From Robertmurraya dakarensis (GTDB taxonomy: Bacteria; Bacillota; Bacilli; Bacillales; Cytobacillaceae), in assembly GCF_900156875.1 (NCBI RefSeq), contig NZ_LT707408.1, positions 1,630,187 to 1,672,590 of the forward strand: a stretch of 42,404 nucleotides of DNA, in the 5' to 3' direction. Each line of letters begins with the position of its first letter. Position 1 is the first letter of the stretch. Below are positions 1-42,404 of this stretch, in pieces. A program made the translations under genes and the position numbers. Below the pieces are notes generated by a model. That model made no database searches. It had not been told where the DNA came from and worked only from the letters and a program-made list of their open reading frames with translations.

Positions 1-70
1 GGCGCTAAGCGCCGAGGAGGCTCCCCGTACCGCCCGCGGAAAGCGAAGTGCCTGGAGTGGAAATCAACAA
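1..70. repeat. GC-rich fragment, probable end of a dispersed repeat or IS
   Basis: The first ~65 bases are far richer in GC than what follows and open with a perfect GGCGC-TAA-GCGCC hairpin. The wording (…GGAAAGCGAAGTGCCTGGA…) reminds me of a dispersed intergenic repeat seen in many Bacillus-group genomes, but I cannot verify this without a search. No coding potential is seen. It is cut by the window edge. Confidence 0.35.
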
Positions 71-108
71 CTCCGTTTAACCAACTACTAAAAAATAAAG
101 GGCTGTCA

Positions 109-152
109 AAGGTCAGTTACCTGACTTTTTGGACAGCCCCAATTCTTAACTT
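109..152. terminator. Long hairpin, likely terminator of the upstream gene or IS
   Basis: GGGCTGTC at 109-117 pairs with GACAGCCC near 143-151, with an inner arm AAAGGTCAG/CTGACTTTTT around the loop TTAC. It is followed on the plus strand only by a mixed AT stretch. The minus strand reads into TTTATTTTTT, so it may work in either direction. Such GACTTTTTGGACAGCCC hairpins often sit beside transposase genes in Bacillus; that link is from memory. Confidence 0.45.
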
Positions 153-228
153 GAAAACCCTAGTAAGTTCTTAAATACTATCATTTATATAATGTTTTCA
201 AATTATTGTGAATATTTAATAAATTAGA

Positions 229-257
229 TTGACTTTTAATTCATATCTACTTAAAAT
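229..257 (+). promoter_or_regulatory. SigA-type promoter of the first R2lox operon
   Basis: TTGACT (229-234) and TAAAAT (252-257) are separated by exactly 17 bases, each one mismatch from the vegetative consensus. Transcription would start near 264, inside the inverted repeat at 256-287, leaving a leader of about 130 bases before the TTG start at 396. Confidence 0.6.
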
Positions 258-287
258 AAAAGCGAATGAATACTCATTCGCTTTTAT
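256..287. promoter_or_regulatory. FadR-like operator overlapping the -10 region
   Basis: A perfect 14-bp inverted repeat (256-269 and 274-287, loop ATAC) has the core CGAATGAATACTCATTCG. The Bacillus subtilis FadR (YsiA) operator is, from the literature as I recall it, TGAATGAnTAnTCATTCA; this core differs only in its two outermost bases. It covers the -10 box and the predicted start site, the classic place for a repressor whose DNA binding is relieved by long-chain acyl-CoA. The same repeat could form an RNA hairpin, but it lacks a following U-tract, so an operator is the better reading. Confidence 0.65.
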
Positions 288-288
288 A

Positions 289-303
289 TTGAAAACGCTT
301 TCT
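289..303. promoter_or_regulatory. cre site (CcpA) upstream of the first R2lox gene
   Basis: TTGAAAACGCTTTCT fits the cre consensus WTGNAARCGNWWWCA at all but the last position. It lies about 25-40 bases downstream of the predicted start site, a roadblock position typical of catabolite-repressed genes. Together with the FadR-like box it mirrors the dual FadR/CcpA control of fad operons in B. subtilis. Confidence 0.6.
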
Positions 304-395
304 AAAATAGTAAAAGGAAGTGATATACCCGTAGGTAGTAGTTTTATTCTATTAATTATTGATTAATTTTATTACGAAAAAAGGAGGGTATTACA

Positions 396-1271
396 TTGAG
401 ACACTACGTATCTACTAGTGAAGAGGGAATCAATCGGGAGTCACTGCCGTTTAAACTATACGAAAAGGCAAAAAAGTTTGGAACTTGGGATCCAAGAAAT
501 ATTGATTTTAGCAAGGATAAAGCTGATTGGGAGTCATTAACGAAGGAACAGCAAACATCTTTGCTGACGTTAATTTCTTTTTTTTATAGTGCTGAAGAAG
601 CGGTAACAAATGATATTCTTCCAATGATTTATGCCATTTCAAAAACAGGACATTTTGAAGAAGAAATGTACTTAACGACATTCTTATTCGAAGAAGCGAA
701 GCATGCAGACTTTTTCAGTTTAGTGCTGCAAACGATTGGAGTGAGACGCGAGTTAAATTCTTTACATACTCCAGCCTATCGAAAACTATTTGATGAGCTT
801 CTTCCTGAAACGATGGGCCGTTTAATGGTGGATCAATCACCTAAAGCTATTGCGGATGCTGCCGTTGTGTATAATATGTTCGCGGAAGGAATACTCGCAG
901 AAAGTGGTTATTGGACTTTCTACGAAAATCTAAAAAACATAAATAAAATGCCTGGGCTGCTGGAAGGGATCACGAACATAAAAAGAGATGAATCAAGGCA
1001 TATCGGATTTGGTACATTCTTGCTGCAACGTTTAATGTCTGAATATTCAGATATATTGGATTACGTTCTGAACAAGCTTCAAGGATTAATGCCGCTTGCA
1101 CTTGAGATCAGTAACTCTACTCGGACTGGGGATGTCAACCCGTTCGGCGTGGCAGTAGCGGATAATCAAGCATTCATGCACAAGCAATTGAATGCAAGAA
1201 TTGAAGTGTTGAAACGAGCAAAAGGAAAGACACTAGAGGACATTTATAAAATGGATGTTGTGTTTGAATAA
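396..1271 (+). CDS. R2-like ligand-binding oxidase (R2lox), copy 1
   Basis: 291 aa, TTG start behind AAGGAGGG. Ferritin-like four-helix protein of the R2lox group, which builds a Mn/Fe cofactor, activates O2 and binds a long-chain fatty-acid-like ligand; the physiological reaction is unknown. All expected metal ligands are visible: E67, E100, H103, E164, E199 and H202. V70 and Y159 match the Val-Tyr pair that forms the ether cross-link in the Geobacillus kaustophilus enzyme. First gene of the operon and the one behind the FadR-like and cre sites; an aldehyde dehydrogenase follows after 27 bases. It differs from copies 2 and 3 near the metal site (A69, N72, Y79, H86) and in its C-terminal 60 residues, so its substrate may differ. 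Not the RNR R2 subunit: shorter, and no R1 gene nearby. Confidence 0.9.
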   Translation: MRHYVSTSEEGINRESLPFKLYEKAKKFGTWDPRNIDFSKDKADWESLTKEQQTSLLTLISFFYSAEEAVTNDILPMIYAISKTGHFEEEMYLTTFLFEEAKHADFFSLVLQTIGVRRELNSLHTPAYRKLFDELLPETMGRLMVDQSPKAIADAAVVYNMFAEGILAESGYWTFYENLKNINKMPGLLEGITNIKRDESRHIGFGTFLLQRLMSEYSDILDYVLNKLQGLMPLALEISNSTRTGDVNPFGVAVADNQAFMHKQLNARIEVLKRAKGKTLEDIYKMDVVFE

Positions 1272-1298
1272 TTTTTAGAATAATAGGAGGTGCTCTGT

Positions 1299-2816
1299 GT
1301 GAGTACAGAAACAATGGTCCAACAATTTCCCCTTTTTATTAATGGAAAGTGGACACCAGTTGAGAGTGGTGAAACTTTCGATATTATCAATCCGGCCACA
1401 TCCGAGGTATCAGCTAAAGTATCGAAAGCCTCTGAAAAAGAGGTAGAGCTCGCTGTCCAGAATGCACGCAGTACATTTGAATCAGGTGTTTGGTCGAATA
1501 AAACACCGGAAGAAAGAGCACAAGTTCTCATGCAATTTTCGAAAAAAATTATTGAACATGCTCAGGAAATCGTCTATCTAGAAGCGATAAGTTCAGGAGG
1601 AACCCTTCGAAAGTTAGCTGGAGCTGATATCCAGCAGCTTGTACTATGCTTACAGCAAACGGTTAAGCAAGCTCTTGAGTACAAATATGTTGAAACATTG
1701 CCTGTCGTAACAGCCTTAGGTCCAAGCCGAAATCAGCTAATTCGTGAACCATTAGGAGTAGTGGCTGCAATTACGCCATGGAATTTCCCATTGGTATTAG
1801 CTATGTGGAAAATTGCTCCGGCGTTAATGATGGGTAACTCGATTATTGTAAAACCGGCTTCTAACACACCGCTTGGAACATTGAAATTGGCGGAGTTAGC
1901 GGTTGAAGCAGGTCTGCCGCCAGGGGTGTTTAATGTCATTACTGGCCCAGGTTCAACCGTTGGTGAGGCACTTGTAACTCATAAAGAAGTGGATAAAGTG
2001 GCATTTACCGGTTCGACTGAAGTTGGACGCAGCATTATGAAACAAGCTTCGGGAACGGTAAAGAAAGTAACACTAGAATTGGGTGGAAAAGCACCTGCAA
2101 TCGTTCTGCCGGATGCTGATTTGGAGGTAACGATCCCGGGAATTCTATTTGGTGTTTTCTTCCATTCGGGTCAAGTGTGTGAATCCGGCACGCGGCTGCT
2201 AGTACATGATTCTATCTATGAGGAAGTCATCGCTAAGTTAGCGGAAATGACGAAAAAAATAAAAGTTGGAAATCCAATGGATCTTGCAACTGGAATGGGA
2301 CCGGTTGTTTCCAAACAGCAGATGGATACGATTCTTTCTTATATTGAATCTGGAATTTCTGAAGGAGCAAGACTGGTTTGCGGCGGCAAAAGAGCAGCTG
2401 GACCGGGATTGGATCAAGGATATTATATTGAACCAACCATCTTTGCAGACGTTCAAAATGATATGAAAATTGCTCAAGAGGAAATCTTTGGGCCTGTTCT
2501 ATCTGTGATTCGATACTCTACAGAGGAAGAGGCGATTAGAATTGCTAACGATACGATCTATGGTCTTTCTGCAGGGATCTGGTCTCGTGATGTAGTAAAA
2601 GCTAACAAACTAGCAGCTAAGATTAAAGCCGGAACCATCTGGATTAATGATTGGCATATGTTCAGAATGGATGCACCATTTGGGGGCTATAAGCAAAGTG
2701 GAGTGGGACGTGAATTAGGAAGGAACGCATTAGATGAATACACGGAAGTTAAACATGTTCATACAGCACTAACAAATGAAAATGATCAAAGAGCAGGATT
2801 GAAACTCATATTCTAA
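1299..2816 (+). CDS. Aldehyde dehydrogenase (NAD(P)-dependent)
   Basis: About 505 aa from a GTG start at 1299, chosen because AGGAGG at 1285-1290 lies 8 bases upstream; an in-frame GTG at 1290 overlaps that ribosome site. ALDH superfamily, oxidising an aldehyde to the acid. Visible motifs: PWNFP (N162) for oxyanion stabilisation, K185 in the cofactor site, FTGSTEVG, the general base E260 in ELGGK, and the nucleophile C294 in GQVCESG. Full length for the family. Sits between an R2lox and an alcohol dehydrogenase, so it probably completes alcohol-aldehyde-acid oxidation of the R2lox product. Substrate cannot be read from sequence. In M. tuberculosis the R2lox gene Rv0233 also neighbours an aldehyde dehydrogenase gene (gabD1), as I recall. 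Confidence 0.9.
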   Translation: MSTETMVQQFPLFINGKWTPVESGETFDIINPATSEVSAKVSKASEKEVELAVQNARSTFESGVWSNKTPEERAQVLMQFSKKIIEHAQEIVYLEAISSGGTLRKLAGADIQQLVLCLQQTVKQALEYKYVETLPVVTALGPSRNQLIREPLGVVAAITPWNFPLVLAMWKIAPALMMGNSIIVKPASNTPLGTLKLAELAVEAGLPPGVFNVITGPGSTVGEALVTHKEVDKVAFTGSTEVGRSIMKQASGTVKKVTLELGGKAPAIVLPDADLEVTIPGILFGVFFHSGQVCESGTRLLVHDSIYEEVIAKLAEMTKKIKVGNPMDLATGMGPVVSKQQMDTILSYIESGISEGARLVCGGKRAAGPGLDQGYYIEPTIFADVQNDMKIAQEEIFGPVLSVIRYSTEEEAIRIANDTIYGLSAGIWSRDVVKANKLAAKIKAGTIWINDWHMFRMDAPFGGYKQSGVGRELGRNALDEYTEVKHVHTALTNENDQRAGLKLIF

Positions 2817-2845
2817 GAAAATAAAAAAAACAAGAAGGTGAAAAT

Positions 2846-4051
2846 ATGAAAATTACATCATACTCCGAGTTTTCTCATCGTACTTCATTGCGAATGGGTT
2901 CGGGTACACGAATTTTAGTTCCAGATTTAATCGAAGGATTAGGAGGAAAACGGCCTGTTCTTTTTTCTGATAGAGGGTTAACACAGGCAGGCTTGACGCA
3001 GGAAATTATCGATATTTTCGAAGCGGTACCGGGGATTCAGCTTGCAGGTGTGTTTGATGATATTGAGCAAGATGCGAAAACGTCTAATATAAATAGGGCG
3101 ATTCAATATTTTAAAGAATGTAACGGTGATTCCATTATTGCTATTGGCGGGGGAAGCGTATTGGATACTGCCAAAGGAATCAAGTGGGGAATTCATAATA
3201 AAGTAAGCAATATGGCGCTTGCCATGTCAGGGAATGTGATGGAGTTATGGCCAAAAGCAGAACCTATACAGATCCCGCACGTAGCGATTGCGACTACTGC
3301 AGGAACAGGTGCAGAAGTTTCGGCAATTGCTGTTATCTATAATGAAATGCTTGGCGTGAAATGTAATCTATTAAATCCATACATTAATGCTGATATTGCC
3401 GTGCTGGATCCTGATTTAACAGTAGGATTGCCGCCGAAAGTGACGGCATTTACAGGAATGGATGCCTTAACACATGCGATCGAAGGTTATTTTACATCAA
3501 AAGCAAATCCAATGACAGATGCGTTAGCCCTGCATGCGATGAAATTAATCGTCAACAATTTAAAAACAGCTGTCATTCAAGGAGATAATCTTGCCGCACG
3601 TTCGAATATGCTGCAAGCTAGTACACTGGCAATCAATAGTTTTACTTTAACGTTTGGAGAAGATCCTGTTCACAATGTTGCACATACATTAGGAGCCAAG
3701 TATGGAATACCGCATGGTTTGGCGAATGCCGTTCTGCTTCCAACTGTGATGAGAAATCTAGCTCCGTTATATTTTAAAAAGGTCCATGAATTTGCGTTTG
3801 CTATCGGGGTGAGGGAACCGTCCAATAATCCGGAAGATTGCTTAGCTCAGTGTCTAGAGGTTATTTATGAGTTAAGAAAAGAAATTGGTCTGCCGGATGA
3901 TTTCGCAGAATACAATATTGATCCTGCTGATATACCAAAGTTGATTCCTGCTGTACAAATGGATCCGTCTGGTATTGGATTTAGAATTCCGGAAGATGTA
4001 ATTGAGAAGATTTTAAAGGAAGTTATTCCTGCGAGTGTGTTGGCTGAATAA
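2846..4051 (+). CDS. Iron-containing (group III) alcohol dehydrogenase
   Basis: 401 aa, ATG behind AGAAGGTG. Fe-ADH family: N-terminal Rossmann-like domain with GGGSVLDTAKG (101-111) for NAD(P), then an all-helical domain with metal ligands D206, H210, H276 and H290, and H280 at the usual catalytic histidine position. Converts alcohols to aldehydes or ketones, or the reverse. Starts 29 bases after the aldehyde dehydrogenase stop and is co-directional, so probably the same transcript. Substrate unknown; the neighbourhood suggests a medium- or long-chain alcohol made by R2lox. Confidence 0.88.
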   Translation: MKITSYSEFSHRTSLRMGSGTRILVPDLIEGLGGKRPVLFSDRGLTQAGLTQEIIDIFEAVPGIQLAGVFDDIEQDAKTSNINRAIQYFKECNGDSIIAIGGGSVLDTAKGIKWGIHNKVSNMALAMSGNVMELWPKAEPIQIPHVAIATTAGTGAEVSAIAVIYNEMLGVKCNLLNPYINADIAVLDPDLTVGLPPKVTAFTGMDALTHAIEGYFTSKANPMTDALALHAMKLIVNNLKTAVIQGDNLAARSNMLQASTLAINSFTLTFGEDPVHNVAHTLGAKYGIPHGLANAVLLPTVMRNLAPLYFKKVHEFAFAIGVREPSNNPEDCLAQCLEVIYELRKEIGLPDDFAEYNIDPADIPKLIPAVQMDPSGIGFRIPEDVIEKILKEVIPASVLAE

Positions 4052-4128
4052 AAGGTTTTTGTTTGACATAGATTTTGAAAGATTAATAGATTTGCACCTG
4101 CATTTTTTTGGAAGTGCTACCCAGTTGC

Positions 4129-4156
4129 TATTATCAATGATTGGTAACTGTTACAC
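4129..4156. promoter_or_regulatory. Imperfect dyad in the gap before the frameshifted gene
   Basis: CAGTTGC and GTAACTG form an imperfect inverted repeat around an AT-rich centre, in the 144-base gap after the alcohol dehydrogenase. A TTGACA sequence at 4063-4068 could be a -35 box, but no convincing -10 follows at 16-18 bases. Could be an operator or a weak internal promoter region. Confidence 0.2.
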
Positions 4157-4195
4157 AAGAAAAGTTATTTTAAAACAAAGAAGGAGGAATTTTTA

Positions 4196-5301
4196 ATGAT
4201 AACAAAAGGCGACGATTTTCCAATTCATCAAACGCCAGAACCAATTGCATTTTCAGGGACGGATCGAAACTTTTATGACCGTTATTTTTTCAATGGCTAT
4301 ACAAAAGAAGGCGATGTGTACTTCACAACAGCGTTTGGCGTGTATCCTCACCTAAATATCATTGATGCTTCTTTCTGTGTGGTCCATAAGGGTGTACAGC
4401 ATAATCTCCATGCTTCAGGGTATTTGAATATGGAACGCCTAAACACACAGGTTGGACCCATAAAAGTTGATGTAGTAGAACCTTTAGAAGTATTGAAGAT
4501 CAGTGTAAATGATAATGAGCATGGAATACGTGCCGAAGTTACGTTCAATGCACGTACGGTTCCAATTAAAGAGCCTCGTTTTACAAAGCGAAATGGACCG
4601 CGTGCATTTATGGACTATACTCGTTTTACGCAAAATGGAACATGGGATGGATGGATTGATGTTCAAGGTGAAAGAATTACATTGAACCGCGAAGACTATC
4701 TTGGTATGCGTGATCGTTCATGGGGAATACGTCCAATTGGGGAAAAAGATCCTCAGCCGATGGTACCGCCAATGGAGCCGCAGTTTTATTGGCTTTGGGC
4801 ACCTCTGAACTTTGGGGATAGGATCACTCTATACCATGATAATGAAGATGGTGCGGGCTATCCATGGAATCAAGCTGCTGTCATGTGCGGGCTTCATGGG
4901 GCTGAACCAGAAAGAATGGAAAAGTGCTGGTCTGAAATTACTTATAGATCTGGTTCAAGGCATGCCGAAAGTGCAAAGCTCTTTCTAGAAAATAAAAAGG
5001 TGAAATTACGACCATTGATTTAACTGTTAAGTGGCAATATTACATGACGGGAATGGGCTACAATAACCCTGATTGGAATCATGGAACAAATAAAGGTGAA
5101 CTGGCGGTTGGTTATGACAAAATTGTTACGGAAGAAATTACGACTTCAGAAGCTCCTTATCATCACATTCAAGCGTTTGTGACTGCAGTGATGACGCTGC
5201 CGAACGGTGAAACATTTGATGGAGTAGGAATCTTAGAACAAGCGATCATTGGTCCACATGAACCATCTGGTTTTAAAACGAATTTGGATGTGGCGCCGTG
5301 A
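4196..5301 (+). pseudogene. Conserved catabolic-cluster protein, split by a -1 frameshift
   Basis: Good ribosome site (AAGGAGGA) and ATG at 4196. The first frame runs 275 codons to 5023; the matching downstream frame continues to 5301. Adding one A to the A5 run at 4994-4998 joins them smoothly (…LFLENKKGEITTIDLTVKW…, then …MTGMGYNNPDWNHG…), giving a protein of about 368 aa. Rich in beta-strand-like, Trp/Tyr segments and without signal peptide. It resembles proteins (DUF7064/DUF7065-like, distantly CrtC/AttH-like) that accompany ACAD10-type kinases in mycobacterial and sphingomonad degradation clusters; this is from memory and not certain. The tail ends in a TGATG overlap with the kinase gene, so the reading frame was recently intact. 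Mutation, sequencing error or recoding are all possible. Confidence 0.7.
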
Positions 5302-6338
5302 TGAAAGAAATCAGTAAACAATTAGCTGCTTATCTTGAACATAGGATGCCGGGGATTACAAATGTAGAAATAACTGAACTTTCTCGTATACATGGGGGAG
5401 CAAGCCGTGAAACCTACAGCTTAACTGCGAGGTGGAGGGATGGAGGAAAAGCGGTGGAGAGGCCATTAATCCTTCGACGCGATCCGGTTGGAAGTTTAAT
5501 TGAAACTGATCGTGAAGTTGAGTATAATGCTTATTCTGCTTTTTATCCTCTAGGATTGCCTGTACCTGAACCACTTTATATAGAGAATGATCCTAAGTGG
5601 CTGGGACGTCCGTTTTTTGTAATGGAAAGAATTGTGAACTCTAACGTAAGTTCGTACCTGGTACCTCCTGATTCATCTATTATTGATCAAGTTGGCAGAC
5701 AGTTTTGGAGTGAGCTTGGCCGGATTGCAGGAGCCGATCCTGCTGAAATTGGTTTAGCAGATAAACTGGAAAAAGTTGAACCGGAAAATTGTTGGAAGCG
5801 GGAACTTACGTATTGGGAGAATGTCATTAATGAAGATCAACTGCACTCAGAACCAATTGCACGTGCTGCCATTCGCTGGCTGAAGAAAAATCCGCCACCG
5901 CCGCCTCCGAGACTTTCAGTTGTTCATGGTGATTATCGAACAGGTAATTTTCTTTATAATGACGCAGGAGACGTGACTGCCATTCTGGACTGGGAATTAT
6001 GCCATCTAGGAGATCCTCATGAAGATATTGCCTGGGCAGCTGATCCATTTTGGTCATTCGAAAGTACAGAAAGGCCAAGTGGTATGATACCACGAGAAGA
6101 AGCATTCCGGCAGTGGGAAGAAACAAGTGGATTCACGATAGACCCAGCTGCGCTTAGATGGTGGGAGATTTTTTCGATGGTAAAAGGGCTTGCGATATGG
6201 ATATCAGCCGGCAATGAATTTCAGCAAGGCACAAATAAAGATATTGTCCTTGCGTGGTCTGGCTTTTTCCCGAGACTCGTCCATAATCGTTTGTTAGCAG
6301 AACGGTTATCAACGCTCTCAAGGGAGGTACTGCTATGA
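5301..6338 (+). CDS. ACAD10/LvaA-type phosphotransferase (APH-fold kinase)
   Basis: 345 aa from ATG at 5301, overlapping the previous stop as TGATG (a GTG one codon earlier is possible). APH/choline-kinase fold: GGASRET loop at 32-38, Brenner motif HGDYRTGN with catalytic D211 and N216, and Mg-binding D230 in ILDWELCHLGDP. Family knowledge: relatives are the kinase domain of ACAD10/ACAD11 and Pseudomonas putida LvaA, which phosphorylate the 4-hydroxyl of 4-hydroxyacyl-CoA so that an acyl-CoA dehydrogenase-type enzyme can remove it. Genuine aminoglycoside resistance is unlikely given the neighbours. The next gene overlaps by ATGA, as expected for a two-protein kinase complex. Confidence 0.82.
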   Translation: MKEISKQLAAYLEHRMPGITNVEITELSRIHGGASRETYSLTARWRDGGKAVERPLILRRDPVGSLIETDREVEYNAYSAFYPLGLPVPEPLYIENDPKWLGRPFFVMERIVNSNVSSYLVPPDSSIIDQVGRQFWSELGRIAGADPAEIGLADKLEKVEPENCWKRELTYWENVINEDQLHSEPIARAAIRWLKKNPPPPPPRLSVVHGDYRTGNFLYNDAGDVTAILDWELCHLGDPHEDIAWAADPFWSFESTERPSGMIPREEAFRQWEETSGFTIDPAALRWWEIFSMVKGLAIWISAGNEFQQGTNKDIVLAWSGFFPRLVHNRLLAERLSTLSREVLL

Positions 6339-6805
6339 AGCCGAGTATGAATGAAATGTTAGAGAGTATCTGCGAAACATTACTGAAGGACATTGCTCCA
6401 AGTCAACAGTCGGATTACCAGACGAAACAATTGAATACGATGGCTTTTCTTATTTTAAATGCAGCGAAAGAATATGACCAGGCTGCAGATATTCGTTTTC
6501 AAGAGAATGCTAGAATGAGAAAGATATTCTTGGAAGCTTCTACATTAGTGGAGGATCAAGAGCTGCGTGGAAAAGTAGAAGCAGCAGCTAAGTCTAAGGA
6601 TACATCCCTAAGCATTAAGGCTTTAGATGCTGCAAATGATGAATTGAACGAGCTTCTCATTGAACTCCAGACATATGTAGAAGAAGTTGAAACACCTTTG
6701 GGGGCAGATCTATTGCAGTCAATTTGGAGCTATTTCGTGGACTCGACTGCAAGAAGAAGAGAGGTATGCCCAGGAATTGTGGTGGACTTGAAGCCTAGCA
6801 ATTAA
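6335..6805 (+). CDS. Small LvaB/DUF6285-like partner of the kinase
   Basis: 156 aa, ATG overlapping the kinase stop (ATGA), preceded by GGGAGG. Soluble, mostly helical, with no signal peptide or membrane segment. Position and length fit the DUF6285-type proteins usually encoded beside APH-fold kinases. In P. putida the small protein LvaB is needed for full LvaA kinase activity. I infer the same role from translational coupling rather than from a recognised motif. The middle (residues about 30-75) shows the helical LNTMAFLILNAAKEY…NARMRKIF pattern I associate with DUF6285. Confidence 0.55.
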   Translation: MKPSMNEMLESICETLLKDIAPSQQSDYQTKQLNTMAFLILNAAKEYDQAADIRFQENARMRKIFLEASTLVEDQELRGKVEAAAKSKDTSLSIKALDAANDELNELLIELQTYVEEVETPLGADLLQSIWSYFVDSTARRREVCPGIVVDLKPSN

Positions 6806-6816
6806 TAAATGAGATG

Positions 6817-6845
6817 TTGATATGGTCATCATTAGGTTTTGTATT
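6817..6845 (+). promoter_or_regulatory. Weak candidate promoter before R2lox copy 2
   Basis: TTGATA (6817-6822), 17 bases, then TGTATT (6840-6845). The -10 matches only 4 of 6. It could give copies 2 and 3 separate expression, or they may be read from the upstream promoter, since no terminator lies in this 76-base gap. Confidence 0.25.
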
Positions 6846-6881
6846 TTTTGAATATTAAATATATTTTATGGGGGTTTTTGG

Positions 6882-7763
6882 ATGAGACAGTTAGCGTCAC
6901 ATAGTGAAAAAGGAATCAACCGTAATTCCTTGCCATTTAAATTGTATGAAAAAGCGAAAAAATTCGGTACTTGGGATCCAAGAGATATTGATTTTTCACA
7001 GGATAAGGAAGATTGGGAGAGTTTGACTTATGCCCAGAGAGAAGAATTAATGCAGTTAATTTCTCAATTCTACGGAGCAGAGGAATCGGTTACAATTGAT
7101 ATTTTGCCAATGATATCAGCTATTTCGAAGGTTGGTTATTTTGAGGAAGAAATGTATTTAACGACCTTTGTTTTTGAAGAAGCGAAGCATGCTGACTTTT
7201 TCTCGTTATTTCTTGAAAATATAGGCGTAAAAGGAGAACTTGGCCATATCCCAATCCCTGCATGGCATAAATTATTCCATCAAATCCTTCCAGAAACGAT
7301 GGATCGTCTCAACCATGATCAGTCACCACATGCATTGATAGACGCAGCTGTAACTTACAATATGTTTGCGGAAGGTGTTATGGCTGAAACTGGATATTAT
7401 TATTTTTACGAATGTTTAAAATCTATCAATAAAATGCCAGGGCTATTAGAAGGGATTGGCAATATTAAAAGAGATGAATCCCGTCATATCGGATTTGGTA
7501 CCTTCTTGATTCAGCGGCTCATCAGTGAAGATCCAAGCCTTTATGATTATGCGATCGAGAAGTTAAACCATTTAATGGGCACCATTCGTGTGGAATTTGG
7601 TGAGCAGAGGAAGTTCGGTGCCTTTGATCCGACGATTGACGAGAGATTAACACAATTCGGCAATAAACAATATCAAGCGAGAGTGGATGTTCTTGCTAGA
7701 GCTAAAAATCGAAAGTTTGAAGAGATTTATAACTTATCAGAAAAAGAGGTTGGCGTTGAATAG
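6882..7763 (+). CDS. R2-like ligand-binding oxidase (R2lox), copy 2
   Basis: 293 aa, ATG about 7 bases after a GGGGG ribosome site. Metal ligands E67, E100, H103, E164, E199 and H202 and the cross-link pair V70/Y159 are all present at the same numbering as copy 1. It aligns without gaps to copy 3 (next gene) and much less closely to copy 1, especially after residue 220. So a copy-1-type gene and a copy-2/3-type gene diverged first, and copies 2 and 3 arose by later tandem duplication. Expected to be a soluble Mn/Fe oxidase binding a fatty-acid-like ligand; the reaction is unknown. Co-directional with the kinase pair, 76 bases downstream of it. Confidence 0.9.
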   Translation: MRQLASHSEKGINRNSLPFKLYEKAKKFGTWDPRDIDFSQDKEDWESLTYAQREELMQLISQFYGAEESVTIDILPMISAISKVGYFEEEMYLTTFVFEEAKHADFFSLFLENIGVKGELGHIPIPAWHKLFHQILPETMDRLNHDQSPHALIDAAVTYNMFAEGVMAETGYYYFYECLKSINKMPGLLEGIGNIKRDESRHIGFGTFLIQRLISEDPSLYDYAIEKLNHLMGTIRVEFGEQRKFGAFDPTIDERLTQFGNKQYQARVDVLARAKNRKFEEIYNLSEKEVGVE

Positions 7764-7817
7764 ATTATCAGTAAGTTAGTTGAAGTGTATTAATGGAAAA
7801 AATAGGAGGAATAGAAA

Positions 7818-8699
7818 ATGAGAAAATTAGCGTCACATAGTGAGAGAGGAATTAATCGGAATTCTTTGCCATTTAAACTTTATGAAAAGGCGAAAAAATT
7901 TGGAACTTGGGACCCAAGAGATATTGATTTTTCAAAAGATAAAGCAGATTGGCAGTCGTTAACGGAAATACAAAGAAATGAATTATTGCTGCAAGTTTCT
8001 CAATTTTATGGGGCGGAGGAATCGGTTACGATTGATATTATGCCAATGATTTCGGCTATTTCAAAAGTCGGTTACTTTGAAGAAGAAATGTATTTGACGA
8101 CGTTTGTTTTTGAAGAAGCAAAGCATACGGACTTCTTTAATTTATTTTTACACCATATCGGAGAAAATCGCGATTTAAGTCATCTTCCGGTACCTGCTTG
8201 GAGAAGATTATTCCATGAGGTGCTGCCGGAAACGATGGAAAAACTAAACTATGATCAATCACCGAAGGCATTGATTGACGCTTCTGTCACTTACAATATG
8301 TTTGCAGAAGGGGTATTGGCGGAAACAGGCTATTTCTATTTTTATGAGTGCTTAAAGTCCATCAATAAAATGCCAGGCCTGCTAGAAGGGATTGGCAATA
8401 TTAAAAGGGATGAATCTCGACATATAGGATTTGGAACTTTCCTAATTCAAAGATTGATCAGTGAAGATCCAAGTTTATATGATTATGCTGTTGAAAAAAT
8501 GAACTATTTAATGGGAACGATTCGTGCACAGTTTGCTCAAGAGATGGTGTATCAAGGGTTTGATCCAGCAATTAAAGAGAAATTAGCTAAATTTGCTGCT
8601 ACGCAATACCAAGCACGTATGGAAGTACTGGCAAGAGCAAAGAATAAGAAGTTTGATGAAATTTATAATTTATCTGAAACGGAGATTGGCGTTTATTAA
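7818..8699 (+). CDS. R2-like ligand-binding oxidase (R2lox), copy 3
   Basis: 293 aa, ATG behind AGGAGGA with good spacing. Same eight key residues as copies 1 and 2 (E67, V70, E100, H103, Y159, E164, E199, H202). Begins 54 bases after copy 2 and ends just before a strong terminator, so copies 2 and 3 probably share a transcript. Differences from copy 2 cluster on surface segments (residues 110-140 and 230-255), while the metal-site helices are nearly unchanged. That suggests a young tandem duplicate kept for dosage, heterodimer formation or a slightly different ligand. Copy 3 has T104 where copies 1 and 2 have A104, right beside ligand H103. Confidence 0.9.
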   Translation: MRKLASHSERGINRNSLPFKLYEKAKKFGTWDPRDIDFSKDKADWQSLTEIQRNELLLQVSQFYGAEESVTIDIMPMISAISKVGYFEEEMYLTTFVFEEAKHTDFFNLFLHHIGENRDLSHLPVPAWRRLFHEVLPETMEKLNYDQSPKALIDASVTYNMFAEGVLAETGYFYFYECLKSINKMPGLLEGIGNIKRDESRHIGFGTFLIQRLISEDPSLYDYAVEKMNYLMGTIRAQFAQEMVYQGFDPAIKEKLAKFAATQYQARMEVLARAKNKKFDEIYNLSETEIGVY

Positions 8700-8721
8700 A
8701 GCGGATATTCTATGAGGTATG

Positions 8722-8766
8722 GCTGTCGTAAGGGTAGAGATTCTACTGTTTTGCGGCAGCTTTTTG
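8722..8766 (+). terminator. Rho-independent terminator of the R2lox cluster
   Basis: GCTGTCGTAA pairs with TTGCGGCAGC (two G-U pairs) around an inner GTAGA/TCTAC arm, followed by TTTTT. It ends the co-directional run that started at 396. Confidence 0.8.
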
Positions 8767-8885
8767 GTTTTGAAAAGGGAAGGGTGCGTCTTAGTTTTTA
8801 TTCCGGATATCGAAGAATCTATAGTATTCTATGATTATTATAATGGTATGATAAACAAGGGTATAACAATTAAGAGGTGATAAAT

Positions 8886-9575
8886 TTGCTTTTCCTGACC
8901 CTGTTTTTACTAGCAATCGTTGTAGGTTATCCGATATGGGATTATTTTTATATGAAAAAGATTAATAGTAGCCTGATAAGTAAATGGAGAATTTATGGAG
9001 AAATTATGATTACCCAATGGGTAAGTGTAATTATCTTTTTAACGTATTGGTTCTTCGCTAACCGAACTTTTGGCGACTTATTTTTTCTTGAAAATCCCAT
9101 ACTTTCTTTTCAAACTGAATCTTTATTGGCACTTGGATTGGGAGCAGGTCTTAGTATTGCAATGTTTGCATTGATTATTATTTTCTCAAAAACAATAAGA
9201 CAAAAACTCTCTGAGGCTTTAACTGATGAAAGTATTCAATTTTTGTTACCGTCATCTTTAGGAGAACGTTTGTTTTTTCTATTAATAGCCATTACGGCAG
9301 GGGTTTGCGAGGAAATCATATTTCGTGGAGTGATGTTTTATTATTTAAGTCATCTTCCATTTGAATTACCACTCGTTGCAATTGGCATTATTTCAAGTCT
9401 ATTATTCGGTATTGTTCATCTATATCAAGGGTGGAAAGGGGTACTGCTGACTACCTGCTTAGGAGCTGTTTTGTTTTTCCTATTCGTGGGAACAGGGGAT
9501 TTATGGGTTCCTATTATATTACACTTTATTATTGATGCGAAGTTCGTATTTTTGCCTAATAAAAAAGTGTCATAA
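8886..9575 (+). CDS. CPBP-family intramembrane metalloprotease
   Basis: 229 aa from TTG at 8886; AAGAGGTGAT lies 5 bases upstream, whereas the GTG at 8877 is part of that ribosome site. About seven hydrophobic segments. The CPBP (CAAX protease/Abi) motifs are visible: EEIIFRG near residue 140, HLYQG near 180 and HFIID near 218. Members are glutamic-type membrane proteases, some tied to bacteriocin immunity, most of unknown role. It lies between the R2lox terminator and a convergent SDR gene, so it is probably its own transcript and need not belong to the catabolic cluster. Confidence 0.8.
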   Translation: MLFLTLFLLAIVVGYPIWDYFYMKKINSSLISKWRIYGEIMITQWVSVIIFLTYWFFANRTFGDLFFLENPILSFQTESLLALGLGAGLSIAMFALIIIFSKTIRQKLSEALTDESIQFLLPSSLGERLFFLLIAITAGVCEEIIFRGVMFYYLSHLPFELPLVAIGIISSLLFGIVHLYQGWKGVLLTTCLGAVLFFLFVGTGDLWVPIILHFIIDAKFVFLPNKKVS

Positions 9576-9629
9576 AAGGGTTTAGTGAACGGAAGAGATT
9601 GAAAATCTATGAAAAATAATCTAAAGAAA

Positions 9630-9678
9630 GGATCTTGAATAAATGGTCTCCCATTTTGATTCAAGATCCTCTTTTTTA
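9630..9678. terminator. Bidirectional terminator between convergent genes
   Basis: GGATCTTGAAT (9630-9640) and ATTCAAGATCC (9659-9669) are perfect complements around AAATGG-TCTC-CCATTT, with a T-tract after it on the plus strand and AT-rich sequence on the minus side. It separates the CPBP gene from the minus-strand SDR gene. Confidence 0.8.
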
Positions 9679-9679
9679 A

Positions 9680-10459
9680 TTAATACCAACGGCTTAAATC
9701 AGGGTATCCACTTACTGCCCAAGCACCGTCAACGAGGAGACTGGCTCCTGATACATAGGCAGCGTCATCGCTTGCTAGAAATAAAGCTGGTCCCGTCATA
9801 TCATCCGGCTGTGCAGCTCTTCCAAGCGGGATACGTTCTAAATAAGCATCTTTAATCTCTTTATTTTCCACCAGAGGAGCCGTTAATGGAGATTCGACTA
9901 ATCCAGGCAAAAGGGCGTTTACTCTAATATTTTCACGAGCTAGTTCAAGCGCAGCATTTTTTGTCAACATCTCAACACCAGCTTTTGCGGAAGAATACGC
10001 CGCGCCGGCATACATCGGTACATGTGCGTTTAGTGAAGCGACATTGACAATAGCACCGGCGCCCTGTTTCTTCATCTGTCTAGCCTGATGTTTAATGCAG
10101 AGAAAAACTCCTTTTAAACAAAGGTCAACAGTGAAATTCCAATCCGTTTCGGAGAGCTCTACAATCTGCCCAGGTCTTGAAGCTCCTGCAACATTAAAGG
10201 AATAGTTCAGTCCGCCAAATTGTTCAACTGTTAATTCTACGAGCTTCTCTACTTGATCTTCTTTCGTCACATCGATTTCCAAGCCTAAAAAATTGGAACC
10301 AAGCTCTTTTTGCATGTTCTCTAGACTGTCCTTGTTTAGGTCAGCAGCCACTACTTTGGCTCCTTCTTTAATGAGGCGTTGTACAATAGCGTAGCCAATT
10401 CCTGAGGCCCCACCTGTAACAATGGCTATTTTATTATTAAAGCGACCTGCATTTGTCAT
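9680..10459 (-). CDS. Short-chain dehydrogenase/reductase (SDR)
   Basis: 259 aa, ATG behind GGGAGGAAT. Classical SDR: TGGASGIG cofactor loop near residue 15, D60-V pair, NVAGAS, catalytic Ser in VNVASLNAH, and YSSAK (Y and K catalytic) near residue 155. Interconverts a hydroxyl and a keto group using NAD(P)H. In the P. putida levulinate pathway an SDR (LvaD) interconverts 4-keto- and 4-hydroxyacyl-CoA, and a similar job would fit the kinase and synthetase nearby; this is inference. Opposite strand, own promoter region with a 16-bp palindrome. It ends at the shared terminator. Confidence 0.85.
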   Translation of the reverse strand: MTNAGRFNNKIAIVTGGASGIGYAIVQRLIKEGAKVVAADLNKDSLENMQKELGSNFLGLEIDVTKEDQVEKLVELTVEQFGGLNYSFNVAGASRPGQIVELSETDWNFTVDLCLKGVFLCIKHQARQMKKQGAGAIVNVASLNAHVPMYAGAAYSSAKAGVEMLTKNAALELARENIRVNALLPGLVESPLTAPLVENKEIKDAYLERIPLGRAAQPDDMTGPALFLASDDAAYVSGASLLVDGAWAVSGYPDLSRWY

Positions 10460-10502
10460 AAGTTTGATTCCTCCCGGGTTTATGAATAATATGTATATAC
10501 TA

Positions 10503-10518
10503 TTCTAAATATTTAGAA
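10503..10518. promoter_or_regulatory. 16-bp perfect palindrome in the SDR promoter region
   Basis: TTCTAAATATTTAGAA is a perfect palindrome about 45 bases upstream of the SDR start, inside a very AT-rich stretch that must hold its promoter. Probable repressor or activator site; the protein is not identifiable from the site alone. Confidence 0.4.
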
Positions 10519-10608
10519 AATATATATTCTATCATAGCATAAAAAATATTTTTAATAAAGAAGGGAGAGGCTGTGTATTTTCTATTGGGATTGAAGGATG
10601 AATTGAAG

Positions 10609-10640
10609 TAAAAAGCAGCCGAAAATAGTTTTCAGCTGCT
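10609..10640 (-). terminator. Terminator of the molybdopterin oxidoreductase gene
   Basis: On the minus strand AGCAGC…GAAAA pairs with TTTTC…GCTGCT and is followed by TTTTTAC, just after the stop of the gene starting at 12705. Confidence 0.7.
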
Positions 10641-10665
10641 GGAAAGTTTTCTAGTAAACGAGGGT

Positions 10666-12705
10666 TTATTCTTTTGCTATTTTCTCAACATTTACCCGTC
10701 CAGAAAAGAATGTAGCTCCACCGCCCATATCAGCAATTCGATCCGGTGTGAGGGAATTGACTAAATATTTCTTTTCGGAAACATCAGCCCAAAGGCCTTG
10801 TGTTACGACAACTCCGGAAAGTACATTTTCACCGACTGCTGCTTTCAATTCGCACTGGCCCCGGTTGTTCCAAATTAAGACAGTCTCTCCATCCTCTACA
10901 CCCAGTTTTTCTGCATCTTTTGAATTGATATGCAAACGGGGTTCTTTTTCAAGCGAGAGATGTTTGTCATTATTAGAAAATGTTGAGTTTAAGAAATTAT
11001 GATTTGGCGCTGGTACGAAATGAAACTTAAATTGGTCTTCCTCGACTAATGGTGTATATGTAGGAAGAGGAGGAAGGCCTTTTATTTTCAATTGCTCAGA
11101 ATAAAGCTCAATTTTACCGCTTGGAGTTAACAGCTTTTTCGTCAACGGCGGTGATACATTAGCCTTTACGTACTGTTCTTTTTCTAGTCTTTCATAATCA
11201 ATGCCTTTAAGGTAAGGAGTATGCAGTGCGTCAGAAATCATTTGCCTTTCTGTTTCGTATAGAGCCTCATCTTCATAGCCCATTGCTTTAGAAAGCAGCT
11301 GGAAAACCTCAAAATTTGATTTTGATTCACCATATTTTTCAATAACAGGTTGTTGAAGTTGGACGTAATGATGCCAGTACGATTTATAAAAATCTGTGTT
11401 CTCCAAAGAGCTTGTAGCTGGTAAAACGATATCCGCATACTTTGCTGTTTCCGTCAAAAATAAATCATGAACCACGATAAAAAGGTCATCCCGTGCTAAC
11501 CCTTTTCTCACTTTATTGCTCGATGGAGCTACAACTGCTGGATTTGACCCGTACACAAATAGCGATTTAACAGGCGGATCTGCTTCAAGGAGTGCTTTTC
11601 CAAGTAAGTTCATGTTAATTATACGAGTGTTTTTATTCTTTAATAAATCAGGGCGCTGCAGTTTATTTGCATCGTGAGTCAAATGTTGACCATTGCCTTT
11701 GATCGCTCCGCCGCCTTGCAGCAGCCATTGACCAGTCAGGGCAGGAAGACAGGAAATGCTTCTCACAATCATGCCGCCATTATCATGATGCTGAGGGCCA
11801 TTTCCAATGCGAATAAAGGAAGGAGATGTTTCGCCGTACATCCTTGCAAGCTTATAGATATCTTCTACTGGTATTCCGGTAATGGCTGAAACCGATGCAG
11901 GGTCGAACTGTTTTACATGTTCACGCAATTCCTCGTGTCCAACAGTATACTTCTCAAGAAAATCGTTATCTGTCATATTTTCAGCGAATAAAATTTGCAT
12001 CATGCCAAGTGCTAGAGCAGTGTCGGTTCCAGGCAATATCGGGATAAACCAGTCTGCCATTCGACCTGTTTGATTTTTATGGACATCAATTACGACGATT
12101 TTAGCTCCATTCTTTCTTGCCTTTTGAGCAAGTACCACTTGATGCATATTCGTGCTTACAGCATTAATGCCCCAAAGAATGATCAATTTAGAATGAATGG
12201 TCTCCTCTGGATCTATACCAAAGCTGCCGCCCATTGTATATTGATAACCTTTTGAACCAGCGGATGAACAAATCGTTCGATCAAGTAAGGATGCACCCAT
12301 GCGATGGAAGAAGCGGCGGTCCATTCCTTCTGCATTCAGATAGCCCATATTGCCGTAAAAACTATATGGAAGAATGCTTTCCGGCCCATCTGTTTGGATA
12401 AGACTTTTCCATTTCTTTGCAATAGTTTCTATAGCTTCTTCCCAGCTGATTTGTTCGAATCTACCTTCACCTTTTGGGCCTACTCGTTTTAGGGGATATT
12501 GGAGACGTTCATGATCATAGATACGATGCGTCATGTTTCGTACCTTGTTACAGATATTTCCTTGTGTGACAGGATGGTTAGGATCACCCTCTATTTTTAT
12601 TATTTTTCCATTTTCTTTATGAACAAGCAGGCCGCATTGATCCGGACAATCCAAAGAACAGACCGATGGGAAAATCCCTGTTGGTTGATCGGCAAAAGAA
12701 TTCAC
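10666..12705 (-). CDS. Molybdopterin-dependent oxidoreductase, YoaE-like
   Basis: 679 aa, start ATG behind AAAGGAGGTC. DMSO-reductase superfamily: an N-terminal [4Fe-4S] motif C16, C20, C24 and C52, followed by the molybdopterin-guanine-dinucleotide domains and a C-terminal dinucleotide-binding lobe (about 560-679). No twin-arginine signal, so it is cytoplasmic. Length and N-terminal motif match B. subtilis YoaE, a probable oxidoreductase of unknown substrate. It sits between the SDR and the acyl-CoA synthetase, divergent from the latter. It could add a hydroxyl or oxidise an aldehyde in the pathway, but no electron-transfer partner gene is adjacent, so the role stays open. Confidence 0.85.
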   Translation of the reverse strand: MNSFADQPTGIFPSVCSLDCPDQCGLLVHKENGKIIKIEGDPNHPVTQGNICNKVRNMTHRIYDHERLQYPLKRVGPKGEGRFEQISWEEAIETIAKKWKSLIQTDGPESILPYSFYGNMGYLNAEGMDRRFFHRMGASLLDRTICSSAGSKGYQYTMGGSFGIDPEETIHSKLIILWGINAVSTNMHQVVLAQKARKNGAKIVVIDVHKNQTGRMADWFIPILPGTDTALALGMMQILFAENMTDNDFLEKYTVGHEELREHVKQFDPASVSAITGIPVEDIYKLARMYGETSPSFIRIGNGPQHHDNGGMIVRSISCLPALTGQWLLQGGGAIKGNGQHLTHDANKLQRPDLLKNKNTRIINMNLLGKALLEADPPVKSLFVYGSNPAVVAPSSNKVRKGLARDDLFIVVHDLFLTETAKYADIVLPATSSLENTDFYKSYWHHYVQLQQPVIEKYGESKSNFEVFQLLSKAMGYEDEALYETERQMISDALHTPYLKGIDYERLEKEQYVKANVSPPLTKKLLTPSGKIELYSEQLKIKGLPPLPTYTPLVEEDQFKFHFVPAPNHNFLNSTFSNNDKHLSLEKEPRLHINSKDAEKLGVEDGETVLIWNNRGQCELKAAVGENVLSGVVVTQGLWADVSEKKYLVNSLTPDRIADMGGGATFFSGRVNVEKIAKE

Positions 12706-12834
12706 ATTTTGACCTCCTTTTTAGAATTTAAGTGATTAATAAGATCATAAAGTAATATATGAATGGATTCAAACAATCTAGACAGAAAATTAATAAAATA
12801 GCAGTCCTATATTTTCTTAATATTCAAAAAGTAA

Positions 12835-12864
12835 TTGTGTGTATACATATTAAAGTATTAAAAT
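12835..12864 (+). promoter_or_regulatory. Candidate promoter of the acyl-CoA synthetase operon
   Basis: TTGTGT (12835-12840) and TAAAAT (12859-12864), 18 bases apart. An 8-bp inverted repeat AAATAAAT/ATTTATTT (12861-12868 and 12893-12900) and a 10-bp palindrome TAGACGTCTA lie just downstream and could be operator sequences. Confidence 0.3.
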
Positions 12865-12903
12865 AAATAGAGATAGAGTAAATAGACGTCTAATTTATTT
12901 GAA

Positions 12904-12918
12904 TTGAAAGCGTTGTCA
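12904..12918. promoter_or_regulatory. cre-like site (CcpA)
   Basis: TTGAAAGCGTTGTCA fits WTGNAARCGNWWWCA with one mismatch (G at position 12). It lies 36 bases before the start of the acyl-CoA synthetase and downstream of its candidate promoter, so it should repress the operon when preferred sugars are present. Confidence 0.55.
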
Positions 12919-12953
12919 CTTCAAGGATCTAGTAAATGAAGAGGAGGTTCGTT

Positions 12954-14456
12954 ATGTTAATTGGGGAAATGTTACAAAAACAAGCAGTTGAACATCCTCA
13001 TCGTCCTTTTATTAAAATTGGGGAGGCTACCTACACATTTCGAGAGTTTAATAGATTGGTAAATCAAACGGCTGCCTGGTTATTAAGAGATTATGACATT
13101 AAAAAGGGCGCCCATATAAGCATCATTCTTCCTAATCAGATTGATTTTCTTTTGTTGTTTTTTGCGATTGCGAGGGCAGGGGGAGTGGTTGTCCCGATGA
13201 ATCCGCATTTCAAAGCAGATTTATTATCGTATATGGTTGGGCAAAGTGAAAGTTCTCTTGTGATATGCCATCGAGATGTGGAGATGTTTGAAACATCGGA
13301 ATCTGTAAAGAAAATCGTCATTGATAATGGAGAGATTGTTGACCTTGTAAGACATATTCAAGATGCTGATCTTCTCCCAACCGATGTGAATCAAGATGAT
13401 CTTTTTAGTATTATCTATACTTCTGGAACGACAAGCAGGCCGAAAGGGGTTATGAATACGCAGAGTGCCTATTTAGCGGCGGGAAGAGATATCTCCAGTG
13501 CCTTGAATATTTCAAAGGACGATGTTACCTACTTATTTTTACCTCTGTTTCATGCGAATCCACAGTTTTATGGAATCATGTCTGCATTAATTGCAGGAAA
13601 CACTCTCCTAATTGATGAGAGGTTTTCCGCGAGCGAGTTTTGGAAGAAAGCACAACAACAAGAATTCACTACTTTTACATATGTTGGAACCGTTCTTTCT
13701 ATCCTGTTAAAAACAATGCCGTTTCAAGCTCCCCTTCAACATCAGATTAAAGGGGTTGGCGGTGGGGCACCGAAAGAGACGTGGGAACAGTTAACTGCAA
13801 AATGTGGACTAAAAATACATGAACTATACGGTATGTCGGAAACAGGAGGCTTTGTTACGATCAATTCCGTCAGCAAATACAAAATGGGAAGTGTCGGTAT
13901 AACTAGAGATTGTGTACAAGTAGCCATTTTAAATGAACAAGATGAAGTTTGTGGCGCAAATGTAAAAGGGGAGATCGCTATTCGTCCAAACCAGCCAAAT
14001 GTGATATTCGATGGCTATTATAATGAACCTGGAAAAACAGTCGAAGTATTTTCAAATCTTTGGTTCCATACGGGTGATATAGGCTGGTTTGATCAAGAGG
14101 GTTTCTTCTATTTTGAAGGCAGAAAGAAAGATATTATTCGAAAAAAAGGAGAAAACATTTCGCCGACTTATATAGAGGAAGTTTTTCAAAAATTGGACGT
14201 AGTGAAAGAGGCTGCTGCGGTTGGGATTTCTGATGAAATAGCCGGGGAAGAAATTAAGCTATGCTTGGTTATGGAAGAAAAGGAATTTTCTATAGAGAAA
14301 TTGGTCCAATGGGGAAAAGAACATTTACCTGAGATCATGATGCCAAGGTATTTTGAAAGAATGGATGCTTTTCCAAAAACAGCTACAGAGAAAATTGAAA
14401 AACACAAACTGAAGGTTTTAGAAGATCAGGTGATCGATATCAAGCAATCTAACTAA
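12954..14456 (+). CDS. Acyl-CoA synthetase (AMP-forming, class I adenylating)
   Basis: 500 aa from ATG at 12954, with GAGGAGG 6 bases upstream (the ATG at 12936 precedes that site). ANL superfamily: P-loop YTSGTTSRPKG at 155-165, YGMSETGG, HTGDIGW, the hinge near GRKKDIIRKKGENISP, and the adenylation Lys at about 480 in KTATEKIEK. It makes acyl-AMP then acyl-CoA from a free acid, probably the acid left by the aldehyde dehydrogenase of region A. LvaE plays this role in levulinate catabolism. First gene of a three-gene operon with acyl-CoA dehydrogenase and a DUF6282-like protein. The acid specificity is unknown. Confidence 0.88.
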   Translation: MLIGEMLQKQAVEHPHRPFIKIGEATYTFREFNRLVNQTAAWLLRDYDIKKGAHISIILPNQIDFLLLFFAIARAGGVVVPMNPHFKADLLSYMVGQSESSLVICHRDVEMFETSESVKKIVIDNGEIVDLVRHIQDADLLPTDVNQDDLFSIIYTSGTTSRPKGVMNTQSAYLAAGRDISSALNISKDDVTYLFLPLFHANPQFYGIMSALIAGNTLLIDERFSASEFWKKAQQQEFTTFTYVGTVLSILLKTMPFQAPLQHQIKGVGGGAPKETWEQLTAKCGLKIHELYGMSETGGFVTINSVSKYKMGSVGITRDCVQVAILNEQDEVCGANVKGEIAIRPNQPNVIFDGYYNEPGKTVEVFSNLWFHTGDIGWFDQEGFFYFEGRKKDIIRKKGENISPTYIEEVFQKLDVVKEAAAVGISDEIAGEEIKLCLVMEEKEFSIEKLVQWGKEHLPEIMMPRYFERMDAFPKTATEKIEKHKLKVLEDQVIDIKQSN

Positions 14457-14477
14457 TTACATGAGAGGATGAGTCCA

Positions 14478-15629
14478 TTGTATTTATCGGAGAGTCAGAT
14501 GGAATTTAGAGATGAATTAAGAGAATTTGTTCAAGATTATATTTCCCCGACGGCCGATCAGCGAGACAAGGATGATGTCTATCCCACAGACATCATTAAG
14601 AAGATGGCAGAACGAGGCTATAATTCCTGGACATTGCCTGAAAAATATGGAGGTCAGAATGGTTCAAAACTTGAAGCTTGTCTTATTTTTGAAGAAGTCG
14701 CTAGAGGATGTGCGTCAACGGGGATTTCACTGATTACGATTTTTCAGGCTCAAACCATTCTCCATTTATATGGTACTGATACTTTGAAAGATAAGGTGTT
14801 AAAAGAGTTTAAGAATGGGTTGATTGCGTCCTATGCGTTAACAGAATCAAAACGAGGTTCAGATATTCGCAGTTTGGACACGAAAGCAGTAAAAAAAGGT
14901 GATAAATGGGTAATTAATGGCGCAAAGTCTTTTATTACAAGTGCTTCAGCTGCGGATGTATTTATTATCCTAGCGGAAACGGATGTTGGCGTCACTACGT
15001 TCTTCGTTGAAAAAGATCTCCCAGGCGTTAGAACAGTGGTAGGTGATTATTCACAAACGATAGGTCTTCGAAATGGTCCGCACTACGATGTCTATCTCGA
15101 AAATGTAGAAATTCCCGAATATTGTTTAATTGGAGTGGAGGGGAAAGGAATCAAACAAGCGGTGACAACATTGAATAATAGCCGGACATTGGCCGCAGCG
15201 ATCAGTGTTGGGATTGCACGGGCTGCTTATGAGGATAGTCTTGCTTGGGTCATGAAACGGCAGGCATTTGATCAAGATGTGTTTGATTTTCAAGGGATTC
15301 AGTGGATGTATGCCAATATGCTGACAGATATAAATGCGGCGAGATTGTTGACCCATCAAGCAGCTACCCTTCATGACCAAGGGGATGCGGCGATCTCTGA
15401 ATCAAGTCAGGCTAAGCTGTTTGCTGGTGAAACGGCCACCCGGGTTGCTGGTCAAGCCATTCAGGCATGCGGAGCATATGGAACAACGGTTAATGCACCA
15501 TTTGGCCGTTATTTACGGGATGCAAAAGCCTATGAAATTGCTGGAGGAAGCAATGAAATTCTTAAGAATACGATTGGAAAAGAAATAAGAAAAAATTGGG
15601 CAAAACATACTCCGGCTATAAAGAATTAG
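14478..15629 (+). CDS. Acyl-CoA dehydrogenase (FAD)
   Basis: 383 aa from TTG at 14478, chosen since AGAGG at 14464-14468 is 9 bases upstream. The ATG at 14469 directly abuts that site and would add three residues. Typical ACAD: N-terminal helical domain, the flavin-binding motif YALTESKRGSDI near residue 120, and the C-terminal YEIAGGSNEI, whose Glu is at the catalytic base position. Makes trans-2-enoyl-CoA, or in ACAD10/11- and LvaC-type members takes part in removing a 4-phosphate group. Sits 22 bases after the synthetase. Electron transfer would need ETF, not present in this window. Confidence 0.88.
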   Translation: MYLSESQMEFRDELREFVQDYISPTADQRDKDDVYPTDIIKKMAERGYNSWTLPEKYGGQNGSKLEACLIFEEVARGCASTGISLITIFQAQTILHLYGTDTLKDKVLKEFKNGLIASYALTESKRGSDIRSLDTKAVKKGDKWVINGAKSFITSASAADVFIILAETDVGVTTFFVEKDLPGVRTVVGDYSQTIGLRNGPHYDVYLENVEIPEYCLIGVEGKGIKQAVTTLNNSRTLAAAISVGIARAAYEDSLAWVMKRQAFDQDVFDFQGIQWMYANMLTDINAARLLTHQAATLHDQGDAAISESSQAKLFAGETATRVAGQAIQACGAYGTTVNAPFGRYLRDAKAYEIAGGSNEILKNTIGKEIRKNWAKHTPAIKN

Positions 15630-15705
15630 ATTCTCACATTAAATGGACGGACAGTTGACTTATTTCTCTTCGATAATTCGGTGTTATGGAGAATCTAGCT
15701 GTCCG
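15627..15705 (+). other. Interleaved inverted repeats (possible RNA pseudoknot)
   Basis: TAGATTCTC (15627-15635) pairs with GAGAATCTA (15689-15697), and CGGACAG (15648-15654) pairs with CTGTCCG (15699-15705). The order A-B-A'-B' cannot form a simple nested hairpin and has pseudoknot topology. It fills the gap between the acyl-CoA dehydrogenase stop and the ribosome site of the next gene. Confidence 0.4.
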
Positions 15706-15730
15706 CAATTCTTTCATAAAGGTGGTCCCT

Positions 15731-16687
15731 ATGAAAAATAATTTTCACCCTCTCTTAGAGGGAGCTTATGAATTTCATGTTCACAGTTATCCTAGCATTT
15801 TCAGTCGCAAGCAAAGAGATTGGGAGCTCCTTGAAGACGCGAAAAAGGCAAAAATGGGTGGTTTTGTTTTAAAAAGTCATGAATCATCCACGGTTGAACG
15901 TGCTTACCTGTTAAGAGAAAAGGAGCCTTCCGTGAATGTATTTGGCGGAATTGTTTTAAATCAGCATGTTGGTGGACTTAACCCGTATGTAGTTGAAGCC
16001 TCTTTGATAATGGGCGGCAAGGTTGTATGGTTTCCAACGATTTCTGCTCGTCAGCACCAGGATTATTTTAAAAATAAAGCTACACAGTTATTTAATGGAA
16101 GTCCGCTGTTATCTCAGTCTGTTGTTTCAATTGAGAAAGAGGGTCGTCTACTTCCTGAGGTGGAAGAAATCCTCAGATTAATTAAAGAATATGATGCTGT
16201 TTTAGCGACAGGACACTTGTCTTTAAAGGAACAGCATGCGGTTGTTGAGGCTGCGAAAAAAGCAGGTGTTGAAAAAATTGTTATTCAGCATGCAGATATG
16301 GGAATTTCTAAAATCCCGCTTAGTGATCAACAGTTTTTTGCTTCACAGGGCTGCATGATCGAAAAGTGTTTATTGGCATGCAGCAATGATTTTCAAGATT
16401 TAACCATTGAGGATATGAAGAGGACGATTGACACCATAGGTTTTGAGTCCTGTATTCTAGTCACCGATTTTGGCCAGCCTCACAACGAAGCACCTGTTTA
16501 TGGTTTAAATACATTCGTGGAGAAACTGCTGTTAGAAGGAATGAAGGAGAACCAAGTGACAAGGATGTTACAGGTTAATCCAAAAAGCTTATTAGGGTTA
16601 CGTTCGTCAAGGTGGTTATTAAATCCCAGTCATTTATCCTTACTAAAAAAGGAAAGCCCTTCTATAGTTAGTAGAAGGGTGAAGTGA
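15731..16687 (+). CDS. DUF6282-like metal-dependent hydrolase (amidohydrolase fold)
   Basis: 318 aa from ATG at 15731, with AAAGGTGG 5 bases upstream; an ATG at 15686 lacks a ribosome site and lies in the structured gap. Candidate metal ligands in TIM-barrel order: FHVHSYP (HxH), SHES, ATGHLS, IQHAD and ILVTDFGQ (Asp). This matches the DUF6282/PHP-like amidohydrolase pattern. Probably hydrolyses a lactone, amide or ester in the pathway; the exact reaction is unknown. Third gene of the synthetase operon. Mycobacterial R2lox loci also carry a metal hydrolase (php) nearby, as I recall. Its last codons contain the terminator of the opposite gene. Confidence 0.65.
   Translation: MKNNFHPLLEGAYEFHVHSYPSIFSRKQRDWELLEDAKKAKMGGFVLKSHESSTVERAYLLREKEPSVNVFGGIVLNQHVGGLNPYVVEASLIMGGKVVWFPTISARQHQDYFKNKATQLFNGSPLLSQSVVSIEKEGRLLPEVEEILRLIKEYDAVLATGHLSLKEQHAVVEAAKKAGVEKIVIQHADMGISKIPLSDQQFFASQGCMIEKCLLACSNDFQDLTIEDMKRTIDTIGFESCILVTDFGQPHNEAPVYGLNTFVEKLLLEGMKENQVTRMLQVNPKSLLGLRSSRWLLNPSHLSLLKKESPSIVSRRVK
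16651..16679 (-). terminator. Minus-strand terminator inside the end of the facing gene
   Basis: CCCTTCTA (16657-16664) and TAGAAGGG (16672-16679) form an 8-bp stem. Read on the minus strand it is followed by a T-rich stretch ending in TTTTTT, so it likely ends the small membrane protein transcript. Confidence 0.5.
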
Positions 16688-16710
16688 CCTAGTTTCTTAC
16701 AATTTTTTAT

Positions 16711-17112
16711 TTAGTTTTTTTGAATGGACTGATTAACATTTCCTGCCTTGACGTTCTTAAACACATTAATGACAAATAATAGCACACCTAGGACGAGGAC
16801 GTTAGGAAAGATCATTAGAAGGAACATTAAAGAGGTATTGCCCACAAGCAGGAAGGATAAACCTAGCATAAATAATGGGAACGAGATATTGTGCAGCCAA
16901 AAATGGAGTTTTGCTAACATGGTCTCTCCACTTTTTGGGAATAACACATACACTACGCCAAATAAAGCCATTGAAGCCCATCCAACAAGGTTAATGTGAG
17001 CATGTGCACCAGATAGCCTGTGGTCCCCTAAAATTTCCATCGATAATCCCATTACCACGCCAATAAGAAAGTAAATGACTGCAATTTTAAGAAAGAGGAT
17101 ACCTAATCTCAT
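16711..17112 (-). CDS. Small haem-copper-oxidase-like four-helix membrane protein
   Basis: 133 aa, start ATG behind TTGGAGGTG. Four predicted transmembrane segments (about 5-25, 40-60, 70-90, 93-115). The segment SGAHAHINLVGWASMALFG between helices 1 and 2 resembles a subunit-I signature of haem-copper oxidases and nitric oxide reductases, with two histidines able to bind haem. It is far too short to be a full subunit I (over 450 aa) and lacks the copper-site histidines. Such short proteins are often annotated as cytochrome c oxidase-like. Monocistronic. Function unknown; haem binding or a relation to NO or O2 chemistry is possible. Confidence 0.6.
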   Translation of the reverse strand: MRLGILFLKIAVIYFLIGVVMGLSMEILGDHRLSGAHAHINLVGWASMALFGVVYVLFPKSGETMLAKLHFWLHNISFPLFMLGLSFLLVGNTSLMFLLMIFPNVLVLGVLLFVINVFKNVKAGNVNQSIQKN

Positions 17113-17334
17113 TGATTCACCTCCAATATTTACAATTTTCTATCTGTAAAAGTATATAAAGTCCCATTGGTAACTATTACCTAATACTATAAATTTTAAT
17201 GTAATAAAGGGTAGACAACTCACGCGGGGTTAGAATGTTGACCGCCATATATTCACCAAAGAATGCGTGCTTTTTAAATGGAATGTATCCTGTTTATTTA
17301 ACAGATAATATGGGAGGTAGAAAGGAGGGCGTAG

Positions 17335-17502
17335 ATGTCAACTAATAAGAAAGATGATGAACTTTTGAAGCAGCCACTAATGTCTACTGGTACAACAGAA
17401 GCAGGATATAAGAAGGAAGAGACGAAAACAAAAGCTGTGACACAGCCAAAGATTGGTGAGACCATTATGGGGGATGACGGGATTACCGGTAGAATTAGGT
17501 AA
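17335..17502 (+). CDS. Small hydrophilic protein, function unknown
   Basis: 55 aa, ATG behind AAAGGAGGG. Lys/Thr/Glu-rich, no hydrophobic segment; it contains KAVTQPKIGETIMG and ends GDDGITGRIR. A second open stretch in another frame (about 17474-17563, ending …HGADPYPHSKLQDGLKI) reads like a continuation of the same protein. One base fewer near 17469-17485 would fuse them into roughly 83 aa. So the gene may be frameshifted. I do not recognise the family; small abundant spore or stress proteins of Bacillaceae look like this. Confidence 0.5.
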   Translation: MSTNKKDDELLKQPLMSTGTTEAGYKKEETKTKAVTQPKIGETIMGDDGITGRIR

Positions 17503-17583
17503 AGGATTTCATGGGGCAGACCCTTATCCCCACAGTAAATTACAAGATGGACTTAAAATTTAGATTGGAGGAGTGAATACATC

Positions 17584-17730
17584 ATGAAAACAAAAGATGA
17601 TTTCCTAGAAGGGGCTAAAGTGACAAAAGATAATCAAATTTATGGAACCCCAAACAGTAAGAGTAAAAATGGAACGGGTGACTCTCCAAACGATAATGTT
17701 GGAGTGAATTCATCCAGAAAAAATCGTTAA
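17584..17730 (+). CDS. Small Asn/Lys/Ser-rich protein, function unknown
   Basis: 48 aa, ATG about 10 bases after GGAGGAG. Very hydrophilic (…NSKSKNGTGDSPNDNVGVNSSRKNR), with no Cys, no membrane segment and probably disordered. Followed at once by a good terminator, so a real transcript end supports it. Co-directional with the 55-aa gene 81 bases upstream; both may be late-sporulation small proteins, but nothing in the sequence proves that. Confidence 0.55.
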   Translation: MKTKDDFLEGAKVTKDNQIYGTPNSKSKNGTGDSPNDNVGVNSSRKNR

Positions 17731-17734
17731 AATG

Positions 17735-17763
17735 ACAGCCAAGATTTCCTTGGCTGTTTTTTA
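17735..17763 (+). terminator. Rho-independent terminator after the two small genes
   Basis: ACAGCCAAG (17735-17743) and CTTGGCTGT (17749-17757) with loop ATTTC, followed by a T-tract. Confidence 0.85.
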
Positions 17764-17860
17764 TGTTCTTTAGCGTGCATGAATACTGGGGTGAGCTTTC
17801 AAATAGTTGCAATCTGTAACCTTTCTGTGTGTATACAGTCTAATATAGCAGGGGGTGACT

Positions 17861-19108
17861 ATGTTGAAAAAAATAATATTCTCACTTATCTTTTTTAGTT
17901 TTATACTGACAGCTGTGGGTTGTGGTTTGGGAACTCCATCAGATTCTGTGATTTCTAGCGATGTTGATTTTGGAAAAAAAGATTATCAGAAAGTGGTCTC
18001 AGCCAATAATCAATTAGGTCTAGACTTACTATCAATAGCCGAGAGAGATCAAAACGGAAACATATTTATTTCTCCTGCAAGTTTATTCATGGCTTTGTCG
18101 ATGGTCTATAATGGAGCGGATGGAACAACCAAGGAAGAAATCTCCGAAGTCCTTAAGATAAAGGGGATCGATACAACGGAGTTAAACAAGGCTAACGCTT
18201 CATTGATAACCAGCCTCTATCAAAATTCTAAGAGCGTTCAAATTAGGATCGCAAACTCGATCTGGATAAACGAAGATTTTCATTTTCAGCCTGAATTCTC
18301 TCAGAATACACAAGATTATTTTAATGCAGAGATAGAGGAAATCGATATTTTTGACTCCAAGTCTGCTGAAATGATCAATGACTGGGTTAAAAAATCGACC
18401 AACAATAAAATAGAAGAGATTGTGGAAAGTCCATTGAATCCAGATTTAGTGGCGCTGCTGATAAACGCCATCTATTTCAATGGAGATTGGAAATTTGAAT
18501 TTGATAAAAAGCAAACAAAGGATAGAACTTTCTATTTGAATGACGGGACTGCAAAGGAAGTACCATTAATGTCACTTAAAGAGAATTTGCCTTATTTGGA
18601 AACCGAACATTTTCAAGCTGTTTCACTTCCTTATGGGGATGAAGAAATGAGCATGAACGTATACCTTCCAAAAGAAAATACTAGTCTAGCTGAGTTTGAA
18701 AAGATGATGACAAATAGTAATTGGGAAAAATGGAACGAGGACTTTCGTGAAGAAGAGGGTACAGTAATGCTCCCTAAATTTAAGCTGCAATATGAAGTGT
18801 TGTTAAATGAAACACTTAAGGGGCTGGGGATGCCGACTGCTTTTAAAAAGACAGCCGATTTCACGAAAATGGTGGAAGAAAGCGGTCCGTTATGGATAAA
18901 TTCAGTAAAACAAAAAACATATATTGATGTAAATGAAAAGGGTACTGAAGCGGCTGCAGTAACATCAGTCGAAATGGTAACAGAATCAGCGCCAGCAAAT
19001 AGGCCATTTTATATGGAAGTAAATCGTCCGTTTTTCATAAGTATCACAGACAATCTAACTGGCACAATACTTTTCCTGGGTTCAATCTCTAATCCGCAGG
19101 AATTATGA
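17861..19108 (+). CDS. Secreted lipoprotein serpin (serine protease inhibitor)
   Basis: 415 aa from ATG at 17861 (TTG at 17864 has slightly better spacing to GGGGGTG). Lipoprotein signal with lipobox TAVG-C near residue 22, then a full-length serpin domain. The hinge EKGTEAAAVTS and the signature NRPFFISITDNLTGTILFLG are clear, so it should be an inhibitory serpin that traps a protease on the outer membrane face. Counting 17 residues from the hinge Glu as in antitrypsin puts P1-P1' at Glu-Ser, but the loop after it is about four residues longer, so the site is uncertain. Serpins are scattered in bacteria. It is followed 66 bases later by a PstS-like gene. Confidence 0.88.
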   Translation: MLKKIIFSLIFFSFILTAVGCGLGTPSDSVISSDVDFGKKDYQKVVSANNQLGLDLLSIAERDQNGNIFISPASLFMALSMVYNGADGTTKEEISEVLKIKGIDTTELNKANASLITSLYQNSKSVQIRIANSIWINEDFHFQPEFSQNTQDYFNAEIEEIDIFDSKSAEMINDWVKKSTNNKIEEIVESPLNPDLVALLINAIYFNGDWKFEFDKKQTKDRTFYLNDGTAKEVPLMSLKENLPYLETEHFQAVSLPYGDEEMSMNVYLPKENTSLAEFEKMMTNSNWEKWNEDFREEEGTVMLPKFKLQYEVLLNETLKGLGMPTAFKKTADFTKMVEESGPLWINSVKQKTYIDVNEKGTEAAAVTSVEMVTESAPANRPFYMEVNRPFFISITDNLTGTILFLGSISNPQEL

Positions 19109-19174
19109 TTATCTTTAAATCCAAGTAGGAGATGATAAAGAGCAGGTTTAAAAATAGAAGAGAGGGAGCTAGAG

Positions 19175-20320
19175 ATGAGAATAGTTGGTGTAATTGTCCT
19201 TGTGATTGTGTTTGGTTTTATAGGCTTTGTAGCGACAGTGATTGCCTCGCTTACTAGAGATGCTGGGTTTTATGTGCCTTTTGTTCCAACCGTCACAGCA
19301 GGGCTAATAGTGATGATCATTCTAGGAATCTATGGGAAATGGAAAAATAAAGTAACGAAAATGTTTGGAATTGTTTTCTTTTCTTTATGTATTTTATCTG
19401 TCGTTGTTTATGAGGGATATCAAGCTTATTTAGAGAGTCTTGAGGTTGTAAGTACACAAGATGTCGATTTGTCAGAGTACATGCCATTTGTAGAAAAGAC
19501 AAAAGCGGTTGTACTCGAGGAGCCATCATCATTCAAAATACAAGACAATTTACCAATGTTAGATGGTGCAACCGCATTGTACCCTGTTTATTCGGCTTTT
19601 GCACAAGCAGTATATCCGGAGAAAGAGTATCCCCTTTATGATGGGGAAGTCGTCTCTAGTCAGACCAGTTATGCATATGAACGTCTCCTAAGAGGTGAGG
19701 TGGACATGGTTTTCATGGCACATCCTTCTGCAATGCAAATGAGAATGGCTGAGAAGCAAGGAGTTTCCTTAAAACTGACCCCGATCGGCCGGGAAGCCTT
19801 TGTCTTTTTCGTACATCAAAAAAATCCCGTTGAGGAACTAACAATAAACCAAATACAAGGAATCTACTCGGGTGAAATCACGAACTGGAAAGAAGTTGGT
19901 GGAAATAATGAAGAAATTCGTGCATTTCAGCGCCCTGATGGCAGCGGCAGTCAAACGGCTCTACTTAGTGTGATGAACGGAATTCCGTTAATGGAGCCTC
20001 CTTCAAAGGATATTGTATCGGCGATGGGAGGTATTATAAAAGAAACGACTAATTATCGGAACAGAACAAATGCGATTGGGTTTTCTTTTAGGCACTTTTC
20101 GCAGGAAATGGTAAATAATGGGGAAGTAAAAAATATTGCGATTGAAGGTGTTTTGCCTTCAAAGGAGAATATTCAAAACGAATCCTATCCAATTGTCGAT
20201 CAATTTTATTGTATAACAGCGGGCAGTAAGAATCCTCATATTGACTCTTTTATTGATTGGATACAGTCTGAACAAGGCCAGTGGATTGTAGATCAGACGG
20301 GATATGTGCCGCTAAACTAA
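19175..20320 (+). CDS. Membrane-anchored PstS-like substrate-binding protein
   Basis: 381 aa, ATG behind GAGAGGGAG. Residues 1-75 hold about three hydrophobic helices and no lipobox. From about 115 there is a phosphate-binding-protein fold (PBP type 2): LDGATALYPVYSAF, DMVFMAHPS, the phosphate-loop-like motif RPDGSGSQTALL and a C-terminal SEQGQWIVDQTGYVPL. Normal PstS is a lipoprotein with a pst operon; here there are no transporter genes, and the binding domain is fixed to a membrane domain. It may sense phosphate or another anion rather than transport it. Confidence 0.72.
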   Translation: MRIVGVIVLVIVFGFIGFVATVIASLTRDAGFYVPFVPTVTAGLIVMIILGIYGKWKNKVTKMFGIVFFSLCILSVVVYEGYQAYLESLEVVSTQDVDLSEYMPFVEKTKAVVLEEPSSFKIQDNLPMLDGATALYPVYSAFAQAVYPEKEYPLYDGEVVSSQTSYAYERLLRGEVDMVFMAHPSAMQMRMAEKQGVSLKLTPIGREAFVFFVHQKNPVEELTINQIQGIYSGEITNWKEVGGNNEEIRAFQRPDGSGSQTALLSVMNGIPLMEPPSKDIVSAMGGIIKETTNYRNRTNAIGFSFRHFSQEMVNNGEVKNIAIEGVLPSKENIQNESYPIVDQFYCITAGSKNPHIDSFIDWIQSEQGQWIVDQTGYVPLN

Positions 20321-20560
20321 TCGCGGGCTGTTTATATCAAATATTTCAAAAATCCTATTATGCGAAACAAAAATGATACCTTTATTAAGATTACTATTAT
20401 TTCATAGTAATATTTCTTCTATATAATCTAAGGTAAGGTTGGTAAGACAATAAATTATATATAAGAAGTCAGCTAGTTATGCTAGCTGGCTTTTTTTTTA
20501 TTTAAAATAAGGCAGGCTTATCGTCTCATCTTGAGAATAGTCCTGCCTTTGGAAAGTTAG
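20321..20560. other. Intergenic stretch with a possible short transcript
   Basis: Holds ATTACTAT/ATAGTAAT (8-bp inverted repeat near 20388-20409), a TATAAT near 20424, a strong hairpin GTCAGCTAG/CTAGCTGGC (20468-20490) with nine Ts, and a further repeat AAGGCAGG/CCTGCCTT (about 20509-20549). No open reading frame is convincing. The TATAAT-to-terminator spacing would give an RNA of about 70 bases. Confidence 0.35.
20468..20499 (+). terminator. Rho-independent terminator
   Basis: GTCAGCTAG-TTAT-GCTAGCTGGC followed by TTTTTTTTT. It is about 150 bases beyond the PstS-like stop, so it ends either that transcript or a small RNA. Confidence 0.8.
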
Positions 20561-20646
20561 TAAGCGTCTGTTGATATTTGATATTTTTGATTAATTCATA
20601 ACAGTTAGAATATGGAAAGCTTAAGACTTGAACTATGAAAGGGGCT

Positions 20647-20826
20647 TTAGGGGTTAATTTCTTGTTGGTTGAATTTCTGATGTATGTTAATTAGCTGGTC
20701 AAGTTTCTGACTGTATTTGATGGTTTCTGGATGTGATAACCCTTTTGTTAATCCTGAATCAATCATTTGGTTTCTAAGATCTTTAATATCTTTGTTTAAA
20801 TCGAGGCAATCTAGATCTACTTTCAT
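20647..20826 (-). CDS. Spo0E-family aspartyl-phosphate phosphatase
   Basis: 59 aa, ATG with AGGAGC 7 bases upstream. A short two-helix protein with the Spo0E signature S-x-x-LD-x-LI (SQKLDQLINIHQ near 39-50) after a loop SGLTKGLSHPETIKY. Family members remove phosphate from Spo0A~P and so delay sporulation. The length fits the family. A perfect 7-base Spo0A-box (TTCGACA at 20998-21004) lies about 170 bases upstream and could link it to its target, though a 7-mer is weak evidence. Confidence 0.8.
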   Translation of the reverse strand: MKVDLDCLDLNKDIKDLRNQMIDSGLTKGLSHPETIKYSQKLDQLINIHQKFNQQEINP

Positions 20827-21138
20827 TTTTTCTGCTCCTAAATGTTTTACAAAATATTATTATAGTTACGGGAATTTAGGAAATTTTATTTTATGTACTT
20901 AAATGGTCCCCTTTCTTCTTTGAAAAAGTCTATTTTGTAATGTTAATTGTTAACACTACTATATAGTATCTACATTTTTGATGGAAAATTGAATACTTTC
21001 GACAAAGATTCTAAAAAAATTACATTATTTACGAGAGAAATGTCTCGTTCTGGATTGTGATTATAAAAAAGTATTTCTTTGGAATATCTTTTTTGTTTTA
21101 AAATGAAACAGTTCAGTAATTTAATTCAAAAGCAAAAT
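20827..21138. other. AT-rich intergenic region
   Basis: No gene seen. Contains a 12-bp palindrome TACTATATAGTA, GTTAAT/ATTGTTAAC-type repeats near 20942-20955, and TTCGACA at 20998-21004. These probably belong to the promoter of the Spo0E-like gene on the minus strand. Confidence 0.3.
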
Positions 21139-21195
21139 GCTCAAAAGACTTTATGTACAAGTTTATGTCAAAACTGTGCATAAAGTCTTTTGAGC
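21139..21195 (-). terminator. Large perfect hairpin after the cell wall hydrolase gene
   Basis: GCTCAAAAGACTTTATG (21139-21155) and its exact complement at 21179-21195 form a 17-bp stem that extends by about four more pairs. It directly follows the minus-strand stop at 21221 and is followed on that strand by ATTTTGCTTTTG. Most likely a terminator; the long stem could also be a small repeat element. Confidence 0.55.
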
Positions 21196-21220
21196 TGTAA
21201 CAATATTTTATGATTTATTA

Positions 21221-21862
21221 TTAAATCGCAAATACATGATTGTCGATTTTTTTCACAACTTCACGGGTGCGAATCCAATTATCTGTTGCAATTTCTGGAT
21301 TATAGAAATAGATAGAACCGTTTAAGTCATCTTTTCTCGTTAAAGCATCTTGTACTGCTTTTTTCGAATTTGCTGAAGCAGGTTTGTTAATTTCACCATT
21401 TTGTACAGGTGAAAAAGCATACGCATTGCCGACTACCTCATGAACTACATCTGTCACATTGTCTGGGAATTCTGATGACTCTACTCTGTTTAATACTACT
21501 GCAGCAACCGCAACTTTACCTGCGTAAGATTCACCTTTTGCTTCTGCTTCTACTAAACGAGCTAATAGATCTTTTTCTTTATTTGAAACCTCTATTGGTT
21601 TTTGTAAAGATATAGTCGTCTTGCTGGCAATACCTTCTATTGGCTTTGAGGCATGTAATGATAGCGATACCTCTTCTTCAGGTAACTGAAGCTGTTCTTC
21701 AATAGTGTTCGTCTCACTTTTAACCTGCTCCGTATCTACTATATTATCGTCTTTAACTTCTGGAACTTCTGTAGTTTCCGCAAACGTTTGATTTTGTAAC
21801 CCTATAAATGAAATTGCGGCTACACAAGCTACAATTAGTTTTTTCATGTTAGTGTTTTTCAT
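21221..21862 (-). CDS. Secreted SleB-type cell wall hydrolase
   Basis: 213 aa, ATG behind ACAGGAGGTAG. Signal peptide with cleavage near AFA-ETTE (about residue 28), an acidic linker (30-90), then a Hydrolase_2 (SleB/CwlJ) domain: LLARLVEAEAKGESYAGKVAVAAVVLNRV, where the first Glu is the expected catalytic one, …YAFSPVQNG… and …GSIYFYNP. The family cuts peptidoglycan, often in spore cortex during germination. No peptidoglycan-binding domain is present, unlike full SleB, so a vegetative wall role is possible. Alone in its transcript, divergent from the malic enzyme gene. Confidence 0.85.
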   Translation of the reverse strand: MKNTNMKKLIVACVAAISFIGLQNQTFAETTEVPEVKDDNIVDTEQVKSETNTIEEQLQLPEEEVSLSLHASKPIEGIASKTTISLQKPIEVSNKEKDLLARLVEAEAKGESYAGKVAVAAVVLNRVESSEFPDNVTDVVHEVVGNAYAFSPVQNGEINKPASANSKKAVQDALTRKDDLNGSIYFYNPEIATDNWIRTREVVKKIDNHVFAI

Positions 21863-22374
21863 AGATGCTACCTCCTGTAACCTCGTATGGTATTAACACT
21901 AACACGACCCTGTCCTTATTTTACAGAACGATTCCGTTACATTTCATTGTAGTTTAATGAAAAACATTACAGGGACGATAGAAATGTGACATTTATCCTT
22001 GATTTTTGTCATATTACGTCCAATATTTATAGAGTAGAGGTAATTATACCCAATACTCTCATAAAGTACTAATTAAATTAGTCTAAATAAAACTATTTTT
22101 AAAATGCTGATTAAGTTTATTACTTCTATTCAAGTACAACCTTAATAATATTTGGAAATAATAAGTGGATGGGAGTTGTTATTTGTAGAATGTTACAAAG
22201 AGATTGATCATTCCATTGTGAAGGGTGATACTATACTAAATAATAGAAAAAAACATTATACTAAAAGAAGTGGAAATCTAATCTCAATTAATACCTCTTA
22301 TTCTGATGAGTAGATTAGGATTAATTGACTAAGAAGATTGAAGGGCTAAATTATTTCAAAGGAGGCAACCATCT
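21863..22374. other. Divergent promoter region of hydrolase and malic enzyme genes
   Basis: About 510 bases with no credible ORF. Near the malic enzyme gene TCAATTAAT (22284-22292) pairs with ATTAATTGA (22320-22328), extended by CCT/AGG after one bulged base. That leaves a hairpin of about 12 pairs in the leader but without a T-tract, so it may be an operator or RNA element. Confidence 0.3.
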
Positions 22375-23709
22375 ATGGGTCATAAGAATTTAATTCGTAC
22401 TTTGATGATAGAAATACCCTCAGTTCCGGGAAGTCTGGGAAAATTAGCAACGACTATTGGTCTTGCAGGCGGAGATATTGGAGAAATTGAAACGGTACAG
22501 GTAGGACCAGCTTCTACTTTGAGGAATATTACAGTGAACGTGGAGAATGAATCAAAGCTGACGGGATTGATAGATGATATTAACGATTTAGGAGATGGAT
22601 TTAAGGTTCGTACCGTTTCTGATGATGCACTTCTTGCACATACAGGCGGGAAAATTCACATGACGAGCAAAATGCCGATTCGGTCATTGGCAGACTTAAG
22701 GCGAGTATATACCCCAGGGGTAGCCAATGTCTGTCGGGCCATAGAGGAGGATCCATCAAAAGCAAGGATATATACGAGTATTGGCAATTCAGTAGCTATT
22801 GTTACAGATGGCACGGCCATTCTTGGTCTTGGAGATATTGGGCCTGTTGCGGGAATGCCCGTAATGGAGGGGAAGGCTGCTCTATTTGATCAATTTGCTG
22901 GAATTAGTGGTGTTCCGATACTATTGAACACAAAAGATCCGGATGAAATTGTTCAAACCGTGAAAAACATTTCTGTAGGATTCAGCGGTATTCTTTTGGA
23001 GGACATTGGATCTCCACATTGTTTTGAAGTGGAAGAACGTCTTATGAAGGAACTGGATATCCCGGTTATGCATGATGATCAGCATGGTACTGCTGTGGTC
23101 ACATTAGCAGCAGCAATTTCTGCATGTAAAAGTGCTGGGGTGGATTTAAAAGAAGCAAGGGTTGGGCAAATTGGGCTTGGAGCAGCAGGGTTAGCGATAA
23201 GCCGCTTGTTAATGGCCTATGGTGTGAAAACAATGCTGGGTGCTGACAAATCAACTAAAGCAAAAGAACTCTTGAAGCATTATGGTGGTCAACCAATTGA
23301 TAGTCTTGAAGAACTGATGGAAGGCAGTGATATTGTCATCTCCACAACTGGTGTTCCGGGGCTTATCAAAAAAGAATGGGTACAACAAGGTCAGGTCATC
23401 CTTGCACTTTCTAATCCTAAGCCGGAAATTGAGAGAGAAGATGCTCTTGAAGCCGGAGCTGCCTTTGCTGCGGATGGACGTATTGTTAATAATGTCCTCG
23501 GTTTTCCAGGGATTTTTAGAGGAGCTTTAAATGCCCAGGCGAAGGAAATTAATTATCAAATGCTGGTTACGGCGGCAGAAACGATTGCTGCTTGTACAAA
23601 AGAAGGGGATTTAGTTCCACACCCGCTAGATCCTAACGTACATAAAATGGTGGCACAAGAAGTTGAAAATGTTGCGGTAAGAATGGCATTAGAAAAAATT
23701 AGAAACTAA
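22375..23709 (+). CDS. NAD(P)-dependent malic enzyme with N-terminal ACT domain
   Basis: 444 aa, ATG behind AAAGGAGGC. Residues 8-80 form an ACT domain ([24 protein letters not shown]…), a small-molecule sensor. It is followed by the malic enzyme core with [11 protein letters not shown], the catalytic Lys region MEGKAALF, metal-binding [13 protein letters not shown] and HDDQHGTA, and the Rossmann motif GLGAAGLA. Oxidatively decarboxylates malate to pyruvate. Domain order matches the ACT-type malic enzymes of Bacillus. Monocistronic with terminators on both sides. Confidence 0.92.
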
Positions 23710-23765
23710 TGTAACCTCCTCATTATGAAGTGGAGGAAATAACAAAATCGTATTAGAACAAACAA

Positions 23766-23803
23766 AAACCGCTTGGAACGTAAATGCTTTTTCCAAGCGG
23801 TTT
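23766..23803. terminator. Bidirectional terminator
   Basis: AAACCGCTTGGA (23766-23777) and TCCAAGCGGTTT (23792-23803). The minus strand continues as TTTTGTT. It separates the convergent malic enzyme and TPM genes. Confidence 0.75.
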
Positions 23804-23820
23804 CAACATTTTAATGTGGG

Positions 23821-24597
23821 TTACCATCCGCGGCTTGCACCCCCGCCCCCTGAAGAGCCCCCGCCTCCTCCTCTATATCCACCGCCGCCACGGCCGCCTC
23901 CGCGTGCCAAGATGGACAGAAGAATATGAGTGAGAAATCCGCCAAAAAATTTGAAATCAAGAAATACAACAACGACAATGATGATAAACAATAACCATAA
24001 GGGAATGCCAGGCCCTTCATTTTCTGTGTGGACTTCTGCATATGGCTGGACTGATTGTTGTCCTCCTTCAATTCCATACTCGGCTAGTACTTCTTTAGCT
24101 AAAATTTTATAAGTTTCCAAAACCGCCATGTTTGGCTGTTCTAATTTCAAGTATGGAAGTGTAACTTGATCGAGGATACGGCCAACTTTTCCATCGGGGA
24201 GCCGACCTTCCAATCCATATCCCACTTCAATTCGCAATGGTTTTTTTGTCATACCGGGTGAGGGGTTCATACCAATGACCATTAATACGCCGTTATCTTC
24301 TTGATAACGGCCGATCCCATATTGACGAAACGCTTCATTAGCGTATTCCTCAACTGTTGCATCACCAATTGATTCAACTGTTAATACTGCAATTTGTGCA
24401 GAGGTCTGATCCTCAATGCTTCTCCCAATCCTTCTAATTTCGGCTTCTTCCTGTTCTGTTAGTACATCTGCGAAATCTTGGATATAAATATCTCCGACTG
24501 GAGCTGGGATTTGGGGATTTTCAGCAAATGCTGTTCCAATAATAAGGTAAGAGACGCAGAACATACACATTATGCAGAAAATCCTAAGCATTCTCAT
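23821..24597 (-). CDS. TPM-domain membrane protein (YgcG family)
   Basis: 258 aa. Signal peptide or anchor (1-25, cleavage near AFA-ENP), then a TPM domain (about 38-165: DFADVLTEQEEAEI…EDNGVLMVIG…VGYGLEGRLPDGKVGRILDQ). A transmembrane helix at about 203-222 is followed by a glycine-rich tail (GGGRGGGGYRGGGGG…) that ends in Trp, common in this family. Function is not settled; the domain is linked to photosystem repair phosphatases in plants and to envelope maintenance in bacteria. Its ATG overlaps the LemA stop (TAATG), so the two are made together. Confidence 0.85.
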   Translation of the reverse strand: MRMLRIFCIMCMFCVSYLIIGTAFAENPQIPAPVGDIYIQDFADVLTEQEEAEIRRIGRSIEDQTSAQIAVLTVESIGDATVEEYANEAFRQYGIGRYQEDNGVLMVIGMNPSPGMTKKPLRIEVGYGLEGRLPDGKVGRILDQVTLPYLKLEQPNMAVLETYKILAKEVLAEYGIEGGQQSVQPYAEVHTENEGPGIPLWLLFIIIVVVVFLDFKFFGGFLTHILLSILARGGGRGGGGYRGGGGGSSGGGGASRGW

Positions 24598-25172
24598 TAG
24601 TCATTGCCTCCAAAGTTAACTTCGGGCGCTGTTTGTGCACTTGGGTCTGCCTCAAAATATTCTTTTTCATCAAATCCTGTTATGTTGGCGATGATTACAC
24701 CTGGAAATCGCTTCACTCTTTTGTTATATTCAGCGACCTGGTCGTTGTAATCCTTGCGGGCAACAGAGATCCGATTTTCCGTACCTGATAATTCATCCAT
24801 TAGCTGTGTAAACTGCTGATCTGCTTTCAGATTAGGGTAGTTTTCAACAACTACAAGAAGGCGGCTTAATGCTCCAGTCAATTCAGCGTTTGCTGTTGCT
24901 TCTTCTTCCGGTGAATTTGCACCTGCGAGCCTCGCTCGTGCATCGGCAATATCAGTGAGGACCTCCTCTTCATGTGAAGCATACCCCTTAACGGTATTAA
25001 CAAGGTTCGGGATCAAGTCGAGTCGTCTTTGCAACTGATTCTCGATTTGAGAATATGATTGATCCACATTTTCCTCTAAAGTAACAAAGTTGTTATAGCT
25101 AGGTATAACCATTAGCAATGCACCGATTACTACCACGCCTAAAATGGCCAGGACCACTAACCCTTTTCTCAA
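24597..25172 (-). CDS. lemA: LemA family protein
   Basis: 191 aa from TTG at 25172, chosen because AAAGGAGTG lies just upstream; the ATG at 25190 overlaps that site. One N-terminal transmembrane helix, then a helical bundle with YNNFVTLEENVDQSYSQIENQLQRRLDLIPNLVN, split here as YNNFVTLEENVDQ and RRLDLIPNLVNTV, and the conserved ENYPNLKADQQF. Widespread envelope protein, usually encoded with a TPM-domain partner as here. Role unknown; likely an inner-membrane scaffold or stress protein. Confidence 0.88.
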   Translation of the reverse strand: MRKGLVVLAILGVVVIGALLMVIPSYNNFVTLEENVDQSYSQIENQLQRRLDLIPNLVNTVKGYASHEEEVLTDIADARARLAGANSPEEEATANAELTGALSRLLVVVENYPNLKADQQFTQLMDELSGTENRISVARKDYNDQVAEYNKRVKRFPGVIIANITGFDEKEYFEADPSAQTAPEVNFGGND

Positions 25173-25251
25173 GTAAATCACTCCTTTCACATTATTATGT
25201 ATTCACTGATGAAAAGTTATAGATGATTGTGCTTAAAACTCTAAATAACAA

Positions 25252-25287
25252 GAAACAGCCAAACAAATTGCTTTGTTTGGCTGTTTC
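25252..25287. terminator. Strong terminator
   Basis: Perfect 16-bp stem GAAACAGCCAAACAAA (25252-25267) with its complement at 25272-25287, loop TTGC. It ends the minus-strand gene starting at 26143. Confidence 0.8.
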
Positions 25288-25306
25288 ACATCTTTGTTCA
25301 ACGTTG

Positions 25307-26143
25307 TTAAGGGATTACGCCAGCAAACTCTAAAAGGGTCAGGACAATTTCGAAGAGGATCAGAAGAACAATAACCCATTCGACGAAGAGCCCCCGAATG
25401 GAATGGCTGATGTTAGAAAATCCGTCCATGATGTTATAAAGAATTTCGGTTTTATTTTTTAAGATTTTATAGCGGTCTGTTAATTCAAAAAACTCCACCA
25501 TGCTATCGTAAAATTCCCCAGCAGTGCTGCTTGTCCATGTTATATCAGGTTTATCTAGTATCATGATATAGGCAATGGTATTATATTCGTGGCGGACAAT
25601 TTTCGCCGTTGTTCTCGCTAATTCCTTGTTTCCTATCCTAAGCTTCCCTTTTTCCAATCGATCTATCATATTTTCCAGCTTATCGTGGATGATACTAAGC
25701 TGGTCTTCTGTTTTTTGTAGGGCAACAGATTTTGCAAGCACAGTAGAAATCAGTTCGGGGTAAAAGTCTTCAAATTCTGGTACGACTACAAATTCATCAT
25801 TTAACTCAATATCTTCGTTATCTATAATGTGGAGACTGTAATCATCCGTATATCGATCTGCTTGTACTAGATTAACATCAGGTTCAAATGAGCGGATATA
25901 TCTTAAGAATCCTCTTATCTCATCTTCACCGGCAGCATTAATGAATACGATACTACCAAAAGAAAAAATCAATACTTGCTGCATTTCTCTTACATTATGA
26001 TTAAGAATGGAAGCTAGGATGGCGCCTTTCAAGATTAATGGTTCTTCCCAAGTGAATTTTTTAGGGATGCCGCAATCATTAGCAATTTTGTTCAAATCAA
26101 TTTCATTTGTTATTGCAAAGGCTTTAAAAGTAATAGGTTCCAT
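25307..26143 (-). CDS. RMND1/Sif2-Sif3 (DUF155) family protein
   Basis: 278 aa. Central FSFGSIVFINAAGEDEIRGFLRYI (DUF155 core, about 59-82), a long helical stretch in the middle, and a C-terminal transmembrane segment (about 252-275) after the conserved SIRGLFVEW. Mitochondrial RMND1 and yeast relatives are tail-anchored inner-membrane proteins needed for mitochondrial translation; bacterial roles are unknown. The topology here (C-terminal anchor, soluble N-terminal part) agrees. Single-gene transcript. Upstream lies 320 bases without a gene on the same strand. Confidence 0.75.
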   Translation of the reverse strand: MEPITFKAFAITNEIDLNKIANDCGIPKKFTWEEPLILKGAILASILNHNVREMQQVLIFSFGSIVFINAAGEDEIRGFLRYIRSFEPDVNLVQADRYTDDYSLHIIDNEDIELNDEFVVVPEFEDFYPELISTVLAKSVALQKTEDQLSIIHDKLENMIDRLEKGKLRIGNKELARTTAKIVRHEYNTIAYIMILDKPDITWTSSTAGEFYDSMVEFFELTDRYKILKNKTEILYNIMDGFSNISHSIRGLFVEWVIVLLILFEIVLTLLEFAGVIP

Positions 26144-26466
26144 TTATCTCAGCTCTTTCTAAAAAATAGTTTTTCTTTGATTTTATTCTATTTTTTACTA
26201 AAACATGCTTGAACAATTATGGATTACTAGATTTTATTTTTGATACACTATCTTGGATTCCAGAGCTAATTTTATTACCGTTTAGAATTTTATATTGGTT
26301 TTTAAGGATGCTAGGAAGGTTCGTTGCACATCTATTAGATGCTTTATAGGCTGCTATTTGTGAGAAAAGGTATTGGAGAGGGATTCCTATAACCTTTTCT
26401 TTTTTGTTGGTAGAAAACCCTGGAATTTTTGGGAACGGCTTTTATTTGGCTTGCAGTAGTTGTTCC
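26144..26466. other. Intergenic region with a plus-strand terminator
   Basis: No credible gene. AGAAAAGGT (26363-26371) and ACCTTTTCT (26392-26400), with an inner GGA/TCC, are followed by TTTTT on the plus strand, where no annotated gene precedes it. It may end an unrecognised small RNA or be accidental. Confidence 0.35.
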
Positions 26467-27405
26467 TTATTCTTTCCTGATAAGTACTTCCGAACGCTTC
26501 TCGTTTTTGGTCTCAAAAAGGCTTAAAAATACATCAACAATGTGAGGGTCGAACTGGGTACCTTTATTTCTACGAATTTCATTGAGGATATGGTCTAGTT
26601 CTAGTTCCTTTCGATAAACTCTCATGGAGGACATTGCATCGAAGGCATCAGCAACAGCTACAATGCGGCTTAAGAGGGGGATTTTTTCTCCTTTTAAACC
26701 GTTAGGGTATCCTTTCCCGTCGTATCTTTCATGATGGTATAAAACAATGTCGTGTATTCCGTTTTCCTTGAAAGTAGAAATATGCTTAACGATATCGTAG
26801 CCGATTGTTGGATGAGTTTTGATGATATTATATTCCTCGTTTGTTAATTTACCTGGTTTGTTTAATATCTCTTCAGGAATCCCAATTTTCCCAATATCAT
26901 GCAGTAAACCTCCGATGTGAATAATTTCGCATAATTCATTTGATAGATTCATCTTTTTTGCGATAGCAGCAGAAAATGTTGCAACGTTCTCGGAATGGTG
27001 CATTGTGTAAGCATCCCTAGAATCTAACGCTTTTGCAAGGGCTCTAGTGAATTCGATAGAGTCCTCTCTCACTTTCTGCAGGTTTTTCATTAAGCCAACA
27101 GTGATAAATGTTATTAATAGATAAGTGAACAAATATGCGATAAATATTCCTGCACCTGAAGCGGGTTCTGGAATCAGCATGAATCTAGAGACGACGATCA
27201 TAAAGGCAAGAACTGCTATAACCCAAGGGGAAAGGTTATAGAAGCCAAGACCTAGAAATATGGCACAAAATATGTAGAGTATGTAGGAACTTCCGTCTTT
27301 CTTAAGAATAATTCCATTAATCGTAATGCTTAACAAGAATAGAATAAAAAACATGTATCGAAAGTATTTAGGATGATAAAACCATCTCTGAAGGGTGTTC
27401 AGCAT
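26467..27405 (-). CDS. Membrane HD-GYP domain phosphodiesterase
   Basis: 312 aa from ATG at 27405, with GGAGGAG 5 bases upstream. Residues 18-125 hold about four or five transmembrane helices, followed by a short helix and the HD-GYP domain: HHSENV, LHDIGKIGIPEEIL, HPTIGYDI, HHERYDGKGYP (the GYP motif) and VADAFDAM. All metal-binding His/Asp pairs expected for a c-di-GMP-degrading HD-GYP enzyme are in place. The membrane part resembles an MASE-like sensor without a named family. Single gene, with a GC-rich leader upstream. Confidence 0.88.
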   Translation of the reverse strand: MLNTLQRWFYHPKYFRYMFFILFLLSITINGIILKKDGSSYILYIFCAIFLGLGFYNLSPWVIAVLAFMIVVSRFMLIPEPASGAGIFIAYLFTYLLITFITVGLMKNLQKVREDSIEFTRALAKALDSRDAYTMHHSENVATFSAAIAKKMNLSNELCEIIHIGGLLHDIGKIGIPEEILNKPGKLTNEEYNIIKTHPTIGYDIVKHISTFKENGIHDIVLYHHERYDGKGYPNGLKGEKIPLLSRIVAVADAFDAMSSMRVYRKELELDHILNEIRRNKGTQFDPHIVDVFLSLFETKNEKRSEVLIRKE

Positions 27406-27727
27406 TATTTCTCCTCCATTTGTTTCTATAAGATAGGAGCCATCTGCACACGCGGACGGAGCAGCCCTTTTTCCTGTTAGTTTTAGCAAATAGATCGATA
27501 TTAATGAGTTTTTTCACCGTAGATGAGATCTCAGATAGTCTGGATGTTATAGTTTTTATTGTGAAATTAAGGTAATGCTGTAATACATTATGGCTTTCTG
27601 GCACCCGATGAAAAGGTTTATTATAATCAAGAGACATGAAATTTAAGAATACAATGTTGTCAATCACAAAAAAGTGATATTATTGAAAGTAAAATAATAA
27701 TGATCATCATTTTGTTAGGGGCATACA
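27406..27727. other. Divergent leader region of HD-GYP and MFS genes
   Basis: The leader of the HD-GYP gene (27420-27475) is clearly richer in GC than its surroundings and contains several GGAGC/GCTCC and GCAG/CTGC complements that can pair. No known riboswitch pattern was recognised. The side towards the MFS gene holds the Fur-like box at 27695-27709. Confidence 0.3.
27695..27709. promoter_or_regulatory. Fur-like box
   Basis: TAATAATGATCATCA matches 12 of 14 defined bases of the B. subtilis Fur 7-1-7 site TGATAATNATTATCA; with its flanks it also resembles the classical 19-bp Fur box. It lies 18 bases before the MFS start codon. Fur, PerR and Zur sites are similar, so the metal is not certain, but iron fits best. 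Confidence 0.55.
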
Positions 27728-28957
27728 ATGAAAAATTCATACATGAAAACAGCGAGTGCTGTATATATCAATTACTTCCTGCTTGGAATGGTTAATATTA
27801 TGCTGGCTTCCAATATGTCATATTTAACAGAGCAATGGGATACAGATGCAGCAGGAATCAGCTTTATAATTTCCGCGATCGGGGTCGGAAAGCTGTTGTC
27901 TTATGCGTTGTCGGGTATATTATCAGACAAAATTGGGAGAAAACCATTAGTCATTTTTTCCACAATCGCAATGGCTGTCTTCTTAATTGGGACGCCGCTA
28001 TCTCCAAGCTATGAATTTGCATTCGTATTTGCCTTAATTGCAGGAATAGGCAATTCAGCAATGGATGCTAGTTCATACCCTGGTTTGACAGAAATGTTCC
28101 CGAAGTCGGCAGGGTCTGCTAATGTTTTAGTAAAGGCTTTTATATCTGCTGGGGCAACATTGCTGCCAGTCATGATTTTGTATTTCTCAAATAATAATAT
28201 GTATTTTGGATATGCGTTTTTTGTACCTGCAGTGATTTTCTTAGTAAATATGATCTTACTATTCACTGTTTCCTTCCCAGATCATCGAAATATGCAAAAA
28301 GTTAATAGCCGGGATAACTCTCAGGACCGGAAATTTCATACAAAACCGATATTCTTCAAGGAAGGTCTAGCATTAGTGTTAATTGGATTTACTTCGACAG
28401 GTTTGTTTACTGTTTCACAAATTTGGATGCCAACCTTTGGTCAAGAGGTAGTGGGGATGGCGGTAAACGATTCGTTAAAGTTATTGAGCTATTATAGTGT
28501 CGGCGGACTTATTTCGGTTTTAGTGCTGTCTTTTTTGTTAAACAAATTTCTGCGTCCGATTACAGTTATGATAATTTATCCGATGATTACTTTGGCATCG
28601 ATTGTTATAATTTTGACCATAAAAGTACCGATCGTTACTGCAGTCACAGCCTTTTTTATTGGTTTTTCAACAGCTGGAGTTTTTCAACTAGCGATTACGG
28701 TTATGTCTGAACTATTTTGGCAGCGCAAAGGCACAGTAACGGGAATTTTAGCAACTGCTTCAGGAATTGCAGCCATTCTGATGCCGATCGTGACTGGCGC
28801 CATGGCGAAAAGAGGGGCGATTTCGATTATATTTGTGTTCGATGGTGTTCTTTCAGCTATAGGTTTTTTCGCAGCTTGCTATGTTTATTTGAGGTACAAA
28901 AAGTTACTTAATATAAGAGTTATTAATAAAGAAGGACAATTGCAAAAAGTTAAATGA
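27728..28957 (+). CDS. MFS transporter, probably metal-regulated
   Basis: 409 aa, ATG behind TTAGGGG. Twelve hydrophobic segments with the MFS loop 2-3 motif LSGILSDKIGRKPLVIFS (about 60-77). The transport substrate is not clear: export of siderophore or drug, or uptake of a small organic anion. The Fur-like box in front suggests iron-linked expression, as for bacillibactin exporter YmfD in B. subtilis; this is inference. Single gene followed by a terminator. Confidence 0.8.
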   Translation: MKNSYMKTASAVYINYFLLGMVNIMLASNMSYLTEQWDTDAAGISFIISAIGVGKLLSYALSGILSDKIGRKPLVIFSTIAMAVFLIGTPLSPSYEFAFVFALIAGIGNSAMDASSYPGLTEMFPKSAGSANVLVKAFISAGATLLPVMILYFSNNNMYFGYAFFVPAVIFLVNMILLFTVSFPDHRNMQKVNSRDNSQDRKFHTKPIFFKEGLALVLIGFTSTGLFTVSQIWMPTFGQEVVGMAVNDSLKLLSYYSVGGLISVLVLSFLLNKFLRPITVMIIYPMITLASIVIILTIKVPIVTAVTAFFIGFSTAGVFQLAITVMSELFWQRKGTVTGILATASGIAAILMPIVTGAMAKRGAISIIFVFDGVLSAIGFFAACYVYLRYKKLLNIRVINKEGQLQKVK

Positions 28958-28969
28958 ATTGAATCAAGG

Positions 28970-29018
28970 TGAGAGCTGGTGAGGAGTTAAAATTCTTAAC
29001 AGCTCTCAGTTATTTTTC
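28970..29018 (+). terminator. Terminator of the MFS gene
   Basis: TGAGAGCTG (28970-28978) and CAGCTCTCA (29000-29008) with an inner GTTAA/TTAAC, followed by GTTATTTTT. Confidence 0.7.
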
Positions 29019-29152
29019 AAAAGGAATGTACCGAAGATGACTTGTCTTAATGTTGAGATTTTTAAAAAGTTCTCATGAACCATATATTAATATACAAAGT
29101 TAGTTTATGATAGTGAGAAAGGTTCTTAACTGAAAAAGAAAGTGGGGAAACA

Positions 29153-29689
29153 ATGTTTGTCTCGTATTTACTCGTGTTTGTGTTAGCTGCTATTCCGTTA
29201 TTTGAACTCATTGCTGTTGTACCATTAGCCATTATTGGTGGACTTTCTCCTGTTCCAGTTTCCATTTTAGGGTTTTTAGGGAATTTACTAACAGTACTTC
29301 TGCTAATTGTTTTCATTGATCGAATTAAGTTATGGAGGAAAGCAAAAAAACAGAAAAAAGCCGCAGTGATTGTCCGCGATGGTGATAACCATTTGGAATC
29401 AGAAGAGGTTGTGGTGGAACCGGAAACTAAGAAAGAAAAACGGGCAAGAGAACTATTTGAAAAATATGGATTGCCTGGATTAACGATTATCGGGCCATTT
29501 TTTGTGGGCTCACATATTTCTGCTTTTATGGCCATGAGCTTTAGTGCTAAGAGAACCTTGGTGACTGTGTGGATGATTGTCAGTTTAGTGTTATGGACGA
29601 TTGTATCTGCTGTTGCAGCAAGTTATGGAGTTTCCTTTTTCTATCCTAACGTTGAGGAAAATGGCTTCCTCATCCGGATATTTAATTAA
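29153..29689 (+). CDS. Small multidrug export protein (COG2426)
   Basis: 178 aa, ATG behind GTGGGG. Hydrophobic segments at about 3-55 (two helices) and 110-165 (two helices) enclose a charged cytosolic loop of about 50 residues (KKQKKAAVIV…KKEKRARELFEKYG). Pattern IPLFELIAVVPLAIIGGLSP and GLPGLTIIGPFFVGSHISA match the COG2426 family, originally annotated as small multidrug exporters but with little proof. Single gene ending at a strong terminator. Confidence 0.75.
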   Translation: MFVSYLLVFVLAAIPLFELIAVVPLAIIGGLSPVPVSILGFLGNLLTVLLLIVFIDRIKLWRKAKKQKKAAVIVRDGDNHLESEEVVVEPETKKEKRARELFEKYGLPGLTIIGPFFVGSHISAFMAMSFSAKRTLVTVWMIVSLVLWTIVSAVAASYGVSFFYPNVEENGFLIRIFN

Positions 29690-29731
29690 TAAAGTCTGTT
29701 ATCACTCCCTTATTTGACCAATAATTTCCGA

Positions 29732-29767
29732 GCACAGTCACCTCAAGCAGGTGCACTGTGCTTTTTT
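29732..29767 (+). terminator. Rho-independent terminator
   Basis: GCACAGT-CACCT-CAAGC-AGGTG-C-ACTGTGC followed by TTTTTT. Confidence 0.9.
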
Positions 29768-29869
29768 GTGTATAGCAAGGAATTAGGGTCTTTCTTTAAA
29801 AGCCTACATAACCATCTCCTTATTGGAAATTATATGAAAGGAAAAGTTTCCTGAAAGGACGGAACACAT

Positions 29870-31231
29870 ATGGATGATTTATTGATTGCCCGTTCCCTGT
29901 TTGGGACTACAATGGCCTTTCATATTATTTTTGCGACCATTGGGGTTGGACTTCCCCTGATGATTTTGACAGCAGAGCTCCTTTATCAAAAAACAAAGGA
30001 TTTAGAATATGTGGTGATGGCCAAACGCTGGACGAAAGCGTTTGCCGTGTTATTAGGAGTTGGGATTCCTACAGGAACAATTGCTGGTACGCAATTATCG
30101 TTATTATGGCCGGGCTTTATGGAAGTGATTGGTCGAGTTATGCCGCTGCCGTTTCAAATTGAAATTTATGCTTTTTTTATTGAAGCCTTATTTATGTCCA
30201 TCTACGTATATGCGGCGGAACGAATTGCTCCGTGGATGCGGATTGTCAGCTTGATTTTAGTGGCTTTGGGAGCGCTTGCATCGGCTGTGCTAATTACCAA
30301 TGTTCATGCGTTTCAAGGAACACCGGCCGGTTTCCGGATTGAAGACGGCAACATTGTGGATGTTAATCCATGGGCTGCTTTCTTCAATGCTAGCTTTTTC
30401 GTAACGGCTGGCCATGTCGCCTTATCCGCTTATGTAACAGGGGCGTTCGTTGTTGCGAGTGTGGCTGCGGTAAAAATGCTTCGCAATGAGTACGGCTCGA
30501 GATTGTATCAGTTTCATCAAAAAGCTTTGATGATTAGTCTAGTTGTTGGGGGCATTGCTGCTTTTGCAACAGCGTTAAACGGACACACAGCTGCTCAATA
30601 TTTACATGAATACCAACCAGAAAAACTCGCAGCTGCGGAAGGGTTATTTGAAACACAATCTCATGCTCCGCTAGCTATTGGTGGATTTACCGACCGCGAA
30701 ACGGAATCGGTGAAATGGGGAATTGAGATTCCTTGGGCCTTGAGTTTCCTTGCTGGAAACAGCTTTGATACGGTTGTTGTCGGCTTGAACGATTTCCCTG
30801 AGGAATGGTGGCCGCCTTTGTTCATACATACGTTATTTAATGCAATGGTCTTGATTGGGTCTTTATTGATTTTGATTGCGTTTGCTGGGATTGTATGGAA
30901 AAAGTTACTAAAAAAAGATCGTTTTCCAAAATGGTTTTTATGGTTATTGATCACTTCGGGACCGTTAGCTGTTGCTGCGATTGAATTCGGTTGGATTTTT
31001 GCATGTACTGGACGCCAGCCTTGGGTAATCTATCGTATTCTTTCAACTGCGCAAGCCGCTACTACTGCGACTGACCTTGGCTTGTTATTTATTTTATTTA
31101 TAACGGTTTACATTATCCTCGCGATTGCTGTTGTGTTGGTCTTACTTTATTACTTTAAGAAAAATACGGTCTTGGATGATATTAGACGGGCGGAAGACAA
31201 AAATGTTCAATTATTTAGTTCTAACTCTTAG
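29870..31231 (+). CDS. cydA: Cytochrome bd quinol oxidase subunit I
   Basis: 453 aa, ATG with AAAGGAC upstream. Nine or so transmembrane helices. H18 (FHIIFA) matches the haem b595 ligand, H182 (TAGHVALS) and a Met in the PPLFIHTLFNAM helix match the haem b558 ligands, E98 and E105 (QIEIYAFFIEALF) lie in the proton path, and GRQPWVIY is present. The quinol loop is short, as in B. subtilis YthA and cyanide-insensitive oxidases. Reduces O2 to water with menaquinol; useful at low O2 or under NO/H2S stress. Operon with subunit II; no cydCD or small cydX-type gene is beside it. Confidence 0.93.
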   Translation: MDDLLIARSLFGTTMAFHIIFATIGVGLPLMILTAELLYQKTKDLEYVVMAKRWTKAFAVLLGVGIPTGTIAGTQLSLLWPGFMEVIGRVMPLPFQIEIYAFFIEALFMSIYVYAAERIAPWMRIVSLILVALGALASAVLITNVHAFQGTPAGFRIEDGNIVDVNPWAAFFNASFFVTAGHVALSAYVTGAFVVASVAAVKMLRNEYGSRLYQFHQKALMISLVVGGIAAFATALNGHTAAQYLHEYQPEKLAAAEGLFETQSHAPLAIGGFTDRETESVKWGIEIPWALSFLAGNSFDTVVVGLNDFPEEWWPPLFIHTLFNAMVLIGSLLILIAFAGIVWKKLLKKDRFPKWFLWLLITSGPLAVAAIEFGWIFACTGRQPWVIYRILSTAQAATTATDLGLLFILFITVYIILAIAVVLVLLYYFKKNTVLDDIRRAEDKNVQLFSSNS

Positions 31232-31243
31232 GGGGCTTTCGTT

Positions 31244-32299
31244 ATGACGGACGCACTAATTGCAATTACAGTACTTTGGGGGTTTGTGTTTATTTACGCT
31301 GTAATGGCGACAATGGATTTTGGTGCAGGATTTTGGTCGATGATTTACATTAACCGGGAAAAAACAAAAGCAACGAACATTGCCAACCGCTACCTATCAC
31401 CCACATGGGAAGTTACGAATACGTTTATTGTTGCATTGGTCGTGGCGGTATACAGCTTGTTTCCGGCAGCTGCTTATACGCTCGGAACGATTCTTTTAGT
31501 TCCTGGAAGTATGATTTTATTATTACTTGCTTTAAGAAGTGCATTTCTCGTCTTTTCTAATATTGCTACAGAATATCGCAAACCGTTAACGTATATTTCG
31601 GGCATTACAGGGATTTTAATTCCGGGACTGTTAATCAGTGTGCTCCCAATTACACATGGGGAATTTGTTGAATATGGATCGGGATTTGCACAGCTTAATC
31701 TCGAAGAATTATTTACGAATGCTAATGTATATGCGTTTATTGGGTTTGGCATTAGCAGTACTCTATTTCTATCGTCTGTTTTGCTTGCGGATTATTCAAA
31801 GGTCTCAAATGAAATGGATGCATATCAAGTGTATCTTCGCGATGCAAGAATATTTGGTCCGATTTCATTAGCGATGGCGTTCCTAATTATGTTGACCTTA
31901 CGTGGTGAGGCGCCTTGGTTGTATGAAAAAATGATGGAAGATTTCCCGCTCCTTTTGTTTTCATTGTTCTTCTTTTTACTTGGTGGCGCTGGATTATTTC
32001 TCCCCTCATTTTTTGAAAAAGGGGTCCGCGGGATGCCGCGGCTTGCGATGATAGCAGTGACTATTCAGTATTTGGCTGCAGGTTACGTGTATGGAAAGGC
32101 CCATCTTCCGTATATTGTCTACCCTAACGTGACGATTGAATCCGCGTTTACCGATCCCAATTCGTTTCGCGCTGTATTTGTCACCTACATCGTAGGCTTT
32201 GCAATCCTGTTTCCTGGATTTATTTATTTTTGGAGCTTATTTATGCATGATAAACGCTATTTGCGTCAAAGAAAACCAAAAGAAGGAACCCAATCATGA
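31244..32299 (+). CDS. cydB: Cytochrome bd quinol oxidase subunit II
   Basis: 351 aa, ATG behind AGGGGG, 12 bases after subunit I. Eight hydrophobic segments; begins with the family's VMATMDFGAGFWSM. Structural partner of subunit I without haem ligands of its own in the classical model. Length and motif agree with YthB. Ends in a strong hairpin. Confidence 0.92.
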   Translation: MTDALIAITVLWGFVFIYAVMATMDFGAGFWSMIYINREKTKATNIANRYLSPTWEVTNTFIVALVVAVYSLFPAAAYTLGTILLVPGSMILLLLALRSAFLVFSNIATEYRKPLTYISGITGILIPGLLISVLPITHGEFVEYGSGFAQLNLEELFTNANVYAFIGFGISSTLFLSSVLLADYSKVSNEMDAYQVYLRDARIFGPISLAMAFLIMLTLRGEAPWLYEKMMEDFPLLLFSLFFFLLGGAGLFLPSFFEKGVRGMPRLAMIAVTIQYLAAGYVYGKAHLPYIVYPNVTIESAFTDPNSFRAVFVTYIVGFAILFPGFIYFWSLFMHDKRYLRQRKPKEGTQS

Positions 32300-32310
32300 A
32301 GATGGAAGAA

Positions 32311-32345
32311 AATGGAAGGTGCCTGCACCTTCCATTAGATTTTTG
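32311..32345 (+). terminator. Terminator of cydAB with a repeat-like stem
   Basis: AATGGAAGGTG-CCTG-CACCTTCCATT, an 11-bp perfect stem, then AGATTTTT. GGTGCCTG…CACC stems are, as I recall, a frequently repeated terminator type in Bacillaceae. Confidence 0.8.
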
Positions 32346-32412
32346 ATTTGTGATAATGGTCTATAATTTTAAGTCAAGTTAATTTATAATTTACGATAGT
32401 GTATGCTTTTAC

Positions 32413-32490
32413 AGGTGATGAAAAACAATTTTGATGGCCAATTAGACTAGTGACTCTTGTCAGAATATTTAACTGGCCTGAGTCTTTTTT
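32413..32490 (+). promoter_or_regulatory. Possible fluoride riboswitch-like leader of the crcB pair
   Basis: AGGTGATG (32413-32420) followed by CTAGTGACTCTTGTCAG and a hairpin GACTC…GAGTC (32452-32484) with TTTTTT. The order and wording resemble the crcB (fluoride) riboswitch with its terminator (compare AGGCGATGG…CTAATGACTCC…GGAGTC…T-run in B. cereus), and it sits right before two fluoride-channel genes. However, the first aptamer helix does not pair well in this version, so it may be degenerate. The terminator itself is convincing. Confidence 0.4.
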
Positions 32491-32517
32491 ATTTATGCTG
32501 TATTCGGAGGAGTAGTG

Positions 32518-32892
32518 ATGATTTATCTTTTTATTGGAGTAGCTGGTTCCTTTGGGGCTATTCTAAGGTATATGACTGGTGTTGTTTTATACGATGAAAG
32601 TGTTGTCTTTCCATTTGCTACCTTAACTGTTAATCTTATCGGAAGTTTTCTGTTAGCTTGGTTTACAACGGGTATAGTGAAGTGGTTTTCATTATCACCG
32701 CTTTTTAAAGCTGCGATAGGAACAGGATTTATTGGGTCGTTCACCACTTTTTCTGCCTTAAGTGTTGAAACGGTCACCCTTGTTAGAAATGGTGATCTGG
32801 TCCTAGCGTTGATTTATGTATTAGTAAGTGTTTTTGGAGGATTAGTGATGAGCCGGGTAGGCTTTAGTCTTAGTAAAGGGGAAGCAGTGTGA
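32518..32892 (+). CDS. crcB: Fluoride channel subunit FluC/CrcB, first copy
   Basis: 124 aa from ATG at 32518, GGAGGAG 5 bases upstream. Four transmembrane helices with the family's GSFGAILRY, NLIGSFLLAW (pore Asn) and GTGFIGSFTTFSAL (Phe box and Thr/Ser track). Fluc channels work as dual-topology dimers; two adjacent unlike copies, as here, usually form heterodimers. Passively exports fluoride. Overlaps the second copy by TGATG. Confidence 0.92.
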   Translation: MIYLFIGVAGSFGAILRYMTGVVLYDESVVFPFATLTVNLIGSFLLAWFTTGIVKWFSLSPLFKAAIGTGFIGSFTTFSALSVETVTLVRNGDLVLALIYVLVSVFGGLVMSRVGFSLSKGEAV

Positions 32893-33260
32893 TGAGCATA
32901 TTTCAAATTTTATTAGTGGGAGCTGGCGGGTTCTTTGGGGCGATTTCGCGTTTTTTTGTAAGTCAATATATCAATAAAAGGGTTTCAGCATCCATTCCCA
33001 TTGGTACACTTTTTATTAATTTATTAGGATCATTTCTTCTTGGTTTATTAATCGGAATGGGTGTTGGAGAGTATTCCTTCTTATTAATTGGCACAGGTTT
33101 TATGGGGGCATTCACGACCTTCTCGACATTTAAATTAGAGGGTATACAGTTGCATTTGAGCAATAAGAAAAAAGAATTTTTCATTTATCAATTAATCACT
33201 TACGCTGGGGGAATATTATTAGCTTTTATAGGGATTTTGTTAGGTCCTTATTTAACATAA
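32892..33260 (+). CDS. crcB: Fluoride channel subunit FluC/CrcB, second copy
   Basis: 122 aa, ATG overlapping the first copy's stop. Same motifs: GGFFGAISRF, NLLGSFLLGL and GTGFMGAFTTFSTF. It would be inserted in the opposite direction to its partner. Neither copy shows a damaged motif. No terminator was recognised directly after it. Confidence 0.92.
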   Translation: MSIFQILLVGAGGFFGAISRFFVSQYINKRVSASIPIGTLFINLLGSFLLGLLIGMGVGEYSFLLIGTGFMGAFTTFSTFKLEGIQLHLSNKKKEFFIYQLITYAGGILLAFIGILLGPYLT

Positions 33261-33388
33261 TCATTTTTTAAAGACAGTCGATCCAGGTTATGAACCTGAT
33301 AATAGGACTTTAGGAATTAGGTGGATTCTTATTAGTAACGCGTTAACTGAGAAAAGTGTCGAAACTAGAAGAATAAAAAGCCTTGAAA

Positions 33389-33403
33389 TTGAAAGCGTTT
33401 TCA
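33389..33403. promoter_or_regulatory. Perfect cre site (CcpA)
   Basis: TTGAAAGCGTTTTCA matches WTGNAARCGNWWWCA at every position. It lies about 360 bases before the TRAP binding-protein gene and directly before a decayed small ORF, so it may be the relic of a lost catabolic promoter or still act on a transcript through this region. Confidence 0.6.
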
Positions 33404-33424
33404 AATATACTAAAAATAGGTTGG

Positions 33425-33539
33425 ATGGCATGCGTGGCCATCGTGGTATCTGGCGTAGGCGGGGCCGATACGATTGGAGACGAACTTAGAAGACTTACCT
33501 TATGAATTTCTACTAGAACAATATATAAGATGGTGCTAA
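33425..33539 (+). pseudogene. Decayed or frameshifted short gene, family unknown
   Basis: GC-rich relative to its surroundings. From ATG at 33425 one frame reads MACVAIVVSGVGGADTIGD…; after 33488 another frame reads EDLPYEFLLEQYIRWC and stops at 33539. Dropping one base joins them as GADTIGDELEDLPYEFLLEQ, which looks like real protein. A third frame offers a 19-aa Arg/Trp-rich peptide, which I consider accidental. No family recognised; probably the C-terminal remnant of a lost gene. Confidence 0.4.
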
Positions 33540-33548
33540 GTGTAAAAA

Positions 33549-33592
33549 GGGCAGTAAACTCTTTATGAAAAGGGTTTGCTGCTCTTTGTTTT
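33549..33592 (+). terminator. Terminator after the decayed gene
   Basis: GGGCAGTAAAC…GTTTGCTGCTC stem (33549-33584) then TTTGTTTTTG. Confidence 0.65.
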
Positions 33593-33663
33593 TGTTCTTT
33601 TGAATATTGGGATTTTTCAGGTGAATAGACAGTGTTTAATAATAAATAAAATATTCAAAATTA

Positions 33664-33693
33664 TTTGACTATTATTATAAAATTATGCTATTC
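33664..33693 (+). promoter_or_regulatory. Candidate promoter of the TRAP binding-protein gene
   Basis: TTGACT (33664-33669) followed at 18 bases by TATTCT. The -10 is weak. It lies about 60 bases before the ribosome site of the dctP-like gene. Confidence 0.35.
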
Positions 33694-33751
33694 TCTCTGT
33701 ATTAATATCGCTGAGTAGATGTAAATATATTTTTTGATTGGAGATGAAGAG

Positions 33752-34828
33752 ATGATCAAACTTAAGAGCCTTTTTATTTTTTTGATGTTTATTGCCATTA
33801 TTTCTTTAGTTGGATGCAATTCAAGCTCTAGTTCGACCGATAGTAAAGACCCAGAGCAAGCTTCTGAAGGAGATGAACCTATTACTTTAAAAGTTGCTAC
33901 GTTCTTCCCTGAAACTTCCAATACACATACCAACTTTGTAAACCCATGGATGGAGAAAGTAGAAGAATTAACAGAGGGGAAAGTAAAGTTTGATTATTAT
34001 CCTTCTGAACAATTAGGGAAAACCGCTGATATGCTGGGGTTGACGAAGGACAATGTAATGAATATTGCGATGCTTCCGACCATCTATTTCAATTCGGAAA
34101 TGCCGATCAGTAATTCCTTGCAAAATATGCCTGGAGTAGCCCAATCGGCAAAGCAGGCAACAATGGGATATTGGGATTTGCTGCAAAGTAACCCGGAAAT
34201 TTTAGAAAAAGATTACTTAAATAATGGTGTGAGACCACTAGGGATTTTATTCTCGTCTCCATATGAAATTTGGTCTAAAGATATTGAAATTCGCGATCCT
34301 GAAGATTTAAGAGGGCTAAAAATTAAAACGGCTGGCGGAATTACGAATGAGTTCTTTCAATCACTTGGAGCTGTTCCTGTTACAGTAGCGTTCCCGGAAA
34401 TGTACGAAGCACTGGATAAAGGTGTTGTAGACGCATTGAGCATTGATGCATTACCATTGAGAACCTCTGGTGTTGAGGAAGTTGTAACTCACGGAGTCTT
34501 TCCGCACTGGGGAACTAGTTTGCAAAGTTTAATTATTAATGAACAGGTGTGGAACAGTCTTTCTCCTGATATTCAAGAGGCGATGATTCAAGCAGGGCAA
34601 GAAGTTACCGAGGCAATCGGTCCGATTTATGATGATGTTTCGAATGAAATTATTGATGGATTTATGGACACTAAAACGATGGTGGAGTTAACGGAAGAAG
34701 AACAGAAGAAATGGACGGAAATCGGGGAAGGCTTTCAGCAAAAATGGGTAGAGGAAAATCATACTGAGGATTTCCCCATTAAAGATTATTTAGAGAAGTA
34801 TAAGGAAAGCTTGAGTAAGTATAAATAG
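33752..34828 (+). CDS. dctP: TRAP transporter substrate-binding lipoprotein (DctP)
   Basis: 358 aa from ATG at 33752 (a TTG at 33734 precedes the GGAG ribosome site). Lipobox SLVG-C at about residue 21, then a Ser-rich linker and a DctP fold: LKVATFFPETS, the Arg-containing DLRGLKIKTAGG that usually contacts the substrate carboxylate, FPEMYEALDKGVVDAL and the C-terminal helices. Binds an organic acid outside the membrane. The dctQ/dctM membrane genes are absent here, so it either works with a transporter elsewhere or is an orphan sensor. Confidence 0.85.
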   Translation: MIKLKSLFIFLMFIAIISLVGCNSSSSSTDSKDPEQASEGDEPITLKVATFFPETSNTHTNFVNPWMEKVEELTEGKVKFDYYPSEQLGKTADMLGLTKDNVMNIAMLPTIYFNSEMPISNSLQNMPGVAQSAKQATMGYWDLLQSNPEILEKDYLNNGVRPLGILFSSPYEIWSKDIEIRDPEDLRGLKIKTAGGITNEFFQSLGAVPVTVAFPEMYEALDKGVVDALSIDALPLRTSGVEEVVTHGVFPHWGTSLQSLIINEQVWNSLSPDIQEAMIQAGQEVTEAIGPIYDDVSNEIIDGFMDTKTMVELTEEEQKKWTEIGEGFQQKWVEENHTEDFPIKDYLEKYKESLSKYK

Positions 34829-34853
34829 GCTTTTAGAAAATTAAATACATTAG

Positions 34854-34892
34854 AGCTGATAAGGAGATCGCATTCCTCTATCAGCTTTTTAT
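34854..34892 (+). terminator. Rho-independent terminator
   Basis: AGCTGATA…TATCAGCT with an inner AGG/CCT, followed by TTTTTATTT. Confidence 0.85.
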
Positions 34893-34958
34893 TTGCAATA
34901 AAATTGAACTTAAGGTGGGAGAATAAGAAAAAATAATGTGCGAAAAGTGAGGATTTAT

Positions 34959-35690
34959 ATGAAGAAGTCTATCATGGTGTTTCTGATTTTGTTCTATATC
35001 ATCATTCCTGCGCAAGTGCTAGCTAAAAAAGAAATTCCGATATTGGTCTATCACTTTATTGATGAATACAAGGGGATAGGTTCTAAGGAACTTTATGTTA
35101 CGCCGGAGAGCTTTGAAGAACAGGTGAGATATTTGCGGGATCAAGGCTATACTCTATTAACTTTTGAACAGTGGGAGGATATTCATAAAGTAGAGAAGCC
35201 AATTTTTATCACTTTTGATGATGGATATAAGAATAATCTAAATGCATATGAGATTTATCAAAAACTGCAGACTCCATATTTTAAACCAAGGGGTACGATT
35301 TTCGTCATTTCTGATTTTATTGGCTGGGCGAATCGTTTATCAGAAGAGGAAATGAAAATGCTTTCCGACTCTGGATTGATTTCAATACAGTCACATACAG
35401 CGACTCATCCTGATTTAACGAAATTAGAGGTGTTAGAAAATGAACTGGCGGATTCTAAAGCTAAAATCCAAGCTATTACAAAGAAACCCGTTATCGCATT
35501 AGCGTATCCTTATGGGAATTTCAACAGCAAGATCGTCGAAGAAACGAAAAAATATTATAAGTTCGGTCTGACAACAACTCCAACCTTATACAAGGAAACG
35601 GGGCTTAAAGACGAGCTTTATTTGCTGCCCCGCATTTATGTGAAGTATTCCACCACACTAGATGAGTTTGCTGGCTTGCTTAAAAAGTAG
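34959..35690 (+). CDS. Secreted polysaccharide deacetylase (NodB homology)
   Basis: 243 aa from ATG at 34959, AGTGAGGA 7 bases upstream; the GTG at 34938 lacks a site at proper distance. Signal peptide (1-25, cleavage near VLA-KKE). NodB domain: YHFIDEY, FITFDDGY (catalytic DD), SHTATHPDL (metal HxxxH) and AYPYGNF. Metal-dependent removal of acetyl groups from peptidoglycan or an exopolysaccharide; similar to PgaB/IcaB-type enzymes in its opening segment. Substrate not clear. Confidence 0.88.
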   Translation: MKKSIMVFLILFYIIIPAQVLAKKEIPILVYHFIDEYKGIGSKELYVTPESFEEQVRYLRDQGYTLLTFEQWEDIHKVEKPIFITFDDGYKNNLNAYEIYQKLQTPYFKPRGTIFVISDFIGWANRLSEEEMKMLSDSGLISIQSHTATHPDLTKLEVLENELADSKAKIQAITKKPVIALAYPYGNFNSKIVEETKKYYKFGLTTTPTLYKETGLKDELYLLPRIYVKYSTTLDEFAGLLKK

Positions 35691-35706
35691 GTCAGTTCAA
35701 GCCTTC

Positions 35707-35746
35707 CTAACCCCCAAAAGTTATCGAGCAACGTAACTTATGGGTG
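35707..35746. terminator. Bidirectional terminator
   Basis: AACCCCCAAAAGTTA and TAACTTATGGGTGTT pair with two mismatches around a 10-base loop, between the deacetylase and the convergent EamA gene. Confidence 0.65.
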
Positions 35747-35750
35747 TTAT

Positions 35751-36674
35751 TTATAGGGCATTCCTACTTTTTCTCCCTAGAGCAGGTTTCTTACCTCCTA
35801 CAGACAGCCATGTGACGAAGATCAGCATAATCATCACGCCTAATAACTGGATATTATAAAGCATGGTACCGAACCAAATAACCGAAATCACCATAGCAGT
35901 TAAAGGTTCGACACTTGATAAAATACTCGTCTCGACCGCTGTTATATACTTCATGCTGCTTAAAAATAATACAAATGCAATGGTACCAAAAAGGATAATA
36001 ATTCCAAGCATTAATGAAACTTCAGGCTTTGCAACAATCGGCCATTCTGCAGAATTCCATACTGCATTAACCACGCCTAGTACGATCCCGCCAATAAGCA
36101 TGGCCCAGCCTACAACAATTAAAATATTCCATTCTTTCATAAGACGGGCAGGATACAACGTATAAAAAGAAAAGGCGAGACCTAAAGCTGCACCCCAAAG
36201 CAAAGCTGCTCTGCTGACTAACAAAGTATCAAAAGAGCCGTTTGTCAATAATAAAAATAGGCCAGCAAGCGTTCCAACTATGCCAATGATTTGATAGCGC
36301 GGGGGAAATTTCTTATGTGTGAATGAGACATATACTGCGACAAAGATAGGCGCTGAAAATTGTAATAATGTAGCTACCACCGCATTACTTTCTTCGATAG
36401 CAGCGACGAATGTATATTGGATGCCAAGCATGCCAAAAAGACTAAACAAAATGAGTTGGTTTCGCCATGAAGCGATCTTTAGAATTGAAAAAATATCTAT
36501 TTTCCTAGAAAGTAAATATGCTAATAAGAACACCCCTGCTATGATCAAGCGAAGGGTAAGTAGAAAAGGAACGGATAAATCCGTTGTTTCTAATAGCTTT
36601 TGAATGAGCGGACCAGTTGCTCCCCACAACATCGACCCGGAAATGATCATGATAATTCCTTTTAGTCGTAACAT
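35751..36674 (-). CDS. EamA/DMT-family transporter
   Basis: 307 aa, ATG behind TAGGAGCT. Ten transmembrane helices in two EamA halves (about 5-140 and 150-290), typical motif LLQFSAPIFVAVY at the end of the first half and SSVEPLTAMVISVIWFG in the second. Probably exports an amino acid, nucleoside or other small metabolite. Divergent from the MATE gene with a 160-base gap. Confidence 0.85.
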   Translation of the reverse strand: MLRLKGIIMIISGSMLWGATGPLIQKLLETTDLSVPFLLTLRLIIAGVFLLAYLLSRKIDIFSILKIASWRNQLILFSLFGMLGIQYTFVAAIEESNAVVATLLQFSAPIFVAVYVSFTHKKFPPRYQIIGIVGTLAGLFLLLTNGSFDTLLVSRAALLWGAALGLAFSFYTLYPARLMKEWNILIVVGWAMLIGGIVLGVVNAVWNSAEWPIVAKPEVSLMLGIIILFGTIAFVLFLSSMKYITAVETSILSSVEPLTAMVISVIWFGTMLYNIQLLGVMIMLIFVTWLSVGGKKPALGRKSRNAL

Positions 36675-36838
36675 AATATAGCTCCTATAAGGTGAAATAA
36701 GTATTTTAAGATATTCTACGAATCTATTGAGATCGAAAAGTACGTCTTTATGTTTGTAAAAATTACCTATTCATTTTATCCTTGGTTATAGATAACTATA
36801 TCATCGATACTTGAAAAAAATAAGGGAGTGTTTCACTT

Positions 36839-38182
36839 TTGTCGCAGCATGATTTTACGAATGGCAGCATAATCCGGCAGTTGTTTTTCTTTTCAGGCCC
36901 GATTATGCTGACCAATCTTTTGCAAGTATCTTACCAATTTATTGACAGCTTATGGGTGGGAAATCTCCTTGGGGCTAACGCCCTTGGTGCAGTTACCATT
37001 GCTTCTACTGTCGTAACCACTGTATTGGCTTTTATTATCGGGATCAATAATGCTACTCTGACCATATTATCTCAACAAAGAGGAAGAAAGGATGTTAATG
37101 GACTTAAAAGATATTTAAACGCTTTTGTCGTGTTGCTTACTACCTTATCGATTTTGGTTGGGGTGTTTGGTGTTGTTTTTTCACAGCAAATATTAGTGAT
37201 GTTGAATACCCCTGTTGAGATGTTAGGGGACGCTCAAACGTACTTAAGAATTAACTTCATCGGAATACTCTTTTTAATTGGCTACAATTTTATCAGCACG
37301 GTACTAAGAGCATTAGGAGATAGCAAAACACCGCTCAAGTTTGTGATGGTCGCAGCCATTTTAAATACGATCTTAGATCCTTTTTTCATTTCTGTATTGG
37401 ATTGGGGCATTCAAGGTGCAGCTTGGGCAACTGTCTTTTCGCAAGGAATCGCGTTCTTGTCCGGTTTGGTGTACACATTATATTTGAAACTTGTTCCGTT
37501 TTCTTTGCCAACTATACCCAGCAGAACGGAAGTGTGGCTCATTCTCAAGCTTGGTATTCCAGCTGGGCTGCAAATGACCGTTATTTTTGCAGGTATAACA
37601 GCGATCATGTCAGTCGTGAATACTTTCGGTGGAGCTGTTGTTGCGGGCTTCGGTGCATCGCAGCGGATCGATAGCTTGATTACTTTGCCAGCGATGGCGT
37701 TAGGGACTGCCGTTAATAGCATGGCTGGACAAAATATCGGTGCTAAGCGCTGGGACCGTGTCCGCGAAATTGCCATTATAGGTGCAGTTTATAATTTTAT
37801 CATAATGATAACGGTTGCCATGATTGTGTTTGCCTTTGCAGAACCATTGACGTCTCTGTTTATTCAGGAAAGTGACGCTGTTGTATTCGGAACAGATTAT
37901 TTAAAGTTGATTGCTTTTTTCTACCCTTTTATTGGTCTCAATTTTATTCTAAACGGAATTGTCAGAGGTTCTGGGGCTATGTATCAGGTGTTGGTGCTGA
38001 ACATTCTTTCTTTCTGGCTTCTGCGATATCCGCTCACCTATTTTTGTTCAACTTTGTTCGGACAAAATGGGATTGCACTGGGGATGGGAATCAGCTTTAT
38101 CATTAGCAGCATCTTTGCTTTTTCCTATTTTAAATGGGGTGGATGGAGATCGAAGAGGCTGTTTGTTGAAAAAGCTGGATGA
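36839..38182 (+). CDS. MATE-family efflux transporter
   Basis: 447 aa, TTG start with GGGAGTG 8 bases upstream. Twelve transmembrane helices with MATE motifs: GPIMLTNLLQVSYQFIDSLWVGNLLG, here split as GPIMLTNLLQ and YQFIDSLWVG, and the second-half MAGQNIGAKRWDRV. Uses a Na+ or H+ gradient to expel cationic compounds. The stop overlaps the first possible start of the PPK2 gene, so both are on one transcript. Confidence 0.88.
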   Translation: MSQHDFTNGSIIRQLFFFSGPIMLTNLLQVSYQFIDSLWVGNLLGANALGAVTIASTVVTTVLAFIIGINNATLTILSQQRGRKDVNGLKRYLNAFVVLLTTLSILVGVFGVVFSQQILVMLNTPVEMLGDAQTYLRINFIGILFLIGYNFISTVLRALGDSKTPLKFVMVAAILNTILDPFFISVLDWGIQGAAWATVFSQGIAFLSGLVYTLYLKLVPFSLPTIPSRTEVWLILKLGIPAGLQMTVIFAGITAIMSVVNTFGGAVVAGFGASQRIDSLITLPAMALGTAVNSMAGQNIGAKRWDRVREIAIIGAVYNFIIMITVAMIVFAFAEPLTSLFIQESDAVVFGTDYLKLIAFFYPFIGLNFILNGIVRGSGAMYQVLVLNILSFWLLRYPLTYFCSTLFGQNGIALGMGISFIISSIFAFSYFKWGGWRSKRLFVEKAG

Positions 38183-38208
38183 ATATATTAAAGAAAAGGG
38201 GATCGTTC

Positions 38209-38946
38209 ATGCTGGAACTGCTTGATTTATCAAAGAATATAGAGGATAAACAGCAATACAAGCAGGAATTAAAAAATTATCAATTAGAGTTGTTAAAATT
38301 AGCAAAAGAGCTAGATAATCTAAAAATCCCATGCATTGCAGTATTTGAAGGATGGGATGCGTCTGGAAAAGGAGGAACTATTAAGAGAATCGTAGAGAGA
38401 ATAGATCCCCGATTATTTGAAATACATGCGATATCCGCACCAGATTCTCAAGAAGAACGCCATCATTATTTTCATCGTTTTTGGAAAAGACTTCCCTATA
38501 AAGGGAAGATGGCAATCTTTGATCGTTCATGGTACGGTAGAGTACTTGTCGAACGAGTGGAGGGCTTTGCCAGTAAAGAGGAATGGGAACGAGCCTATGA
38601 TGAAATCAATCAATTTGAAAAATGGCTGACTGACGATGGTTACATCATCATTAAATTTTGGATGCATATATCAAAGGACGAACAATTTGCCCGTTTTAAA
38701 GAAAGAATGGAAAATCCTTTTAAGAAATGGAAAATTACTGATGAAGACTGGCGTAATCGCGAAAAGTGGGAAGAATACGAGATGGCAGCAGAGGATATGT
38801 TTCAAAAAACGAGCACTTCATATGCGCCATGGCAACTAATTGAAGGAAATAATAAATGGTATGCCCGTGTGAAAGTGTTAAAGATCTTCACGGAAACCAT
38901 TAGAAGAAATCTAGATTTAAGGAATAATTCAAAACCTATAACATAA
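38209..38946 (+). CDS. Polyphosphate kinase 2 (PPK2) family
   Basis: 245 aa from ATG at 38209, AAAAGGGGAT upstream; an ATG at 38179 overlapping the MATE stop is less well supported. PPK2 motifs: Walker A GWDASGKGG (48-56), a following RIDPR, FWKRLP, and the Walker B-like FDRSWYGR (104-111). Transfers phosphate between polyphosphate and nucleotides; subclass not decidable here. It follows a MATE transporter, with no obvious functional link. Confidence 0.9.
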   Translation: MLELLDLSKNIEDKQQYKQELKNYQLELLKLAKELDNLKIPCIAVFEGWDASGKGGTIKRIVERIDPRLFEIHAISAPDSQEERHHYFHRFWKRLPYKGKMAIFDRSWYGRVLVERVEGFASKEEWERAYDEINQFEKWLTDDGYIIIKFWMHISKDEQFARFKERMENPFKKWKITDEDWRNREKWEEYEMAAEDMFQKTSTSYAPWQLIEGNNKWYARVKVLKIFTETIRRNLDLRNNSKPIT

Positions 38947-38992
38947 AGTTGTAATAAATAAATCCTTTTTGTAAGTGAAAAATATGTGTGTA

Positions 38993-39035
38993 AAGGGGGA
39001 CCTATGAATCAATTCAAGGTTGCCCCTTCTTAGTT
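38993..39035 (+). terminator. Terminator after the PPK2 gene
   Basis: AAGGGGGACCT (38993-39003) and AGGTTGCCCCTT (39017-39028) form a stem with one bulge, followed by CTTAGTTTT. Confidence 0.6.
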
Positions 39036-39159
39036 TTATAGCAGATTTAGGGAGTAAGCTCTCGCTGACGGAGTATCAATGTTTTATAGAGTGCTGCATG
39101 AATTAATAATAGATTGCAAGCTAATCCCCATGTCTTATCAAGAATGAGGAGGGGGAATT

Positions 39160-40170
39160 TTGAGCGATAACAAGAATTCTAGGCAAAGTGAAATGAGTAT
39201 TCACGATATTTGGAAAGCTAGAAAGGTCATATCCCCGCTTATATCGGCAACGCCTTTTATCCAATCTTTCGTTTTATCTGAAAGAATTGGCCGCCCTGTG
39301 TATTTAAAGCTCGAACATGTCCATGATATAGGAGCCTTTAAGGTAAGAGGGGCAGCCAATAAAATTCTAAGTTTAACTGAAGCAGAGAAAAAAAGAGGAA
39401 TTGCCACGTTTTCAACGGGAAATCATGGGATGGCGGTTGCTTATTTGGCGAAAAGACTAGGAATCGATGCCCGTGTTTGTATTTCTAGACATGTGCCAAA
39501 GGCTAAGGTGGATTCGCTGAAAAGGTTAGGAGCTAAAATTGAAATATATGGCGATAGCCAAGATGAGGCTGGGGAGTACTGCTACGAATTAGAAAGAGAA
39601 AAAGGGATGACTGTGATTCATCCTTTTGATGATCCATATGTCATTGCCGGACAAGGGACAATCGGGTTAGAGATATTAGAAAGCATCCCGGATGTAAGTG
39701 ACGTGGTAATTCCCCTTTCTGGCGGTGGTTTGCTTTCGGGTGTTGGCTTAGCATTAAAATCTTTTGATTCAGGAATCAGGGTAACAGGTGTTTCCATGGA
39801 GAATTCTGCTGTGATGTTTGAAAGTTTACAAGCTGGGAAGCCAGTAAAATTAGAGGAGAAACCAACTCTAGCTGACAGTTTATTAGGAGGAATTGGACTT
39901 CAAAATCAATATACGTTCAGAATGGTCCAAAAATATATGGACGATATCCTTCTTATATCAGAGGGAGAAATTGCCGGCAGTATGTCCTTTATGATCGATA
40001 TACATCGCATGATCATTGAAGGGGCGGCAGCAACCGGAGTGGCAGCTGTGCTGGGGGAAAAATTAGCTTATCAAGATGGGGCGGTGGTCGTTGTTATTAC
40101 TGGAAACAACGTAGACTTTTCCGTTCTTGTGCAAATCATCCAGTCATTTGAAAAGAACAAAGGGGGATGA
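39160..40170 (+). CDS. PLP-dependent dehydratase, threonine dehydratase/EutB-like
   Basis: 336 aa, TTG start with GAGGAGGGGG just upstream. Fold-type II PLP enzyme: K61 in GAFKVRGA, STGNHG (85-90), phosphate loop SGGGLLSG and VITGNN near the end. The substitution of HDIGAFK for the usual GSFK and the LADSLLGGIGLQNQYTF stretch recall the hydroxyectoine-utilisation dehydratase EutB and ring-opening relatives rather than biosynthetic threonine dehydratase. No regulatory ACT domain. The PucR-family gene follows after 12 bases, so the two probably form a unit. Other ectoine genes are absent here. Confidence 0.72.
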   Translation: MSDNKNSRQSEMSIHDIWKARKVISPLISATPFIQSFVLSERIGRPVYLKLEHVHDIGAFKVRGAANKILSLTEAEKKRGIATFSTGNHGMAVAYLAKRLGIDARVCISRHVPKAKVDSLKRLGAKIEIYGDSQDEAGEYCYELEREKGMTVIHPFDDPYVIAGQGTIGLEILESIPDVSDVVIPLSGGGLLSGVGLALKSFDSGIRVTGVSMENSAVMFESLQAGKPVKLEEKPTLADSLLGGIGLQNQYTFRMVQKYMDDILLISEGEIAGSMSFMIDIHRMIIEGAAATGVAAVLGEKLAYQDGAVVVVITGNNVDFSVLVQIIQSFEKNKGG

Positions 40171-40182
40171 GGTGAAGCAAGA

Positions 40183-41877
40183 ATGATCCTTACAGTCAAG
40201 GATGTCTTGAATTTTAATTTTTTGGAAAATGCCAGGGTAAGAACGGGTAAAGAGGTGCTGGCAGATCGATATGTCCAGTGGGTCTCTGCCATTGAAATGC
40301 CTGTTGAAAATTTTGTCCGTAAAAATGAAGTAGTCCTCAGTACCGCAATTGGCTGCGGGCATGATCTTGAGCTATTGAAAGCATATGTTCAAGATATCAT
40401 TGAGTCAGAAGCCTCTGCTCTTATGATTGCTTTAGGTAGACATATTTATGACATCCCGAAAGAGGTTATTGAATTAGCAGAGAAGGAAGAATTCATTATT
40501 GTTGAGATTCCATGGGAAGTACGTTTTTCAGATATCATTGAAAGAGTAATGAATCGTTTAAATGATCTTCATAATTTAGAACGAAAGAAATCAGAGAGAG
40601 TGCAGCAAGAGCTCTTAAAGCTGATTTTAAATGATTATGACCTGAATAAAATTTCAAATTTTATTCAGAGACAGCTAGGATGCCCCATTGTAATTACGGA
40701 TAAAGCGGGAATGATCATCGGAAAAAGTAATCAATCCCAAAAGAGCATGATTGAAAGCTGGAATCAATATATTCAGCAGGGTCTTATTCCATGTAGAAAA
40801 GAAGAATATATTTTAGAGCATGATCCGATGATTCGGAAGATACAAAATATGTACTTAAATCAACAATCTGTGTTACAACTGCCAGTTTTACAAGCTTCAG
40901 GTGATGCGCAAGGTTATCTTTATGTCTTATTACCCCATAATATAACGTATGAAACCTTTCTAAATGATTTTCGTGTCAATGTGCTGGAGCATTCTGTAAC
41001 TACGATAGCCCTATGGCTAACTCGTAAAAACGCTATTGAAGAAACGAAGGTTCGGCTTCGCAGTGATTTTGTACAGGAACTTGCAAAAGGGGAGTTCTAT
41101 TCTTGGGACCAAGCCGTTTCAAGAGCGAAATTACTAGGATACAATCTTCATCTTCCTTATATTTGTATTGTTGGATTTCCCGAAAACCTAGACTTACTAT
41201 TCCAGAAGCGTAAAAAAGAATACGACTCATATCTCCATTGGCTTGACCATATGATTCGGTATATTGAAGAAGAAATTTATTATGCAGCACAGTCACTAAA
41301 AAGAAGCATTATGATGACATCACAGGGCGAAAAACTGTTAATCTTTTTGGAGATTGAGCAAAATGAAAATCCCTCCAACTTTCTTGACCTGGTTGAACGG
41401 AGGCTGCGAAACTTGCTTCCGGAAGTGGTCATTTCATGGGGAATCGGTCAATATCACGAAACAGGGATGGGATTTAAGGGAAGCTATGACCATGCTAATA
41501 TTGCTTTAAATATCGGCAGACGCAAATATGGGGCAGGCTATCGGTTAATGTACGAAGAGACGAGAGTGGACCGGCTGCTCTTACATATTGCGCAAACGCC
41601 GGAAATAAAAAGTATCATTTTATCTACGATTGAGCCGTTGATTCAGTATGATTCACAGCGGAGAATGGATCTAATCGGAACATTCAGCACCTACAATCAA
41701 TGTAAAGGAAATGTTAGTCAGACCGCACGAGTCTTAAATTTGCACAGACAATCATTGCTTTATCGTTTGAGAAAAATTGAATCGCTGACAGGTCTTTCAC
41801 TCATTAACCCGGATGACTTATTTTTATTAGATCTAAGTATTAAAGCCTGGAAAATTGGGTTGTCTGAGGAAGAATAG
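40183..41877 (+). CDS. PucR-family transcriptional regulator
   Basis: 564 aa, ATG behind GAGGTGA. N-terminal PucR sensor (about 3-125: ILTVKDVLNFNF…VSAIEMPVENFVRKNEVVLST), a middle GGDEF-like/PucR_2 region, and a C-terminal HTH_30 (about 500-552: CKGNVSQTARVLNLHRQSLLYRLRKIESLTG). Such regulators respond to nitrogenous substrates such as purines or amino acids. It is likely to control the dehydratase gene before it, or a transporter beyond the window. Confidence 0.85.
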   Translation: MILTVKDVLNFNFLENARVRTGKEVLADRYVQWVSAIEMPVENFVRKNEVVLSTAIGCGHDLELLKAYVQDIIESEASALMIALGRHIYDIPKEVIELAEKEEFIIVEIPWEVRFSDIIERVMNRLNDLHNLERKKSERVQQELLKLILNDYDLNKISNFIQRQLGCPIVITDKAGMIIGKSNQSQKSMIESWNQYIQQGLIPCRKEEYILEHDPMIRKIQNMYLNQQSVLQLPVLQASGDAQGYLYVLLPHNITYETFLNDFRVNVLEHSVTTIALWLTRKNAIEETKVRLRSDFVQELAKGEFYSWDQAVSRAKLLGYNLHLPYICIVGFPENLDLLFQKRKKEYDSYLHWLDHMIRYIEEEIYYAAQSLKRSIMMTSQGEKLLIFLEIEQNENPSNFLDLVERRLRNLLPEVVISWGIGQYHETGMGFKGSYDHANIALNIGRRKYGAGYRLMYEETRVDRLLLHIAQTPEIKSIILSTIEPLIQYDSQRRMDLIGTFSTYNQCKGNVSQTARVLNLHRQSLLYRLRKIESLTGLSLINPDDLFLLDLSIKAWKIGLSEEE

Positions 41878-41891
41878 GGGGCATTCAATAG

Positions 41892-41918
41892 GGCGTTGCT
41901 TAGAGCAATCGCCTTTTT
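41892..41918 (+). terminator. Rho-independent terminator
   Basis: GGCGTTGC-TTAGA-GCAATCGCC followed by TTTTTATTATTTTT. Confidence 0.85.
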
Positions 41919-42088
41919 ATTATTTTTAGGAAAAGCAGTGAAGACATGATTAAGGGCTGTGATTTGGTAAACTACTTAATATTGAAGAGTTTATTTCATT
42001 TTGACCGTAGTATAAGAAATAGCCTATTCCAAAAAATGTTTATAGGAGCATTCCTGTTAGAAGGATTTTCGGGGACTTGAACAAAAAA

Positions 42089-42165
42089 GAGCCCTCTTGG
42101 TATGATTACGGGGTGTCAAATCGTAGCGCGAAATGACCCCTAACTTAGTTAACCAAGGAGGACTC
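42089..42165 (+). other. Structured left end of an IS110-type element
   Basis: GAGCCCTCTTGGT (42089-42101) pairs with ACCAAGGAGGACTC (42152-42165) with one mismatch and one bulge. An inner hairpin GGGG-TCA (42110-42118) pairs with TGA-CCCC (42134-42140). The outer stem covers the ribosome site AAGGAGG, so readthrough RNA would hide it. In IS110 elements the non-coding end encodes the bridge (seek) RNA, and this region may be part of it. The outer boundary of the IS is not visible. Confidence 0.45.
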
Positions 42166-42169
42166 CAAA

Positions 42170-42404
42170 GTGGATTTTAAACAAAATCAGAAAATAAATC
42201 AAGTCACCGAAAGAACACTCGTTGTCGGAATCGATATTGCTAAGCGAAAACATTTCGCTTGCTTTGTAGATGATCGTGGGCGGGTGCTCCAAAAATCTTT
42301 CTCAGTATTACAATCTAGTGATGGTTTTCAGAGTTTTTATCAACGCATTTTGGCTGCAATGAAAGAATACGAAAAAACGGAAGTCATTGTCGGGATTGAA
42401 CCTA
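42170..42404 (+). CDS. IS110-family transposase, N-terminal part (cut by window end)
   Basis: GTG start behind AAGGAGGACT; 78 codons before the edge. The opening TLVVGIDIAKRKHFACFVDD carries the first Asp of the RuvC-like DEDD catalytic set, and IVGIEP near the end carries the second acidic residue. IS110 transposases recombine through an RNA-guided mechanism without inverted-repeat cleavage. Its reading frame is intact as far as seen. Confidence 0.85.
   Translation, partial: MDFKQNQKINQVTERTLVVGIDIAKRKHFACFVDDRGRVLQKSFSVLQSSDGFQSFYQRILAAMKEYEKTEVIVGIEP

Follow-up and report, generated by a model that had tools for sequence, protein, structure and literature searches.

A possible lipid-chain oxidation cluster with three R2lox genes and a broken 25-phosphosteroid lyase family gene in Robertmurraya dakarensis

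Within a 42,404-nt stretch of Robertmurraya dakarensis DNA (the window, to whose positions all coordinates below refer), region 396-8699 carries, all on one strand, three intact genes for R2-like ligand-binding oxidases (R2lox), an aldehyde dehydrogenase (ALDH), an iron alcohol dehydrogenase (ADH), and an APH-type kinase. We read this locus, with a probability of roughly 0.45, as an oxygen-dependent lipid-chain oxidation cluster, in which an R2lox/ALDH/ADH core is combined with a cassette for a hindered hydroxyl group and with extra R2lox copies. R2lox proteins are a family of Mn/Fe enzymes for which many structures have been solved and whose function is disputed; the gene neighbors hint that this function is the oxidation of hydrophobic, possibly branched, chains. 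New in this analysis is the gene between the ADH and the kinase, which by its sequence belongs to the 25-phosphosteroid lyase (25-PSL) family. The cluster consists of the following features:

396..1271, + strand: R2lox1, R2-like ligand-binding oxidase, 291 aa (NF006200, 249.2 bits)
1290..2816, + strand: aldehyde dehydrogenase, 508 aa (PF00171, E 4.3e-181)
2846..4051, + strand: iron-type alcohol dehydrogenase, 401 aa (PF25137, PF00465)
4196..5023, + strand: 25-phosphosteroid-lyase (Rv3169) family gene, first and main piece, cut early by a frameshift (NF053593)
4987..5301, + strand: C-terminal piece of the lyase in another frame (NF053593 positions 265-351)
5298..6338, + strand: APH-fold small-molecule kinase, 346 aa (PF01636, E 5.7e-32)
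6335..6805, + strand: small helical protein, 156 aa, without a Pfam or NCBIfam family; third cassette gene
6882..7763, + strand: R2lox2, 293 aa (NF006200, 265.5 bits)
7818..8699, + strand: R2lox3, 293 aa (NF006200, 266.1 bits)

An earlier note on this DNA had described three R2lox genes with all six metal ligands and the Val-Tyr cross-link pair, lying among ALDH, iron ADH, and kinase genes, and these genes are indeed as described there. The lyase family ORF (4196-5023) and the small-protein ORF (6335-6805) were not mentioned in it.

All three R2lox proteins exceed the 194-bit cut-off of the NCBIfam model NF006200; the other four R2lox models listed also match them, with scores under their respective cut-offs. 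R2lox1 begins with a TTG codon preceded by an AGGAGG stretch. The metal ligands and the Val-Tyr pair (E69, V72, E102, H105, Y162, E167, E202, and H205 in the numbering of GkR2loxI from Geobacillus) are kept in each of the three, and in 40 of 41 aligned rows overall, the sole exception being an incomplete row. A fourth R2lox gene lies elsewhere in the genome, on contig C11 (positions 1000647-1001525 of that contig). Since the four PF00268 matches in the genome are these four R2lox genes, they are unlikely to serve ribonucleotide reduction; the only frame found for a ribonucleotide reductase large subunit (968 aa) lies on another contig, and we rejected R2lox1-3 as subunits of that enzyme.

In the phylogenetic tree (calculated without the short row L065, from alignment A4 without the wrong-frame row L074), the R2lox proteins of the window fall into a 30-row group together with those of further genomes from the same family and order (support 83/99). 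R2lox2 and R2lox3 are sisters (100/100), share 78.5% identity, and look to be under purifying selection (dN/dS about 0.08), while R2lox1 clusters with the R2lox of genomes G026 and G019 (99/97). GkR2loxI, represented by a 224-residue piece, is 43-46% identical to the window proteins and was placed outside their clade, paired with L058 and L055 (100/99). Three R2lox genes in one locus, which the earlier note considered unusual, are rare and not unique, occurring in 2 of the 75 R2lox-bearing genomes of the family. The multi-copy loci G011 and G050 adjoin CoA transferase and ETF genes, and G050 also TRAP-type binding proteins; because these neighbors differ, R2lox substrates probably differ as well.

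To place the core genes in context, we surveyed 193 genomes of the host family, 75 of which carry R2lox, with 88 matches in total. A relative of the cluster ADH lies just downstream of 66 of the 88 matches, so that the R2lox-ADH/ALDH linkage, for which a survey had been proposed, is present in related genomes. Counted by genome, 63 of 75 have the ADH after R2lox, the window genome among them (Fisher's test, p 3e-28, a value that treats the genomes as unrelated and is not counted as evidence). Tandem ALDH-FeADH pairs occur 29 times in 48 R2lox loci, in all 29 cases directly after R2lox, and 0 times in 80 other loci covering 1.40 Mb. The cluster ALDH shares 84% and 83% identity with the ALDH following R2lox in L041 and L042, respectively. 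In our main reading, R2lox1, ALDH, and iron ADH constitute a core module common to relatives. The conserved gene order agrees with the previously proposed sequence of oxygenation followed by alcohol-aldehyde-acid oxidation, but it is not general: the full module is missing from 19 of the 48 loci. These include the loci of four R2lox1 relatives (69-84% identity, the two closest being among the four) with neither ALDH nor ADH, and the scanned neighbors in L162 and L164 are unrelated genes; we thus rejected the idea that every R2lox pairs with this ADH. Taken together, the ADH tie in 63 genomes and the ALDH in 29 loci turn the job of R2lox into a testable pathway beyond the Geobacillus case.

On two Rhodococcus plasmids, R2lox is found beside a ferredoxin, an NAD(P)/FAD oxidoreductase, and an ADH, which by analogy is a monooxygenase set-up. 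These redox neighbors, the ADH that constantly accompanies R2lox across most of the family, and the alkane loss seen with GkR2loxI lysate (PMC10867098, available text) all speak against readings in which R2lox, instead of hydroxylating, desaturates its substrate, oxidizes a bound alcohol, or senses oxygen or a metal for the operon. We consider such roles decidedly unlikely, even though some R2lox loci lack ADH and ALDH and the R2lox reaction described in the available part of PMC6399176 is the formation of the protein's own Tyr-Val ether cross-link.

The core module is joined in this genome by what we interpret as a lyase-kinase-small protein cassette and by two more R2lox genes. The main piece of the lyase matches NF053593 with E 9.5e-100 (model positions 2-268 of 351) and the solved 25-PSL structure 9fzn with E 3.5e-47 (phmmer). 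The family model matches the gene in two frames, at 4202-4999 and 4987-5250; the C-terminal frame has a stop at its near end, and its final stop (5299-5301) overlaps the start of the directly adjoining kinase. The RDRSWG stretch of the lyase family is invariant in 16 rows (R172 nearly so). All 80 lyase relatives examined have an open frame of 300-420 aa, whereas the cluster gene is broken. Given the frameshift, the kinase-lyase couple may be dying or mis-assembled; conserved C-terminal sequence is still kept, which points to a recent break or an assembly error. Among the 193 family genomes, only that of the window contains the lyase family. The cassette is thus probably foreign to the host family, a claim of transfer based on distribution alone, as the cassette does not stand out by its GC content (GC3 of 0.33-0.38 in the cluster, with the lyase value computed across the frameshift).

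The PDB relatives of the kinase are 9o56, ACAD11, 3ats, and 3dxp. It contains HGDYRTGN and LDWE stretches, which are presumably catalytic. The match to ACAD11 (E 7.4e-16) runs through the ACAD11 kinase domain; 9fsg, a member of the same broad family that we guess to be 25-HSK, matches weakly (E 1.5e-4), with ACAD11 and 3ats being closer. The designation of this protein as an LvaA-type kinase in the earlier note was correct for the fold and misleading for the role, as its neighbor is a 25-PSL family gene and not an LvaC-type acyl-CoA dehydrogenase. A kinase with LvaA-like function would act on 4-hydroxyacyl-CoAs that stem from fatty acids hydroxylated by R2lox, phosphorylating them so that an acyl-CoA dehydrogenase (ACAD) could complete the dehydration. 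The ACAD11 match and an AMP ligase-ACAD pair at 12936-15629 would fit such a route; yet the ACAD itself (14469-15629) starts 5.8 kb beyond R2lox3, behind two opposite-strand genes, and the kinase-lyase neighborhood recurs in 57 of the 80 lyase loci, making this explanation a long shot.

The third cassette protein is predicted to form a five-helix structure (pLDDT 91.5), for which the fold search gave no PDB match below E 1. Its assignment to DUF6285 was discarded, as the Pfam scan listed no match at E up to 5 (HMMER filters drop most weak matches). Pairwise comparison gave E 2e-5 with the small protein of Rhodococcus USK10 and no match with that of Variovorax; homology here rests mainly on the 80 loci. 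The lyase-kinase-small protein order is found in 46 of these, which are mostly proteobacterial, and four Parvibaculum-titled loci show identities of 63-65%, 58-61%, and 41-43% to the three proteins in this order. The region draws attention to an unstudied, putative dehydration cassette of three genes, one of whose products has no known family. For an oxygenase partner there are precedents in R. oxybenzonivorans, where a P450 is found two genes upstream of the cassette and an ALDH immediately downstream, and in Parvibaculum L081, where a P450 gene lies ahead of it. Such a link is not general: no R2lox was found in the 80 loci (up to 10 kb on each side, many contigs being shorter), and a P450 lies within 4 kb in 8 of them, in a search with three query proteins that distant P450s and other oxygenases would escape. 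The latter count does not support a constant cassette-P450 association in which R2lox would replace the P450.

The available text of PMC8449060 describes relatives of the kinase-lyase pair that remove a hydroxyl group from sterol side chains (25-HSK route), and the cassette may therefore be a chemical clue to the kind of hydroxyl involved. In the oxidation-cluster reading, R2lox would oxygenate an unactivated carbon of a hydrophobic chain, and ADH and then ALDH would convert the resulting alcohol to an acid, both reactions being suggested by gene order. The kinase would phosphorylate an alcohol that ADH cannot oxidize, most simply a tertiary or hindered secondary one, and the lyase, by analogy with the 25-HSK route, would eliminate the phosphate to yield an alkene; together they would carry out an alcohol dehydration paid for in ATP. 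The extra R2lox copies may act on other positions or chain shapes. Because of the frameshift in the assembled lyase gene, this strain may lack an active dehydration branch. For this reading we counted the R2lox identity and residues, the conserved module order, the Rhodococcus redox neighbors, the lyase homology, the overlap of lyase stop and kinase start, the recurring cassette with its P450 precedents, the apparent purifying selection on R2lox2 and R2lox3, the PF00268 result, and the published 25-HSK chemistry; against it, the frameshift, the scarcity of R2lox (0/80) and P450 (8/80) near the cassette, the single lyase-bearing genome among 193, the closeness of the kinase to ACAD11 and 3ats rather than 9fsg, the four R2lox1 relatives without ALDH and ADH, and the position of GkR2loxI outside the clade.

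A simpler explanation is that only the core module matters, with R2lox1-3 as terminal or subterminal chain hydroxylases working with ADH and ALDH, and the cassette as a decaying passenger. The lyase frameshift, the absence of the lyase family from the other 62 genomes with an ADH after R2lox, and the published Geobacillus cluster with its alkane loss (PMC10867098, available text) favor this explanation. We nevertheless regard it as somewhat unlikely, given that the kinase and small protein genes are open, within a gene run between ADH and R2lox2, and that the broken lyase retains its conserved C-terminal sequence. A more elaborate version of the oxidation-cluster reading, which we rate as rather improbable, is that the cluster mirrors the anaerobic sterol side-chain cascade in an O2-dependent form, with R2lox paralogues in both places of the molybdenum hydroxylases. 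One R2lox would hydroxylate the tertiary carbon at the end of an iso-branched or isoprenoid chain, kinase and lyase would form the alkene, another R2lox would hydroxylate the now-allylic methyl group, and iron ADH and ALDH would produce the acid. If true, two distinct hydroxylations would be required, which would account for the extra R2lox copies.

Several known systems resemble the cluster in part. GkR2loxI (GK2771) of Geobacillus kaustophilus is the sole R2lox for which we found a substrate report. According to the available text of PMC10867098, it is an alkane monooxygenase: C10-C22 alkanes are depleted by its lysate, and ALDH and ADH genes are neighbors of its own. The pathway idea has thus been published before, and the earlier statement that the natural R2lox reaction is undetermined is partly out of date; the qualification is that a metal-ligand double mutant lost only part of the activity. 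GkR2loxI shares the eight active-site residues with the window proteins, but its cluster has one R2lox, compared with three from another clade here, and the word phosphotransferase is absent from the main text of that paper, whereas the window cluster has a kinase. GkR2loxII (plasmid pHTA426) is 29% identical to the window R2lox; an iron ADH and an ALDH lie 5.2 and 6.4 kb upstream of its gene, in the same orientation, and UbiD decarboxylase and xanthine-dehydrogenase-type genes are nearby. The 25-HSK/25-PSL system of Sterolibacterium denitrificans likewise combines a kinase and a 25-PSL family lyase with ADH or ALDH steps (PMC8449060 and PMC11061730, available text; PDB 9fzn). Its hydroxylases are molybdenum enzymes of an oxygen-free pathway, whereas the candidate hydroxylase here is R2lox, and PMC8449060, in the part available, gives no lyase candidate near the 25-HSK gene, while in the window kinase and lyase are adjacent, the lyase being broken. 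The LvaA and ACAD10-11 route for 4-hydroxy acids also uses an APH-fold kinase to convert a hydroxyl into a phosphate for elimination, which is performed on CoA esters by an acyl-CoA dehydrogenase (PMC12440821, available text), an enzyme that region 396-8699 lacks. Finally, Rv3168-Rv3169 of Mycobacterium tuberculosis belong to the same two families as the window kinase and lyase, and NF053593 is named after Rv3169. We take 3ats to be Rv3168; the two genes are presumably adjacent in M. tuberculosis and may have an oxygenase partner.

The run at 396-8699 comprises eight same-strand genes within the first 8.7 kb of the window, in a genome of about 5.48 Mb in 11 contigs:

396-1271, plus strand: R2lox1, R2-like ligand-binding oxidase
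1290-2816, plus strand: aldehyde dehydrogenase (ALDH)
2846-4051, plus strand: iron alcohol dehydrogenase (FeADH)
4196-5023 and 4987-5301, plus strand: 25-phosphosteroid-lyase-family gene, in two frames
5298-6338, plus strand: APH-type kinase
6335-6805, plus strand: small protein
6882-7763, plus strand: R2lox2
7818-8699, plus strand: R2lox3

Intergenic gaps measure 18 bases (R2lox1 to ALDH), 29 (ALDH to ADH), 144 (ADH to lyase), 76 (small-protein gene to R2lox2) and 54 (R2lox2 to R2lox3). The last stop of the lyase gene, which ends its second piece, overlaps the kinase start, and the kinase and small-protein genes share 4 bases. Upstream, an 80-base element (1-80) has nine copies in the genome including this one (95-100% identity), another lying 3.6 kb farther upstream beyond an N stretch. 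Beside the cluster, 9680-16687 carries a short-chain dehydrogenase and a molybdopterin oxidoreductase, both on the minus strand, followed by genes for an AMP ligase, for an acyl-CoA dehydrogenase and for a protein of DUF6282; 17855-19108 encodes a bacterial serpin (E 2.3e-114) with a lipoprotein-like start.

All three proteins that the earlier note had assigned to R2lox match an NCBIfam R2lox model above its cut-off, and each has the six metal ligands and the Val-Tyr pair described there. These eight active-site positions are kept in 40 of 41 aligned R2lox rows, the remaining row being truncated. R2lox2 and R2lox3 are 78.5% identical and pair with full tree support. R2lox1 clusters (support 99/97) with R2lox from two relatives of this genome, G026 and G019, a group that the R2lox2-R2lox3 pair adjoins with weak support (86/71); GkR2loxI of Geobacillus kaustophilus belongs to a separate clade. 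From this grouping, R2lox1 looks like the module's inherited copy, and R2lox2 and R2lox3 look like an older duplicate that was duplicated a second time. Their pairwise dN/dS of about 0.08, a simple count with dS (1.7) close to saturation, suggests purifying selection on both. A fourth R2lox lies on contig C11, and all four PF00268 matches of the genome (contigs C10 and C11) are R2lox. There is one large-subunit ribonucleotide reductase (RNR) frame (968 aa, on C11), and together these findings suggest that the genome's sole RNR is a B12-dependent (class II) one.

Across 193 genomes of the family (E <= 1e-30), R2lox occurs in 75, with 88 matches altogether. Three copies in one locus are as unusual as had been supposed, being present in this genome and in G011, where R2lox-ALDH-FeADH is followed by two further R2lox; G050 has two adjacent copies. 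The G011 and G050 loci (L039 and L040) have genes for CoA transferase III and electron-transfer flavoprotein as neighbours; near L040, TRAP-type solute-binding proteins are encoded as well. These surroundings hint at a soluble acid as substrate.

The linkage to ADH and ALDH genes that the earlier note wished to see surveyed held in part: ADH is linked for 66 of the 88 R2lox matches (63 genomes), but the full ALDH-FeADH pair is missing in 19 of 48 R2lox loci read outside this genome (28 from one R2lox search, 20 hand-chosen from the family-wide survey). In the other 29, ALDH and FeADH lie downstream on the same strand, and an AMP ligase is immediately upstream in 24/48. Every tandem ALDH-FeADH pair in these loci (29/29) directly follows R2lox, as against none in 80 other loci (1.40 Mb, mostly proteobacterial), a contrast partly built in because the 48 loci were centred on R2lox. 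Independently of this reading, a search of the 193 genomes for relatives of the window ADH (E <= 1e-95) returned 89 genes in 79 genomes; R2lox lies upstream within 6 kb of 64 and is not so placed for 25. Thirteen genomes have the ADH and lack R2lox. Nine have R2lox and no such ADH; two of these belong to the same genus as the window genome, and four to a single other genus, with R2lox 69-84% identical to R2lox1. In L162-L165 (genomes G523, G514, G515 and G535), R2lox1 relatives of 69-84% identity have neither ALDH nor ADH nearby, and the scanned neighbours in L162 and L164 appear unrelated. Among 52 plasmid records with an R2lox match, five outside the window's group were read: three have an ADH neighbour, one ALDH, and two ferredoxin and reductase; two haloarchaeal plasmids among the five have none of these four. 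On pHTA426 (L008), the genes around GkR2loxII encode UbiD decarboxylase, subunits of xanthine-dehydrogenase type and AMP-binding ligases, a setting that suggests an aromatic acid route for this distant protein.

The ORF at 4196-5023, absent from the earlier note, matches NF053593 (Rv3169 family; 334 bits, cut-off 150) and, over residues 3-222, a solved 25-phosphosteroid lyase (E 3.5e-47). It stops early, and the second piece, in another frame, covers NF053593 positions 265-351. Across overlapping sets of 101 relatives, 398 genomes from the phylum and 193 from the family, this lyase family is found only here. The genome collection holds at least 562 relatives, the best 80 of which are titled proteobacteria, one merely "bacterium", with Parvibaculum among the first (65% identity). 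In the loci of these best 80 of 562, a kinase adjoins the lyase in 57, kinase and small protein accompany it in 46, a P450 lies within 4 kb in eight, and no R2lox was found nearby. Plasmid copies have comparable surroundings: in Rhodococcus oxybenzonivorans a P450 and then an OB-fold protein precede the lyase, which is followed by a phosphotransferase, a hypothetical protein and ALDH, and in Variovorax the lyase is followed by kinase and hypothetical protein. Rhodococcus USK10 has another order, with kinase and small protein ahead of the lyase.

The kinase matches PDB 9o56, ACAD11, 3ats and 3dxp, and 9fsg weakly; four weaker relatives are encoded elsewhere in the genome. Its sequence alone does not discriminate between 4-hydroxyacyl-CoA and a free tertiary alcohol, and the latter is favoured because the lyase adjoins the kinase. 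The small protein, with five helices in a confident model (pLDDT 91.5), belongs to no Pfam family, and a fold search of the PDB gave nothing below E 1; cassette relatives are 23-43% identical to it (33-row alignment). In the same best 80 of 562 loci, this family without a Pfam hit is encoded 3' of the kinase in 46. We would guess that it is a partner of kinase or lyase.

On the genes, residues, gene order and distribution established here, R2lox would hydroxylate a chain, ADH and ALDH would oxidise the product, and kinase and lyase would take away a hydroxyl not open to oxidation. The joining of R2lox and cassette could be accidental, as it is seen in one genome with a broken lyase gene. In the open-access literature, which leaves most subscription papers outside, we found no report of R2lox joined with a phosphosteroid lyase, and no paper besides PMC10867098 on an R2lox, ADH and ALDH gene cluster. 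As reported in PMC8449060 and PMC11061730, 25-hydroxysteroid kinase phosphorylates tertiary C25 alcohols and phosphate elimination gives an alkene; the lyase is called unknown or putative there and is named by the PDB entry. The R2lox-ALDH-ADH idea itself was already published for Geobacillus, and that paper describes alkanes depleted by GkR2loxI lysate, a metal-ligand double mutant being only slightly weaker (PMC10867098).
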